From assembly GCA_023253625.1 (NCBI GenBank), contig JALRFY010000165.1:1-46440 (forward strand): a DNA stretch of 46,440 nt, written 5' to 3'. This document shows, piece after piece, positions 1 through 46,440 of the stretch; position 1 is the first letter of the stretch; each line of letters begins with the position of its first letter. The position numbers were made by a program, and so were the translations under genes. The notes under the pieces are model-generated. The model was not told the origin of the DNA, did not search any database, and saw only the letters and a program-made list of their open reading frames with translations. This stretch comes from Akkermansiaceae bacterium. GTDB taxonomy: Bacteria; Verrucomicrobiota; Verrucomicrobiia; Verrucomicrobiales; Akkermansiaceae.

Positions 1-1
1 C

Positions 2-100
2 CCCGGCGGCCTCACCCGCGTCGCCCTGAACAAGGGCTCACTGGTCGTCAATTCCTCCCAGGGTGGCGGCAGCAAGGACACTTGGGTGCTCCGTCATTGA
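2..100 (+). CDS. Circularly permuted ATP-grasp protein, C-terminal end (partial)
   Basis: Only the last 32 codons are in the window; the gene starts upstream. The visible end reads [20 protein letters not shown] followed by GGSKDTWVL, which I recognise as the closing segment of the circularly permuted ATP-grasp type 2 family (DUF404/DUF407). That family is predicted to ligate amino acids or peptides using ATP. The stop lies 9 bases before the alpha-E gene, the order normally seen for this cassette, and this supports the call. The catalytic core lies outside the window, so activity cannot be judged here. Confidence 0.8.
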
Positions 101-109
101 GAAAAAACC

Positions 110-1138
110 ATGCTCTCCCGCGTCGCCAACACCCTCTACTGGATGACCCGCTACGTCGAGCGGGCCGACAACCTCGCGCGCCTCATCGACGTCAACCGTC
201 AGTTTCTCCTCGATAGCGAGCGTCTCGACAGCGCCCGCCTGCGCGCCTTCTGGCAGCCCATCATCCTCAGCACCGGCGATGAGGAACTGTTCCATTCGCT
301 TTACGAAGAAGCCGGTGGCAACGAGGTGATCCGTTTCCTCACCGACGACCCCCGCAACGTCAACAGCATCACCTCCTGCATCGCGCTCGCCCGCGAAAAC
401 GCCCGCGCCATACGCGACCAGCTCGCGGATGAACTGTGGGAGGAACTCAATTCGCTTTACCTCTTCACCCGCTCGCCCGAAGCCGGCCACCTCATCGCCA
501 GTGATCCCGCCCGTTACTACGGCAACATCCGCCGCGCCGCCTTCACCTTCCATGGCACCGCCGCAGCCACCACCCCGCGCGACGAACACTGGGATTTCAT
601 GGAACTCGGCCGCCATCTCGAACGTGCCGACAAGACGACCCGCTTCCTTGATATCGCCAGCTACCTGCCCGATGTCGGCGATGCCACCCGCTCGTCCACC
701 CTCCACTGGTCGTCCATCCTGCGCTCCTGCGGCGCGCTCGGGGCCTATCGCGCCGGCGAGCGGGTCATCACCGCCCGCGGCGTGGTGAAACTGCTTGTCT
801 TTTCCGACTCCGTGCCACGTTCGGTGCGCTTCTGCATCGAGCGGGTGGACGTCTGCCTGCACCGCGTCTCGGGCACCCGCCGCGGCGGATGCTCCAACGA
901 TGCCGAGCAGGAAGCCGGCCGCCTGCTCGCAGATCTCAGTTATGGCGCGGCCGACGAGGCCTTCGCCGCTGGGCTTCACGATTATCTCGACAACCTGCAA
1001 AACCGCTTCAACGCCATCGGCGACGCCATTTTCCGCAGTTATGTGTTGATGCCGGAGGTCATTGAGGTATCTCCGCCCGCGGACCCGCGCTCGATTTCCG
1101 CGGCCGCCGCATGGCAGCAACAGCAGCAACAACAGTGA
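110..1138 (+). CDS. Alpha-E domain (DUF403) protein
   Basis: A 342-residue, mostly helical protein that begins MLSRVANTLYWMTRYVERAD, the hallmark start of the alpha-E/DUF403 family. Members are always found with a permuted ATP-grasp and a transglutaminase-like protein; their biochemical role is not established, though a part in peptide ligation or modification has been proposed from genome context. It starts 9 bases after the ATP-grasp stop; the leader is A-rich (gagaaaaaacc) with no clear Shine-Dalgarno. The C-terminus ends in a seven-glutamine run encoded by cag/caa repeats, and this run overlaps the start of the next gene by 28 bases. The tail is probably a consequence of the overlap and not a functional domain. 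Confidence 0.88.
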   Translation: MLSRVANTLYWMTRYVERADNLARLIDVNRQFLLDSERLDSARLRAFWQPIILSTGDEELFHSLYEEAGGNEVIRFLTDDPRNVNSITSCIALARENARAIRDQLADELWEELNSLYLFTRSPEAGHLIASDPARYYGNIRRAAFTFHGTAAATTPRDEHWDFMELGRHLERADKTTRFLDIASYLPDVGDATRSSTLHWSSILRSCGALGAYRAGERVITARGVVKLLVFSDSVPRSVRFCIERVDVCLHRVSGTRRGGCSNDAEQEAGRLLADLSYGAADEAFAAGLHDYLDNLQNRFNAIGDAIFRSYVLMPEVIEVSPPADPRSISAAAAWQQQQQQQ

Positions 1139-2013
1139 GCACACACCCCGGCACGGTCACGGGTCAGGGGACCAGGCTTGCTGTCCTCCACCGGACCACC
1201 TTCCATTATGGTGCGCTCGTGCGCGACAGCGTCAACACCCTGCGCCTCGAGCCCCGCACCTTTCCCTATCAGAAAACCCTCTCCTCCCTCATCCGGGTGC
1301 TGCCCGCCACCCGCCTGCGGCGCTTCACCGACCTGTTCCAGAACGTCAATCACCACTTCGAGCTGCCCGAGCCGCATGCGAAGCTCGAAATCGAGAGCCG
1401 CATCCGCGTCCACAATCTGCCGCTGGTGATTCCGGCCGCGAGTTACGATGCCGGCCACGAGGGCTACCGCGACATCGAAGTCCGCGAGCGCATCTGGCCG
1501 TATCTTCACGAAAGCCCGCGCGTTTCCTGCCCGCCGGAAATCTGGCGACAGGCGCTCGATGTCACGGCCGGTCTCAGTGCCATCCACGCCAAGGCTTCCG
1601 CCATCATGGAGTGGATCCACCACGCGTTCCAATACCTCCCGGGGGCCACCAGCGTGAAGGCCCACATCGAGGAATCCTTCGCGCTGCGCAAGGGCGTCTG
1701 CCAGGACTTCACCCACGTCATGCTTGGCATGTGCCGTGCCATCGGCATCCCCGCCCGCTACGCCTCCGGATATCTCTACAACGGCCCGCGCGACACGCTC
1801 GTCGGTGCCCAGGCCTCCCACGCCTGGTGTGAAGTCTGGCTGCCCGGAGCCGGCTGGATCGGCTATGATCCCACCAACCACACGCTTGCCGACGATCGTT
1901 ATGTGAAAATCGCCGTCGGCCGCGATTACGAGGACGTCGCTCCCATCGAAGGCACCTACCGCGGCACCGGCCACTGCCATCTTGAGATCAAGGTGGAGGT
2001 GGAAAAGCTCTGA
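1111..2013 (+). CDS. Transglutaminase-like cysteine protease family protein
   Basis: A 300-residue protein with an N-terminal beta domain (about residues 20-110, FHYGALVRDSVNTLRLEPR region) and a transglutaminase core. The full catalytic triad is visible: Cys197 in GVCQDFTH, His237 in SHAWCEVW and Asp253 in GYDPTN. No signal peptide is seen, so it is probably cytoplasmic. Family members of this COG1305 branch hydrolyse or form amide bonds and occur with ATP-grasp and alpha-E partners; together the three are predicted to build and trim a peptide tag, but the substrate is unknown. The ATG at 1111 lies inside the end of the alpha-E gene, suggesting translational coupling. A later start near residue 20 cannot be excluded. 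Confidence 0.88.
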   Translation: MAATAATTVSTHPGTVTGQGTRLAVLHRTTFHYGALVRDSVNTLRLEPRTFPYQKTLSSLIRVLPATRLRRFTDLFQNVNHHFELPEPHAKLEIESRIRVHNLPLVIPAASYDAGHEGYRDIEVRERIWPYLHESPRVSCPPEIWRQALDVTAGLSAIHAKASAIMEWIHHAFQYLPGATSVKAHIEESFALRKGVCQDFTHVMLGMCRAIGIPARYASGYLYNGPRDTLVGAQASHAWCEVWLPGAGWIGYDPTNHTLADDRYVKIAVGRDYEDVAPIEGTYRGTGHCHLEIKVEVEKL

Positions 2014-2036
2014 GGCCTGCGGCTGTTGTGGAAAAC

Positions 2037-2067
2037 ACAGGAGGCGGCCGAAGCCGCCCCCTGTTTC
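2037..2067. terminator. Bidirectional hairpin terminator between convergent genes
   Basis: A 12-base-pair stem with one mismatch and a CGAA tetraloop (arms 2037-2048 and 2053-2064) sits between the stop of the transglutaminase gene and the stop of the Wza-like gene. It is followed by TTTC on the plus strand and by a T-containing run on the minus strand. Its position between two convergent transcription units fits a shared terminator for the left cassette and for the end of the polysaccharide locus. Confidence 0.65.
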
Positions 2068-2091
2068 ACTAATCATGATGAGCGCCGTGAT

Positions 2092-2742
2092 TTACCAGGC
2101 GCTTTGCTTGACATAGATCACATCGAACGGCCGCAGATAGAATGGAGTCTCGTCAAGGCCGTTGAGCGTGTGGTTCATGTTGAGCACGTAGCGCCGGGTG
2201 CGGCCCTTCTCGTTGCGGACCACAATCACCTGCTTGGGATTGGCGAACTTCGTGAAGCCGCCGGTCTCCATCACCGCCTCGAGCGCGGTCATCGGACGGT
2301 CCAGCGGCACCTTGCCGGGATTCACCACCTCGCCGGAGACATAGACGCCGGCGGCGGCGCTTTCGAGGCCCACGACCACGTTGGGGTTCTGGAGGTGTGG
2401 CTGATAGAGCGATGTCAGCTGCGTCTGGAAGCCGGTGATCGTCTTGCCGGCGGCACTCACATCGCCGACGGTCGGCAGGCTCACCCTGCCGTTTGGCTGG
2501 ATTTTCTGTTTGGTATTCATTTCAGGCGCACCGGAGAACGAGACGCTGATTTCATCTCCGGGGGCGAGCGCACCGGTCGGCCGGGGGGCCGCGGCAGAGG
2601 CGGGAATCGGGCTGGCGGAAGCGCCGGTTTCGCAGCTGCTCACGGCGAACAGCGCGAGAACACATGCTGTCGCGCTGGCCAGAAGCATGCCCGCACGAGC
2701 GGCGGATGGCATGGGTGAAGTCGATTCATTGGTCGTTTTCAT
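2092..2742 (-). CDS. Polysaccharide export outer-membrane lipoprotein, Wza-like
   Basis: A 216-residue protein with a long hydrophobic signal segment and a lipobox (LFAVSSC, Cys37), so it should be a lipoprotein exported across the inner membrane. After a proline/alanine linker comes a polysaccharide export domain (about residues 57-130, starting GDEISVSFSGAPEMN) and an SLBB-type segment (about 133-190, VYVSGEVVNPGKVPL). It is much shorter than E. coli Wza (about 380 residues), but short one-SLBB versions are common in other phyla. It would form or help form the outer-membrane exit for the polymer, working with the Wzc-like protein at 37464-39740. It is the last gene of the long minus-strand locus, 50 bases after its neighbour. 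Confidence 0.85.
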   Translation of the reverse strand: MKTTNESTSPMPSAARAGMLLASATACVLALFAVSSCETGASASPIPASAAAPRPTGALAPGDEISVSFSGAPEMNTKQKIQPNGRVSLPTVGDVSAAGKTITGFQTQLTSLYQPHLQNPNVVVGLESAAAGVYVSGEVVNPGKVPLDRPMTALEAVMETGGFTKFANPKQVIVVRNEKGRTRRYVLNMNHTLNGLDETPFYLRPFDVIYVKQSAW

Positions 2743-2792
2743 GGTGTTTTATTGGTTTGGGGGAAATCGGCAGGGATGCATGAACCGCATGA

Positions 2793-3536
2793 TCAGTCTT
2801 CGTGGGAGAGATAGTCGTTCCAATCGGCGGGCAGTGCAGCGTTTTCAATGCCGCTGGCGATACGTCCCTCCCATGCCGGATTGAATGGGGTGCTGGTGCC
2901 GTAAACCATGACGAGGTCATTGTTGCCGATGCTGCGCAGCGCGTGGGCCACGCCGGGGGGGATCACCACCGCGGCATTGTCCGGCCCAGGCATGTCATCA
3001 CCATATATCGTGAGGCGCATGATGCGGCGCGGCAATCCCGCGCGTTCGTCCACCAGCAACATCTCGCAGATGCCGGTCAGGAAAAACATCACGTCCCATT
3101 GCTCAAGCCCGTAGGGCCGGGCGGAGAAGTCCCCGGGATGCTCGATGTAAAGCTTGCGGAGCCAATTGGCGGGCGCACTGCCCTCCGGCACGTGCGGCGG
3201 ATGGATGTGGAACCCCTTGGCGCTGTCCCGGTGCATCAGCGCGCTGGACCATTGTTGGGGAGCCAGGCCGATGCGGGCCAGCGTGCCTTCGTTGATCCGC
3301 GCGAGTTCCGCAAAGTATCCGCGGCCCTTTTGTTGGAACACGCGGCGGGGAATGATCTCGACGCCGGGGATCCACGAATCAGCCAGCGCATCGCGGTGTT
3401 GGATGGCTTCCGAGACGGCCACTCCGCCATCCGAGATGCGCACGGCCAGCTCGCCGTGGGTGTAATCGCGGGTTTCAAGGCGCCCGCGCGCGGCAGGCTT
3501 GAGGCCGGACCAGAAATCTGGGGTGGATGAGTTCAT
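2793..3536 (-). CDS. dTDP-4-dehydrorhamnose 3,5-epimerase family (RmlC-like) protein
   Basis: A 247-residue cupin-type protein, longer than classical RmlC (about 180). The middle and C-terminal parts keep RmlC features: a KGFHIHPP segment where RmlC has its catalytic-histidine strand, and VVIPPGVAHALRSIGNNDLV followed by MVYGTSTPFNP resembling the GFAHGF...Y...Y region. It differs clearly from the canonical RmlC at 10590-11147 in this locus, so it may epimerise a different nucleotide-linked keto sugar or be a non-catalytic relative. The gene lies 6 bases after rmlA. The family call is secure; the exact substrate is not. Confidence 0.72.
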   Translation of the reverse strand: MNSSTPDFWSGLKPAARGRLETRDYTHGELAVRISDGGVAVSEAIQHRDALADSWIPGVEIIPRRVFQQKGRGYFAELARINEGTLARIGLAPQQWSSALMHRDSAKGFHIHPPHVPEGSAPANWLRKLYIEHPGDFSARPYGLEQWDVMFFLTGICEMLLVDERAGLPRRIMRLTIYGDDMPGPDNAAVVIPPGVAHALRSIGNNDLVMVYGTSTPFNPAWEGRIASGIENAALPADWNDYLSHED

Positions 3537-3542
3537 GATGAT

Positions 3543-4460
3543 TCAGAGGCTTTCGAGGTAATCGCCGTAGGGCGTGCCGGCGTATCTGGCGATGGACTCG
3601 CAGAGCTTGTTGCGGTCGATGCGGCCCTGATAGTAGGCGATTTCCTCCGGGCAGGCGATCTTCAATCCCTGGCGCTGCTGGATGACCTGCACGAACTGGG
3701 TGGCATCGGCGAGCGTGTCGGGCGTGCCGGTGTCCAGCCAGGTGGTGCCGCGGCCGAGCAGTTCGACGCGCAGCTCTCCGCGTTCAAGATAAAGGCGGTT
3801 GAGGTCGGTGATTTCCAGTTCGCCACGGGCGGATGGCTTGAGGCATTTCGCCATTGCGGCCACCTTGCCGTCGTAAAAATAAATGCCGGGCACGGCATAG
3901 TTCGATTTGGGTCTGGCGGGTTTTTCCTCCAAGGAAACCACGCGGCCGTCATTATCGAATTCCACCACGCCGTATTGCTCGGGTTGGTTCGTGTGGTAGC
4001 CGAAAACGGTCGCGCCATGGATGCGCCGCGAGGCGGCCAGCAGCGAGGAGCCCAGCTCGTGGCCGTAGAACAGATTGTCCCCGAGAACCAGGCAGACGGG
4101 TTTGCCGCCGATGAATTCCCCGCCGATCAGGAACGCTTGCGCGAGGCCTTCCGGTTTCGGCTGCGGCGCGTAGGAAATTTCAAGCCCCCACTGCGAGCCA
4201 TCGCCCAACAGGTTTTCGAATCCCGGCAGGTCGCGCGGGGTGGAAATGACCAGGATGTCACGGATGCCGGCGAGCATCAGCACCGTGAGCGGATAATAGA
4301 TCATCGGTTTGTCATAAACCGGGATGAGTTGCTTGCTCACCGAGTGGGTCATTGGAAACAAACGGCTGCCGGTGCCGCCGGCGAGGATGATGCCCTTGCG
4401 GAGCGCGAGTTCCGATGGCCGGAGCTTGAGATGACTTTGGATGGGATTTTTCATGTTCAT
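3543..4460 (-). CDS. rmlA: Glucose-1-phosphate thymidylyltransferase
   Basis: A 305-residue nucleotidyltransferase that makes dTDP-glucose from dTTP and glucose-1-phosphate, the first step to dTDP-rhamnose. The signature GGTGSRLFP (residues 28-36) is followed by [17 protein letters not shown], and [15 protein letters not shown] and [20 protein letters not shown] are all present. I chose the ATG at 4460, which overlaps the rmlB stop as ATGA (4457-4460); the open frame continues 26 codons upstream but only inside rmlB. A second ATG two codons later is possible. Cytoplasmic; works with RmlB, RmlD and RmlC encoded nearby. Confidence 0.95.
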
Positions 4461-5536
4461 TCCAGGTTGCCGAGGCGTTCGCCGCGGTAGCTGCCGTTTT
4501 CGATGGCGGATACCCATTGCTCGTGGTCGAGATACCACAGGATGGTGTGCCGCAGCCCGCTGGCGAAGTCCTCACGCGGGCTCCATCCCAGTTCGCGCCC
4601 GATGCGCGAGGGGTCGATGGCATATCTCCGGTCGTGGCCGGGGCGGTCTTTGACGAAGGTGATGAGATCGTCCGCAGGGCGGGTCACGCGGTCCGGTGCC
4701 AGTTCGCGCGCGGTTTCGATGATCGCGCGGACGACGTCGATGTTCTTCATCTCGCACTTGCCGCCGATGACATAGGTTTGCCCGGGCAAGCCGCGGGCGA
4801 GCGCCAGAACGAGGCCGCGGCAGTGGTCCCCGACGTAGAGCCAGTCGCGGATGTTGGTGCCGTCGCCATAGACCGGCAGCGGCTCGCCCTTGAGTGCCTT
4901 GCGGATCATCAGCGGCAGCAGTTTTTCCGGGAACTGGTAGGGACCATAGTTGTTGGAGCAATTGGTGGTGACGACCGGCAGCCCGTAGGTGTGATGATAT
5001 GCGCGGGCCAAGTGGTCGCTGCCGGCCTTCGAGGCGCTGTAGGGGCTGTTGGGCGCGTAGGGCGTTGTCTCGCAGAACGCCGGGTCGTCGGGGCCCAACG
5101 AGCCATAAACCTCATCGGTGGACACATGCAGGAAACGCAGTCGCGGATCGTTCATCCGGCCGGTTTCCACCGCGTATTTGCGGAACGCTTCAAGCAGGCG
5201 GTAGGTGCCCACGAAGTTGGTCATGATGAATTCCTCGGGATTGTCGATCGAGCGGTCCACATGCGATTCGGCGGCCAGGTGCATCACGGCATCGATGGCA
5301 TGTTCGCGCAGCAACCGGGCGACGAGTGTGTTGTCGCCGATGTCGCCTTGGACGAAGACGTGGCGCGGGTCGCCATCGAGGTCCGCTAGGCTGGAGCGGT
5401 TTCCGGCGTAGGTGAGCTTGTCGAGTGTGACGACGCGGTCGAATGGAATGCCGGCATCCTGTGCTGCCTGCGCTAACAGGTAGTGGACGAGATTCGAGCC
5501 GATGAAGCCGGCACCGCCTGTGACGAGTAGGTTCAT
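4457..5536 (-). CDS. rmlB: dTDP-glucose 4,6-dehydratase
   Basis: A 359-residue extended short-chain dehydrogenase that converts dTDP-glucose to dTDP-4-keto-6-deoxyglucose. Visible are the NAD-binding GGAGFIG (residues 7-13), the catalytic STDEVYG segment (residues 139-145) and the YSASK motif (Tyr166, Lys170). Length and motifs match RmlB closely. The start codon is preceded by a C-rich leader without a Shine-Dalgarno. It lies between rmlD (34 bases upstream) and rmlA (ATGA overlap), so the three are probably cotranscribed. Confidence 0.96.
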
Positions 5537-5570
5537 GGGAAAATGGCGGGGATTTTGAAGTGCGGGGATG

Positions 5571-6482
5571 TTAAGATGATTGCATGGAAATTTGCATCAC
5601 GAATTCACGCACCGCCTCCTGCCACGGTCGCGGCAGGATTCCAGTGGTGCGGGTGAATTTTCCGGTTGAAAGCGAGCTGTCGCGAGGTCGCCTTGCCACA
5701 AATGCGGCCACCGAGTCCAATGGCACGCCGCGGATGTCACGTGCCAACAGCGGCACGCCACACCCAAGGGCGGTTTCAATGCAGAGTTGGCCCCAATCGC
5801 GCCATGCGCAGTGCCCGGAATTGCAAAGATGATAAATCCCTGCGGCCGGGGCGGCGGGTGTGCGGAAAACCAGCGCATCAAGCCAGTCGGCAAGGTCCAT
5901 CGTGTAGGTCGGATTGCCGCTCTTGTCGGCGGGCAGCGTGACGTCCTCCCTGCCGCGTGCCTGTTGGATGATCCAATCGGGAAACGCCGGACGCCCCGGC
6001 CCGAAGAGCCATGAGACGCGCGCGACCAGATTGGCGGGCGAGGCGGCCAGCACCCGGCGCTCGCCTTCCAGCTTGGATGCGCCGTAAACGCTGATGGGGT
6101 TCGGGCTGTCTGTTTCCGAATAGGGCGCTCCTTTCATGCCATCGAACACCATGTCGGTGCCGATGTGGGTGACATGCGCACCCTTGGCTGCGCTGATTTC
6201 CGCGATGATGCCCGGAGCGGTGCCATTCACGGCGAAGGCTTCTTTTTCATGGGTCTCGCAGCGGTCCACAGCGGTCATGGCTGCGGTGAGAAAGACATGG
6301 GTGAAATCCATGCCATCCAGCACGGCGGCGATGGAACCGGGATCGGACAGATTGAGTTGTGAACGGCCCAATGCCGTCACGCGATAGCGCTTGCCGAAGT
6401 AGTCCGCGAGGACCGAGCCGAGGCGTCCGCCCGCGCCGATCACCAGGATGCGCGGGTCATGCGGCAGTGAAGAAGCAATCAT
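5571..6482 (-). CDS. rmlD: dTDP-4-dehydrorhamnose reductase
   Basis: A 303-residue short-chain dehydrogenase-type reductase that would reduce dTDP-4-dehydrorhamnose to dTDP-L-rhamnose. The nucleotide-binding motif is GAGGRLG (about residues 16-22), the STD-like segment is GTDMVFDG, and the catalytic pair is Tyr133/Lys137 in YGASK. Other RmlD features include [12 protein letters not shown] and [17 protein letters not shown]. It is encoded 3 bases after a GT2 gene. The sequence is somewhat divergent from enterobacterial RmlD, but with rmlA, rmlB and rmlC in the same locus the assignment is strong. Confidence 0.9.
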
Positions 6483-6485
6483 GGT

Positions 6486-7484
6486 TCATCCTTTCAGGGC
6501 GATTCTGCGCCGCACGACCTTGGCGGCAAAGCGTGGAAAAAACTTCAGCAAGCTCCACTTCATGATCCACTTCGGCGATCCGCTTTCCGCGTATGCCATC
6601 TTCATGCAGCGTCCGGCCTTTGCGCGGTCACCCGCCAGCAAATGGCTGTTGGACAGCGCGCTGAGCATTGACATATGGCGCTCATGCAAGGCTCGGGCCA
6701 GTTCGGTATCTCCGGGTGGTGCGAGCGATTTCCACTTCGCGTGCATCATTGCGTCTTCTTCGAGCCGCGTGGGATTGGATGTGGGATGGCGCCGGGTCAG
6801 CTTGTCGCTGCGGGCCTCTTCGCGATCGAGCAACACGAGCGGTTCGTTGACATAACAAAATTGCGCGAGCAGTGACAGGCGGAAGAGGAGGTCGGTGTCC
6901 TGGGAAACGGTGAGCCGGGTGTCGAATCCGCCGAAAGCACGCATCACAGCGGCCTGCACCACCAAGGTCTGCATCATGATTCCGGATGCACGCCCGGCCA
7001 GCAGCAATGGCAGGTTTTCCATCACGCCGGCGGCGGCGTGCGGTTTGATTCCCGCGATCGCGAGCGTGGTGGTGGTTCCCTGATAGCCGAACAGGGTGTC
7101 CGTGAAGCAGACCTTGCATTGTGGGAAGCGTGCAAGCGCTTGGAATTGCTTTTCGAGCTTTTCCGGCAGCCAAAGATCGTCGGAGTCGTTGAAGGCGATC
7201 CATTCACTGGCGGCTGCGGGCAGTGCCAGGTTGAGTGCGGAGCTTTTGCCGCCGTTGGCTTGTTCCAGCAGCACGAGTCGTCCAGGCCAGGCACGGTGTT
7301 CGGTGAAGGTTTTGCGGACGGCATCACCGGTGCCATCGGTCGAGCCGTCGTCGATGACCATGATTTCGGAGACTGCAAGCGACTGCCGGATCACGCTTTC
7401 GATCACCGGGCCGATGGTGTCGGCACGGTTGTATGCAGGAATGATGACGGAGATGGAAGGCGTGTCGCTCATATCGTTATTCAT
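6486..7484 (-). CDS. Family 2 glycosyltransferase
   Basis: A 332-residue GT-A fold enzyme. It begins MNNDMSDTPSISVIIPAYNR, with the nucleotide-sugar-binding IDDGSTDGTG and an FNDSDDLWLPEKLE segment carrying the metal-binding acidic motif. It should add one sugar to the lipid-linked repeat unit on the cytoplasmic face. The open frame continues 53 codons upstream but inside the next gene; I chose the ATG at 7484, which overlaps that gene by 8 bases. ATG 7472 (MSDTPSIS) is the alternative. The sugar transferred is unknown. Confidence 0.88.
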   Translation of the reverse strand: MNNDMSDTPSISVIIPAYNRADTIGPVIESVIRQSLAVSEIMVIDDGSTDGTGDAVRKTFTEHRAWPGRLVLLEQANGGKSSALNLALPAAASEWIAFNDSDDLWLPEKLEKQFQALARFPQCKVCFTDTLFGYQGTTTTLAIAGIKPHAAAGVMENLPLLLAGRASGIMMQTLVVQAAVMRAFGGFDTRLTVSQDTDLLFRLSLLAQFCYVNEPLVLLDREEARSDKLTRRHPTSNPTRLEEDAMMHAKWKSLAPPGDTELARALHERHMSMLSALSNSHLLAGDRAKAGRCMKMAYAESGSPKWIMKWSLLKFFPRFAAKVVRRRIALKG

Positions 7485-8436
7485 GGCGGAGTCGTGCGGG
7501 CCGGCTTGCCAGCGCGCGTTCTGCCGGGGGTGGGTATTTGCGTGGTGTTCCGGAAAGCTCGCGGCATGCCCGGCATGTATGGATGCGCGTGCGGTAGAAA
7601 AGTTCCCACTCCGGGCATCCTTCGTGCGGCCTGTGGCCGCCACGTTCCAGCAAGATGCGCAGTGTGAGCTTCATCCGGTACCAATATTCGCTGGCGAGGA
7701 GCTTGGAGACCTGGAGGTGTTTCCAATGATGCCAGAGATAGGCATAAGTCATGCCCATTTGACGCGAGGCTGAAACCCATGACGCATGGGCGAGGCGGCT
7801 GGCGTCCGGATGGTGAACCACCTCGGTGTCCCGCACCGGCTGGATGCGCATGCCGAGTTCGATCATTTGCATCCATAACAGTGTGTCTTCCCCGAGCCCG
7901 GTGATGCCGGGGCCGAGGTCCACATCGAATCCCGGGATCCGCTCGAACACCTCGCGCCGCATCCCCATGCTGGCACCCACCAGTTCCGGGCTATGCTCGG
8001 CGGGATCCGGCCGCTCCGCGAGCCACATGGCGTGGCTGCTGGCCAGCCACGGCCGTCGCAGGTCCGGGGCGAGCCTGACTCTGCCGGCAACGGCGTCGCA
8101 CCTGTCTTCCAACAACGGCGTGGTCATCCGCTCCAGCCAGTTGGCCGCCGGAACCACATCGTCATCCGTGAAAAGCAGCGCCGTGCCCTCCGCTGTGGAG
8201 AGCGCGGTATTGAGCGCACGGCTTTTTCCCGGCCGCGGCTCGCGGATGGCGCGGATGTGCATGGATGGCACTCTGGCATGGGAAATGATGTCCGGTGTCG
8301 CATCGGTGGAGCCGTTGTCGGCGATGATCATCTCTACCCTCCATGATTCCGGGACGACGACTTTTTCAAACGCGCGGAGAGTGGCATATAGCTTGTCGGC
8401 GCGGTTGCGCGTGGAGATGACAATCGAGCAGTCCAT
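7477..8436 (-). CDS. Family 2 glycosyltransferase
   Basis: A 319-residue GT2 protein starting MDCSIVISTRNRADKLYATL, with IIADNGSTDATPD and LLFTDDDVVPAANWLERM, the DDD metal-binding motif. The central GITGLGEDTLLWMQMIELG contains an acidic ED segment typical of the acceptor/catalytic region. The ATG at 8436 follows the upstream stop by two bases (TGAccATG), so translation is likely coupled. The basic tail after about residue 290 is not part of the family core. Donor and acceptor are unknown. Confidence 0.87.
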   Translation of the reverse strand: MDCSIVISTRNRADKLYATLRAFEKVVVPESWRVEMIIADNGSTDATPDIISHARVPSMHIRAIREPRPGKSRALNTALSTAEGTALLFTDDDVVPAANWLERMTTPLLEDRCDAVAGRVRLAPDLRRPWLASSHAMWLAERPDPAEHSPELVGASMGMRREVFERIPGFDVDLGPGITGLGEDTLLWMQMIELGMRIQPVRDTEVVHHPDASRLAHASWVSASRQMGMTYAYLWHHWKHLQVSKLLASEYWYRMKLTLRILLERGGHRPHEGCPEWELFYRTRIHTCRACRELSGTPRKYPPPAERALASRPARLRHE

Positions 8437-8438
8437 GG

Positions 8439-9677
8439 TCAGCTGTTGCAGGTGTTGAAAGGCAGCAACAATTCCGCGATGCAGGCCTTGAAGCGTTTGT
8501 AGGAATGGGTGTTGAGATAATCCCACCAACCCTGGCGGCAGCGCGCGGTCCAGCCGGGGGTGTCGTGGGTGATTTCAAGCACGGCATCCAGCATTGCCGC
8601 CGGGTTTTTCTGCGGAATGATACAGCCCGTGCGGAAGCGCCGAACGCGTTCGGCCATGAGATATCCATTGCTGACAATCACCGGCCTGTGGATGGCGGCG
8701 GCCTTGGCAAGAATGCCGCTGCTGTGTGGAAAATCATGGTAGGCCGCGGCGAGCACATCGCACTGCCGCATTAGCCGGGTGAGTGCCGACTCGGTGGGGA
8801 TGCGTTCGAGATGGCTCCAGATATTCGGGCTTTGCCGGATGGTATTGCGCAGCCATGCCGCTTCGGCTTCGTCGAATGGCCAGAGGACTTCGCCGCCCAA
8901 GGCGAAACAGACATGGCGTGCGGCGGGCAGGGTTGCGGCCTTTACGAAGGTGATGAGTCCTTTGGATTTCATCAGGTGGCCGAAAAGCCCGACGATCGGC
9001 CGGCCATTGGCGAAGCGCGCAAGGTCCCGCGCGAGAATGTCATCATGCTCCCCTTGCGCTTGCCGGTTGTCAGGCAGGTCGGGCAATGCGATCACAGGTT
9101 TTCTGAGTTGATGCATGACCGGGTTCACGATGCCCTCGTCCAGAATGGCGAGGCTGCGGCACAAACCGTGGCCGAAGATTTTTTCCGGATGCGGCACCCT
9201 TGATCCTCCGGGCAGCGGCCGGCCCGGCATGCGATAACTCATCGCATGCAGATAAACACCGGTCCATGGAACATCGAGAAAAGGGCGGGCGCAGTGATGC
9301 CATTCGAAATCGCGATCGTAAACGCAGGCATGGAAAATGGCATCCAGTCCGCCGATGTTGTCATTAGCGAGCTTGAGGGCCATGCGCTCGATTGCGGTGA
9401 AATGGCGGATTGCATGGTCGATGCGGGATATCCTCCCGGGGCGGAGCCATTCAAAGCGCGTGCCGGGAACATTCATTTCCGCATGGACGGTCCGCGTACG
9501 GCTGCCATTCGCCGCAGCTCGCATACCGCGGGTTTTCTCCGCCAGGGCCGCCGCGCCGTCCGGATCAGGGCACATGGCGATGACATCGTGCCCGAGTTCC
9601 TCCAGCGCGAGGGTGAAATGGTTGAACCATGTGGGATGGTGACCCGACCAGTTCCATTCTGTCAGTGCGATGCGCAT
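8439..9677 (-). CDS. GT-B fold glycosyltransferase (GT4-like)
   Basis: A 412-residue protein that begins MRIALTEWNWSGHHPTWFNH and has a two-domain GT-B layout: an N-terminal acceptor half and a C-terminal donor half with VGLFGHLMKSKGLITFVKAA and a SSGILAKAAAIHRPVIVSN segment matching the nucleotide-sugar-binding region of GT4-type enzymes. The start at 9677 lies 13 bases after the upstream stop and has a short GGA ahead of it; the open frame extends 156 codons further only through an upstream gene. No membrane segment. It would act on the lipid-linked glycan in the cytoplasm; the sugar is unknown. Confidence 0.78.
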   Translation of the reverse strand: MRIALTEWNWSGHHPTWFNHFTLALEELGHDVIAMCPDPDGAAALAEKTRGMRAAANGSRTRTVHAEMNVPGTRFEWLRPGRISRIDHAIRHFTAIERMALKLANDNIGGLDAIFHACVYDRDFEWHHCARPFLDVPWTGVYLHAMSYRMPGRPLPGGSRVPHPEKIFGHGLCRSLAILDEGIVNPVMHQLRKPVIALPDLPDNRQAQGEHDDILARDLARFANGRPIVGLFGHLMKSKGLITFVKAATLPAARHVCFALGGEVLWPFDEAEAAWLRNTIRQSPNIWSHLERIPTESALTRLMRQCDVLAAAYHDFPHSSGILAKAAAIHRPVIVSNGYLMAERVRRFRTGCIIPQKNPAAMLDAVLEITHDTPGWTARCRQGWWDYLNTHSYKRFKACIAELLLPFNTCNS

Positions 9678-9690
9678 TTTTCCGGGAGGC

Positions 9691-10593
9691 TCACGAGTGT
9701 GAATGGCCGTGCGTTTCGATGCCCAGTTTATCCATCCAGAATGTCTTGTCATATCTCGCCCAGGCGTGGCAGCCGAATGGCATGTTTCCGCCGTTGCGCT
9801 CGAGGCAGACGGGTGGTGCGACCTCGAAAGCGAAACGCAGGCCATCCTCCAAGGGTGCCACTTTGAACCCTGGATGATAACGTTTCGCCTCGTCGGCCCA
9901 GAAGCAGTCGTTCTGCAGTTCGTTGGCTTCGACGTGGTCGAGGCGTTTGAGGATGCCGCGCAGGCCTGAGGCGCGGCCATGCTTGAACCGGCGGGCTGCC
10001 GCGGCGCGGACCGGCTTGAGGACTTTTCCCTGCCATTCCAGCCATCTCCAGAAGTGGTCCTCGAAATACTTCGCCGGCCGCAGTCGGTAGCGGTTCCACA
10101 GGACTCCCAGCACGGCGGGCACGCGGTAGAGGGCGAAGCCGCCATTGCCGACGCGTTCCACCCGGACCCATGGCGAGTCCGGGCAGTTCAGGAATGGAGC
10201 ACCGATGAAATCATATCCCTTCCCGCACCAATCCGCGAGCAGATCGCTGAACACAAGGGCGTCGAGATGATACATCAAGACGTATTCGTAATCCGAAAAA
10301 AGCTCCCAGAACTCCGGGAGATACAACATCCGGTTGTGATTGGCGGCGCTGCCGAAGTGCCTGCGGTCCAACTCGATGGCGCGGAAGCCCGCGAATTCGT
10401 GTTTCATTCCGCGTGGCACCAGCAGGAACTTGTCGTAGTGGTTGAGGTGCTCGCGCAACTGGCGCATGGAGACCTCCTCGTCGGCACCCAGCGCGGGTGT
10501 GGGCAATGGGACCATCACGGCCACCCGCTTGGATGGCGGCTTGATGGATGCAGCGCGTTTCGCGGCCCATCGCTGGACGATTCTGCGGATCAT
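9691..10593 (-). CDS. DUF5672 family protein, probable glycosyltransferase
   Basis: A 300-residue protein I recognise as DUF5672 from the series YVLMYHLDALVFSDLL, YDFIGAPF, VGNGGFALYRV, YFEDHFW and GGNMPFGCHAWARYD. The family resembles GT-A glycosyltransferases and is found in polysaccharide loci, but a tested activity is not known to me. Its first codons overlap the rmlC stop as ATGA (10590-10593). The N-terminus is basic, with no signal peptide, so it is probably cytoplasmic. A role in adding one sugar of the repeat is inference from fold and context. Confidence 0.75.
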   Translation of the reverse strand: MIRRIVQRWAAKRAASIKPPSKRVAVMVPLPTPALGADEEVSMRQLREHLNHYDKFLLVPRGMKHEFAGFRAIELDRRHFGSAANHNRMLYLPEFWELFSDYEYVLMYHLDALVFSDLLADWCGKGYDFIGAPFLNCPDSPWVRVERVGNGGFALYRVPAVLGVLWNRYRLRPAKYFEDHFWRWLEWQGKVLKPVRAAAARRFKHGRASGLRGILKRLDHVEANELQNDCFWADEAKRYHPGFKVAPLEDGLRFAFEVAPPVCLERNGGNMPFGCHAWARYDKTFWMDKLGIETHGHSHS

Positions 10594-11147
10594 GCGGGTG
10601 TGGGATTTGACGATGGTGGCTGGAAGTCAGGCCATGTATGATCCTTCTCCGAGACGATGGTATTGTCCGGATCGGGCCATTCGATGGAGAAGAACGGATC
10701 GTTCCACCGGATGCCAACTTCGGCGTCCGGACGATAGCAGGTGGAAACCATGTAAAGCATCTCGGTTTCGTCCTCGAGTGTTTTCACCCCCTGGGCGCAG
10801 CCTGCGGGAATGAAGATTGCCTGATGGGAATCCGCACGGATTTCAAAGCCGGCCCACCTGAGGAAGCTTGGCGATTCCGGCCGGAGATCGACAACGACAT
10901 CATAGAGCGCGCCGCGCGTGCAGCGGACGAACTTTGCCTCCGCGTGCGGAGATTTCTGATAGTGCATGCCACGGATGGTTCCCTTGCGGATGCTGAGCGA
11001 TAAATTCACATCCGGGAAATGCGTGGGCAAACCCTTTTCCTCGAACTCCGTAGCGGACCATGCGCGCGCGAAGAATCCGCGATGGTCCTCCATGCGCTTG
11101 AGATCCACCAGCCATGCGCCGTGTATCGATGTTTCCTTGAAGATCAT
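10590..11147 (-). CDS. rmlC: dTDP-4-dehydrorhamnose 3,5-epimerase
   Basis: A 185-residue cupin enzyme of the usual RmlC length. It shows DHRGFFARAW near the N-terminus, the catalytic histidine at position 62 in GTIRGMHYQ, YDVVVDLRPESPSFLRW, and FIPAGCAQGVKTLED in the GFAHGF position. It converts dTDP-4-keto-6-deoxyglucose to dTDP-4-keto-rhamnose. It sits away from rmlABD, between the UDP-glucose dehydrogenase gene and the DUF5672 gene, with ATGA overlaps on both sides. This is the better RmlC candidate of the two in the locus. Confidence 0.92.
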   Translation of the reverse strand: MIFKETSIHGAWLVDLKRMEDHRGFFARAWSATEFEEKGLPTHFPDVNLSLSIRKGTIRGMHYQKSPHAEAKFVRCTRGALYDVVVDLRPESPSFLRWAGFEIRADSHQAIFIPAGCAQGVKTLEDETEMLYMVSTCYRPDAEVGIRWNDPFFSIEWPDPDNTIVSEKDHTWPDFQPPSSNPTPA

Positions 11148-12514
11148 GGCAGTGGGTGGGCTGGTCTTTCCGCAGGGCCGATGCCAATGCCCTCGTAGCG
11201 TGGCACCGCATGCCGGGGAATCGCACGGCGTCCATCGATGAACAGCGGTGCATCTTCCATGGCGGCCAGCAGTTGCGGCAGTTTGTCGAATTCCGGCCAG
11301 CGGGTGATCAAGAGGACCGCCATGGTTCCGGTGACGGCTTCCTCCAGCGAGTCCGCAAAACGAACCGCGTTTTTGCCGAAATGTTTTTCCGCTTCACGGC
11401 GGGCGATCGGATCAAAGGCGCTGACATGCGCGCCACCTTCCAGCAGCCCGTGGATCACCGGCAGTGCAGGTGACTCGCGGATGTCGTCGGTGCCGGGTTT
11501 GAAGGCCACACCGAGCACGGCCACGGGCAGGTCCCGAAGGTCCGGAAAGTGTCTGCCGAGCAAATCCAACATGCATTGTGGCTGGGCGTCATTCACCCGG
11601 ATCACGGAATCGAGCAAATCCATGGCCAGGCCCAGCTTGTGGCCATGGGCGATGAGCGCCTTCACATCCTTTGGGAAGCAACTGCCGCCGAAACCGCAAC
11701 CGGCTTCAAGATAGGTGGTGAACGAAGGTATGACACGCGAGCCGTTCGGCAGGATCGGACTGAGACGCTTGTCAAGGTGCACTCCGCGCATCACCTCTGT
11801 GGCATCCACCTCCGGGACGGCCGCGCACAGCTTGCCGATTTCGTTGGAAAACGAGATCATCGTCGCGAGCAGCGAATTGGCGGTGTATTTGATCATTTCC
11901 GCCGTGCGCGGATCGGTGCGCAGGATGTCCACGCCTTCAAACGGCTGATAGATTGATGCGATCACATCGAGCGTCCTCTTGTCGATTCCACCGATGACGA
12001 TGCGGTCGGGAAGCAGGAAGTCCTGAACCGCCTCGCCCTCGCGCAGGAATTCGGGATTCATGCCGACCCCGAAATCCGCGCCCGCCTTCTTGCCTGATGC
12101 TTCTTCCAGCAGCGGCAGCACCACATCGGTGGTTGTTCCGGGCACGACCGTGCTTTTGACCACGACGACGTGATAGGACGTCTTGTCCCTGAGTATTTGA
12201 CCTATCTGCCAAGCGGCCGCGCGAATGTATTGGAGGTCGATTTCCTCGCCGTCGAATGGCGTTCCGACGGCGACCATTGACAGTTCGGAGCCCATCACTG
12301 CTGTGCGCAGGTCGGTGGTGGCGCGGAAATTTCCGCCGCATGCCTTTGCAAGCAGTTCCGCCAGTCCATTCTCATGGATGGGGGGGATCGCCGCGTTGAT
12401 GCGTTCCACCTTGGAGGCATCCACATCCACGCAGATGACATCGTGGCCTTGCTCAGCAAGGCAGACTCCGGAGACGAGTCCCACATAGCCGGTTCCGACA
12501 ATCGAGATATTCAT
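11144..12514 (-). CDS. ugd: UDP-glucose 6-dehydrogenase
   Basis: A 456-residue enzyme oxidising UDP-glucose to UDP-glucuronate with two NAD+. The N-terminus MNISIVGTGYVGLVSGVCLA is the Rossmann signature, and the catalytic cysteine is Cys279 in GCGFGGSCFPKDV. The UDP-binding C-terminal domain includes GVAFKPGTDDIRESPAL. The ATG at 12514 shares a base with the upstream stop (TGATG), and the longer open frame upstream is just the other frame of the neighbouring gene. The product would feed the decarboxylase encoded immediately upstream. UDP-GlcNAc/ManNAc dehydrogenases are related, but the sequence fits the UDP-glucose group best. Confidence 0.92.
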   Translation of the reverse strand: MNISIVGTGYVGLVSGVCLAEQGHDVICVDVDASKVERINAAIPPIHENGLAELLAKACGGNFRATTDLRTAVMGSELSMVAVGTPFDGEEIDLQYIRAAAWQIGQILRDKTSYHVVVVKSTVVPGTTTDVVLPLLEEASGKKAGADFGVGMNPEFLREGEAVQDFLLPDRIVIGGIDKRTLDVIASIYQPFEGVDILRTDPRTAEMIKYTANSLLATMISFSNEIGKLCAAVPEVDATEVMRGVHLDKRLSPILPNGSRVIPSFTTYLEAGCGFGGSCFPKDVKALIAHGHKLGLAMDLLDSVIRVNDAQPQCMLDLLGRHFPDLRDLPVAVLGVAFKPGTDDIRESPALPVIHGLLEGGAHVSAFDPIARREAEKHFGKNAVRFADSLEEAVTGTMAVLLITRWPEFDKLPQLLAAMEDAPLFIDGRRAIPRHAVPRYEGIGIGPAERPAHPLP

Positions 12515-13641
12515 CAGGCTTCTTCGGCGGTTTGGTTGGATTGATACCAAAGGAGCGTGCGGCGCAGCCCCTCCTCTATCGGTATCACGGGTTCGAAACC
12601 AAGCTCGGCACGCGCCTTGGTGATATCTGGACAGCGGCGCTGTGGATTGTCTGTCAGGTAATCCCTGTCGACGCTTTCCATACGGACGACCCTGCCATCG
12701 TAGCCGAACAGTCCGCGTGCTGCGTCCGTGAGCATTTGCGCCAGCGTGAGCATGGAGATTTCCGGTTTCTCGTTGCCGATATTGTAGGCTTCGCCGGCGC
12801 GGCCGTGGACGAGGATCTTGTAATATCCGACCACGGCATCGGTGATATAGCAGAACGTGCGGGTGGGCGTGCCGTCCGAGAGCAGCACCAGGTCTTTTCC
12901 GGCGAATAGGTCGCGGGCGAAATCCGGGATCACGCGTCGGTCGGTGATTTTCAGTCCGGGTCCGTAGTTGTTGAACGGCCGGGCGCAGGCGACCGGCATG
13001 CCATACTGCCGTGCGAAGTTGACGCACAAGGTCTCGCCATATCGCTTTGATTCGTCATAGCACGCGCGCGGGCCGGTGCAGGAGACATTGCCACGGTAGG
13101 TTTCCGGCGTGGGAATGTGATCCGGCGTGGGGTCGCCGTAGATCTCGCTGGTGGAGAAAAACAGGAATCCCGAGATGGGATGCCCATTGTCCTGTTGCCG
13201 GTGCCAGCGGTCCAACAACAACCGCAGGCCGTTGACATTCGCGTCCATTGTTTCGATGGGATGCATCCGATAGTAGATCGGCGAGGCGATCGAGGCGGCA
13301 TGGATGATGAAATCGAGGTTCCCGACATATTCGGGCAGCGGCTCGGTGACATCGTGCCGCAGCCGCACCAGTGCGGGGTCGGAATCCAGCGCGGTGAGCC
13401 AGCCTGGCACGCCGCGGATGAAATTGTCGCCGGCGATCAGGCTGACCGGCGGTTTTTCCGGATGCGAGCGGTTCCAGTGCAGGACCGACTGCACGAGGTA
13501 ATAGCCGAGGAAGCCGGCGGCGCCGCTGATGAAGAGCGTCCTGCCGCTCATGGCGGCGAATTCGGAATCCAGCCGGCTTGCGATGTCGTCGAGATCGTGC
13601 CGGACGACATCGTCCGCGGTGAGTGGTGTGGCGGTTTTCAT
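12514..13641 (-). CDS. UDP-glucuronate decarboxylase (UDP-xylose synthase)-like
   Basis: A 375-residue extended short-chain dehydrogenase. NAD binding: GAAGFLG (residues 40-46). UXS-type signatures follow: ASPIYYRMHPIETMDANVNG, STSEIYGDP (residues 163-171), GPRACYDESKRYGE with catalytic Tyr195/Lys199, and FNNYGPGL. These place it with UDP-glucuronate decarboxylases, which make UDP-xylose; the UDP-glucose dehydrogenase gene next door would supply the substrate. An N-terminal extension of about 30 residues is longer than in many bacterial UXS proteins. A different NDP-sugar epimerase function is possible, so I leave the symbol blank. Confidence 0.82.
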   Translation of the reverse strand: MKTATPLTADDVVRHDLDDIASRLDSEFAAMSGRTLFISGAAGFLGYYLVQSVLHWNRSHPEKPPVSLIAGDNFIRGVPGWLTALDSDPALVRLRHDVTEPLPEYVGNLDFIIHAASIASPIYYRMHPIETMDANVNGLRLLLDRWHRQQDNGHPISGFLFFSTSEIYGDPTPDHIPTPETYRGNVSCTGPRACYDESKRYGETLCVNFARQYGMPVACARPFNNYGPGLKITDRRVIPDFARDLFAGKDLVLLSDGTPTRTFCYITDAVVGYYKILVHGRAGEAYNIGNEKPEISMLTLAQMLTDAARGLFGYDGRVVRMESVDRDYLTDNPQRRCPDITKARAELGFEPVIPIEEGLRRTLLWYQSNQTAEEA

Positions 13642-14951
13642 GCGCTCGGTGGAATGGGGGTGCTGCCGTAGAAATGAAGGTCCTGGGCCGCGCGAAGCCG
13701 ATCGATGAGGCGGCCGGCGGGGATTTCCACATCATCATGGGTCATGACCTGATCCTTGGTGATGTCCCGCTTGAGCTTGCAGCCCTCGGCCAATCCGATG
13801 GGCAGCAGTTTGCCGCGGTGAGTGGCATCGGCGTTTTCGCACAGCCCGTAGGTCATGTATCCGCCCAGCCCGTCGAGCGTCTCGCCGGCCATCAGGTCGC
13901 GTTTTGCGGCGGCGACGACATCGACCCTTGAGCCATATTCAGGCGTTATCACCTTGTCCCTGAAAAGCGCGACGCGCGCCGCGGACAACGGTACCTCGAA
14001 GATGGTGAGGTGATAGGGAACGTAGAAGCTGTAGAGCGGCCCTTTGCCGAGTTTCCCATAATCCAGATAGATCCGCTGCCGTTCGTCGCGTGTTGCGGCG
14101 AAAACGAAAACGCCCGGGCTTGGCACCGTGCCGATTGCATATTCGACGATGCCGCCACAGGCCATGAGTTCATCCACGTCGAAGCGGTCCACCAGCTCAT
14201 CCACGTGGCCCTTGTGTTCATGGCCGGTCATGCCGCGCCGTGCGACGCACATGCCGGTGGCGTTGGCGACGATGGCCTGCTCGAAGGAGATCTTGGTGCC
14301 GTCCGCAAAACTGGTGACCATGTGGGCTGTCTGGCCCCATTGCTTGGCGAAACCGGCCTGGGTGTCCGGGTTGCGGTAGCGATCTTGCATGCCCTTGATA
14401 TTGCCGCAGACCAATGGAATCAGGCCGATGCTTTTGACGAAGCGCAGCAGGTTGACCTGCACTCCCGGTTGGTCGCCATCGCATCCGGTCACTATGACTC
14501 CCGCTTCCTTGGCACGTTCATGGAGGATTGGGCCGACGGTGCCGTCGAGTTCGGCGTTCATCAGAACGAGATCCTTGCGGTTCGCAATGGCCTCGCAGGC
14601 GAAACGCGCGCCGAATTCAACCGCGCCCGTGGCATCGATGAGCACATCGATCTGCCCGGATCGGCAAAGCAGCAAGGGATCTGCGGTGACCGCGCAGCGG
14701 CCGGCGGCGATCACCCGTTCTTGCGCGGCGAGATCCTCCACGATTTCGGCATCCATCATGCCCGCCAGATGGCAGGCTTGCAGCGCCTGTTCGGGATTGC
14801 GGCTATAGATCGCAGCGAGCCGCATGCCCGGCAGGTGATGCGCTAGCTGGTTGACGATGCCACGTCCCATGAAGCCCGCGCCTGCCATGCCGACGCGTAT
14901 GGGGTTTCCTGCGGCTGCGCGGGCCTTCAATGCGTTATCGATAATGATCAT
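13638..14951 (-). CDS. NAD(P)-dependent oxidoreductase, homoserine dehydrogenase-like with SAF domain
   Basis: A 437-residue protein with an N-terminal Rossmann domain (RVGMAGAGFMGRGIVNQL, about residues 19-36), a homoserine-dehydrogenase-like middle part and a C-terminal SAF-type segment (about 355-425). It resembles COG4091, predicted dehydrogenases often found in surface-polysaccharide loci. Substrate unknown; homoserine metabolism is unlikely here. It lies 13 bases after a glucose-1-phosphate cytidylyltransferase gene and overlaps the UXS-like gene by ATGA, so it probably acts on a nucleotide-linked sugar or a precursor. ATG 14951 was chosen because upstream codons only run into the neighbouring gene. 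Confidence 0.75.
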   Translation of the reverse strand: MIIIDNALKARAAAGNPIRVGMAGAGFMGRGIVNQLAHHLPGMRLAAIYSRNPEQALQACHLAGMMDAEIVEDLAAQERVIAAGRCAVTADPLLLCRSGQIDVLIDATGAVEFGARFACEAIANRKDLVLMNAELDGTVGPILHERAKEAGVIVTGCDGDQPGVQVNLLRFVKSIGLIPLVCGNIKGMQDRYRNPDTQAGFAKQWGQTAHMVTSFADGTKISFEQAIVANATGMCVARRGMTGHEHKGHVDELVDRFDVDELMACGGIVEYAIGTVPSPGVFVFAATRDERQRIYLDYGKLGKGPLYSFYVPYHLTIFEVPLSAARVALFRDKVITPEYGSRVDVVAAAKRDLMAGETLDGLGGYMTYGLCENADATHRGKLLPIGLAEGCKLKRDITKDQVMTHDDVEIPAGRLIDRLRAAQDLHFYGSTPIPPSA

Positions 14952-14964
14952 GAAGGTTGGGGTT

Positions 14965-15756
14965 TCACAGGTTTCCGTTTTCCTGCCACAATGCCCATGG
15001 CGCTTTGCCCGTGGCCCAGTGGGCTTCCAGCACCATTCTGTCGCGCAGGGTGTCCATGCTCTGCCAGAAGCCGGTATGCTTGTATGCACAGAGCTTTCCA
15101 TCTGCTGCCATGCGTTTCAAAGGCACCTGTTCCCAAGTGGTCAGGTCGTTCTCGATGTAGTCGAACACGCCGGGCTCCAACACGAAGAAGCCGCCATTGA
15201 TCCATGCGCCGTCGCCGTCCGGCTTTTCATGGAACTGGGACACCTCGGCCTCGTCCGCGCCCAGCTTGAACGCACCGAAGCGGCCCGGCGGCTGCACCGC
15301 CGTCATGGTGCACAGCGCGTTGTGCTCCTGATGGAACGCGATGCAGGCGGGAATCTCCACATCGCCCACGCCGTCGCCGTAGGTCATGCAGAACGTTTCG
15401 TCACCCACGTATTCGCGCACGCGCTTGAGACGGCCGCCCGTCATGCTCTTCTCGCCGGTATCCACCAGGGTGACCGTCCACGGCTCGACGTGGTTGCTGA
15501 GGTATTCGACGCGGTTTTTCCTGAAATCGAAACAGACATCGGAGCGGCCGAGAAAGTAGTTGGCGAAGTATTCCTTGATGAGATGGCCCTTGTAGCCGAG
15601 GCAGACGACGAAGTCATTGATGCCGTAGTGGCTGTATATCCCCATGATGTGCCAAAGGATCGGTCTGTGCCCGATCTCGATCATGGGCTTGGGTCTGATG
15701 GCGCTTTCCTCGCTGATTCGGGTGCCGTGGCCGCCTGCCAGAATAACTGCTTTCAT
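14965..15756 (-). CDS. rfbF: Glucose-1-phosphate cytidylyltransferase
   Basis: A 263-residue nucleotidyltransferase that makes CDP-glucose. It starts MKAVILAGGHGTRISEES and has RPKPMIEIGHRPILWHIM, FCMTYGDGVGDVEI and GAWINGGFFVLEPGVFDYI, all matching RfbF closely. The family's usual length is about 257 residues. The leader directly before the ATG is C-rich (ctcccccccATG) without a Shine-Dalgarno; an ATG 14 codons upstream (15798) is less likely. The usual partner, CDP-glucose 4,6-dehydratase (RfbG), is not in this window. Confidence 0.92.
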   Translation of the reverse strand: MKAVILAGGHGTRISEESAIRPKPMIEIGHRPILWHIMGIYSHYGINDFVVCLGYKGHLIKEYFANYFLGRSDVCFDFRKNRVEYLSNHVEPWTVTLVDTGEKSMTGGRLKRVREYVGDETFCMTYGDGVGDVEIPACIAFHQEHNALCTMTAVQPPGRFGAFKLGADEAEVSQFHEKPDGDGAWINGGFFVLEPGVFDYIENDLTTWEQVPLKRMAADGKLCAYKHTGFWQSMDTLRDRMVLEAHWATGKAPWALWQENGNL

Positions 15757-15921
15757 GGGGGGGAGCGTGGTTATTGAGTGATTGGGTCTTATGCTCATCC
15801 CGCGGGGGCGGAATGGTCCGGTATTCACAATGGCAACCGGGGCAAGCTTCTATAATTCAAAAATCCGGGTGATTGGAAGCGGGTGGTTTGTTAGAAAGGA
15901 CGCGTGGTGTATAAGGTTATC
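15757..15921. other. Intergenic gap upstream of rfbF
   Basis: A 165-base non-coding stretch inside the otherwise tightly packed locus. It is less GC-rich than its neighbours and ends in a C-run before the rfbF start. I see no convincing promoter or hairpin for the minus strand. It may mark the boundary between two gene blocks of the locus or hold a weak internal promoter. Confidence 0.4.
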
Positions 15922-16680
15922 TCAGGTGCCACGGTATTTGATCAACCTGGCGGGGATTCCTCCGGCGATCGCGTTGGGCGGAACGTCGCGAGTGACTACG
16001 GCACCCGCCGCGATCACGGCTCCCTCGCCGATCGTCACATTCTGCAGCACGGTGACATTGCGTCCCAGCCATGCGCCGTCTCCGATGACGATGTCGCCAG
16101 CGCTGGCAAGCGCTTGCAGCATGACCGGAGCGCCGGGCTCGATGCCATGATCATAGCAATAAAGCGCGCAGCCGGGGGCGATCTCGACTTTTTCACCGAT
16201 GTGAATGCGTCTGATATGCGCATGGATATGGCATCCGGGTTGGATGTGGGTGTGCGCGCCGATGCGAACCGAGCCGTTGAGACCGGTCTCAATGAAGGTG
16301 TTGCCGTAGATGTGGACCTTGTCCCCAAGGAATACCGGGCCTCCTTTTTGTGTCGTGTAAACCATGGTGCGCGATCCCAGATAGACGTTTTTCCCGAGCC
16401 GTAGATCCGGGTGCGGCACATGCGCGCCAGGAGCGATGAATCCCTCCGGCCGGAGGTCGGCGAGATACGCCGTCGCGTGATACGGGGGGAGGTGCGAGCA
16501 TGCCAGCCATGCGGCGATCCTGCCCATGGTGGTGGTGCCGGCGCGACTGAGGCAGAATCGTCTCAGCCGGTTCTGAATCCGCCAATGGATCGATGGCTTG
16601 TGGGTATCCATCTTGGTCGATGTTGCGTTTTTGATTCTAGCGCTGGCCACGCGGCAGGTGATCGAAATGTGCCAGGGCAT
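15922..16680 (-). CDS. Hexapeptide-repeat acyltransferase (WbbJ-like)
   Basis: A 252-residue protein whose C-terminal two thirds (from about residue 75) are left-handed beta-helix hexapeptide repeats, such as LRLGKNVYLGS, VHIYGNTFIETG and WLGRNVTVLQNVTIGEGAVI. It closes with AAGAVVTRDVPPNAIAGGIPA, typical of O-acetyltransferases using acetyl-CoA. It likely acetylates a sugar of the polymer. The ATG at 16680 follows an AGGTGA box by 7 bases, one of the clearer ribosome sites here; ATG 16611 (MDTHKPSIHW) is the alternative and fits the usual family start better. It directly follows the gene for a secreted SGNH hydrolase, which could remove the same group. Confidence 0.83.
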   Translation of the reverse strand: MPWHISITCRVASARIKNATSTKMDTHKPSIHWRIQNRLRRFCLSRAGTTTMGRIAAWLACSHLPPYHATAYLADLRPEGFIAPGAHVPHPDLRLGKNVYLGSRTMVYTTQKGGPVFLGDKVHIYGNTFIETGLNGSVRIGAHTHIQPGCHIHAHIRRIHIGEKVEIAPGCALYCYDHGIEPGAPVMLQALASAGDIVIGDGAWLGRNVTVLQNVTIGEGAVIAAGAVVTRDVPPNAIAGGIPARLIKYRGT

Positions 16681-16683
16681 CGT

Positions 16684-19600
16684 TCATTCACCTGAGGCAA
16701 GCACGCCAACCATCCGAGCGAACAGCCTGCCACCTGCATTCAATGAACGCGGGAGGTAAACCTTGACGAGTTCAGCACTGGTGCCTAGCGGCTCGATCAA
16801 AGTGACGACCCCATCGGTGGTGGCGGCATCAGCCCAGCCGCCCCCCAGTCCTGTGTTCCATTCGATACGGATTTCCAGATCCGGGTGGGTTGTGGCGCGG
16901 GCCGTCCGGCGGTGAGTGAAGACGAGGTATTCCGATGATGTTGTGTCTTGATCGGGATCGGCGGTTTCCAGGGCGGCGGCGGGCAGTAGTGCGGAATCGA
17001 CTCCGGATGCTGGATTTCCTCCAATGATGTATTCGATGAGGTTGCTGATACCATCGGAATCGAAGTCGTCTCCAGGGCCACCAGTGATTTCGGATTCCTC
17101 AAGCCAGCTCACAAAGTCATCCTTGGCGAGACTCAGCACGTTGATTTGCAAGGTCGCTTCGACGAAGAGCGTGCCGCCATCGGTGACGCGGATGGTGAAT
17201 TCGTTGAGCCCCACATCGCTGTTGGATGGGGTGCCGCCGAGTGTGCCGTCGGTGGCGACGGTCAGCCAATCGGGGCCGCTTTCCTTGGTGAATGTGAGCG
17301 TGTCGCCGCTGTCGGGATCGGTGGCGCTGCCAGCGAGCGTGCCGGCGTAGGGCGCGTCCTGGGTGGCGTCATTGGCGACGATCGGGTCGCTGGCGAAATC
17401 AGGCGCGTTGTTGCCAGTGACAACCGGGTTGATTCTTACATGGTCGATCATCATATCGGCATTTTTGGCATAGCCGGTATCGGCCGAGGCGTCCCTGAAT
17501 GTGAGTGTGGTGGTGGTATCGCTGGCTTGGAACACGATGTTCCGAGTTTCCCAGAATGACACCGCCGGGCCAGCCGAGGTAATGGTCTCCTGCCATGGGG
17601 AGCCGACCACACCATTCAGTGAAATCTCCAATTTCTGGACTCGCCCGGTTTCCCCGGTGATTCCTTGATCGAATTGCAATTCATAGGTTTGCCCGACTTG
17701 CGTTTCGAATGTCTGGGAGATACTGGTGCTGAAATTGTTGCTTCCGCCATTGAACAAGAGCATGCGGTCTCCATTGGTGGGATTGTAGGTGGCGAAAGCG
17801 TTCGAGTTGGTCGTGTAGCCGAATGACGGGTCATTGATGTCATTGATGAGGGTCCAGCCGTCCAGGCTTCCGAAGTTCGCGGGCAGACCGATTTCGAAAC
17901 TTCCGTTCGCCAGCAGGCCACCGGTTCTGGCCAATACCGTGATGGATACGGTGGCCGTGTTTGATTCCAGCAGCCCATCATTGGCCCGGTAGGTGAAGGA
18001 GTCGGATCCGCTGTGGTTCGGGTCCGGCGTGTAGGTGAAGCCGCCATCCGGATGGAGGGTCACCATTCCCTCGGCCGGGCCGGTGACCAATGTCGCTGTC
18101 AGCGGGCTTCCATTGGGATCGGAATCGTTTTGGAGCACTCCGTCACCGGAGCTTGCTGACAATGCAAGGCCTGCTTCCGCTAGATATGTGTCATTCACTG
18201 CGAGCGGCGGCGAATTGGTGGCGTAAACCGCAGTCAATGTCTGGTTACCCGCGATGGTGACGAGAGTGGTGGCCTCATCGTCGAAGTCGGTGCCGTTGAG
18301 CAGCCATTTGTCGAAAATGGAGCCGCCAACGGATGGCGGTGCGCTGAGGGTGACGGTTTCACCATCAAAGTATGAGCGTGTGAAATTGGTGAGCCCGTCG
18401 CCGTCGTTGTTCGCGTCGGGCGGGTTGAGACTGATGGTCAGGCCGGTGAGCGGGGCGGATTCCACCGTGAGCGTGCGTGAGGTGCCGGGGTTCACGCGGA
18501 CATTGTCGAGCAAAAGGTCCGCATTGATGGCATTGCCGGTACTGGCGGAGAGGTCGGTGAAGGTGATGGTGGTTTGCTCCGCATTGGCGATGAAGACATA
18601 TGTCCTGGCCTGCCAGAATGACACAGAGCTTCCCGCCGCAGTGATGGTTTCCTGCCACGACGGGTTGTTGGATCCGCTGGCGATGGAAATCCCCATCTTC
18701 TGTTGCTTTCCGGCAATGCCGGTGATGCCGAGATCAAGGTTGATGAGATAGGCTTGCCCAATAACGGTGGGGAATGTCTGGGAAATGGCGTCATCATACA
18801 CATTGTCACCGCCATTGAATACTGCGAGACGGTTGCCTTCGATTGGCGTGTAGGTGGCGGGGCCGGAGAACGTGGCTTGGCCGAAAGGGTCGCCGTTCAG
18901 AATGTTCCAATCATTTAGCGATCCATTGAAGGTGGGGGCACCGGCTTCGAAGCTGCCGTTTGCGATCAGGCCACCGGTCCTCGGGATCACGGTGAGCGTG
19001 ACCGTCGCCGCGGAAGGCGAGTCGGCGAGGCCGTCGTTGGCGAAATAAGTGAAGGTGTCCTGCCCCACATATCCTGCGTGCGGCTCGTAGGAAAATCCAC
19101 CGTCCGGATTGAGCGTGAGCTTTCCATTGGATGCCGTGGTTGCCGAGACCGCGAGCAGGGGTGATCCTTCCGGGTCGGAGTCATTGGCCAGCACGCCGCC
19201 TGCCGCATCCACGATGAGAATGGAGCCGCTTTCGGCGACATAGGAGTCATCGGCGGCTGCCGGTTCCTGGTTCTCTGAATAAACCGCCACGATTTCCTCA
19301 TCATGAGTAAAATCGATCGTGGCGGTGGTCTGTTGGGTGAAATCCTGTCCGTTGCGCTGCCATTTTGTGAAAACCTGATTTTCGGTGTAATCCGGTGCCT
19401 TGAGTGTGATGATCGAACCTTTGGCATAGGTGCGCATGAAGCTCGTCGCTCCGGCATCGGATTCGGCGACATCCGGCGGGTAGACTTGCACGACCACGCC
19501 GGATGGAATATTCGAATCAATCTCAAGCGTGCTGACCGGGCTTTCGGTGGCTCTGATGTCATCTAGCAGCAGGTCGCTGGCGTTTGTCATGGCGGGGTCG

Positions 19601-21507
19601 AGTTCGCCGGACAGGTCTGTGAACGTGAGTAGCGTTTCCGTGCTGTCGGCCACAAAGGTATAGGTTTTGGTTTGCCAGCGGGTGATGGTGCCGGTGGCGT
19701 CGATGTCCTCCTGCCATGAGCGGTCCAAGGTGTTTCCTAGGACTGAGACGCCCATCCGCTGGCGGTTGCCCTGGGTGCCCGTGATTCCAAGATCATAGGC
19801 CAGCAGGTATATGGATCCCGGAGTGGTTGCCAAGGGGAGTGTGGCACTGATGGCTCCGGTGTGAGCATGATTGCCTTGGTTGAAGACGGCGATTCGGTTT
19901 CCATCGCTGGCCAGATAAGATGGTGCATTCGAGAGCAGGCCGGTGATGTTTCCGGATATGGACCAGCCATTCAGTGCGGTCCCCTGGTTGTCCGAGAGGA
20001 TGTTGCCGAATTCAAAACTGCCGTTGATCACCAGCGAGCTTCCCCCTGCGTCCAGGGGATTCACGACATCGATCCGCAGGTCATCGAGCAACAGGTCAAT
20101 GGAAGCGGTCATGTCGGACACATCCTGCAACAAGAGTGTCACCGGTCCCGCGTCGGCCACGAAATCGAGGGAAATGCTGCGCCATTGCGGTCTTGAGCCG
20201 GTGGTCAGGCCAACCATTTCCGTGTGGGACAGAAGCGAGGATTCTCCATTCACCGTGATCTGGAGTTTCTGTGTGCCGGCTACGCTTCCCGTGGCACCCA
20301 CATCCAGGTTCAACCGGTAGCGACGGCCTTGTTCCGTGTTCAGCAGCTGGCTGAGCGTGCCATTGGGCGTGTTGTTGCTGGCATTAAAAACCACCATTCG
20401 GTTGCCTGATGTCGCAGCTGCGAAGGAATAGCCGGCGTTGGTGATGACGTTGGTATTGCCGGTGATCGACCATGCCGTCCCTCCGGATTCAAAGCTGCCC
20501 TCGATGACAGGCACGGCGGCGAAATCACGGTTCGCTCCGGGTTCCGTGGTCAGCTGTGCTGGTGTGAGGTCGCGCACGCCGTCCACCGTGAGGGTATAAA
20601 CCATGCCCGGCGAGAGTGCGCTGGTGCCCAATGTGATACGGCGCTTGCCCACTGGATCGAGGGAGGCCGTTTTCACGGTGATCCCACCGTCGATGGAAAA
20701 ATTGGATGGATGTGCGGCGGAGTCATCCACCGGTTTGCTGAAGCTGACCGAAACCGAATTCAAGCTGTTGCGCGCTTCGACGCGAAGGATGGCCGGTGGA
20801 TCTTCCGTGCCTGCGGGCGTGATCACGGCAGTGATCGCGGAATGCCAGACGGAGGCCATTTTTGAGTATCCGATGGAATTGGGGTGCAATCCGTCTAGCA
20901 GGTCCGTGGACAACAGTGCGGCCTGCATATCCACGAGTTCGACGTTCCTGTCATGTGCCTGTTGCTCATTGATCAACGCGGGCAACATGGAGGCAAATTC
21001 CGCCTGCTTGGTTTGGAGTGAAGGCACATCCGTCCGCAGGATCAGGTTCGCAACCAGGATTTTCGCGTATGGGCGGCCGGTTGCCAGTTCCTCGATGAGT
21101 TTCCTCATCCGGGCGATCACGTCTGTGGGAGCGGCACCAGCAGCGAAGTCGTTGGTGCCCAGATGGACGAGTATGACATCAGGGTCGTCCACGGACTTAA
21201 GCCAGAGTGGCAGGTTGGCGCGCACGGCCTCGATCTGGATGCCCGGAACGGCCTGATGGTCGGTGTCCGCCAAGCCGGGATTGCTCGAATCCTGGAACGT
21301 GCCGATGTAATCGACGTTGAATCCATCCGCGACGAGCCGGTTGTGCAGGTCGTTGCGATAGCTTCCGTCGTTGGGCATATCATTGTAAGATCCCTCGGTG
21401 ATGGAATCGCCCAGAGGCATGATCCTGACGGGTGCCGTGGCGTCGGAACGTCCGGCGAAAAGGGCGAAAAGAACAGCGGCCGCAGCGCAGAGTGCCGGGG
21501 TTTTCAT
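16684..21507 (-). CDS. Giant secreted SGNH/GDSL hydrolase with repeated binding and Ig-like modules
   Basis: A 1607-residue secreted protein. Residues 1-24 form a signal peptide. An SGNH hydrolase domain follows (about 26-230) with Ser35 in GDSITEGS, the GTND block (117-120) and Asp205/His208 in DGLHPN, so it should be an active esterase. Then come a Big/Fn3-like segment and four copies of a roughly 160-residue module starting NGSFE or EGSFE and ending in LLLDD-R (about 331-485, 490-655, 845-1007, 1197-1365). Between them are two InlB-B-like repeats and two cadherin-like Ig domains (DSDPxGSPL), then a putative-Ig domain and a tail with DFDSDGISNLIEYIIGG (calcium-site pattern). The modules suggest carbohydrate binding. 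In this locus a role in de-esterifying or anchoring the polymer is inference. No PEP-CTERM or autotransporter barrel is visible. Confidence 0.85.
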   Translation of the reverse strand: MKTPALCAAAAVLFALFAGRSDATAPVRIMPLGDSITEGSYNDMPNDGSYRNDLHNRLVADGFNVDYIGTFQDSSNPGLADTDHQAVPGIQIEAVRANLPLWLKSVDDPDVILVHLGTNDFAAGAAPTDVIARMRKLIEELATGRPYAKILVANLILRTDVPSLQTKQAEFASMLPALINEQQAHDRNVELVDMQAALLSTDLLDGLHPNSIGYSKMASVWHSAITAVITPAGTEDPPAILRVEARNSLNSVSVSFSKPVDDSAAHPSNFSIDGGITVKTASLDPVGKRRITLGTSALSPGMVYTLTVDGVRDLTPAQLTTEPGANRDFAAVPVIEGSFESGGTAWSITGNTNVITNAGYSFAAATSGNRMVVFNASNNTPNGTLSQLLNTEQGRRYRLNLDVGATGSVAGTQKLQITVNGESSLLSHTEMVGLTTGSRPQWRSISLDFVADAGPVTLLLQDVSDMTASIDLLLDDLRIDVVNPLDAGGSSLVINGSFEFGNILSDNQGTALNGWSISGNITGLLSNAPSYLASDGNRIAVFNQGNHAHTGAISATLPLATTPGSIYLLAYDLGITGTQGNRQRMGVSVLGNTLDRSWQEDIDATGTITRWQTKTYTFVADSTETLLTFTDLSGELDPAMTNASDLLLDDIRATESPVSTLEIDSNIPSGVVVQVYPPDVAESDAGATSFMRTYAKGSIITLKAPDYTENQVFTKWQRNGQDFTQQTTATIDFTHDEEIVAVYSENQEPAAADDSYVAESGSILIVDAAGGVLANDSDPEGSPLLAVSATTASNGKLTLNPDGGFSYEPHAGYVGQDTFTYFANDGLADSPSAATVTLTVIPRTGGLIANGSFEAGAPTFNGSLNDWNILNGDPFGQATFSGPATYTPIEGNRLAVFNGGDNVYDDAISQTFPTVIGQAYLINLDLGITGIAGKQQKMGISIASGSNNPSWQETITAAGSSVSFWQARTYVFIANAEQTTITFTDLSASTGNAINADLLLDNVRVNPGTSRTLTVESAPLTGLTISLNPPDANNDGDGLTNFTRSYFDGETVTLSAPPSVGGSIFDKWLLNGTDFDDEATTLVTIAGNQTLTAVYATNSPPLAVNDTYLAEAGLALSASSGDGVLQNDSDPNGSPLTATLVTGPAEGMVTLHPDGGFTYTPDPNHSGSDSFTYRANDGLLESNTATVSITVLARTGGLLANGSFEIGLPANFGSLDGWTLINDINDPSFGYTTNSNAFATYNPTNGDRMLLFNGGSNNFSTSISQTFETQVGQTYELQFDQGITGETGRVQKLEISLNGVVGSPWQETITSAGPAVSFWETRNIVFQASDTTTTLTFRDASADTGYAKNADMMIDHVRINPVVTGNNAPDFASDPIVANDATQDAPYAGTLAGSATDPDSGDTLTFTKESGPDWLTVATDGTLGGTPSNSDVGLNEFTIRVTDGGTLFVEATLQINVLSLAKDDFVSWLEESEITGGPGDDFDSDGISNLIEYIIGGNPASGVDSALLPAAALETADPDQDTTSSEYLVFTHRRTARATTHPDLEIRIEWNTGLGGGWADAATTDGVVTLIEPLGTSAELVKVYLPRSLNAGGRLFARMVGVLASGE
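17412..20512 (-). repeat. Four-copy NGSFE module array inside the giant SGNH protein
   Basis: Four diverged copies of one coding module lie at about 20050-20512, 19540-20036, 18484-18970 and 17412-17915. Each begins with (N/E)GSFE, contains GNR-hydrophobic-FN, a G-(I/A)-TG segment, a W-Q/E-E-T/D strand, and ends L/M-L/I-D-D/H/N-(L/I/V)-R. The last three copies are more alike and alternate with InlB-like plus cadherin-like domains, so the pattern looks like block duplication. The fold resembles DUF642/galactose-binding sandwiches (inference). Confidence 0.75.
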
Positions 21508-21686
21508 GGGATAGGGAGGATGGGGGTGGTGGGGGCTTGGGGGGGAATTACAAATACATTTTTTTACATATGAAAAACAGCGGTCAAGATTTTTTTTATA
21601 TTTGGAATGGTGGGATATTATGTAAACAAGTGATATCAGGCAGTGAAAAAGAATTCAATAACACGGGATGGAAGATAGCATGAGGT
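21508..21686. other. AT-rich leader of the giant SGNH gene
   Basis: A 179-base non-coding stretch, strikingly AT-rich for this genome, with A/T runs at about 21560-21600. Reading on the minus strand there is a TTGACC at 21587-21582, followed after 17 bases by an A-rich stretch; the -10 match is poor. A C-rich segment (21508-21546) then leads directly into the ATG with no Shine-Dalgarno. An internal promoter for the SGNH gene and the genes after it is plausible but not proven. Confidence 0.4.
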
Positions 21687-22955
21687 TCAGGCCTGCCGCC
21701 AGTAGTGGGGAACCAGCACGAAATTGCGCCAGTATTCGCTGTGGCAGACTTTGCCAGTACCATAGAAATCTCCATCGGTTGTATCGAGGTATGCCGCATC
21801 GAAGACCAGATCCTGCATTTCGGATCCGGACTCAAGATAGACATCGGTGCGATACCGGCCTCCGGCCAGCGGCCATGCCGGCACGATGAAATCAACATGG
21901 CCCTCACCGTGTATTTGCAGCTCCTGGCGTGACGAAAGCGCGGTGGAAAGGCCAAAATAGCATTCCAATTCCTTGTAGAAGGTCACACACAAGATGCACT
22001 TGCCCAGTGTTGCACCACCGTTCACCTCGTAGCATACCCGTAGACGGACTTCGCTTCCCGAGGCCGCCTCAGGCAAAGGCTTTCCAGAGGCGTCCAACAT
22101 TTCAAGGCGGGTGATCCTCGCGACGCCTTTTCCCGCTCGATCAGTGCGTGCGGCCAGATCCGTGGTGGCGAGCTGGCTGCCCGTGGAGAGATATTCCGCG
22201 ACGATCTGCTTGGTCCTGCCCTCCTTGATGAGGCGCCCCTGATCCATCAGCAGGCATCGCGTGCAGAGGTTCTGCACGGCGGGCATCTGATGGCTCACCA
22301 GGATCACGGTGCGGCCCTGTTTGGTGGAAGCATCCTCCATCTTGCCAAGGCACTTCTTTTGGAACTCCGCATCGCCCACCGCAAGCACCTCATCCACGAT
22401 GAGGATTTCCGGCTCCAGATGGGCCGCCACCGCGAAGGCCAGTCGGACATACATGCCGCTGCTGTAGCGTTTCACCGGGGTGTCGAGGAACTTGTCGATT
22501 TCCGCGAAGGCGACGATTTCGTCGAAGCGGCGTTTGATTTCCACGCGGGTCATGCCGAGGATGGAACCGTTGAGGAAAATGTTCTCGCGGCCGGTGAGCT
22601 CGGGGTGGAAACCGGTCCCCACCTCCAGCAGGCTCGCCACCCTGCCGCGCAGGCGGATGCGACCGGTTGTCGGCTCGGTGATGCGGCTCAGCAACTTGAG
22701 CAGCGTGGACTTGCCGGCACCGTTGCGACCGATCACCCCCAGCATCTCGCCTTGCCTGACCTGCAGGTTGAGGTCGCGCAGTGCCCAGAACTCGACGGTT
22801 TTCCTGCGGTCATCGCGTGTTTGCCGCCGCATCAATCCGAGCGGTGCCCGGACGATTCTTTCCAGCGCGTGGCGTAGACCGTCGCCTTTCTCGAGGTTGC
22901 GCCCGATCAAGTAGCGTTTCGAGAGGTTCTCGACCGATATGATGGAATCATTCAT
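21687..22955 (-). CDS. ABC transporter ATP-binding protein, Wzt-like with C-terminal cargo domain
   Basis: A 422-residue protein that powers export of the lipid-linked glycan across the inner membrane with the permease at 22992-23813. The ATPase domain (about 1-260) has Walker A GRNGAGKS (76-83), signature YSSGM (164-168), Walker B ILIVDE (184-189) and the H-loop SHQM. After about residue 265 comes a beta-rich domain of roughly 155 residues like the C-terminal domain of Wzt, which in E. coli O9a recognises the modified non-reducing end of the chain. The start lies 36 bases after the permease stop. Alternative family: teichoic-acid TagH, but the C-terminal domain favours Wzt. Confidence 0.9.
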   Translation of the reverse strand: MNDSIISVENLSKRYLIGRNLEKGDGLRHALERIVRAPLGLMRRQTRDDRRKTVEFWALRDLNLQVRQGEMLGVIGRNGAGKSTLLKLLSRITEPTTGRIRLRGRVASLLEVGTGFHPELTGRENIFLNGSILGMTRVEIKRRFDEIVAFAEIDKFLDTPVKRYSSGMYVRLAFAVAAHLEPEILIVDEVLAVGDAEFQKKCLGKMEDASTKQGRTVILVSHQMPAVQNLCTRCLLMDQGRLIKEGRTKQIVAEYLSTGSQLATTDLAARTDRAGKGVARITRLEMLDASGKPLPEAASGSEVRLRVCYEVNGGATLGKCILCVTFYKELECYFGLSTALSSRQELQIHGEGHVDFIVPAWPLAGGRYRTDVYLESGSEMQDLVFDAAYLDTTDGDFYGTGKVCHSEYWRNFVLVPHYWRQA

Positions 22956-22991
22956 GAGTGGGGTGTATGTCGGTGGATTGTGGCGGCTGGC

Positions 22992-23813
22992 TCAGATCAC
23001 GTCAGCGAAGGTTTTTTCCGTTTTGCGGAAATACCAGATGCCGGAGGCGATGACGCCCGCGACGATCAGCACGGAGATGCCAAGACCGGGCCAGTAGATG
23101 TTCCGTTCGCCCAGGATCGACCAGCGGAAGCCATCGATCACCCCCACCATGGGATTGAGCGAATAAAGCAAGCGCCATTTTTCCGGGACCACATTGCTGC
23201 TGAATCCGACCGGCGAGATATAAAGCCCGAACTGAACCACGAACGGGACGATGAAGCGGAAATCGCGATACCGGACCATCAGGGCAGAGATCCAAAGGCC
23301 GGCACCGAACGCCGTGGCGAAGGCGAGAAAAACAAAGAACGGCAGAAGGAACACCGCGCTTCCCGGAACGTGGCCATACCAGACCATCAGGATAGCCATC
23401 AGCACGAATGATATCATGAAATCGACTAAACTCGTGATCACGCTGCTGAAAGGCACCACCAGCCGGGGGAAATACACCTTTGATATCATGCCGGAGTTAG
23501 AGACCAGGCTGTTGCCGCTCTCAGAGAACGCGGTGGCGAAAAATTGCCACGGCAGCATGCCGCAGAACACGAGGATCGGGTATGGAATGCCGCCTGAGTC
23601 CATTTTCGCCAAGCGCCCGAACACGATCGTCAGCACCACCATGGTGAGAACCGGCCTGATGACCGCCCAGGTCACGCCGATGACCGTCTGTTTGTAGCGG
23701 ACGAGGATGTCGCGCCAGGCGAGGAAGTAGAACAGCTCGCGATAGCGCCACAGGTCCCGCCAATATTGGCGGCCGCTGTGTCCGGCCTCGATGGTGATTT
23801 CGTTCATTTTCAT
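22992..23813 (-). CDS. ABC-2 type polysaccharide transporter permease, Wzm-like
   Basis: A 273-residue inner-membrane protein with about six transmembrane segments. The N-terminus is cytoplasmic, with LFYFLAWRDILVRYKQTVIG, a hallmark of O-antigen/teichoic-type permeases, then VTWAVIRPVLTMVVLTIVFG and, near the end, LLYSLNPMVGVIDGFRWSIL, also typical. It pairs with the Wzt-like ATPase encoded 36 bases downstream. ATG 23813 or 23807 could be the start; the first residues (MKMNEI) do not decide. No flippase of the Wzx type was found, so this transporter is the probable route across the inner membrane. Confidence 0.92.
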   Translation of the reverse strand: MKMNEITIEAGHSGRQYWRDLWRYRELFYFLAWRDILVRYKQTVIGVTWAVIRPVLTMVVLTIVFGRLAKMDSGGIPYPILVFCGMLPWQFFATAFSESGNSLVSNSGMISKVYFPRLVVPFSSVITSLVDFMISFVLMAILMVWYGHVPGSAVFLLPFFVFLAFATAFGAGLWISALMVRYRDFRFIVPFVVQFGLYISPVGFSSNVVPEKWRLLYSLNPMVGVIDGFRWSILGERNIYWPGLGISVLIVAGVIASGIWYFRKTEKTFADVI

Positions 23814-23865
23814 ATGGGCAGTGGGTCCTACTCTCCTTTACGGAAAAATATGAACCTGGTGTGAT

Positions 23866-25317
23866 TCATCGCGATGCCATCACGATCAGCTTCTCGCACA
23901 GCACCTCGTTCGCGAGACCCAGGGACCATCGAGAGATCTTGTGGAGCCTGCGGTGCGGCATGCCGAGGTGGCGGATGATCGGCAGCCCTGCCTGTTCCAG
24001 CCAGTTGCTGACGAGTGAGCGGGTGGTCCGGTGAACGACGGCTCCGTTGGCTGCCGCCAGGCATCCCAGGCATCTGCGGCCGGTCTTGGACATGCGCTGT
24101 CGCAGGGTGCCGAGGTAATTCCAGTTTGATACGCTGACCAGCATCGAACCGTCATCGGCCAGGTGACGCCGGAAGCGTTTCAGGAGGCCCACCGGCGCGG
24201 GTGCAAGCTGGAGGATGTCCGGCAGCAGAATGCAATCGAACTTGCTTCCATTGAGATGCTCGCAGGCAAGATCCAGATCCGCAGGCAAAATTCTCACACC
24301 CTTTGCTTCACCGGTGGCAGAGATCACCGAATCGAGAGGGATCGCCGTGACCTGATGGCCGCAGGCGGCCAGCGCGGCCTCGGTTGCGGCATGGCCGCAG
24401 CCCACCGACAGGATGCGGCGCGCGGTTATGGGAACGGCTGCGAGGATATCGTCGCGGATGGTCTCGTAATACCACTTGTTCCATCGGTCGCCATCGTGCA
24501 GCAGCGGGCTTTTGAGCAGCGGTCCCATCGGTGAGCCGCCTCCCAGGCTGGCATAGGACATCAGGCGTGCGATCTCGTGGCGTGCAGCTTCTTCTTCGAG
24601 TCCCAGTGTCTGCCAGTAGGCATCGGGCAGATGGTGGAGGCAGAACTCGTCGAAACGGGAAATGCACACCGTCTTGGTCATGCCGCAGCAGGTGTAGGGG
24701 TCGGTAGCCGCCGTCTCGGGCATGCCATAGCTCCGTTTCTCCGGCGGCAGCAGGTATCCTCCGGAATCGATGGCCCGGTGCAGCTGGGCGCGTGTCATGA
24801 TATAACATGCGGCGTGCTCGTTGGTATGGCGCGCGAAAACCCAATCGCCATGCCGCCGCACCGAGTGCGCGTCCCAGTGGTAGTGTGAATGCATGCCGGA
24901 GAAGTATTTTCTACCGCAGGGTCCGATTTCATAGCGCATGAAACCGGCGATTTGCTCGCGGGGAAGCACGCGGGATACCTGCAGGAACGCGTCGATTTGC
25001 GATTCCTTCAGCAATGTGTCGTCCTCGCTGTAGATATACAGGTCGTGATCGTTTCGTTGCCCGGCGAACAGCTGCTTGTGCGCGAATGGCAGCGACCAGG
25101 GGTCGTTTGAAGGGAGCCCCACGTGGACCTCAACGTCGTCTCCCAGGTCTTTGGGGACATTGGAATGCACCACGAGCTTCACATCATACCGCCGCATCGC
25201 ACGGTATTCCGCCAGCAATTGGTCGAGGAAGCGGCGGTTTCTCATTCCGTGGTTCGCGATAGCGACCAGCACGCGTGGCAAGGGCCGGTGGACGGCAGGA
25301 GTAAGGATATCATTCAT
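23866..25317 (-). CDS. Fusion of a glycosyltransferase-like domain and a SAM-dependent methyltransferase
   Basis: A 483-residue two-part protein. Residues 13-240 resemble a GT-A-type domain: VLVAIANHGMRNRRFLDQLL, then DLYIYSEDDTLLKESQIDAF with an acidic SEDD (97-100); the family is not one I can name. From about residue 298 there is a class I methyltransferase with the SAM-binding loop SVGCGHA (304-310) and an FDCILLPDILQLAP segment. It overlaps the upstream FrhB-like gene by 8 bases and lies 52 bases before wzm. A methyltransferase beside Wzm/Wzt suggests a chain-end modifying enzyme in the style of WbdD (inference); methylating an internal sugar is the simpler alternative. Confidence 0.75.
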   Translation of the reverse strand: MNDILTPAVHRPLPRVLVAIANHGMRNRRFLDQLLAEYRAMRRYDVKLVVHSNVPKDLGDDVEVHVGLPSNDPWSLPFAHKQLFAGQRNDHDLYIYSEDDTLLKESQIDAFLQVSRVLPREQIAGFMRYEIGPCGRKYFSGMHSHYHWDAHSVRRHGDWVFARHTNEHAACYIMTRAQLHRAIDSGGYLLPPEKRSYGMPETAATDPYTCCGMTKTVCISRFDEFCLHHLPDAYWQTLGLEEEAARHEIARLMSYASLGGGSPMGPLLKSPLLHDGDRWNKWYYETIRDDILAAVPITARRILSVGCGHAATEAALAACGHQVTAIPLDSVISATGEAKGVRILPADLDLACEHLNGSKFDCILLPDILQLAPAPVGLLKRFRRHLADDGSMLVSVSNWNYLGTLRQRMSKTGRRCLGCLAAANGAVVHRTTRSLVSNWLEQAGLPIIRHLGMPHRRLHKISRWSLGLANEVLCEKLIVMASR

Positions 25318-26557
25318 GGGAGTGCGGAATCATGGGTTTGAGATAGCCACGGGAAATGATCCTGCGGACTGTGCCGAACGTGGAACGGATCTTGTGGGCG
25401 AGCGGAATTCGCAGCCATTGCCGGAACATTCCGTATCCGGAGTGACGAGGTGTGGGCAGGCCGAGCAGGCGCATGCACATCAACCTGCCCCAGACCGCTC
25501 CTTTCTTGTTGAGCAGGTTGCGCTGGGACCCGACGACGCGTTCCACCGAGGATGGAACCAGGGCGAGATAACCGTCAGACATGGCTCCTTGGATCAAGCG
25601 CCGCCCGGCTTCGCTGCGTACCACGACGAGTGAAGAGCCTTGCTCGCCGGCGCGGACCTCGCGGTACCATGGATCGCCACATGATATGTCCGCATGCTCG
25701 CCGCAGCCATCCGGCCAGATGTGTGTGGACCATGGGCGATATGCCTGCACGAAGTTCCAGGATTCGGCATAAGTCATTTCCAATGCGGGTTCGTTTTCGC
25801 CCTTGAGCCATGCGGTGAACATGCCCGGCCAGCCTCGCCCGCGATAGCGCACTCGATCGACTTGCACCGGATCCAGCCCCTTGGCTCGCAACAGCTCGAT
25901 GGTGCCGCGGGTGGCTGGCGATCCGGCGCAGAAAAACGAGAGGGTGATGCCGAGCTTGCGGTCGAGCTCCGGACGCAGTGCGCGGGCCTTGCGGGCGGCG
26001 GCGATTTCCGACGGCTGGCCGATGAGCACACACGGGCCGGGCGCATTCTCGATCTCGTGCAGATTTTCGCATACCGTGGCCGGTGCGTAGCGTGATCCCG
26101 TGGCGGCGAGCAGCTCAGGGTAGGAGCGGCTCATCACCGTGCGGTTGTGCAGCGGGTTTCCGGGATCCGAAGACACCTGCAGAACCCCGTGCATGCCCGC
26201 CCGCTCCAAGGCGTATCGGGCCAATGCCGTCAGGACGCCACCGGAAGATCCATTGAAGCGGGTATCGGGATCGGTGGCGTGTCCTTCCCATACCTCCATC
26301 ACCGGTCCCACGCCTGCCGCGATGCCACCGAGCCGGTCCGCGTTTCGCATTCCGTCATCATGGCGTGTTTCCAGTCCCGGGCAAACCTTCAGGGCATCGC
26401 GCAGCCCGGCATCGTCGCATGCCCCCGTTTTGACAGGGCGGAATCCATGGTCGGGATCCTCAACCATACGCAAGGCGCCATGTGAGGCGTAGGCACATGC
26501 ACCGCAGCCGAGGCAAAGGCGCCAGGCCATCATGTCATCGATATTTTTCACCTTCAT
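25310..26557 (-). CDS. Coenzyme F420 hydrogenase/dehydrogenase beta subunit (FrhB) family protein
   Basis: A 415-residue protein with an N-terminal iron-sulphur motif CLGCGAC (Cys15, Cys18, Cys21) and a later CPG cysteine, enough for one 4Fe-4S cluster. The FrhB-like body has FNGSSGGVLTALARYALE and a TGSRYAPATVCENLHEIE segment. The usual G-x-PC-x motif reads GQPSEI, so its cysteine is replaced by serine. Such proteins are common next to polysaccharide pyruvyl transferases, as here (4 bases downstream), but their role is not established; F420 or flavin redox chemistry on a sugar is speculative. ATG 26557 was chosen since earlier codons lie in the neighbour. Confidence 0.8.
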   Translation of the reverse strand: MKVKNIDDMMAWRLCLGCGACAYASHGALRMVEDPDHGFRPVKTGACDDAGLRDALKVCPGLETRHDDGMRNADRLGGIAAGVGPVMEVWEGHATDPDTRFNGSSGGVLTALARYALERAGMHGVLQVSSDPGNPLHNRTVMSRSYPELLAATGSRYAPATVCENLHEIENAPGPCVLIGQPSEIAAARKARALRPELDRKLGITLSFFCAGSPATRGTIELLRAKGLDPVQVDRVRYRGRGWPGMFTAWLKGENEPALEMTYAESWNFVQAYRPWSTHIWPDGCGEHADISCGDPWYREVRAGEQGSSLVVVRSEAGRRLIQGAMSDGYLALVPSSVERVVGSQRNLLNKKGAVWGRLMCMRLLGLPTPRHSGYGMFRQWLRIPLAHKIRSTFGTVRRIISRGYLKPMIPHSHE

Positions 26558-26561
26558 GACT

Positions 26562-27878
26562 TTACTGATGTGGCCCGCTTGCGGCTTGTTCTGCCAGCCC
26601 GGCGAAGATTCCATCGAGCCGCACCCGTGCTTCGTCCGCCCGGGCCATCAAAATTCCACGGATCTCCTCCCTTCGGCGGAACAATTCCAGTGTCCTGCGG
26701 ACCGCCTGCGCTGTTTCCGACTTCCTTGCCTCCACCACCCATTCCTCCATGCCGACGGATTCGAACACGCCATGGAACTTCATGCTGTAGGCCATGCCGA
26801 CACATGGAATCCCCTGCGAGAGCGCTGCGATGCAGGAATGCATTCTGGAGCCGATGAAGAATCCGCACATGCCAATTACGCCCTTGACTTCGTGCGGACC
26901 GAACTCGCCGGTCACGATGCGGATGCGGCCTGCGGGCAATGCCGCGCGTAGTGCCTCAGAGGCTTCGAGATCGCTCTCGACATCGCCCTTGCCGGCATAT
27001 GTGTGGGGGATCAGCCAGATCTCGCCACTCTGTTCCTTCAGCAACGCAAGCAGCAGCTGTGTCAGATACGCGGGATAATCCAACTTGAGGCCGAACATGT
27101 TGTCCCGCGAATAACCACCATGGAACATCAGTCCGTTCACATTGACCCCGATGGAAGGGCTGCATGAAATGCCGCGGGCGGGCGGATCGAGGGGGATCCC
27201 GGCTGGCAGTGTGGCACTCAGGGAAAATGCCATGTCAGGACTCAACAGGACCCGCCGCTTCGGCCCGGCCAGCTCCGCGGCGATGCCATGGCTTGTTTTG
27301 TCCCTTGCCATGATGATTGCCGAGCGCTTCAGCAAAAAGCGCGCCATGCATCTGGCGAGCGGGCTTTTGAAAGGACCATAGGTCTGCGGAAGCTGGATCA
27401 AAGTGCCCTTCACCAGCAGGGCCGACCATGCGGCGAGACAACCGATGGCGAAGCGTTTAAAGCCATAGATATCGCTGAAACTGTCGCCGCCCCGGACATC
27501 GGCCGTCATGTCGCAGCTTTCGATTGCGGCGATGAATGGTGTCGCCCTGGAAATGGATGCGCGCAATGCGGGCAGCGGCATGCAGCGGTAAAGCATCGCC
27601 ATCGCGGTGATCCACAGCAGGTGATCGCATGGGCGCGATTTCGGGGACATCCGGAAATTCACCACTGGAACCGTCACAACGCCCGCAGTAGTGCGGAAGA
27701 GAAGGTTTTCCCTGCGATCGTGTCCCGCCAGCAGAATCACCTTTGTCCCGTGCACGGAGTTCGTGCAGAGGTTGACCACCGAGGCAGCCAATGCCTGTAC
27801 GCCTTGGTTGCGCGAGCTGGCCGGGATGCCCAGCAGGCCGAGGCGGATGGGGGGCGGGTGTTGTCCGGCTGGTGTCAT
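26562..27878 (-). CDS. Polysaccharide pyruvyl transferase family protein
   Basis: A 438-residue enzyme expected to place a pyruvyl ketal, from phosphoenolpyruvate, on a sugar of the repeat unit. Family features: IRLGLLGIPASSRNQGVQAL at the N-terminus, RGGDSFSDIYG (GGDxF motif), and the C-terminal FIGSRMHSCIAALSQGIPCV followed by GMAYSMKFHG. Pyruvyl ketals add negative charge and in some bacteria anchor S-layer proteins. The start overlaps the O-antigen polymerase-like gene by ATGA (27875-27878). A cytoplasmic enzyme with no signal peptide. The acceptor sugar cannot be told from sequence. Confidence 0.9.
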   Translation of the reverse strand: MTPAGQHPPPIRLGLLGIPASSRNQGVQALAASVVNLCTNSVHGTKVILLAGHDRRENLLFRTTAGVVTVPVVNFRMSPKSRPCDHLLWITAMAMLYRCMPLPALRASISRATPFIAAIESCDMTADVRGGDSFSDIYGFKRFAIGCLAAWSALLVKGTLIQLPQTYGPFKSPLARCMARFLLKRSAIIMARDKTSHGIAAELAGPKRRVLLSPDMAFSLSATLPAGIPLDPPARGISCSPSIGVNVNGLMFHGGYSRDNMFGLKLDYPAYLTQLLLALLKEQSGEIWLIPHTYAGKGDVESDLEASEALRAALPAGRIRIVTGEFGPHEVKGVIGMCGFFIGSRMHSCIAALSQGIPCVGMAYSMKFHGVFESVGMEEWVVEARKSETAQAVRRTLELFRRREEIRGILMARADEARVRLDGIFAGLAEQAASGPHQ

Positions 27879-29245
27879 GGTGGGCAGAAAGTTCGCTGTT
27901 CGCAGATGGGGTGGATGGTCCGAAATCCGGCGGCACCGCAGCCTGCCGCATGCGCCTCCCCGCAGTCTTCCAGGGCAGGGGCCTCCTCGTTTCCGTCATC
28001 CTCTTGCGTTGAGTGGAATTTCAGGGAGGTGACCGCGGCAAGGCACAGGAAAAAGAAAATATATGACTGGTCGAAATAAGAGACCGACAGCGCGGTGGCG
28101 GTGTGCGCGAACAATGCCGATCCGATGCACCATGTGATGAACCTCTCCCGCCCGGCGGCCGGCGGGAGCGAGGAAAGAATGGCACCGATGTGGCGGAAAC
28201 CGGTGACAATCATAGCGAGGAAGAGAACCACCACGAGGATCCCGCCCCACACGCCCATTTGCAGGTAGTAGTTGGTGATATCACAGTGATCCGGGCTCCA
28301 AGTGACGCCGGTCGGCATCCAGTGGCGGGTGAAATTGGTGCCTGCCAGCCACCATTCGTCGAAATGTGCGATCGCGGATTCGATCAACTGGGCACGGTGC
28401 CAGCCGGTGCTGCTGCCCGTGAGGTCGATCGCGGCGATGACGTAATATGCCGGCCGGTTCATCAGCAGCTCGAGCAGCAGGTAGCCGGCCACGCATCCCC
28501 ATCTGACGAGCGCGGTCCATTCGCGGCGGAACCAGAGGAAAAGCGTGCCACCTGCGAAAATCAGACTCATCAGCGGGCCGCTCGAATTGCTGGCACCCAC
28601 CATCAGCAGACACGACGCCATACCCACCATCGAGGTGAGCCGGTGTTCATTCCATAACGACAGCATGAGAGGAAATGTCGCGGCTCCCACGCTGCCGGCG
28701 AGGATGGCGTGGGCGAACGGCCCCGCCGCGCGGAATTTTCCCTCCCGCTCCAGGATCACCGCGCCAAAAACCGAGAACAGATTGCGGCCGGTGATGTGTT
28801 CCGAGACCATTTCCAGGGCGATCGGTGCCAGTAGCCATGCCATCAGTTTGAAAATGCCCGTCAATTCGTCGTGGTTGGCGCAGAACACGCGTATCAGGAA
28901 ATAGATGCCTCCGATGTTGAAAGCCTGGCCGAAGTTGAACACCCATGGTGCCCTGCCGCCGGGGTGGAGCGCGCTGCTAGCCACCATGCAGGCCATCCAG
29001 GCGATCACCAGTTTGTCCATGCCGTCGAATCCGCCGGCGATTCCCTCGCGTCGCACGATGACGCGCAGGAAGCCCACCGCCACCAGGATGCGGATCACCG
29101 TGAGGGTGATCGGGCCGATGTCGATGCGTTGTGTCACTGTCATGTAGCAACAACCCACCAGCAGTGGCAGCAAGGCCATGTTGCGTGGCAGAATGAGCAG
29201 TGCCGCCGCGTTGACCGCGAGGAATATGAAAGTCAGCAGGGTCAT
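27875..29245 (-). CDS. O-antigen ligase/polymerase family membrane protein (Wzy/WaaL-like)
   Basis: A 456-residue inner-membrane protein with roughly ten to eleven hydrophobic segments, beginning MTLLTFIFLAVNAAALLILP. A long periplasmic loop (about residues 280-345, with RAQLIESAIAHFDEWWLAGT) is followed by DITNYYLQMGVWGGILVVVL, the H/D-N-x-Y-L pattern of O-antigen ligases and polymerases. The C-terminal 50 residues are soluble and cysteine-rich, unusual for the family. It would polymerise repeat units or transfer the glycan to an acceptor in the periplasm. The ATG at 29245 is preceded by a C-rich 104-base gap; the longer frame upstream has no homology signal. Confidence 0.85.
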   Translation of the reverse strand: MTLLTFIFLAVNAAALLILPRNMALLPLLVGCCYMTVTQRIDIGPITLTVIRILVAVGFLRVIVRREGIAGGFDGMDKLVIAWMACMVASSALHPGGRAPWVFNFGQAFNIGGIYFLIRVFCANHDELTGIFKLMAWLLAPIALEMVSEHITGRNLFSVFGAVILEREGKFRAAGPFAHAILAGSVGAATFPLMLSLWNEHRLTSMVGMASCLLMVGASNSSGPLMSLIFAGGTLFLWFRREWTALVRWGCVAGYLLLELLMNRPAYYVIAAIDLTGSSTGWHRAQLIESAIAHFDEWWLAGTNFTRHWMPTGVTWSPDHCDITNYYLQMGVWGGILVVVLFLAMIVTGFRHIGAILSSLPPAAGRERFITWCIGSALFAHTATALSVSYFDQSYIFFFLCLAAVTSLKFHSTQEDDGNEEAPALEDCGEAHAAGCGAAGFRTIHPICEQRTFCPP

Positions 29246-29349
29246 GCGGCGGCAATGCGGGGGGTGGGGGGATTCAAGCTGGCTGCAGGCTGAGCCGGCG
29301 ATGGGCGTGTTCGTATGGCGGCCCGCTTGGGGGCAGGGGCCGCGGTATG

Positions 29350-30786
29350 TCACTTGTCCTCGCCAAAGCCCGTCGGAGTGGCTGGCTTGCTGGTCGGAGG
29401 TGGCTGTTTGCCGCCCGGACCGGCACCCAGATCACGGTATTGGGACATCATCTGGATGACGAAGGAGTTCATCGCATTCGGCAGGCCGGAATACTGGCCG
29501 TTCTTCTCGATGTTCCAGAACCGGTCCTGATAGAGAAAGAACGGCTCCCAATTCCAAACGGCGCGTCCTCCGGTGGTCAGCAGGATGGCAAGGAAGTTAC
29601 CCATCACCGGGCCACCATTGCTGTGACGGTAGAGGATGTCCCAGTTGGAGCCGTCGCGCGATGGGTTCGAGCTGTGTTTCTCGCCCCATTCCGGCATGCC
29701 CACATGTTCCTGGCGGTAGGTTTCGCGCACCCTTCCATCGGCGGTATACATCTGGCGGCCCACATCGGATTGCTGGACGATGAATGTCTGGCGGTCTTCA
29801 TGGAAAACGAAGTTTTGGCCGCCATCAGCCCACTTCAGGAGTTCCGGATCCTTCAGGGCGCAAGCGGCGAGCACCAGAGGTGCCTTGCGCCCTACATTGA
29901 GCCCGCCGTTGTCCATGAACACGGTGCCTGCCTTGACCGATCCATGGATATCGATTCCGTATTGCACCAGGCGGATGTAGAGATTGCGCTTCTGTGCGTT
30001 GCTGTAATTCAAGTGAAGCGATAACATGGCGTCACCCAACTGGTGGGCCTGGTCCCTGCCATATTCAGGCATGTTGTCCTGTGGTGAGATATATCGGCTG
30101 GGCGAATTGTCCATCTGGCAGAACCAGGGCCGTTGCAAATACCCCTCCACCGTGGCAAGTGGCGGAGTGGACGAGACCGGGGAAAGCGATTTCAGGATCG
30201 AGTAGTCGAGCTGGCTTTCCGTCCAGCGGGAGCTTTTGTCCGTGCCCATGACTGGCGGCCGGAAGGCACCGGCGGGCGGGGCCTGGCTGACGACGGTGAG
30301 GACGGCACCTACGAGTAGTTGCGGGCGGGTGGCCGCACTGCCCGCGATGGATTTCGATACGGTGGAAACCACTGATCCGGTGCTGACCAGAAGTGGCGAG
30401 CCGGTGGCGGATGGTGCCACATTGCCGGTGTAAAAAGCGCCATAGTGGGTGATGGAGCTGTCATATCCCTGGCCGTAGCCTTTGGCGGGATTGACCATCG
30501 TGCCGTTGCGCGTCCAGCCATTGGCATCCCTGGTGCTCGCAGGGGTGATGCTGGTGATGGTGACGGGGCCGACCACCCACCAATCCCCGTTGCAGTATTG
30601 GCCGACTTGGCGGTCTTCGCTCCATTTCCATGTGAACCCATATTGGAATACCGAGGTGGCGGCGGGTGCGGCGGGTGCCAGGAATCCCAAGGCGACGGCT
30701 ACCGCAAGCCGGGTGGCATGTCTGCCGCAGGTCCGTGGGACAAGGGCCGCAATTGCGCAAAATCTGTATGAAGGCATGGAGTTCAT
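29350..30786 (-). CDS. Secreted protein of unknown function
   Basis: About 478 residues. The N-terminus has a basic stretch followed by LAVAVALGFLAPAAPAATS, a likely Sec signal peptide, so the mature protein is periplasmic or extracellular. Domains I can see: an N-terminal beta-rich part (GQYCNGDWWVVGPVTITSIT) and a helical C-terminal half with aromatic-rich repeats (NGGLNVGRKAPLVLAACALK, WNWEPFFLYQDRFW) that faintly recalls alpha-toroid polysaccharide lyases. That resemblance is weak and no catalytic residues can be assigned. ATG 30786, 30777 or 30819 could be the start; 30786 gives the most regular signal peptide. A low-complexity Pro/Thr tail ends the protein. It may trim or bind the polymer, by context only. 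Confidence 0.65.
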   Translation of the reverse strand: MNSMPSYRFCAIAALVPRTCGRHATRLAVAVALGFLAPAAPAATSVFQYGFTWKWSEDRQVGQYCNGDWWVVGPVTITSITPASTRDANGWTRNGTMVNPAKGYGQGYDSSITHYGAFYTGNVAPSATGSPLLVSTGSVVSTVSKSIAGSAATRPQLLVGAVLTVVSQAPPAGAFRPPVMGTDKSSRWTESQLDYSILKSLSPVSSTPPLATVEGYLQRPWFCQMDNSPSRYISPQDNMPEYGRDQAHQLGDAMLSLHLNYSNAQKRNLYIRLVQYGIDIHGSVKAGTVFMDNGGLNVGRKAPLVLAACALKDPELLKWADGGQNFVFHEDRQTFIVQQSDVGRQMYTADGRVRETYRQEHVGMPEWGEKHSSNPSRDGSNWDILYRHSNGGPVMGNFLAILLTTGGRAVWNWEPFFLYQDRFWNIEKNGQYSGLPNAMNSFVIQMMSQYRDLGAGPGGKQPPPTSKPATPTGFGEDK

Positions 30787-30819
30787 CGCGCTGGAGTGGT
30801 TGGGTTGAAATTCGGGCAA

Positions 30820-30888
30820 TGCTGTTACGGTGCAATCGAATTGGTGCTATAATTTTATATAAAAATAATAAAATCGGGAGGATGCAAT
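30820..30888 (-). promoter_or_regulatory. AT-rich gap, possible internal promoter
   Basis: A short AT-rich stretch between the PIG-L gene stop and the secreted-protein gene. On the minus strand it reads a TTGCAT (about 30893-30888) and then a run of TATAT/TAAAAT, compatible with a sigma-70 type promoter, but the exact -10 is ambiguous. It is one of the few non-coding gaps inside the locus. Confidence 0.3.
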
Positions 30889-32433
30889 TTATTTCCGGAA
30901 TCGCGCGGATTCGGTTTGATCGAGGTTTGTGCTGGCGTACCGCAGGGCCGTCACCAAGTGGTCCATGGTGGCAACGGGAAGGGGAGCGGCATGGGCGAGG
31001 CAAATGCGAAGCCATGGAATGGCGTCTCTGTGGCGGTGGCCGGTGAACAGAATCGTGGGGCGGGATGGCAGGAACCAGCTTCGCAACAAGCGGCGTATCC
31101 ATCCCTTGGCCATGCCTTTGACCGGCCGGATTCGGATTCGCGCGGACGTCAGGGCGCGTGTTTCCCAGCAGGCGTCCTCCGTCATGTGCACATCGAAGAT
31201 GGCCTCCGGGAATCGCTCCAGCAGGCATTCCATGTGTTCCTTCCAGCGCCCGACGCCCATTGGGCAGAGGATGGCAATGTGTTTCGCGGCGCGGTGTTTT
31301 GGATACCAGTTGGCGAGCCTGGCTCGCAGCTCGATGACATGCCTTTTTTCGGAATAGAGTTCGAAGGGGTCGAGGTGGCCGGGCAGGCGCTTGAGTTTCA
31401 CGGTGACTTCACCTGAGCCGCCGCCAATCCCGGAGGCCAGGTGCGCGGTGGCCACCACCTTGGGACGCATGTAGCTCATTTTGAACTGCGAGGCGAAAAC
31501 CGAAATGAGGCGCAGCTTGGCGGGCATCACATCCTTCAACTCATGGACGACGCGCTCGGTTTCCGCGCCGGCAGCTTCCAGTGCCGTCAATAGTTGGTCG
31601 GTATGCCGCGGAAAGGTCATGGCATAGGGCACATCCTGATACATCCGGACCTCGAAATGCAAGCCAGCCGCCGCAGCGTGGATCAGTGCGCTCAGGCACG
31701 CGTTGCGGGTCATCTCGTGATCGGCACTGCATCCCACGCCCAGCGGAATCCATATCTCCCTGGCTTCGGTCTGGCCCAGCAATTTTCCGATCTGGGCGGT
31801 GGCTGAAGCGAGTTCCCTGTCGGTGGCCGGAAGGTTGATGAAGGCGGCGATCGCGCGGCGGTTTTTCCGGAACCACTCCGGCGTCCATTTTCCCGGATGA
31901 TAGCGCAGCGGCGCATCGAGTCCGTCGAGCACGATGTGTCCGCCGTCCAGCAACCTCATCGCGAGTTCCGACTCCCGGCGGCGCAGATGGGTCACCATAT
32001 CCACATCAAAGTAGTCGCGCCCGATTTTCTGGTAGCTGGTGAAATTGGAGTGTCCGGCCACGGTGGCCACGGTGAAATTGCATGTTTCGCGGTGTTTCCA
32101 CATCAGCCCGCCGATGCTCAATATCGCATCATCCATGTGGGGCTCGATGATGAGGATTTTCCTGCGTCCGGAGTTCGGACGACGGGCTTCGGCGAGTTCG
32201 ATCGCCCCGGATTCGTGGAGCTTCTCAAGACAGGCTGCGGCACCGGGAATCCGTTCACATAGTGCGGAAACCGGAGTGATGTCATCAACAGCGTTCCAGA
32301 CCGCCGCTTCGTCCCCGTCGAGTTTCAGCGACGGCCGCCGTGATATCAGGAAATACAGCTTGCCGTCCCGCAATTGGAAATGCGGACGCTTGAGCGGTAT
32401 CCGGGATTCGGACTCGTTTTTCATCGTTCGCAT
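30889..32433 (-). CDS. PIG-L/LmbE family deacetylase with N-terminal PqqD-like and C-terminal extra domains
   Basis: A 514-residue protein in three parts. Residues 18-80 (FQLRDGKLYFLISRRPSLKL, then an aspartate/alanine-rich helix) look like a small PqqD-like winged-helix domain. Residues 92-330 carry the PIG-L metal-binding motif EPHMDDA (97-103) and the later SADHEMTRN segment; the family removes N-acetyl groups from GlcNAc-type substrates. Residues 380-514 form an unassigned domain that may be a small nucleotide- or sugar-binding fold. No signal peptide, so action on a cytoplasmic precursor is likely. The PqqD-like assignment is tentative. ATG 32424 is an alternative start. Confidence 0.75.
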   Translation of the reverse strand: MRTMKNESESRIPLKRPHFQLRDGKLYFLISRRPSLKLDGDEAAVWNAVDDITPVSALCERIPGAAACLEKLHESGAIELAEARRPNSGRRKILIIEPHMDDAILSIGGLMWKHRETCNFTVATVAGHSNFTSYQKIGRDYFDVDMVTHLRRRESELAMRLLDGGHIVLDGLDAPLRYHPGKWTPEWFRKNRRAIAAFINLPATDRELASATAQIGKLLGQTEAREIWIPLGVGCSADHEMTRNACLSALIHAAAAGLHFEVRMYQDVPYAMTFPRHTDQLLTALEAAGAETERVVHELKDVMPAKLRLISVFASQFKMSYMRPKVVATAHLASGIGGGSGEVTVKLKRLPGHLDPFELYSEKRHVIELRARLANWYPKHRAAKHIAILCPMGVGRWKEHMECLLERFPEAIFDVHMTEDACWETRALTSARIRIRPVKGMAKGWIRRLLRSWFLPSRPTILFTGHRHRDAIPWLRICLAHAAPLPVATMDHLVTALRYASTNLDQTESARFRK

Positions 32434-32445
32434 GGGGTTGTCATA

Positions 32446-33420
32446 TCAGCCTTCGTCACTGTTCACCTGTTTCCAGCCGTCGCGCCATTCATTGCGGCGC
32501 CGGAAGACCGCGCTCCAGACGTCATTGCGGCTGTCGCGTCCAGCACCCTTGCGTTCGGGGGGGCGGAGTAACCTGCTGCCGGCCGCCCGGATGCCGGCGG
32601 TTGCGACCAGCATCCAGCGCCCGAGGACTGCCGCGGACGGCTTCCAATGTTCCCTTATGACCGTCGCGCGGCCTTTCAGGACCTTGACCAGCTTGTCCTC
32701 GCTGGAAGGCTCGGAGCCGCCGCCGTAATGAATGATGGTCGCCTTGGGCGTGATTCTCGGGCGCGCACCCAGTTTTCTCGCCCGCAGGCACAAATCGACT
32801 TCGTCACCATACATGTAAAACGTCGGATCAAATCCTCCCAGTCGTTCCCAAAGCGCCATGTCGATCATCAGAAAACACCCCACCACGATGTCCACCTCGC
32901 GCTCCTCGGACAGGTCGTCCCACTTGTGGATCGACTCGGGATTGAGGCATTTTGATTCCGGAAACAGCCATGTCAGACCGAAGCCGCGGCAGATGCTGCT
33001 CCACAGGGTCATGTCATTCCAACAGGACGCGTTGATCGTGCCGTCCGGAAAAACCGCGCGCCCTCCCCAGACCTGTGCCTCGGCTGTGGCGTCGGCGAAT
33101 TCGAGCAGCCGGTCGATCGCGCCGTCGAGAATGACGGTGTCCGGATTGAGCAGGAGCAACCTCTTGCCGCGTGCCATGGCGGCGGCGGCGTTGTTGCCGC
33201 CTGCGAATCCGAGGTTGTCCATGGATGCATGCACCCTCACCTGCGGGAAGCGCGCGCGTATGGCCTCGGCCGATCCGTCCTGCGAGCGGTTGTCCAGCAC
33301 GATGACCTCGAACGAATGCTCCCGCGTCTGCTCGAAAACCGACTCGATGCAGGCCAGCGTCATCTCCCGTGTGTTGTAGGAAATGATCAGGATCGATACT
33401 GCCGGGGATGTGTTTGGCAT
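32446..33420 (-). CDS. Family 2 glycosyltransferase (rhamnosyltransferase-like)
   Basis: A 324-residue GT2 protein: VSILIISYNTREMTLACIES, VIVLDNRSQDGS, NLGFAGGNNAAAAMARG, LLLLNPDTVI and GGFDPTFYMYGDEVDLCLRA. This set is typical of WbbL-type enzymes, many of which are rhamnosyltransferases; with a full dTDP-rhamnose pathway in the locus that is a reasonable guess. The ED (GDEVDLC) motif is intact. It lies 9 bases after the deacetylase gene. The basic tail after about residue 285 may bind the membrane surface. Confidence 0.87.
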   Translation of the reverse strand: MPNTSPAVSILIISYNTREMTLACIESVFEQTREHSFEVIVLDNRSQDGSAEAIRARFPQVRVHASMDNLGFAGGNNAAAAMARGKRLLLLNPDTVILDGAIDRLLEFADATAEAQVWGGRAVFPDGTINASCWNDMTLWSSICRGFGLTWLFPESKCLNPESIHKWDDLSEEREVDIVVGCFLMIDMALWERLGGFDPTFYMYGDEVDLCLRARKLGARPRITPKATIIHYGGGSEPSSEDKLVKVLKGRATVIREHWKPSAAVLGRWMLVATAGIRAAGSRLLRPPERKGAGRDSRNDVWSAVFRRRNEWRDGWKQVNSDEG

Positions 33421-33429
33421 ATTGATATA

Positions 33430-34143
33430 TCAATTTGCGGGAAAATGAATTCCCGGGGTTTGTCGCGCCCGCAGGTTGGCGATGGGGCGGGGCCGGTTTG
33501 CCTTGGCCATGACGCGCAGGCGGTCGATTGCATGGCGGGCGAGGCGGGGTGATGCAGTGAGAATGCGCTCCAGTTGCGCCGGGGGGGTCGAGCGCCTGAC
33601 CGTGGTCCGCGGCTTGATCCACCATCCGGCCGCGCATTCGCCGCCATCGCTGGTGAACACGGATTGATATCCGGCCTTTTTCAAGGCGCGCAATACCCGG
33701 CGGTCGTAATCGCCGAACGGGCAGGCAGCGCAATCCACATTTCTGCCGAGCAGGTCTTCCAGCCGCTTCCGGCTGCCGGCCGTTTCATCCTGCAAGCGGC
33801 CGTCATCCAGGCATCGCCATGGCAGGTGGCGCACGCCGTGGCTGCCGATGGCCATGCCCTGACCGGCCAGTTCCCGGATCCGCCCGGCATCCAGGAAACC
33901 AGGCATGCCCACGCGGCCGGAGCAGACGAAAAACATGGCCTTCATGCACCGGCGGAGAAGTGCCGGAAGTGCGATCGCATGATCGGATGCGTTGCCGTCA
34001 TCGAAGGTGATGAGAATGCGATCATCCCCCATCACGCGATCGAGGATATTTTCGAAACAGGGCAAATCCAGCCAGCAATCGGCCTCGCCTGCATCGATGC
34101 CGTGCGGCACCGGCCCCAGTCCATGGAAATTCAATATGATCAT
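33430..34143 (-). CDS. Polysaccharide deacetylase (NodB-type), no signal peptide
   Basis: A 237-residue metal-dependent deacetylase. Motif 1 is LITFDDGNASD with Asp48-Asp49, motif 2 is SHGVRH with His102 and His106, and CPFGDYDRRVLRALKKAGY is in the motif 3/4 region. All residues expected for a working carbohydrate esterase 4 domain are present. There is no signal peptide or membrane segment, so it probably deacetylates a lipid-linked intermediate in the cytoplasm, not a finished polymer. The ATG at 34143 overlaps the upstream GT2 stop (ATGA); the open frame extends upstream only inside the GT gene. Confidence 0.86.
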   Translation of the reverse strand: MIILNFHGLGPVPHGIDAGEADCWLDLPCFENILDRVMGDDRILITFDDGNASDHAIALPALLRRCMKAMFFVCSGRVGMPGFLDAGRIRELAGQGMAIGSHGVRHLPWRCLDDGRLQDETAGSRKRLEDLLGRNVDCAACPFGDYDRRVLRALKKAGYQSVFTSDGGECAAGWWIKPRTTVRRSTPPAQLERILTASPRLARHAIDRLRVMAKANRPRPIANLRARQTPGIHFPAN

Positions 34144-35033
34144 GGTGGCAGTTTCACGGGGTTTTTCAGGTGCATCGTCCGGAGCAGCCGGTCGATCTGC
34201 TCGTGGCGGATATGGGCGACCACATCCGGCCCGATGATTCGCGGGCGTCTGTGGGCCGCGGCCGTGAGATAGCCGATCCACCAAGCCACGGCACCGACCA
34301 CAAGTGGCCGATCCTTCAGCCTGCCGAGGCATTTCACCGACTCGAAAAGCGGGTGATAGCCCGCGGCGTAATCGCGCACGCCCATCTGCCACTTGCGGCG
34401 GAACACGCCACCCTGCGAGATGTTGCGCGGTTTGAGATGATCGACGACCAGCTCGGTGAGCAAGCGCGTGCGGTATCCGTTCATGCGGGCCATCGCGCAG
34501 GTCATGCCGTCCCAGCCACCCTCCGGGATGGGAATCAGCCCGCCGATTTTCTCGAAACACTCGCGCCGGAAAAACTGGACCGCGCCCGGCACATCCTGGC
34601 GGTTGAGTGGAAATCGGTCGCGCGGCAGGCCGATGTCAATGACCACCCCGCCGGCGAGACCGAGTCCGGAATCAGCCTCGAAGCGCCGGATGATTTGTTC
34701 GAAATAGTCGTGCTGGAAGCTGACGTCCGCATCGAGCAGGCCGAGATAACGATAATCGTCACATGCCAGGTGCCGGATTCCCCTTTCCGTGTTATGGACC
34801 ACGGCGGCGAAACTCCGGCCCGGTCTCGGATCCAGCGCCAGCAGGCGGATCCACGGGTGCTCTGCGGCTGCGGCGCGGACGATGGCGTCGGTGCCGTCGG
34901 TCGAGCCGTCACTCACGATCACCCATTCGCGCGGCCGCACGCTTTGCCCGACCACCGAGCTGATGGTCTTGCCGATGGTGGTCTGCTCGTCGCGGACGGG
35001 CGTGACCAGAACGTATGCCGGCTGATTCGTCAT
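34140..35033 (-). CDS. Family 2 glycosyltransferase
   Basis: A 297-residue GT2 protein with YVLVTPVRDEQTTIGKTISS, VIVSDGSTDGTD, LGLLDADVSFQHDYFEQII (DAD metal-binding motif) and FFRRECFEKIGGLIPIPEGG followed by WDG. The C-terminal third contains a hydrophobic segment (LVVGAVAWWIGYLTAAA) that may dip into the membrane. It overlaps the downstream deacetylase and the upstream pssE-like gene by ATGA, so the group is translationally coupled. Sugar donor unknown. Confidence 0.88.
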   Translation of the reverse strand: MTNQPAYVLVTPVRDEQTTIGKTISSVVGQSVRPREWVIVSDGSTDGTDAIVRAAAAEHPWIRLLALDPRPGRSFAAVVHNTERGIRHLACDDYRYLGLLDADVSFQHDYFEQIIRRFEADSGLGLAGGVVIDIGLPRDRFPLNRQDVPGAVQFFRRECFEKIGGLIPIPEGGWDGMTCAMARMNGYRTRLLTELVVDHLKPRNISQGGVFRRKWQMGVRDYAAGYHPLFESVKCLGRLKDRPLVVGAVAWWIGYLTAAAHRRPRIIGPDVVAHIRHEQIDRLLRTMHLKNPVKLPP

Positions 35034-35515
35034 GGCATTGGGGCGTGGATGAAATCCCTCAGCGCGCGGATCAAACCCTCCTCCGCATGGGGTGGAATCG
35101 GATCGTCGGCTGTCAGGTCATCGATACGGTCGAGGGAATCGAACAACTCGTCATCGTCAAAGGCGACGCGGATCCTGTTCATTTCCATCAACTGGCGTGC
35201 GGTGGCCAGCTGGTGGTCGTTGCGCGTTTCGCCCAGCGCCCCCCTGCGCGGCATCACGAGAATGGGTTTGGAGTGCTGCAACGCGGAAAGGATGGTGCCC
35301 ATACCGGCATGGCCGATCACGATTCGCGACGCGGCCAGCCTGCGGGTGAACTCGTCCGGCTCGAGCATGGCCGAGTGCTTGATGAACCCGGGCCGCCAGC
35401 CGCCATGCCCGATCTGCGCGAACACATCGCTGCGGTCCCTCTGGCCCGCCCAGCGGTCCACGGTGCGGACCAGGCGGTCGAATGGGATATCACTGCCAAC
35501 CGTGACGAATATCAT
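35030..35515 (-). CDS. PssE-like glycosyltransferase subunit (Alg13-type)
   Basis: A 161-residue GT28 C-terminal-type protein starting MIFVTVGSDIPFDRLVRTVD, with VIGHAGMGTILSALQHSKPI followed by PRRGALGETRNDHQ. This is the donor-binding half of a two-protein transferase, like Alg13 in eukaryotes and PssE in rhizobia. It needs the Alg14/PssD-type subunit encoded directly upstream, with which it overlaps by ATGA (35512-35515). PssD/PssE pairs usually transfer glucuronate onto the lipid-linked glucose, and the UDP-glucose dehydrogenase of this locus could supply that sugar (inference). An apparently longer open frame to 36007 merely runs through the pssD gene. Confidence 0.9.
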   Translation of the reverse strand: MIFVTVGSDIPFDRLVRTVDRWAGQRDRSDVFAQIGHGGWRPGFIKHSAMLEPDEFTRRLAASRIVIGHAGMGTILSALQHSKPILVMPRRGALGETRNDHQLATARQLMEMNRIRVAFDDDELFDSLDRIDDLTADDPIPPHAEEGLIRALRDFIHAPMP

Positions 35516-35985
35516 AACACGCTGCCGAAGCATTGCGGTCCGCGATCGCGGGCCAGGTGGGGCCATTGGGTGAGCCAGAGATGGGCGATGCGGCCGGCCT
35601 TTTGTCCGGACATCGAGAGTTCCCCGGCGTTGGCGATGCTGTCGATCCAGACCACGCGTGCGCCGAGCCATTTGCCGATGCGCAGGGCGAAGTATCCGGC
35701 GGCGGCACCGGTGGTGACCACCACGTCCGGACGCAGGCGCAGGATCAGCCATGCGATGACAAGCGCCGAGCGCAGCAAGCGCGCTTTGCTCCAGCGGTTG
35801 CCATCCGGTATGACATGGAAATCCGCACCCGGCTCGAGATCCACGCGGTATCCGGCGCGAACCGTGGCGTAGCTGACCACGCAGCCGGCGAAAGCGGGCC
35901 TGAGCCTCAGCAACTGGACCCAGTGGCCGCCGCCGGACGAGATGGCAAGCACCCGTGGGGTGCGATATGTGACAGAGCCGCTCAT
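35512..35985 (-). CDS. PssD-like glycosyltransferase subunit (Alg14-type)
   Basis: A 157-residue protein starting near RVLAISSGGGHWVQLLRLRP, with LRPDVVVTTGAAAGYFALRI and a hydrophobic segment around residues 73-100, typical of Alg14/PssD membrane-anchor subunits. It would recruit the PssE-like partner to the membrane to make the second sugar addition on the lipid carrier. Its ATG touches the stop of the upstream sugar-phosphate transferase gene (TGAATG), consistent with stepwise assembly: first sugar, then PssDE. Residue motif GGGH near position 18-21 is conserved in the family. Confidence 0.88.
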   Translation of the reverse strand: MSGSVTYRTPRVLAISSGGGHWVQLLRLRPAFAGCVVSYATVRAGYRVDLEPGADFHVIPDGNRWSKARLLRSALVIAWLILRLRPDVVVTTGAAAGYFALRIGKWLGARVVWIDSIANAGELSMSGQKAGRIAHLWLTQWPHLARDRGPQCFGSVL

Positions 35986-37467
35986 TCAAGATGCGCCGCG
36001 GCTGCACAGCACGGCGGGTATGGTTTTGAAAAGGATCTGGAGATCGAGCCCGATCGACCAGTTCTCGACGTATTCATGGTCCATCTGCATCCAGCGGTCG
36101 AAGGACACCTGGTTGCGTCCGCTGATCTGCCAGATGCAGGTGATGCCCGGTTTGACGCAGAGGCGCTTGCGGAACATCCACTCGTATTGATTCACCTCGT
36201 CAGCCAGCGGCGGGCGCGGACCGACGAGGCTCATCTCGCCGCTGAGCACATTCAGGAGCTGGGGCAGTTCGTCGATGCTGGTGCGGCGGATCAAGCGCCC
36301 GATCGGGGTGATGCGCGGATCGTTCTCGATCTTGAACGCCGGGCCATCACGCTCGTTGAGGTGGATAAGCCCGGACTTGCGCTCCTCGGCATCCACGACC
36401 ATCGAGCGGAACTTGTAGAGTTTGAATTTGCGCTGGTTCATACCGACGCGTTCCTGGACGAACAAGACCGGCCCCGGGCTGGTTAGCTTGATGATTGCCG
36501 CCACCAACAGCAGCAGGGGGGAAAAAACCACCAGCGCGAGCAGCGAGAGCGAGGCGTCGATCAGGCGCTTCACAAACAATTGCAACAACATCTGCTCGCG
36601 GAACAGGGTGATGACCATCTCGTCCTCGAATTCCTCGATGTGGAGATGGCGGAGCAGGTGGCCATCCGCAATCTCGGGTATGAGCCGCACGACGATGCCC
36701 AGCTCGCGCGCGTTCTGTATGATGCCTGCGATGTCGCTGAAACGGCTTTCCACCGGCAGGCATACGATCACCTCGTCGGCGCGCTGCCCGGTGAAGATGT
36801 TGCGGAGGTTCCGCAGCTCCCCGAGCAGCGGCCACGGGCCGGGCGGGTCATTCCGCCATTTTTCCGCGGCTTGAGGCGTCTCGGCGATGAATCCGACAAT
36901 CTTGTATCCGAGTTCGGGCCGGTCTTCGATTTTCTCCGCCATCTGGACCGATCGTGGGTTCGCGCCAATGACGAGCAGGTAGCGGTAGTTGTATCCGGAG
37001 CGGCGTGCGCTCAGCAACAGGATGCGCTGGAACAAGCGGCTCAATACACCGATGAGAGCCACCGCCGTGAAGAAAACCAGGATGTTGGTGAAGCTGAAAC
37101 TGCTTGCGGAAAAGACCGAGCTGATGATCAGCAGCCAGAGCGACGAGACGCAGATGGCCTTGATGAGGCTCTTGAGCTGCATGTTGAACGCCACAAGGCG
37201 GTCCGCCTTGTAGCGGATGAAGTAGTCGAATATGCCGATCCAGCCGATGATCAGCAGCAGCAGTCCGACGGCATCCCCAATGCGGAAGGTGGCTTCCATG
37301 GCATGGCTTCCACCCCGCATGAGCATTTCCGGCCGGTAGTGGATGATGCCGATGGCCACGGCCACCATGACCAGCTGATCGAACAACCGGAACATGTGAA
37401 TGAGCATCTTGTGGCGGAGCCGGATCATGGCTGCGTGTGTGTGGGGGAGCTTGTGAGTGGAGATCAT
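35986..37467 (-). CDS. Undecaprenyl-phosphate sugar phosphotransferase (WcaJ/polyprenyl glycosylphosphotransferase family)
   Basis: A 493-residue initiating transferase. The N-terminal half has four hydrophobic segments (about 26-44, 65-85, 103-120, 124-143), then a nucleotide-binding-like domain ([11 protein letters not shown], about 160-290). The C-terminal catalytic domain has a membrane re-entrant helix, [38 protein letters not shown] and [18 protein letters not shown]. It would load the first sugar phosphate, probably glucose-1-phosphate, onto undecaprenyl phosphate. The ATG at 37467 overlaps the Wzc-like stop (ATGA). A second enzyme of this type is encoded at 39928-41304. Confidence 0.92.
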
Positions 37468-39740
37468 CCGTCTCCGAGCAGCCACGCGGGGCCGTGGCTG
37501 CGGGTTTTGTTGAAGACGCAGGAAACATCCGCCCGGCCCCTGGTGAGTTCCGAATACCCCCATTTGAGGCTTTCGCGGCTGGTGTTCCGGGCATCGAGCA
37601 CCAGCAGCACCTTGTCCATCAGGCCCGCCATGGCGAGGGTGCGGCTGGTCTGGTCCACAGGTGGCATGTCGAAGATGATATAATCATACTCGCTGGCCTG
37701 AAGCATCGGCATCATCTCATGAAGCTGGAACGGTGTGAAACGGGATGCCCCGGGCTCGTCCCGGCGTGCCGGCGCATTGGCATAATATAAACTCTGCGGG
37801 CGTTCCCTGAACCCCGGAGACCGGGCCAGCCTCAGTGCGTTGGGAAGCGAGTGGCGGGGGATTTCCCCGAACAGCGGGCTTTCCTGGGGATGGCACGAGC
37901 TGAGGTCCACCAGCAGGACCTTGACACCGCGGATCTCGGCGAAGGACTTGGCGAGGCCGGCGGCGATGGTCGAGGTGCCGGCCCCCTCCGTCATGCCGGT
38001 GACCGCCACGAGCTTGGGTTTGTGGGTGACGTTGTTGACCTCGAAGTTGAAAACAATGCGGTCCCGGATGGTTTCCGAGTAGGGCAGGATGAAATGCTCC
38101 GGGCGGTTGTGATCGTCCTCCTCGGCGATTTCGTAATCCTGATCTTCGGAGATGGCGGGCAGGCCGGCCTGGTGGTCGCTGATACGCGGGGTGTCGCCTC
38201 GGTTGCCGAGCAGCATGCCGCTGTGTCCTCCGCGGCGGAAGTAGGGGATGGAGAGCAGCAGCGGCAGTTGCAGGCGTGTCTGGATTTCCACCGGGCGCTC
38301 GACCTTGCGGTTGAAGAGCATCTCGATGAGGAACGCGAGGCCGAGCCCGAGTGCGAGACCGCCGCCCGCAAGGCCGAAAATGATTTTGCGCATCTGTGCG
38401 TCGAAGGTTTTGACCGGCTCGGAAGGCTGTTGAATGATATTGATGTTGGGTATGCGCGAGGGGTCGAGGGTCATGTCGAGCCGGGCATCCTTGAGCTTCA
38501 CTTCCAGCGAGCGGAATTCCGCGTCTTCGAGTTGCTTGCGGCGCTCGAGTTCCTCGATCCGGGCACCGATGGCGTATTGTTCTGCGAAGAGTTTGCCGAT
38601 TTCGCGCAAGTGGGCCTCGAAGACATCGATTTTGGCGCGAATGGCGGCCAGCCGGGTTTTTTCCTGTTCGAGCGAGTGCTGCGCATCGTTGCTGTTTGCG
38701 GGGTTTATGAGTGCTTTTTCGTCGGACAGCCCGGGATATGTGCCGAGCATCGAGATTCGCTTGCGATCATAGGTGGCGATCTGGTTTTGGCTTTGGGCGA
38801 GCAGTGGGTTGCCGGGTTTGAATTTAATGCGCAGCTCGAGATCGCGTTTCTGGAGGATGGCGAGCATTTCCATGACGGCGCGGAATTCGGTGATGATCTG
38901 CGGCGGCACATGCTCTGCGGCCGTGGGGGCTGTGTCATCCTCGGGGGGATTCCCGTGCCCTGGCGCCTCCAAGGCGATGATGCGGGTGCTTTGTTCGGCG
39001 AGTTCGGCACGTGCCGTCATCAGGTCTTGCTGGGTGCGGTTTTTTTGCGCGGCCAGCGACTCGGTGGCGTCCTTGAGCGAGAGGATTCCCGAGCGGGTTC
39101 GCAATTCGTTGAGTTCCGCCTCGGTTCCGGCAAGGCGCACGCCGACATCGGCGGCTTGTTTGGAGATCAGATCGAAGGAGGCCGCAGAGCGGTGGATATC
39201 GAGGTGTTTTTTGAAATAAAGCTCGATGAGTTTCTCGAGCACACTGCGGGAGATTTCACGGCCGGGGTTGTTGAAGGTGATGTGAAGCACGTTGGGGCTG
39301 GTGCCGGTCTCGACCACGAGTTCTGAGGCGATCACCCCCGCGGCTGCGGAGAGGAGTTTTGTTTCATCCCCGGGACTTTGTGCGACGGCTCCGTTGAGCA
39401 GGCGGCGCGTGCCGATCTCCGCGGCCACCTCCATGGCGAGGTCGAGACTGGAGAGAATTTCAATCTCGGTCAGGATCACCGGGTCGCCATGACGGTGGGC
39501 GGCACTGCCGGGGCTTTTCATCGCCGCATACGGGTCCACGCTGGCGCTTTCCACCACGTATCGGACCAACAACCTGGCGGTGGATTGATAGATGGGTTGC
39601 TGATGGCAATACAATCCTGCGGCGGCGGCGAATCCCGCCAGCGCAAGCAGTGAAATCATCCACTTGCGCTTGAATACCACGAAGAGGACGTCGCGCGGAT
39701 CGAAGCCTTCCCGGGTGCTCTTGGATGGGTTTTTCTGCAT
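37464..39740 (-). CDS. Wzc/GumC-like polysaccharide co-polymerase with a degenerate BY-kinase domain
   Basis: A 758-residue protein. A short cytoplasmic start leads into TM1 (about 27-45), a Wzz-type periplasmic domain with long coiled coils (about 190-430), TM2 (about 450-474) and a kinase-like domain (about 570-758). The Walker A loop reads EGAGTST (585-591), so the lysine required for ATP is replaced by Thr589; the Walker A' region is LLVDLSSCHP, lacking the second aspartate, while Walker B YIIFDMPPV is kept. There is no tyrosine-rich tail: it ends [10 protein letters not shown]. It should still set chain length and link the exporter to the Wza-like protein. The ATG at 39740 was chosen because codons before it lack homology. 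Confidence 0.88.
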   Translation of the reverse strand: MQKNPSKSTREGFDPRDVLFVVFKRKWMISLLALAGFAAAAGLYCHQQPIYQSTARLLVRYVVESASVDPYAAMKSPGSAAHRHGDPVILTEIEILSSLDLAMEVAAEIGTRRLLNGAVAQSPGDETKLLSAAAGVIASELVVETGTSPNVLHITFNNPGREISRSVLEKLIELYFKKHLDIHRSAASFDLISKQAADVGVRLAGTEAELNELRTRSGILSLKDATESLAAQKNRTQQDLMTARAELAEQSTRIIALEAPGHGNPPEDDTAPTAAEHVPPQIITEFRAVMEMLAILQKRDLELRIKFKPGNPLLAQSQNQIATYDRKRISMLGTYPGLSDEKALINPANSNDAQHSLEQEKTRLAAIRAKIDVFEAHLREIGKLFAEQYAIGARIEELERRKQLEDAEFRSLEVKLKDARLDMTLDPSRIPNINIIQQPSEPVKTFDAQMRKIIFGLAGGGLALGLGLAFLIEMLFNRKVERPVEIQTRLQLPLLLSIPYFRRGGHSGMLLGNRGDTPRISDHQAGLPAISEDQDYEIAEEDDHNRPEHFILPYSETIRDRIVFNFEVNNVTHKPKLVAVTGMTEGAGTSTIAAGLAKSFAEIRGVKVLLVDLSSCHPQESPLFGEIPRHSLPNALRLARSPGFRERPQSLYYANAPARRDEPGASRFTPFQLHEMMPMLQASEYDYIIFDMPPVDQTSRTLAMAGLMDKVLLVLDARNTSRESLKWGYSELTRGRADVSCVFNKTRSHGPAWLLGDG

Positions 39741-39766
39741 GGAAATGCGGTTCTGTGTTCCCGGTG

Positions 39767-39931
39767 TCAGGCCATGATGCTGGCACGGGTTTTTTGCCGA
39801 AGCGCCCGGGCCACGCGCTCGATGCGATCCTTGGCCAGCCTGGGGCAAATCAGTAATGATATCATTTTCGGTGGAGGTTTGTCCGGTCCGGCAGGCGAGC
39901 GGGCATGCATTTCGAGAAGCGGAATGTTCAT
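39767..39931 (-). CDS. Small hypothetical protein, 54 residues, coupled to the upstream gene
   Basis: A small open frame begins MNIPLLEMHARSPAGPDKPP and ends in a basic amphipathic stretch (LAKDRIERVARALRQKTR). Its ATG (39931-39929) overlaps the stop of the sugar-transferase/acetyltransferase gene as ATGA, the same coupling used by most genes here, and it occupies what would otherwise be the longest gap near the start of the locus. It lies 26 bases before the Wzc-like gene. I do not recognise a family. Coupled position argues for translation; short length argues for caution. It could also be a decayed gene end. Confidence 0.42.
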   Translation of the reverse strand: MNIPLLEMHARSPAGPDKPPPKMISLLICPRLAKDRIERVARALRQKTRASIMA

Positions 39932-41304
39932 TCCGATATGGCGGCAGGGGTTGCAATGGGACGTGCGGCATGGCCGGCCACGGTGGCGCCGTCCGGGACA
40001 TCGTGTGTCACCATGCTGCCGGCACCTATCATGGCATTGCGGCCCACCGTGACTCCGCCGAGGATGGTGCTGCCCGAGCCGATGGAGGCCCCATGGCGGA
40101 CGCGGGTGGGCAGGAGCGGCCAATCGCCCGGGCCTTGCGGGCTGCCATCCGGATTGAGGGCGCGGGGATGGCGGTCATTGGTGAAGACGACGCCGTGCCC
40201 GATGAATACGCCATCCTCAATGGTGACGCCTTCGCAAATGAAACTATGACTGGAGATTTTGCAGAATGCACCGATCCGCGCGCCCTTCTGGATCTCGACG
40301 AATGCGCCGATGCGCGTGCCCTCGCCAATGACGCAGCCATAAAGATTGACGAAGGCATGAATGGTGACGCCACGGCCGAGCGTCACATCATCCGAGATGC
40401 GCCGATGGTTTTCCAAAGCGGCGGAGTGCTTCGTTCCGGGCCCGCGTCTGGTTCCCGGGCCGTCTGCTTCGCCGGAGACCGGCCATCCGGGACTCTGGGT
40501 GCCTGTCTCATTGAGAGTCCCGCTGTTGGAGGCGGCATTGGCTGGCTCCGGCCTGTGGATGGCGGCACGGTGCCGGATACAGGCCATGTGCAGCTGGGAG
40601 CAAACGGCCCGCGGCGTCTGGCAGATGATCTTCAGATCCAGCGGCACGCAGGCATGGCGCACGTAGCCAGCATCCATGGCATTCATCTCGTCGAATGTCG
40701 CGAGGTTTCTGCCTTGGACTTGCCAGACGCCGGTGAGACCCGGCAACGCCTGGAATCGAACGCGCTGGATGCCGGTGAAATAGCGGTATTCCTCTGGCAG
40801 GCACGGGCGTGGGCCGACGAGGCTCATTTCCCCACGCAGAATGTTGAGGAGCTGCGGCAGTTCGTCGATGCCGGACGCCCGGAGCAGGCAGCCACCTGGA
40901 ATCAGCCGGGGATCGCGAATCAGGTCCAGCTTGACCATCGGGCGGTTGTTTTCCACCAGATTCCTGAAGTGTCTCAGGTGGCTGGTGCATTCCGAGTCCG
41001 GCCGCATGGTGCGGAATTTGTACAGCATAAAACATCGGCCATCGCGGCCGATGCGGGTCTGGCGGAAAATCGCCGGACCTTGGGAAACGAGTTTGATCCA
41101 GAGGGTGACGAAGGCGGCGAGCGGCAGGATCACTGGCAGTCCGATCAGGATCAGAGTGATATCCAACAGGCGCTTACCGGAAACTGCGGCCAGGGAAGAT
41201 CCCAGGCAATCCGCCGCAAGGCGACGGGCTGCGGTTGGCAAATGGGGGATGGAATTGTGATGGAGGGACACGCAACGTGCCCTCACTGGTGAAGTGGAGC
41301 TCAT
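39928..41304 (-). CDS. Fusion of a sugar-phosphate transferase and a hexapeptide acetyltransferase
   Basis: A 458-residue two-enzyme protein. Residues about 41-240 are a short-form bacterial sugar transferase with one membrane helix: KRLLDITLILIGLPVILPLA, LYKFRTM (94-100), IDELPQLLN (146-154), SLVGPRP (161-167) and PGLTGVWQVQGRN. A Pro/Gly-rich linker (about 250-300) leads to a left-handed beta-helix (about 303-450) with FVEIQKGARIG, SHSFICEGVTIEDG and GHGVVFTNDRHPRALNPDG, like WlbB-type N-acetyltransferases. It would attach the first sugar phosphate to the lipid carrier and acetylate an amino sugar. First gene of the locus; no Shine-Dalgarno, and its ATG abuts a C-rich repeat, so an internal GTG start (41286) is possible. 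Confidence 0.88.
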   Translation of the reverse strand: MSSTSPVRARCVSLHHNSIPHLPTAARRLAADCLGSSLAAVSGKRLLDITLILIGLPVILPLAAFVTLWIKLVSQGPAIFRQTRIGRDGRCFMLYKFRTMRPDSECTSHLRHFRNLVENNRPMVKLDLIRDPRLIPGGCLLRASGIDELPQLLNILRGEMSLVGPRPCLPEEYRYFTGIQRVRFQALPGLTGVWQVQGRNLATFDEMNAMDAGYVRHACVPLDLKIICQTPRAVCSQLHMACIRHRAAIHRPEPANAASNSGTLNETGTQSPGWPVSGEADGPGTRRGPGTKHSAALENHRRISDDVTLGRGVTIHAFVNLYGCVIGEGTRIGAFVEIQKGARIGAFCKISSHSFICEGVTIEDGVFIGHGVVFTNDRHPRALNPDGSPQGPGDWPLLPTRVRHGASIGSGSTILGGVTVGRNAMIGAGSMVTHDVPDGATVAGHAARPIATPAAISE

Positions 41305-41376
41305 GGGGGGATGGGGGGATGGGGGATGGGGGGATGGGGGATGGGGGATGGGGGGTGGGGGATGGGGGATGGGGGG
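41303..41376. repeat. ATGGGGG(G) tandem repeat abutting the first start codon of the locus
   Basis: Ten near-perfect units of 6-8 bases (ATGGGGGG or ATGGGGG, one lacking AT) run from 41303 to 41376. On the plus strand this is a string of ten G5/G6 runs, able to form G-quadruplexes; on the minus (coding) strand it gives a CCCCCAT leader that ends exactly at the ATG of the transferase fusion. Unit length varies between 7 and 8 bases, a form prone to slippage. Confidence 0.92.
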
Positions 41377-41745
41377 CAGATAATCAGTTCCGGGGGGATG
41401 TTGCAGCTGTGTTCAATGGAATCGTATCTGATGGCGGATATATCTGCCCGGAATCCTGTCTGGAAACGCTGCCGCCATTGGGCGCTTGTAGTTCAATGGC
41501 ATAAAATCAGGCGTGCATCAAGTAGTCAAGCTGAAATATGCAAGCTGGATGATGTTATATCGCGGGGCCTGACGTGATGTGATCAGTTAAGTGAATTTGA
41601 TAATAACATGATCTTTTTTACATGCCGGGCTGCAAGGGGAGGGCGAATGACAGCGGGGCGTGATGATCCTGAATGGAAGATTTCCGGATGAGGCGTCCGC
41701 TTGCGGGCCGCATGAGGATATCGGCACCGGCCGGAGCGGCCGCCA
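41377..41745. other. Intergenic control region between the regulator pair and the polysaccharide locus
   Basis: About 370 bases with no gene I can support. It holds the candidate promoter of the polysaccharide locus (41501-41529) and the roughly 120 bases of leader before the G-rich repeat. The part next to the phosphatase gene (41583-41745) contains GC-rich partial inverted repeats but no clean terminator. The stretch 41460-41620 is AT-richer than the surrounding genes. An open frame crossing 41583-42473 on the minus strand is a shadow of the phosphatase gene. Confidence 0.6.
41501..41529 (-). promoter_or_regulatory. Candidate sigma-70 type promoter for the polysaccharide locus
   Basis: On the minus strand TTGACT (41529-41524) is followed after exactly 17 bases by TTTTAT (41506-41501). 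The -35 box matches consensus in five of six positions, the -10 box in four. Transcription would begin near 41494 and give a leader of about 190 bases that includes the whole C-rich tract. It is the best match upstream of the first gene. Confidence 0.45.
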
Positions 41746-43215
41746 TCAGGAGCATCTCTTGCGCTCGATGGCCACCAGAGTGACATCATCGAGATTCGGG
41801 CGGTTCCCGGTGAATTGAATGAGGTCCTCCTGCAGGCGCATGACCACGGCTTCCGCTCCCATGGGGGCTGCCAGGCGGAAGGTTTCCGCCATGCGTTCCA
41901 TGCCGAACTCCTCGTCTTCCTGGTTGGCTGCCTCACGGACGCCATCGGTGTAGAAAAGCACGCAATCGCCGGGGAGGAGTTCGATGCGCTGATCGCGGGT
42001 GACGCGTTCGAAAACCGGGCCGGCATCCACGCCCAGCGCGAGGCCGGGTGATCGCAGGGTTTCCACGCAGCCGGTTTCCTTGCGGAAAAGCAGTGCCGGG
42101 TCGTGACCGGCACGGGCCAGAATGAGACTGCCATCTGTGGTGTCCAGGATGCCGTATGCCATGCTGATGAACATATCCTCGCGGATATCCGGATAGAGCA
42201 GGCGGTTGACGGCCGCAAGCACCTCGGTGGGGGATTGGCGGGCGGGCGCGACCGAGCGGAGGACACTGCGGCACATGGCCATGAGCAATCCGGCCGCGAC
42301 GCCCTTGCCGGAGACATCGGCGATCGCGATGCCGTGTTGGTGGCTGCCGAGATCGATGTAATCGAAGTAATCGCCACTGATGATGCGGGCGGGCAGGTTG
42401 GTGCCGCTGATGCGGAAGCCTGGCACCACCGGTTCGCCTTGCGGGAGAAGCACGCGCTGGACCTCCCGGGCATTCTGCAGTTCGCTTTCGATCAGGCGCA
42501 TCTCGTGCGCCTGCCGGTGGACCCTTGCGTTGCCGATGGCGAAGGACGATTGTTCGGCGGCGGAGCGGAATACGGCGAAATCGTTGTGGTTGAAGCGGCC
42601 GTCGCGATGGCTCCGCGCGACGATGAGCACGCCGAGATCCTTGCCGGCATGCCGCAGTGGAGCAAGCAGCGCTGAGACGTCGTCGCTGTATCCGATGAAG
42701 GCGTCCCTGAAGGATGGATGACTTTTCACATCGGTCACATGAATCGCCTCACCGACTGCCAGGCAATGGCCGATGATTCCCTCATCCACCGCGACGCGGG
42801 CCAGTCGCAGGTGGCTTTCGAGCGCCTTGGGGTCGCGTGCGGCTTTTTTGCGGACCTCCACCGGGATGCCGATGAGCGGCGGGCAATCGTTCGAGATGTA
42901 GGATGGATGGAGATATGACTGGTCTTCGCCGAGGAAATAAACGGCCCCGCCGCGCGCTTTGACCACCTTGTCGATGCCGTCCACGATGATGCGCGAGAGC
43001 ACGGTGGGTGATGGCTCGTTCTCGATGGCTTCACCGAGATCATGGAGGAACGAGAACATGCGTTGTTCCTCGCCCTCGAATTCGTTGAAGCGGTTGCGGA
43101 TGCGCCTGTTCCTGCGCCGTTGGTTCTGGAGGGCCAGAAGCAATGCGGAAATCAGCGCGAGCGATGCGAGGAGCCCGATGAGCGTGGGGTCGGGCTGGAG
43201 TAGGAATGGCGGCAT
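41746..43215 (-). CDS. RsbU-like PP2C/SpoIIE serine phosphatase with membrane anchor and GAF domain
   Basis: A 489-residue regulator. One membrane helix (about 10-30, LIGLLASLALISALLLALQ) is followed by a charged linker, a GAF-type sensor domain (about 65-235) and a SpoIIE/PP2C domain (about 275-489) with ISGDYFDYIDLG, IADVSGKGVAAGLLMA, FYTDGVREA and LDDVTLVAI, the metal-binding aspartates being present. It would dephosphorylate an anti-sigma antagonist such as the STAS protein encoded 26 bases upstream. The sensed signal is unknown. The open frame extends 82 codons upstream into that gene, so ATG 43215 is preferred. Confidence 0.9.
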   Translation of the reverse strand: MPPFLLQPDPTLIGLLASLALISALLLALQNQRRRNRRIRNRFNEFEGEEQRMFSFLHDLGEAIENEPSPTVLSRIIVDGIDKVVKARGGAVYFLGEDQSYLHPSYISNDCPPLIGIPVEVRKKAARDPKALESHLRLARVAVDEGIIGHCLAVGEAIHVTDVKSHPSFRDAFIGYSDDVSALLAPLRHAGKDLGVLIVARSHRDGRFNHNDFAVFRSAAEQSSFAIGNARVHRQAHEMRLIESELQNAREVQRVLLPQGEPVVPGFRISGTNLPARIISGDYFDYIDLGSHQHGIAIADVSGKGVAAGLLMAMCRSVLRSVAPARQSPTEVLAAVNRLLYPDIREDMFISMAYGILDTTDGSLILARAGHDPALLFRKETGCVETLRSPGLALGVDAGPVFERVTRDQRIELLPGDCVLFYTDGVREAANQEDEEFGMERMAETFRLAAPMGAEAVVMRLQEDLIQFTGNRPNLDDVTLVAIERKRCS

Positions 43216-43241
43216 CTGCGGCAGGATGGCTGACGGTTTCC

Positions 43242-43784
43242 TTACGCGCTTCCGCCATTTTTTGCCAGCCTCTCTTTTTTCGAAAGCTCTTCCTGGAGCG
43301 AGCCGACCACGCCGGCGAAGCTGCTGGCGTTCTTCGGGTTGATGCCGGAGAGTGTCTGGTGGGCATCGAGGACGTGGCGGGTGCGTTGCAGCCGCCCGGG
43401 ATCGGGTTGCTGGTGCAGCGGCTCGAGCTGGCCGCGGATCTTTTCCAGCGAGCCGCGCCAAGGCGCCAGTGGCGGATCGATGTCCATGAGGAAATCGAGG
43501 CCCAGATCTTCGAGCGACCTGCGGTTGCGCTCGCCGGGCTCGGCGATGTGAAGGCGGCCGCCCTCGATGGAAGAGAGCCGGGCCGCAGTGCCCGCGAGCG
43601 TGCCCATGAATGTGGAATCCATGCCGCTGCAGGCCGCGAGATCCACCACCAGGATGTTGTCACCGGCGGCCATGCGGCTGTCGAAATACGCCTTGAGTGC
43701 CGGGCTGTTGAGGAAGGAACCTTTGCCTTCTAGTCGGATCCAGCTGAAGTCCTCGAAATTTCCGACTGTCAGAGAGCTGTCCAC
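43242..43784 (-). CDS. STAS-domain protein, anti-sigma factor antagonist-like (RsbV-like)
   Basis: A 180-residue protein whose first 110 residues form a STAS domain: ILVVDLAACSGMDSTFMGTL contains the loop with Ser57/Thr58, where RsbV-type proteins are phosphorylated. The remaining 70 residues are charged and helical, longer than simple RsbV proteins, and may be a partner-binding tail. The adjacent PP2C phosphatase is its natural partner; the kinase (RsbW-type) expected in a partner-switch was not found in the window. The pair sits next to the polysaccharide locus control region and may regulate it (inference). Confidence 0.85.
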   Translation of the reverse strand: MDSSLTVGNFEDFSWIRLEGKGSFLNSPALKAYFDSRMAAGDNILVVDLAACSGMDSTFMGTLAGTAARLSSIEGGRLHIAEPGERNRRSLEDLGLDFLMDIDPPLAPWRGSLEKIRGQLEPLHQQPDPGRLQRTRHVLDAHQTLSGINPKNASSFAGVVGSLQEELSKKERLAKNGGSA

Positions 43785-43856
43785 GGTGGGTGTTTGTCTG
43801 GTTGGCTCGGAGTGAGCGCTGGATTGGCGGTGAATATATACCGGGCTTGTATCCGG

Positions 43857-44867
43857 TCAACCGCCCATGCGGCGGCAACGCAACGGTTCTTTCACAGCTT
43901 CGCGCTTGAGGCGCAGTTCGCGCCATTCATTGACGAGCCTGCTGGCCTCGATGATGCCGCATCCGGACGGGATGCGGATGGAGTTTTGCCGCCACCAGAT
44001 GCCGCGAATGGCGACCACGGCGTCGAAGCGGCCGTGGTCCAGCACGCCGAACGGCGCGCCGAATTCCCCGGGGCAGCCGAGGCGTTGGCGCCACTCGAGG
44101 AGTTTGCGCATGGTGGTTTCATTGCGCGGCAATGGCCCGAGTGCGGGTGTGGGGTGCAGGCGTTTGATCAGATCCGGCGGAGTGGCGGCACCGGAGAGTT
44201 CCATCCGGATCGGGCTGAGGAAATGGACGATGTTTGTCAGGTCGAGGATTTCCCGCGGGGATCGGACGGGGGTGCCCAGATCGATGAGTTTGGCCATCAG
44301 CGATTGGGCGACGTATTCGTGTTCGCGGATTTCCTTTTCGTCCACGGCGAAGACGTCGCGGTCCTCGCTGCGGGCGGTCCCGGCCAGCGCCATGGTTTCC
44401 AGCCGGCCATTGTTGAGTGAGAACAGCAGCTCGGGGCTGGCACCCGCGAAGCCGCGGCCATGCTCGATCCAGCCGTAGGACATGAGCGGCGGCCGGTGGC
44501 TGGCCATGGCGTGCGGGATAAAGCATTCCGGCGGGATCGGCGAACGCCCCTCCTCGGTGACGACCGGCACGGTTTTCTCGAACAGCCCTGCGTGGATGCA
44601 GCCCATCACTTCCTGGAACACCTCGGAAAACGGAGTGGCATCCGGCGCGCGGAATTCGCAATCCGGCACCGGGCCGGCCGGCAAGCGGGTGGGGAAATCC
44701 GCTGCAGCCACACGTTCCCAGCGGGCAGGCACCTGCCATGGAGCGGATTGCCGCAGCGCGAAATCGCTGAGGTGGAAAGCGACACCCTCTGCGGGCGGCT
44801 CCGCACTTGCAGTGAACGGGCCGTATCCCAACAGCACGCTGCCGTCCCGCCGCTCCAGCCATGCCAT
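43857..44867 (-). CDS. Chorismate-binding enzyme, isochorismate synthase-like
   Basis: About 336 residues with the chorismate-utilising core: GFAGASPELLF, METMALAGTARS, EKEIREHEYVAQSLMAKL, HPTPALGPLPR and GVLDHGRFDAVVAIRGIWW. The pattern is closest to isochorismate synthases of menaquinone synthesis (MenF), though anthranilate/aminodeoxychorismate synthases are related; it is shorter than MenF (about 430), having a reduced N-terminal region. I chose ATG 44867, which has GAGG 5-6 bases upstream; ATG 44888 is the alternative. It is a single gene, not coupled to the regulators downstream of it, and no other menaquinone gene is in the window. Confidence 0.75.
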   Translation of the reverse strand: MAWLERRDGSVLLGYGPFTASAEPPAEGVAFHLSDFALRQSAPWQVPARWERVAAADFPTRLPAGPVPDCEFRAPDATPFSEVFQEVMGCIHAGLFEKTVPVVTEEGRSPIPPECFIPHAMASHRPPLMSYGWIEHGRGFAGASPELLFSLNNGRLETMALAGTARSEDRDVFAVDEKEIREHEYVAQSLMAKLIDLGTPVRSPREILDLTNIVHFLSPIRMELSGAATPPDLIKRLHPTPALGPLPRNETTMRKLLEWRQRLGCPGEFGAPFGVLDHGRFDAVVAIRGIWWRQNSIRIPSGCGIIEASRLVNEWRELRLKREAVKEPLRCRRMGG

Positions 44868-44948
44868 CGGTGCCTCACGAGCTTCCATGCAAATGTCCGT
44901 GCAGTGTGCGCCTCCTCCGCCGGGCTGGCAAGCGAGTTCACGGGCTTG

Positions 44949-45329
44949 TTAGAATGCGTCGCGGATGTGGTTGATGCGCGGTTTTTCGCCATCGGCGAGC
45001 CAGATTTCCATGACGTCGAAGCGCCATGGCAGGTCGCGCGTGCCGAGGCGTTTGAGCCAGGCGTTCGCCCCGCGCTCGATGAGCTGGCGCTTCGGTTTGT
45101 CCACCGCATCGAGCGGGCGGACCCGCGGGTTGCCGCGCCGGGTTTTCACCTCGACGAAGAGCAGCAGTTTGCCGCGTCGGGCGATGATGTCCACCTCGCC
45201 GCCGCGCGGGCCTTTAAAATTGCGGGCAAGAATGCGGCATCCCCGGGCGCGCAGGAAATGGACGGCGGTTTTCTCACCGTAGCGGCCGATCCATGCGCGG
45301 TCGCGCGGGCTGCCGTCACGCGCCGTCAA
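44949..45329 (-). CDS. yraN: YraN family (UPF0102) endonuclease-like protein
   Basis: About 126 residues with the YraN signature IGRYGEKTAVHFLRARGCRI, FKGPRGGEVDIIARRGKLLL and FVEVKTRR, i.e. the GE...EVD...EVK pattern of a Holliday-junction-resolvase-like fold. The function is not established. The ATG nearest upstream (45425) would give a 110-base overlap with the RNase HII gene, so I prefer a TTG at 45329 that overlaps it by 14 bases and gives the normal family length; this start is uncertain. The rnhB-yraN order is common in bacteria and supports both calls. Confidence 0.82.
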   Translation of the reverse strand: MTARDGSPRDRAWIGRYGEKTAVHFLRARGCRILARNFKGPRGGEVDIIARRGKLLLFVEVKTRRGNPRVRPLDAVDKPKRQLIERGANAWLKRLGTRDLPWRFDVMEIWLADGEKPRINHIRDAF

Positions 45330-45975
45330 GCGGCAGGGTGAGTTGAGACACCGGCTGAAACGAGCGACGATGATGGCGGCAAGGGCCGTGTATCCGCAAG
45401 GCTTCAAGGTGTTCCTTAGTGCCATATCCCTGATGCCGGGAAAAGCCGAATTGCGGAAACTCGCTATCGATTTCCAACATGAGCCGGTCGCGCGTGACCT
45501 TGGCGATGATGCTGGCGGCGGCGATGGAGAGCGAGATGCCATCGCCCTTGACCACCGCGTCATGCGGCAGGGGGAAGCCGGGGACCGGCAGGCCGTCGAT
45601 CAGGCAATGGTCAGGTGGCGGAACCAGCGCCTCCACCGCGCGTTGCATGGCCAGATGAGTGGCCCGCAGGATGTTGAGGCGGTCGATTTCCGCGCAGTCC
45701 GCGATGGCGGCTGCCCATTTCACGCGGGGATCGGTGGTGAGCGAGCGATAGAGGTGCTCGCGTTTCAAGGCGGAGAGTTTCTTTGAATCGTCGAGGCCCG
45801 GGCAGCGGTAATCCATGGGCAGGATGACGGCGGCGGCGGCCACGGGACCTGCCAGCGGGCCGCGGCCAGCCTCGTCCAGGCCGGCGATGCGCAGGGCGCC
45901 GCGGGTATGAAGCGTGAGTTCGAGCGAGAGATCGGGCACGCGCCAGCATTGATCCATGCGCGCGCACGGTGCCAT
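45316..45975 (-). CDS. rnhB: Ribonuclease HII
   Basis: A 219-residue enzyme that cuts RNA in RNA-DNA hybrids, for instance misincorporated ribonucleotides. Seen: IAGLDEAGRGPLAGPVAAAA with catalytic Asp34-Glu35, LDDSKKLS, HCLIDGLPVPG (the third acidic residue), VVKGDGISLSIAAASIIAKV and QGYGTKEHLEAL. The length is usual. ATG 45975 is kept; ATG 45957 (MDQCWRV) is an alternative. It is upstream of and overlapping yraN. Confidence 0.95.
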   Translation of the reverse strand: MAPCARMDQCWRVPDLSLELTLHTRGALRIAGLDEAGRGPLAGPVAAAAVILPMDYRCPGLDDSKKLSALKREHLYRSLTTDPRVKWAAAIADCAEIDRLNILRATHLAMQRAVEALVPPPDHCLIDGLPVPGFPLPHDAVVKGDGISLSIAAASIIAKVTRDRLMLEIDSEFPQFGFSRHQGYGTKEHLEALRIHGPCRHHRRSFQPVSQLTLPLDGA

Positions 45976-46246
45976 CCCCGAATCGCTGTGAGTCGTGCAA
46001 AAGCGGGTCGGGAAGATCTGGCCATCGCCATTCGCACCACGGCACCCAACGCGGCACAGAGCCGGGCAGTTGTCATCTTCGGCTGATGATCCTCAGAATG
46101 CGCCACAGCTTCAGCAGCCTGTATGGCCCTCCGGCTGTTGCCTCCGGAGGATATGGACCGAGCGGTGAACGGCATCGGCGCGATTTTTCCGCCGTGTTCG
46201 GGCCGTTTGAGGCGGCGTTCCGGGCCAGGCCGGCTGGCGGAGCCAA
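45976..46246. other. Gap upstream of rnhB
   Basis: A 271-base stretch without a gene I can support; open frames here have no recognisable features. A 7-base-pair inverted repeat (CCTCCGG at 46128-46134 and CCGGAGG at 46144-46150) could form a hairpin after the YdcH-like gene, but no T-run follows it on either strand. A promoter for rnhB-yraN would be expected within this gap; I could not pick a convincing one. Confidence 0.4.
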
Positions 46247-46440
46247 TCAAGCTCCGCTTCCCGCCTCGCGCAGTGCGTGATAAATGCGGTCCTTGAGCGA
46301 AGTGCGCTCGAACTTCAATTTCTCGATTTCGGTGTCCGAAATCGGCGACTGCCGCTCCTCAAGCTGGCGGATTTCATCATCGAGATAATCGTGTGTCGCT
46401 ACCAGCGCATCGAACTGCGGATCGCTGGCGCGCAGCGCTT
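46247..46440 (-). CDS. YdcH/DUF465 family protein (partial, 5' end outside the window)
   Basis: The last 64 codons of a small gene that starts beyond the window edge. The translation has SDPQFDALVATHDYLDDEIR, then PISDTEIEKLKFERTSLKDR and IYHAL, which fits the short helical YdcH/DUF465 family: an acidic first helix, a PISD turn and the LK-RT-LKD pattern of the second helix. Function unknown; such proteins are usually about 70-80 residues, so only a few residues are missing. Stop codon at 46247-46249. Confidence 0.75.
   Translation of the reverse strand, partial: ALRASDPQFDALVATHDYLDDEIRQLEERQSPISDTEIEKLKFERTSLKDRIYHALREAGSGA

Follow-up and report, generated by a model that had tools for sequence, protein, structure and literature searches.

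Closest to the co-polymerase (PCP) described here are Wzc of E. coli and the BY pseudokinases, which have already been described, fused forms included (PMC12004946). The kinase-dead Wzc variant K540M, altered at the same lysine that is missing from the present protein, forms stable octamers (PMC8285477). EcpK from M. xanthus and HfsB from C. crescentus are BY pseudokinases that stand alone; EPS requires EcpK, which binds its PCP-2 and lacks several structural elements as well as all Walker motifs (PMC12004946). In the HfsB/HfsA pair the alphaproteobacterial pseudokinase, as reported in PMC12004946, has neither the kinase residues nor a tyrosine tail and is needed alongside the PCP-2. Fused PCP-2/BY pseudokinases are listed for four Proteobacteria (S. 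meliloti SMc01795, B. ceti, M. japonicum and V. vulnificus) in the survey of Cuthbertson et al., as described in PMC12004946. No paper on a BY pseudokinase PCP from Verrucomicrobiota was found in the open-access literature.

Layout of the co-polymerase and its gene cluster

The window, i.e. the whole stretch of DNA analysed, comprises 46,440 nt from an Akkermansiaceae bacterium (Verrucomicrobiota; GCA_023253625.1, contig JALRFY010000165.1, positions 1 to 46,440) and encodes the following elements.

37464..39740, minus strand: PCP-2a co-polymerase (Wzc-type) with fused BY pseudokinase domain, 758 aa (open reading frame and domain matches)
39417..39701, minus strand: Wzz/chain-length determinant domain (E 3.4e-8, over the Pfam cut-off; E 2.8e-7 for the match at residues 16-108)
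37467..38309, minus strand: cytoplasmic BY-kinase-like domain, residues 478-758 (AlphaFold2 and fold comparison)
35986..37563, minus strand: initiating sugar-phosphate transferase (EPS_sugtrans), directly downstream of the PCP gene (TIGR03025, 398.9 bits, over the cut-off)
39928..41304, minus strand: second sugar transferase with a fused hexapeptide acyltransferase, adjoining the PCP gene on its upstream side (domain matches)
2092..2742, minus strand: short OPX (Poly_export), 216 aa (PF02563, E 5.5e-17)
27875..29353, minus strand: Wzy-like polymerase candidate (44% identity to the homologue in genome G141, 37% to that in genome G479)

The PCP shows the arrangement of a PCP-2a protein, namely a Wzz domain, a long helical periplasmic part between two transmembrane helices (near residues 27 and 452) and a fused cytoplasmic domain, of which the kinase-like portion spans about residues 550-758. 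This layout is visible in the full-length model (pLDDT 83, pTM 0.59). Residues 478-758 alone were modelled by AlphaFold2 with pLDDT 85 and pTM 0.82, and the solved folds nearest to this model are all BY-kinases (Wzc, Etk, CapAB and BceF, Z 18-20), while MinD and Get3 reach Z of about 11. The model aligns to residues 451-707 of Wzc, in agreement with the first-pass annotation, according to which the domain is full length.

With Wzc the protein thus shares the two transmembrane helices, the Wzz domain, the long periplasmic helices and a BY-kinase fold fused at the C-terminus (Z about 20); its gene likewise comes together with one for an OPX and one for a Wzy-like candidate. EcpK/EpsV resembles it in that a BY pseudokinase serves a PCP-2 of a Wzx/Wzy pathway with a short OPX partner (PMC12004946). 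However, EcpK and HfsB stand alone beside a kinase-less PCP-2, whereas PCP and pseudokinase form one polypeptide in the window; compared with EcpK, the fused domain is full length and still has its Walker B motif, some of Walker A and, of Walker A′, the first aspartate. The architecture is the same as that of the fused variants of Cuthbertson et al., as far as these are described in PMC12004946. The best NCBIfam matches are TIGR03007 for the PCP half (56.6 bits, cut-off 278.85) and TIGR03018 for the kinase-like half (44.5 bits, cut-off 230.65), so that neither curated cut-off for the XrtA/PEP-CTERM system is reached; there the two halves are separate models, while here they are fused. Some relatives have their PCP gene near XrtA-type FemAB, OPX, PrsK/PrsR/PrsT and exosortase genes, and in G479 an exosortase, PrsK, PrsR, PrsT and FemAB lie near the PCP.

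The window represents one polysaccharide cluster with initiating transferases flanking the PCP, glycosyltransferases, a deacetylase and nucleotide-sugar genes. The EPS_sugtrans reading frame as listed overlaps the stop of the PCP gene, and its true start is probably an internal methionine; of 76 loci, 57 have a member of this transferase family close to the PCP. The OPX resembles TIGR03027 (XrtA export protein) with E 2.2e-29 and EpsY of M. xanthus with E 1.5e-20, neither match reaching the cut-off; it is likely the outer-membrane partner of the PCP. An OPX gene on the same strand, 29-43 kb downstream of the PCP gene, recurs in six further genomes (G141, G138, G145, G150, G013 and G479). The Wzy assignment is taken from the G479 homologue of the candidate, whose match to Wzy_C is weak (E 1.2e-5) and falls short of the Pfam cut-off. 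No Wzx was found on the window contig.

The degenerate kinase site and its conservation

The motifs of the kinase-like domain are given below, with counts referring to 92 non-redundant relatives that were retrieved by scan patterns excluding the P-loop.

37968..37988, minus strand: degenerate Walker A EGAGTST (585-591), Thr589 codon ACC at 37974-37976; Lys 0/92, G588 92/92, S/T590 92/92
37893..37919, minus strand: half-lost Walker A′ VLLVDLSSC (608-616); D612 kept (84/92), S614 in place of the second Asp, Arg missing
37659..37679, minus strand: intact Walker B IIFDMPP (688-694); D691 90/92, Glu in 2
38058..38084, minus strand: rewritten α2 oligomerisation motif PYSETIRDR (553-561); R559 91/92, D560 92/92, R561 91/92
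37467..37511, minus strand: short conserved C-terminus (744-758) with no Tyr cluster; N744 91/92, K745 87/92 (Arg in 5), P751 86/92

The domain retains the BY-kinase fold and the Walker B aspartate but is devoid of the Walker A lysine, the Walker A′ DxD, the C-terminal tyrosine cluster and the EX2RX2R motif; a BY-kinase fold lacking both catalytic lysine and tyrosine tail is what characterizes a BY pseudokinase. The threonine at the lysine position, the preserved Walker B in the open reading frame and the missing tyrosine cluster are all as the first-pass annotation had them; the threonine codon reads ACC from 37976 to 37974. Its statement that the Walker A′ aspartate is lost holds for the second aspartate, which is gone together with the following arginine, but not for the first, D612. 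A sequencing error behind the missing lysine is excluded: turning ACC into AAA or AAG takes two substitutions, and independently assembled genomes of many species show the same loss.

The survey of relatives that had been proposed for the threonine substitution returned valine (34), threonine (31), alanine (21), isoleucine (3), serine (2) and asparagine (1) at position 589, and lysine in none of the 92. At position 614, asparagine (51), serine (24) and threonine (11) occur and aspartate does not; the first Walker A′ aspartate is thus present in 84/92 and the second in 0/92. The tail following the FNK motif has about 14-23 residues with 0-2 tyrosines throughout. Compared with Wzc, the family is without the Walker A lysine, the DxD, the arginine after it and the tyrosine-rich tail, and EX2RX2R has become ExxRDR, with only the last arginine aligning (which depends on the alignment chosen). 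In a sample of ordinary BY-kinases of this phylum, lysine and DxD are present in 28/28 (aspartate at 614 in 28/28), the α2 motif reads E..R..RTN, and most members have 5-12 tyrosines within their last 40 residues. Common to both groups are R559, G588, S/T590, D612, D691, D709 and N744; lost in the family are Lys589, the second Walker A′ aspartate and the tyrosine tail; new are D560, R561, F566, P575, M692 and K745. K576, invariant in the family (92/92), is only partly conserved in the ordinary kinases.

On this comparison the lysine loss is a trait of the whole Verrucomicrobiota protein family and not of a single odd gene, and the family has a sequence signature of its own (RDR, HKPK, FDMP). 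Both the sharing of the loss across the phylum and the conservation of the putative Mg/nucleotide half of the site go beyond the first-pass annotation, which also made no mention of the BY pseudokinases known already (PMC12004946). In 19/19 closely related pairs, not all of which are independent, the kinase-like domain has a lower dN/dS ratio (0.010-0.222) than the gene taken as a whole; by this measure, purifying selection acts more strongly on the presumably dead domain than on the complete gene.

Origin and genomic context of the lysine-less family

Among 260 genomes from the same taxonomic family, 42 gave an orthologue, two of these matches being marginal (near the E limit of 1e-10). Going by the titles of their records, orthologues are spread over Verrucomicrobiota, in Akkermansiaceae, Chthoniobacterales, Limisphaerales and Opitutaceae. 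A broad profile run against 388 genomes served to look for lysine-bearing intermediates. The scores fall into two groups separated by a gap: all matches covering the P-loop above about 275 bits are without the lysine, and at about 147 bits or less the lysine is present in those that could be read. The distant lysine-less relatives L212 and L213 keep the aspartate at position 614, and therefore loss of the lysine probably preceded that of the second aspartate. In a tree built with the trait columns omitted, a branch with SH-aLRT 99 sets the ordinary BY-kinases apart and the lysine state changes once; uncertainty attaches to the root and to some long, distant rows (L216, L224).

Beyond Verrucomicrobiota the sampling covered plasmids, where relatives of the window protein reach at most about 31% identity. 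The Deinococcus and Chelatococcus matches carry the P-loop lysine. A stand-alone match on a Shinella plasmid also has threonine in its P-loop (GCGTT), which possibly reflects an independent loss.

The genome from which the window derives harbors two ordinary Wzc-type BY-kinases on other contigs, one reading GEGKST (contig C153) and the other with lysine and DxD (contig C84), each adjoining an OPX gene of its own; the OPX of the window is the third of this genome. G479, assembled as one contig of 4.09 Mb and 97% complete, contains one Wzz domain, one OPX and one BYK-like domain, which is the pseudokinase, the only other weak BYK-like match being ParA. G579 (70 contigs) has one Wzz domain, one OPX and a single further weak match of 263 aa. 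Thus, neither another PCP nor an ordinary BY-kinase was found in these two genomes carrying the pseudokinase PCP.

BY pseudokinases as such being known, what is new here is a phylum-wide fused family with a single origin on the tree, a half-conserved site with an invariant signature, and genomes without any other PCP.

Possible roles of the pseudokinase domain

The first-pass annotation had suggested a structural or regulatory pseudo-kinase and control of polymer length independent of tyrosine phosphorylation cycling. Comparative evidence strongly favors this, since lysine and tyrosine tail are lost family-wide (no reversal, n=92), the domain is under strong purifying selection, the BY-kinase fold is kept and, in some genomes, the pseudokinase PCP is the sole PCP and an ordinary BY-kinase was not found; kinase inactivity and a scaffold role would follow by inference. 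Judged from sequence, the polymer machine very probably runs without tyrosine phosphorylation in the window bacterium and in the family of related proteins, and the fused BY pseudokinase probably acts as a scaffold in a phosphorylation-independent export machine of the Wzx/Wzy type.

According to the scaffold model, the BY-kinase domain would have become a pseudokinase by a single event at the base of the Verrucomicrobiota-wide family, or would already have been one there. The domain would most likely lie at the base of the co-polymerase ring, on the inner membrane, and help to bring PCP, Wzy-like polymerase and short OPX together in one complex with no cycles of tyrosine phosphorylation. We infer the absence of phosphotransfer, the formation of a ring and the contacts with Wzy and OPX. 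Loss of the lysine is compatible with a ring, since the kinase-dead Wzc variant still oligomerizes. A Wzc-like octamer is nevertheless not assured, because the α2 motif, by which the rings of Wzc and CapB are packed, is rewritten and the tyrosine tail that holds the Wzc octamer is absent; with both elements changed, the ring contacts must differ from those of Wzc. As cycling is thought to be essential in Wzc, an alternative trigger must exist in the pseudokinase PCP; in place of phosphorylation, control may come from binding and release or from a nucleotide held in the site.

A bound nucleotide is the core of a refinement of the scaffold model that we regard as rather less than likely: the domain would transfer no phosphate but still bind Mg-ATP or Mg-ADP, and its nucleotide state would set ring assembly. 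Among the residues compared, those of the Mg and base side of the site are kept (S/T590, D612, D691 and N744, at the frequencies given above) while Lys589 and the second aspartate are gone; G588 is invariant, and strand, turn and helix of the P-loop are modelled by AlphaFold2 with high confidence. The conserved S/T590, D612, D691 and N744 would thus permit nucleotide binding or slow hydrolysis. On the other hand, lysine-less P-loop proteins are usually poor nucleotide binders, and the kept residues may merely stabilise the fold. Doubtful, though conceivable, is the more specific proposal of a phylum-wide PCP-2a subfamily whose domain is a nucleotide-sensing, non-phosphorylating switch, in which S/T590, D612, D691 and N744 would hold the Mg-nucleotide in the absence of the P-loop lysine, and the held nucleotide would govern how the export ring assembles by way of the family's own invariant RDR, HKPK and FDMP residues.

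The remaining readings are far weaker. That the PCP is a partner subunit regulated in trans, being phosphorylated by or mixed with an active BY-kinase of the same cell, would suit the two ordinary kinases and the two LMW phosphatase genes located elsewhere in the window genome; it is highly improbable, as the PCP has no tyrosine tail to be phosphorylated and the ordinary kinases adjoin their own OPX genes. In G479 and G579 no such kinase was found, which rules out phosphorylation in trans by ordinary BY-kinases as a general mechanism; a tyrosine kinase of another, unrelated type might still act in trans. Catalytic lysines can be relocated, as in the WNK kinases, and an unorthodox but true kinase or ATPase could use K576 or the lysine or arginine that occupies position 745 in 92/92 relatives in place of Lys589. 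In the model, however, K576 starts the strand whose far end bears the P-loop and is therefore unlikely to reach the phosphates; with the second aspartate lost and no tyrosine tail as substrate, this is highly improbable. Least credible of all is that an unneeded kinase domain is decaying. The catalytic residues are indeed lost, and position 589 is about as variable as the average column (rank 113 of 214), but degeneration is rejected on the dN/dS values, and the reading frames of full-length members are open, the residues D560, F566, P575 and K576 are invariant, and the full-length domain is retained across the phylum.

This large, old and conserved family, which includes genomes with no other PCP, leaves the phosphorylation cycle with no obvious catalyst and no tyrosine-tail substrate. 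Whether this cycle is essential to Wzx/Wzy export becomes a testable question, since the domain is fused, full length and different from Wzc in few defined residues. For proteins of the pseudokinase family, the automatic label "tyrosine autokinase" is wrong.

Export genes and enzymes of the window cluster

Within the polysaccharide cluster of the window, the following genes are found in addition to that of the co-polymerase with its fused pseudokinase domain (PCP):

window 21687-23813 (-), ABC exporter pair, consisting of an ATPase with a Wzt C-terminal domain and an ABC2 membrane protein
window 39928-41304 (-), bacterial sugar transferase and hexapeptide acyltransferase domain, fused in a single ORF
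window 16684-21507 (-), protein of 1607 aa in which Ig/cadherin-like and DUF642 domains come after a GDSL lipase domain

The exporter pair shares the cluster with a Wzy-like protein, the PCP-2a and an OPX protein. No Wzx flippase was found on the window contig, whereas the relative genome G141 harbors a MOP flippase within its cluster.

Genes flanking the PCP and the cluster

Directly downstream of the PCP, 58 of the 76 family loci carry a DUF354-type, glycosyltransferase-like gene, which is absent from this position in the window. Upstream of the polysaccharide cluster lies a phosphatase gene, whose product may be a Ser/Thr-based regulator.

L102:5822-8362 (example family locus), DUF354-type, glycosyltransferase-like gene
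window 41746-43461 (-), GAF and SpoIIE-type PP2C phosphatase gene

Related loci in G479 and Shinella

L241:13571-18986 and L242:13-5029 (relative genome G479), genes for an XrtC-like exosortase, PrsT, PrsK, PrsR and a short OPX, located downstream of the PCP with the pseudokinase domain
L237:2312-3103 (Shinella plasmid), stand-alone BY-kinase-like protein, annotated as hypothetical

The G479 locus is a PEP-CTERM-type EPS locus devoid of an ordinary tyrosine kinase. In the Shinella protein, the P-loop lysine is replaced by threonine (GCGTT), and it is possibly an independent BY pseudokinase; its gene adjoins a polysaccharide export gene.
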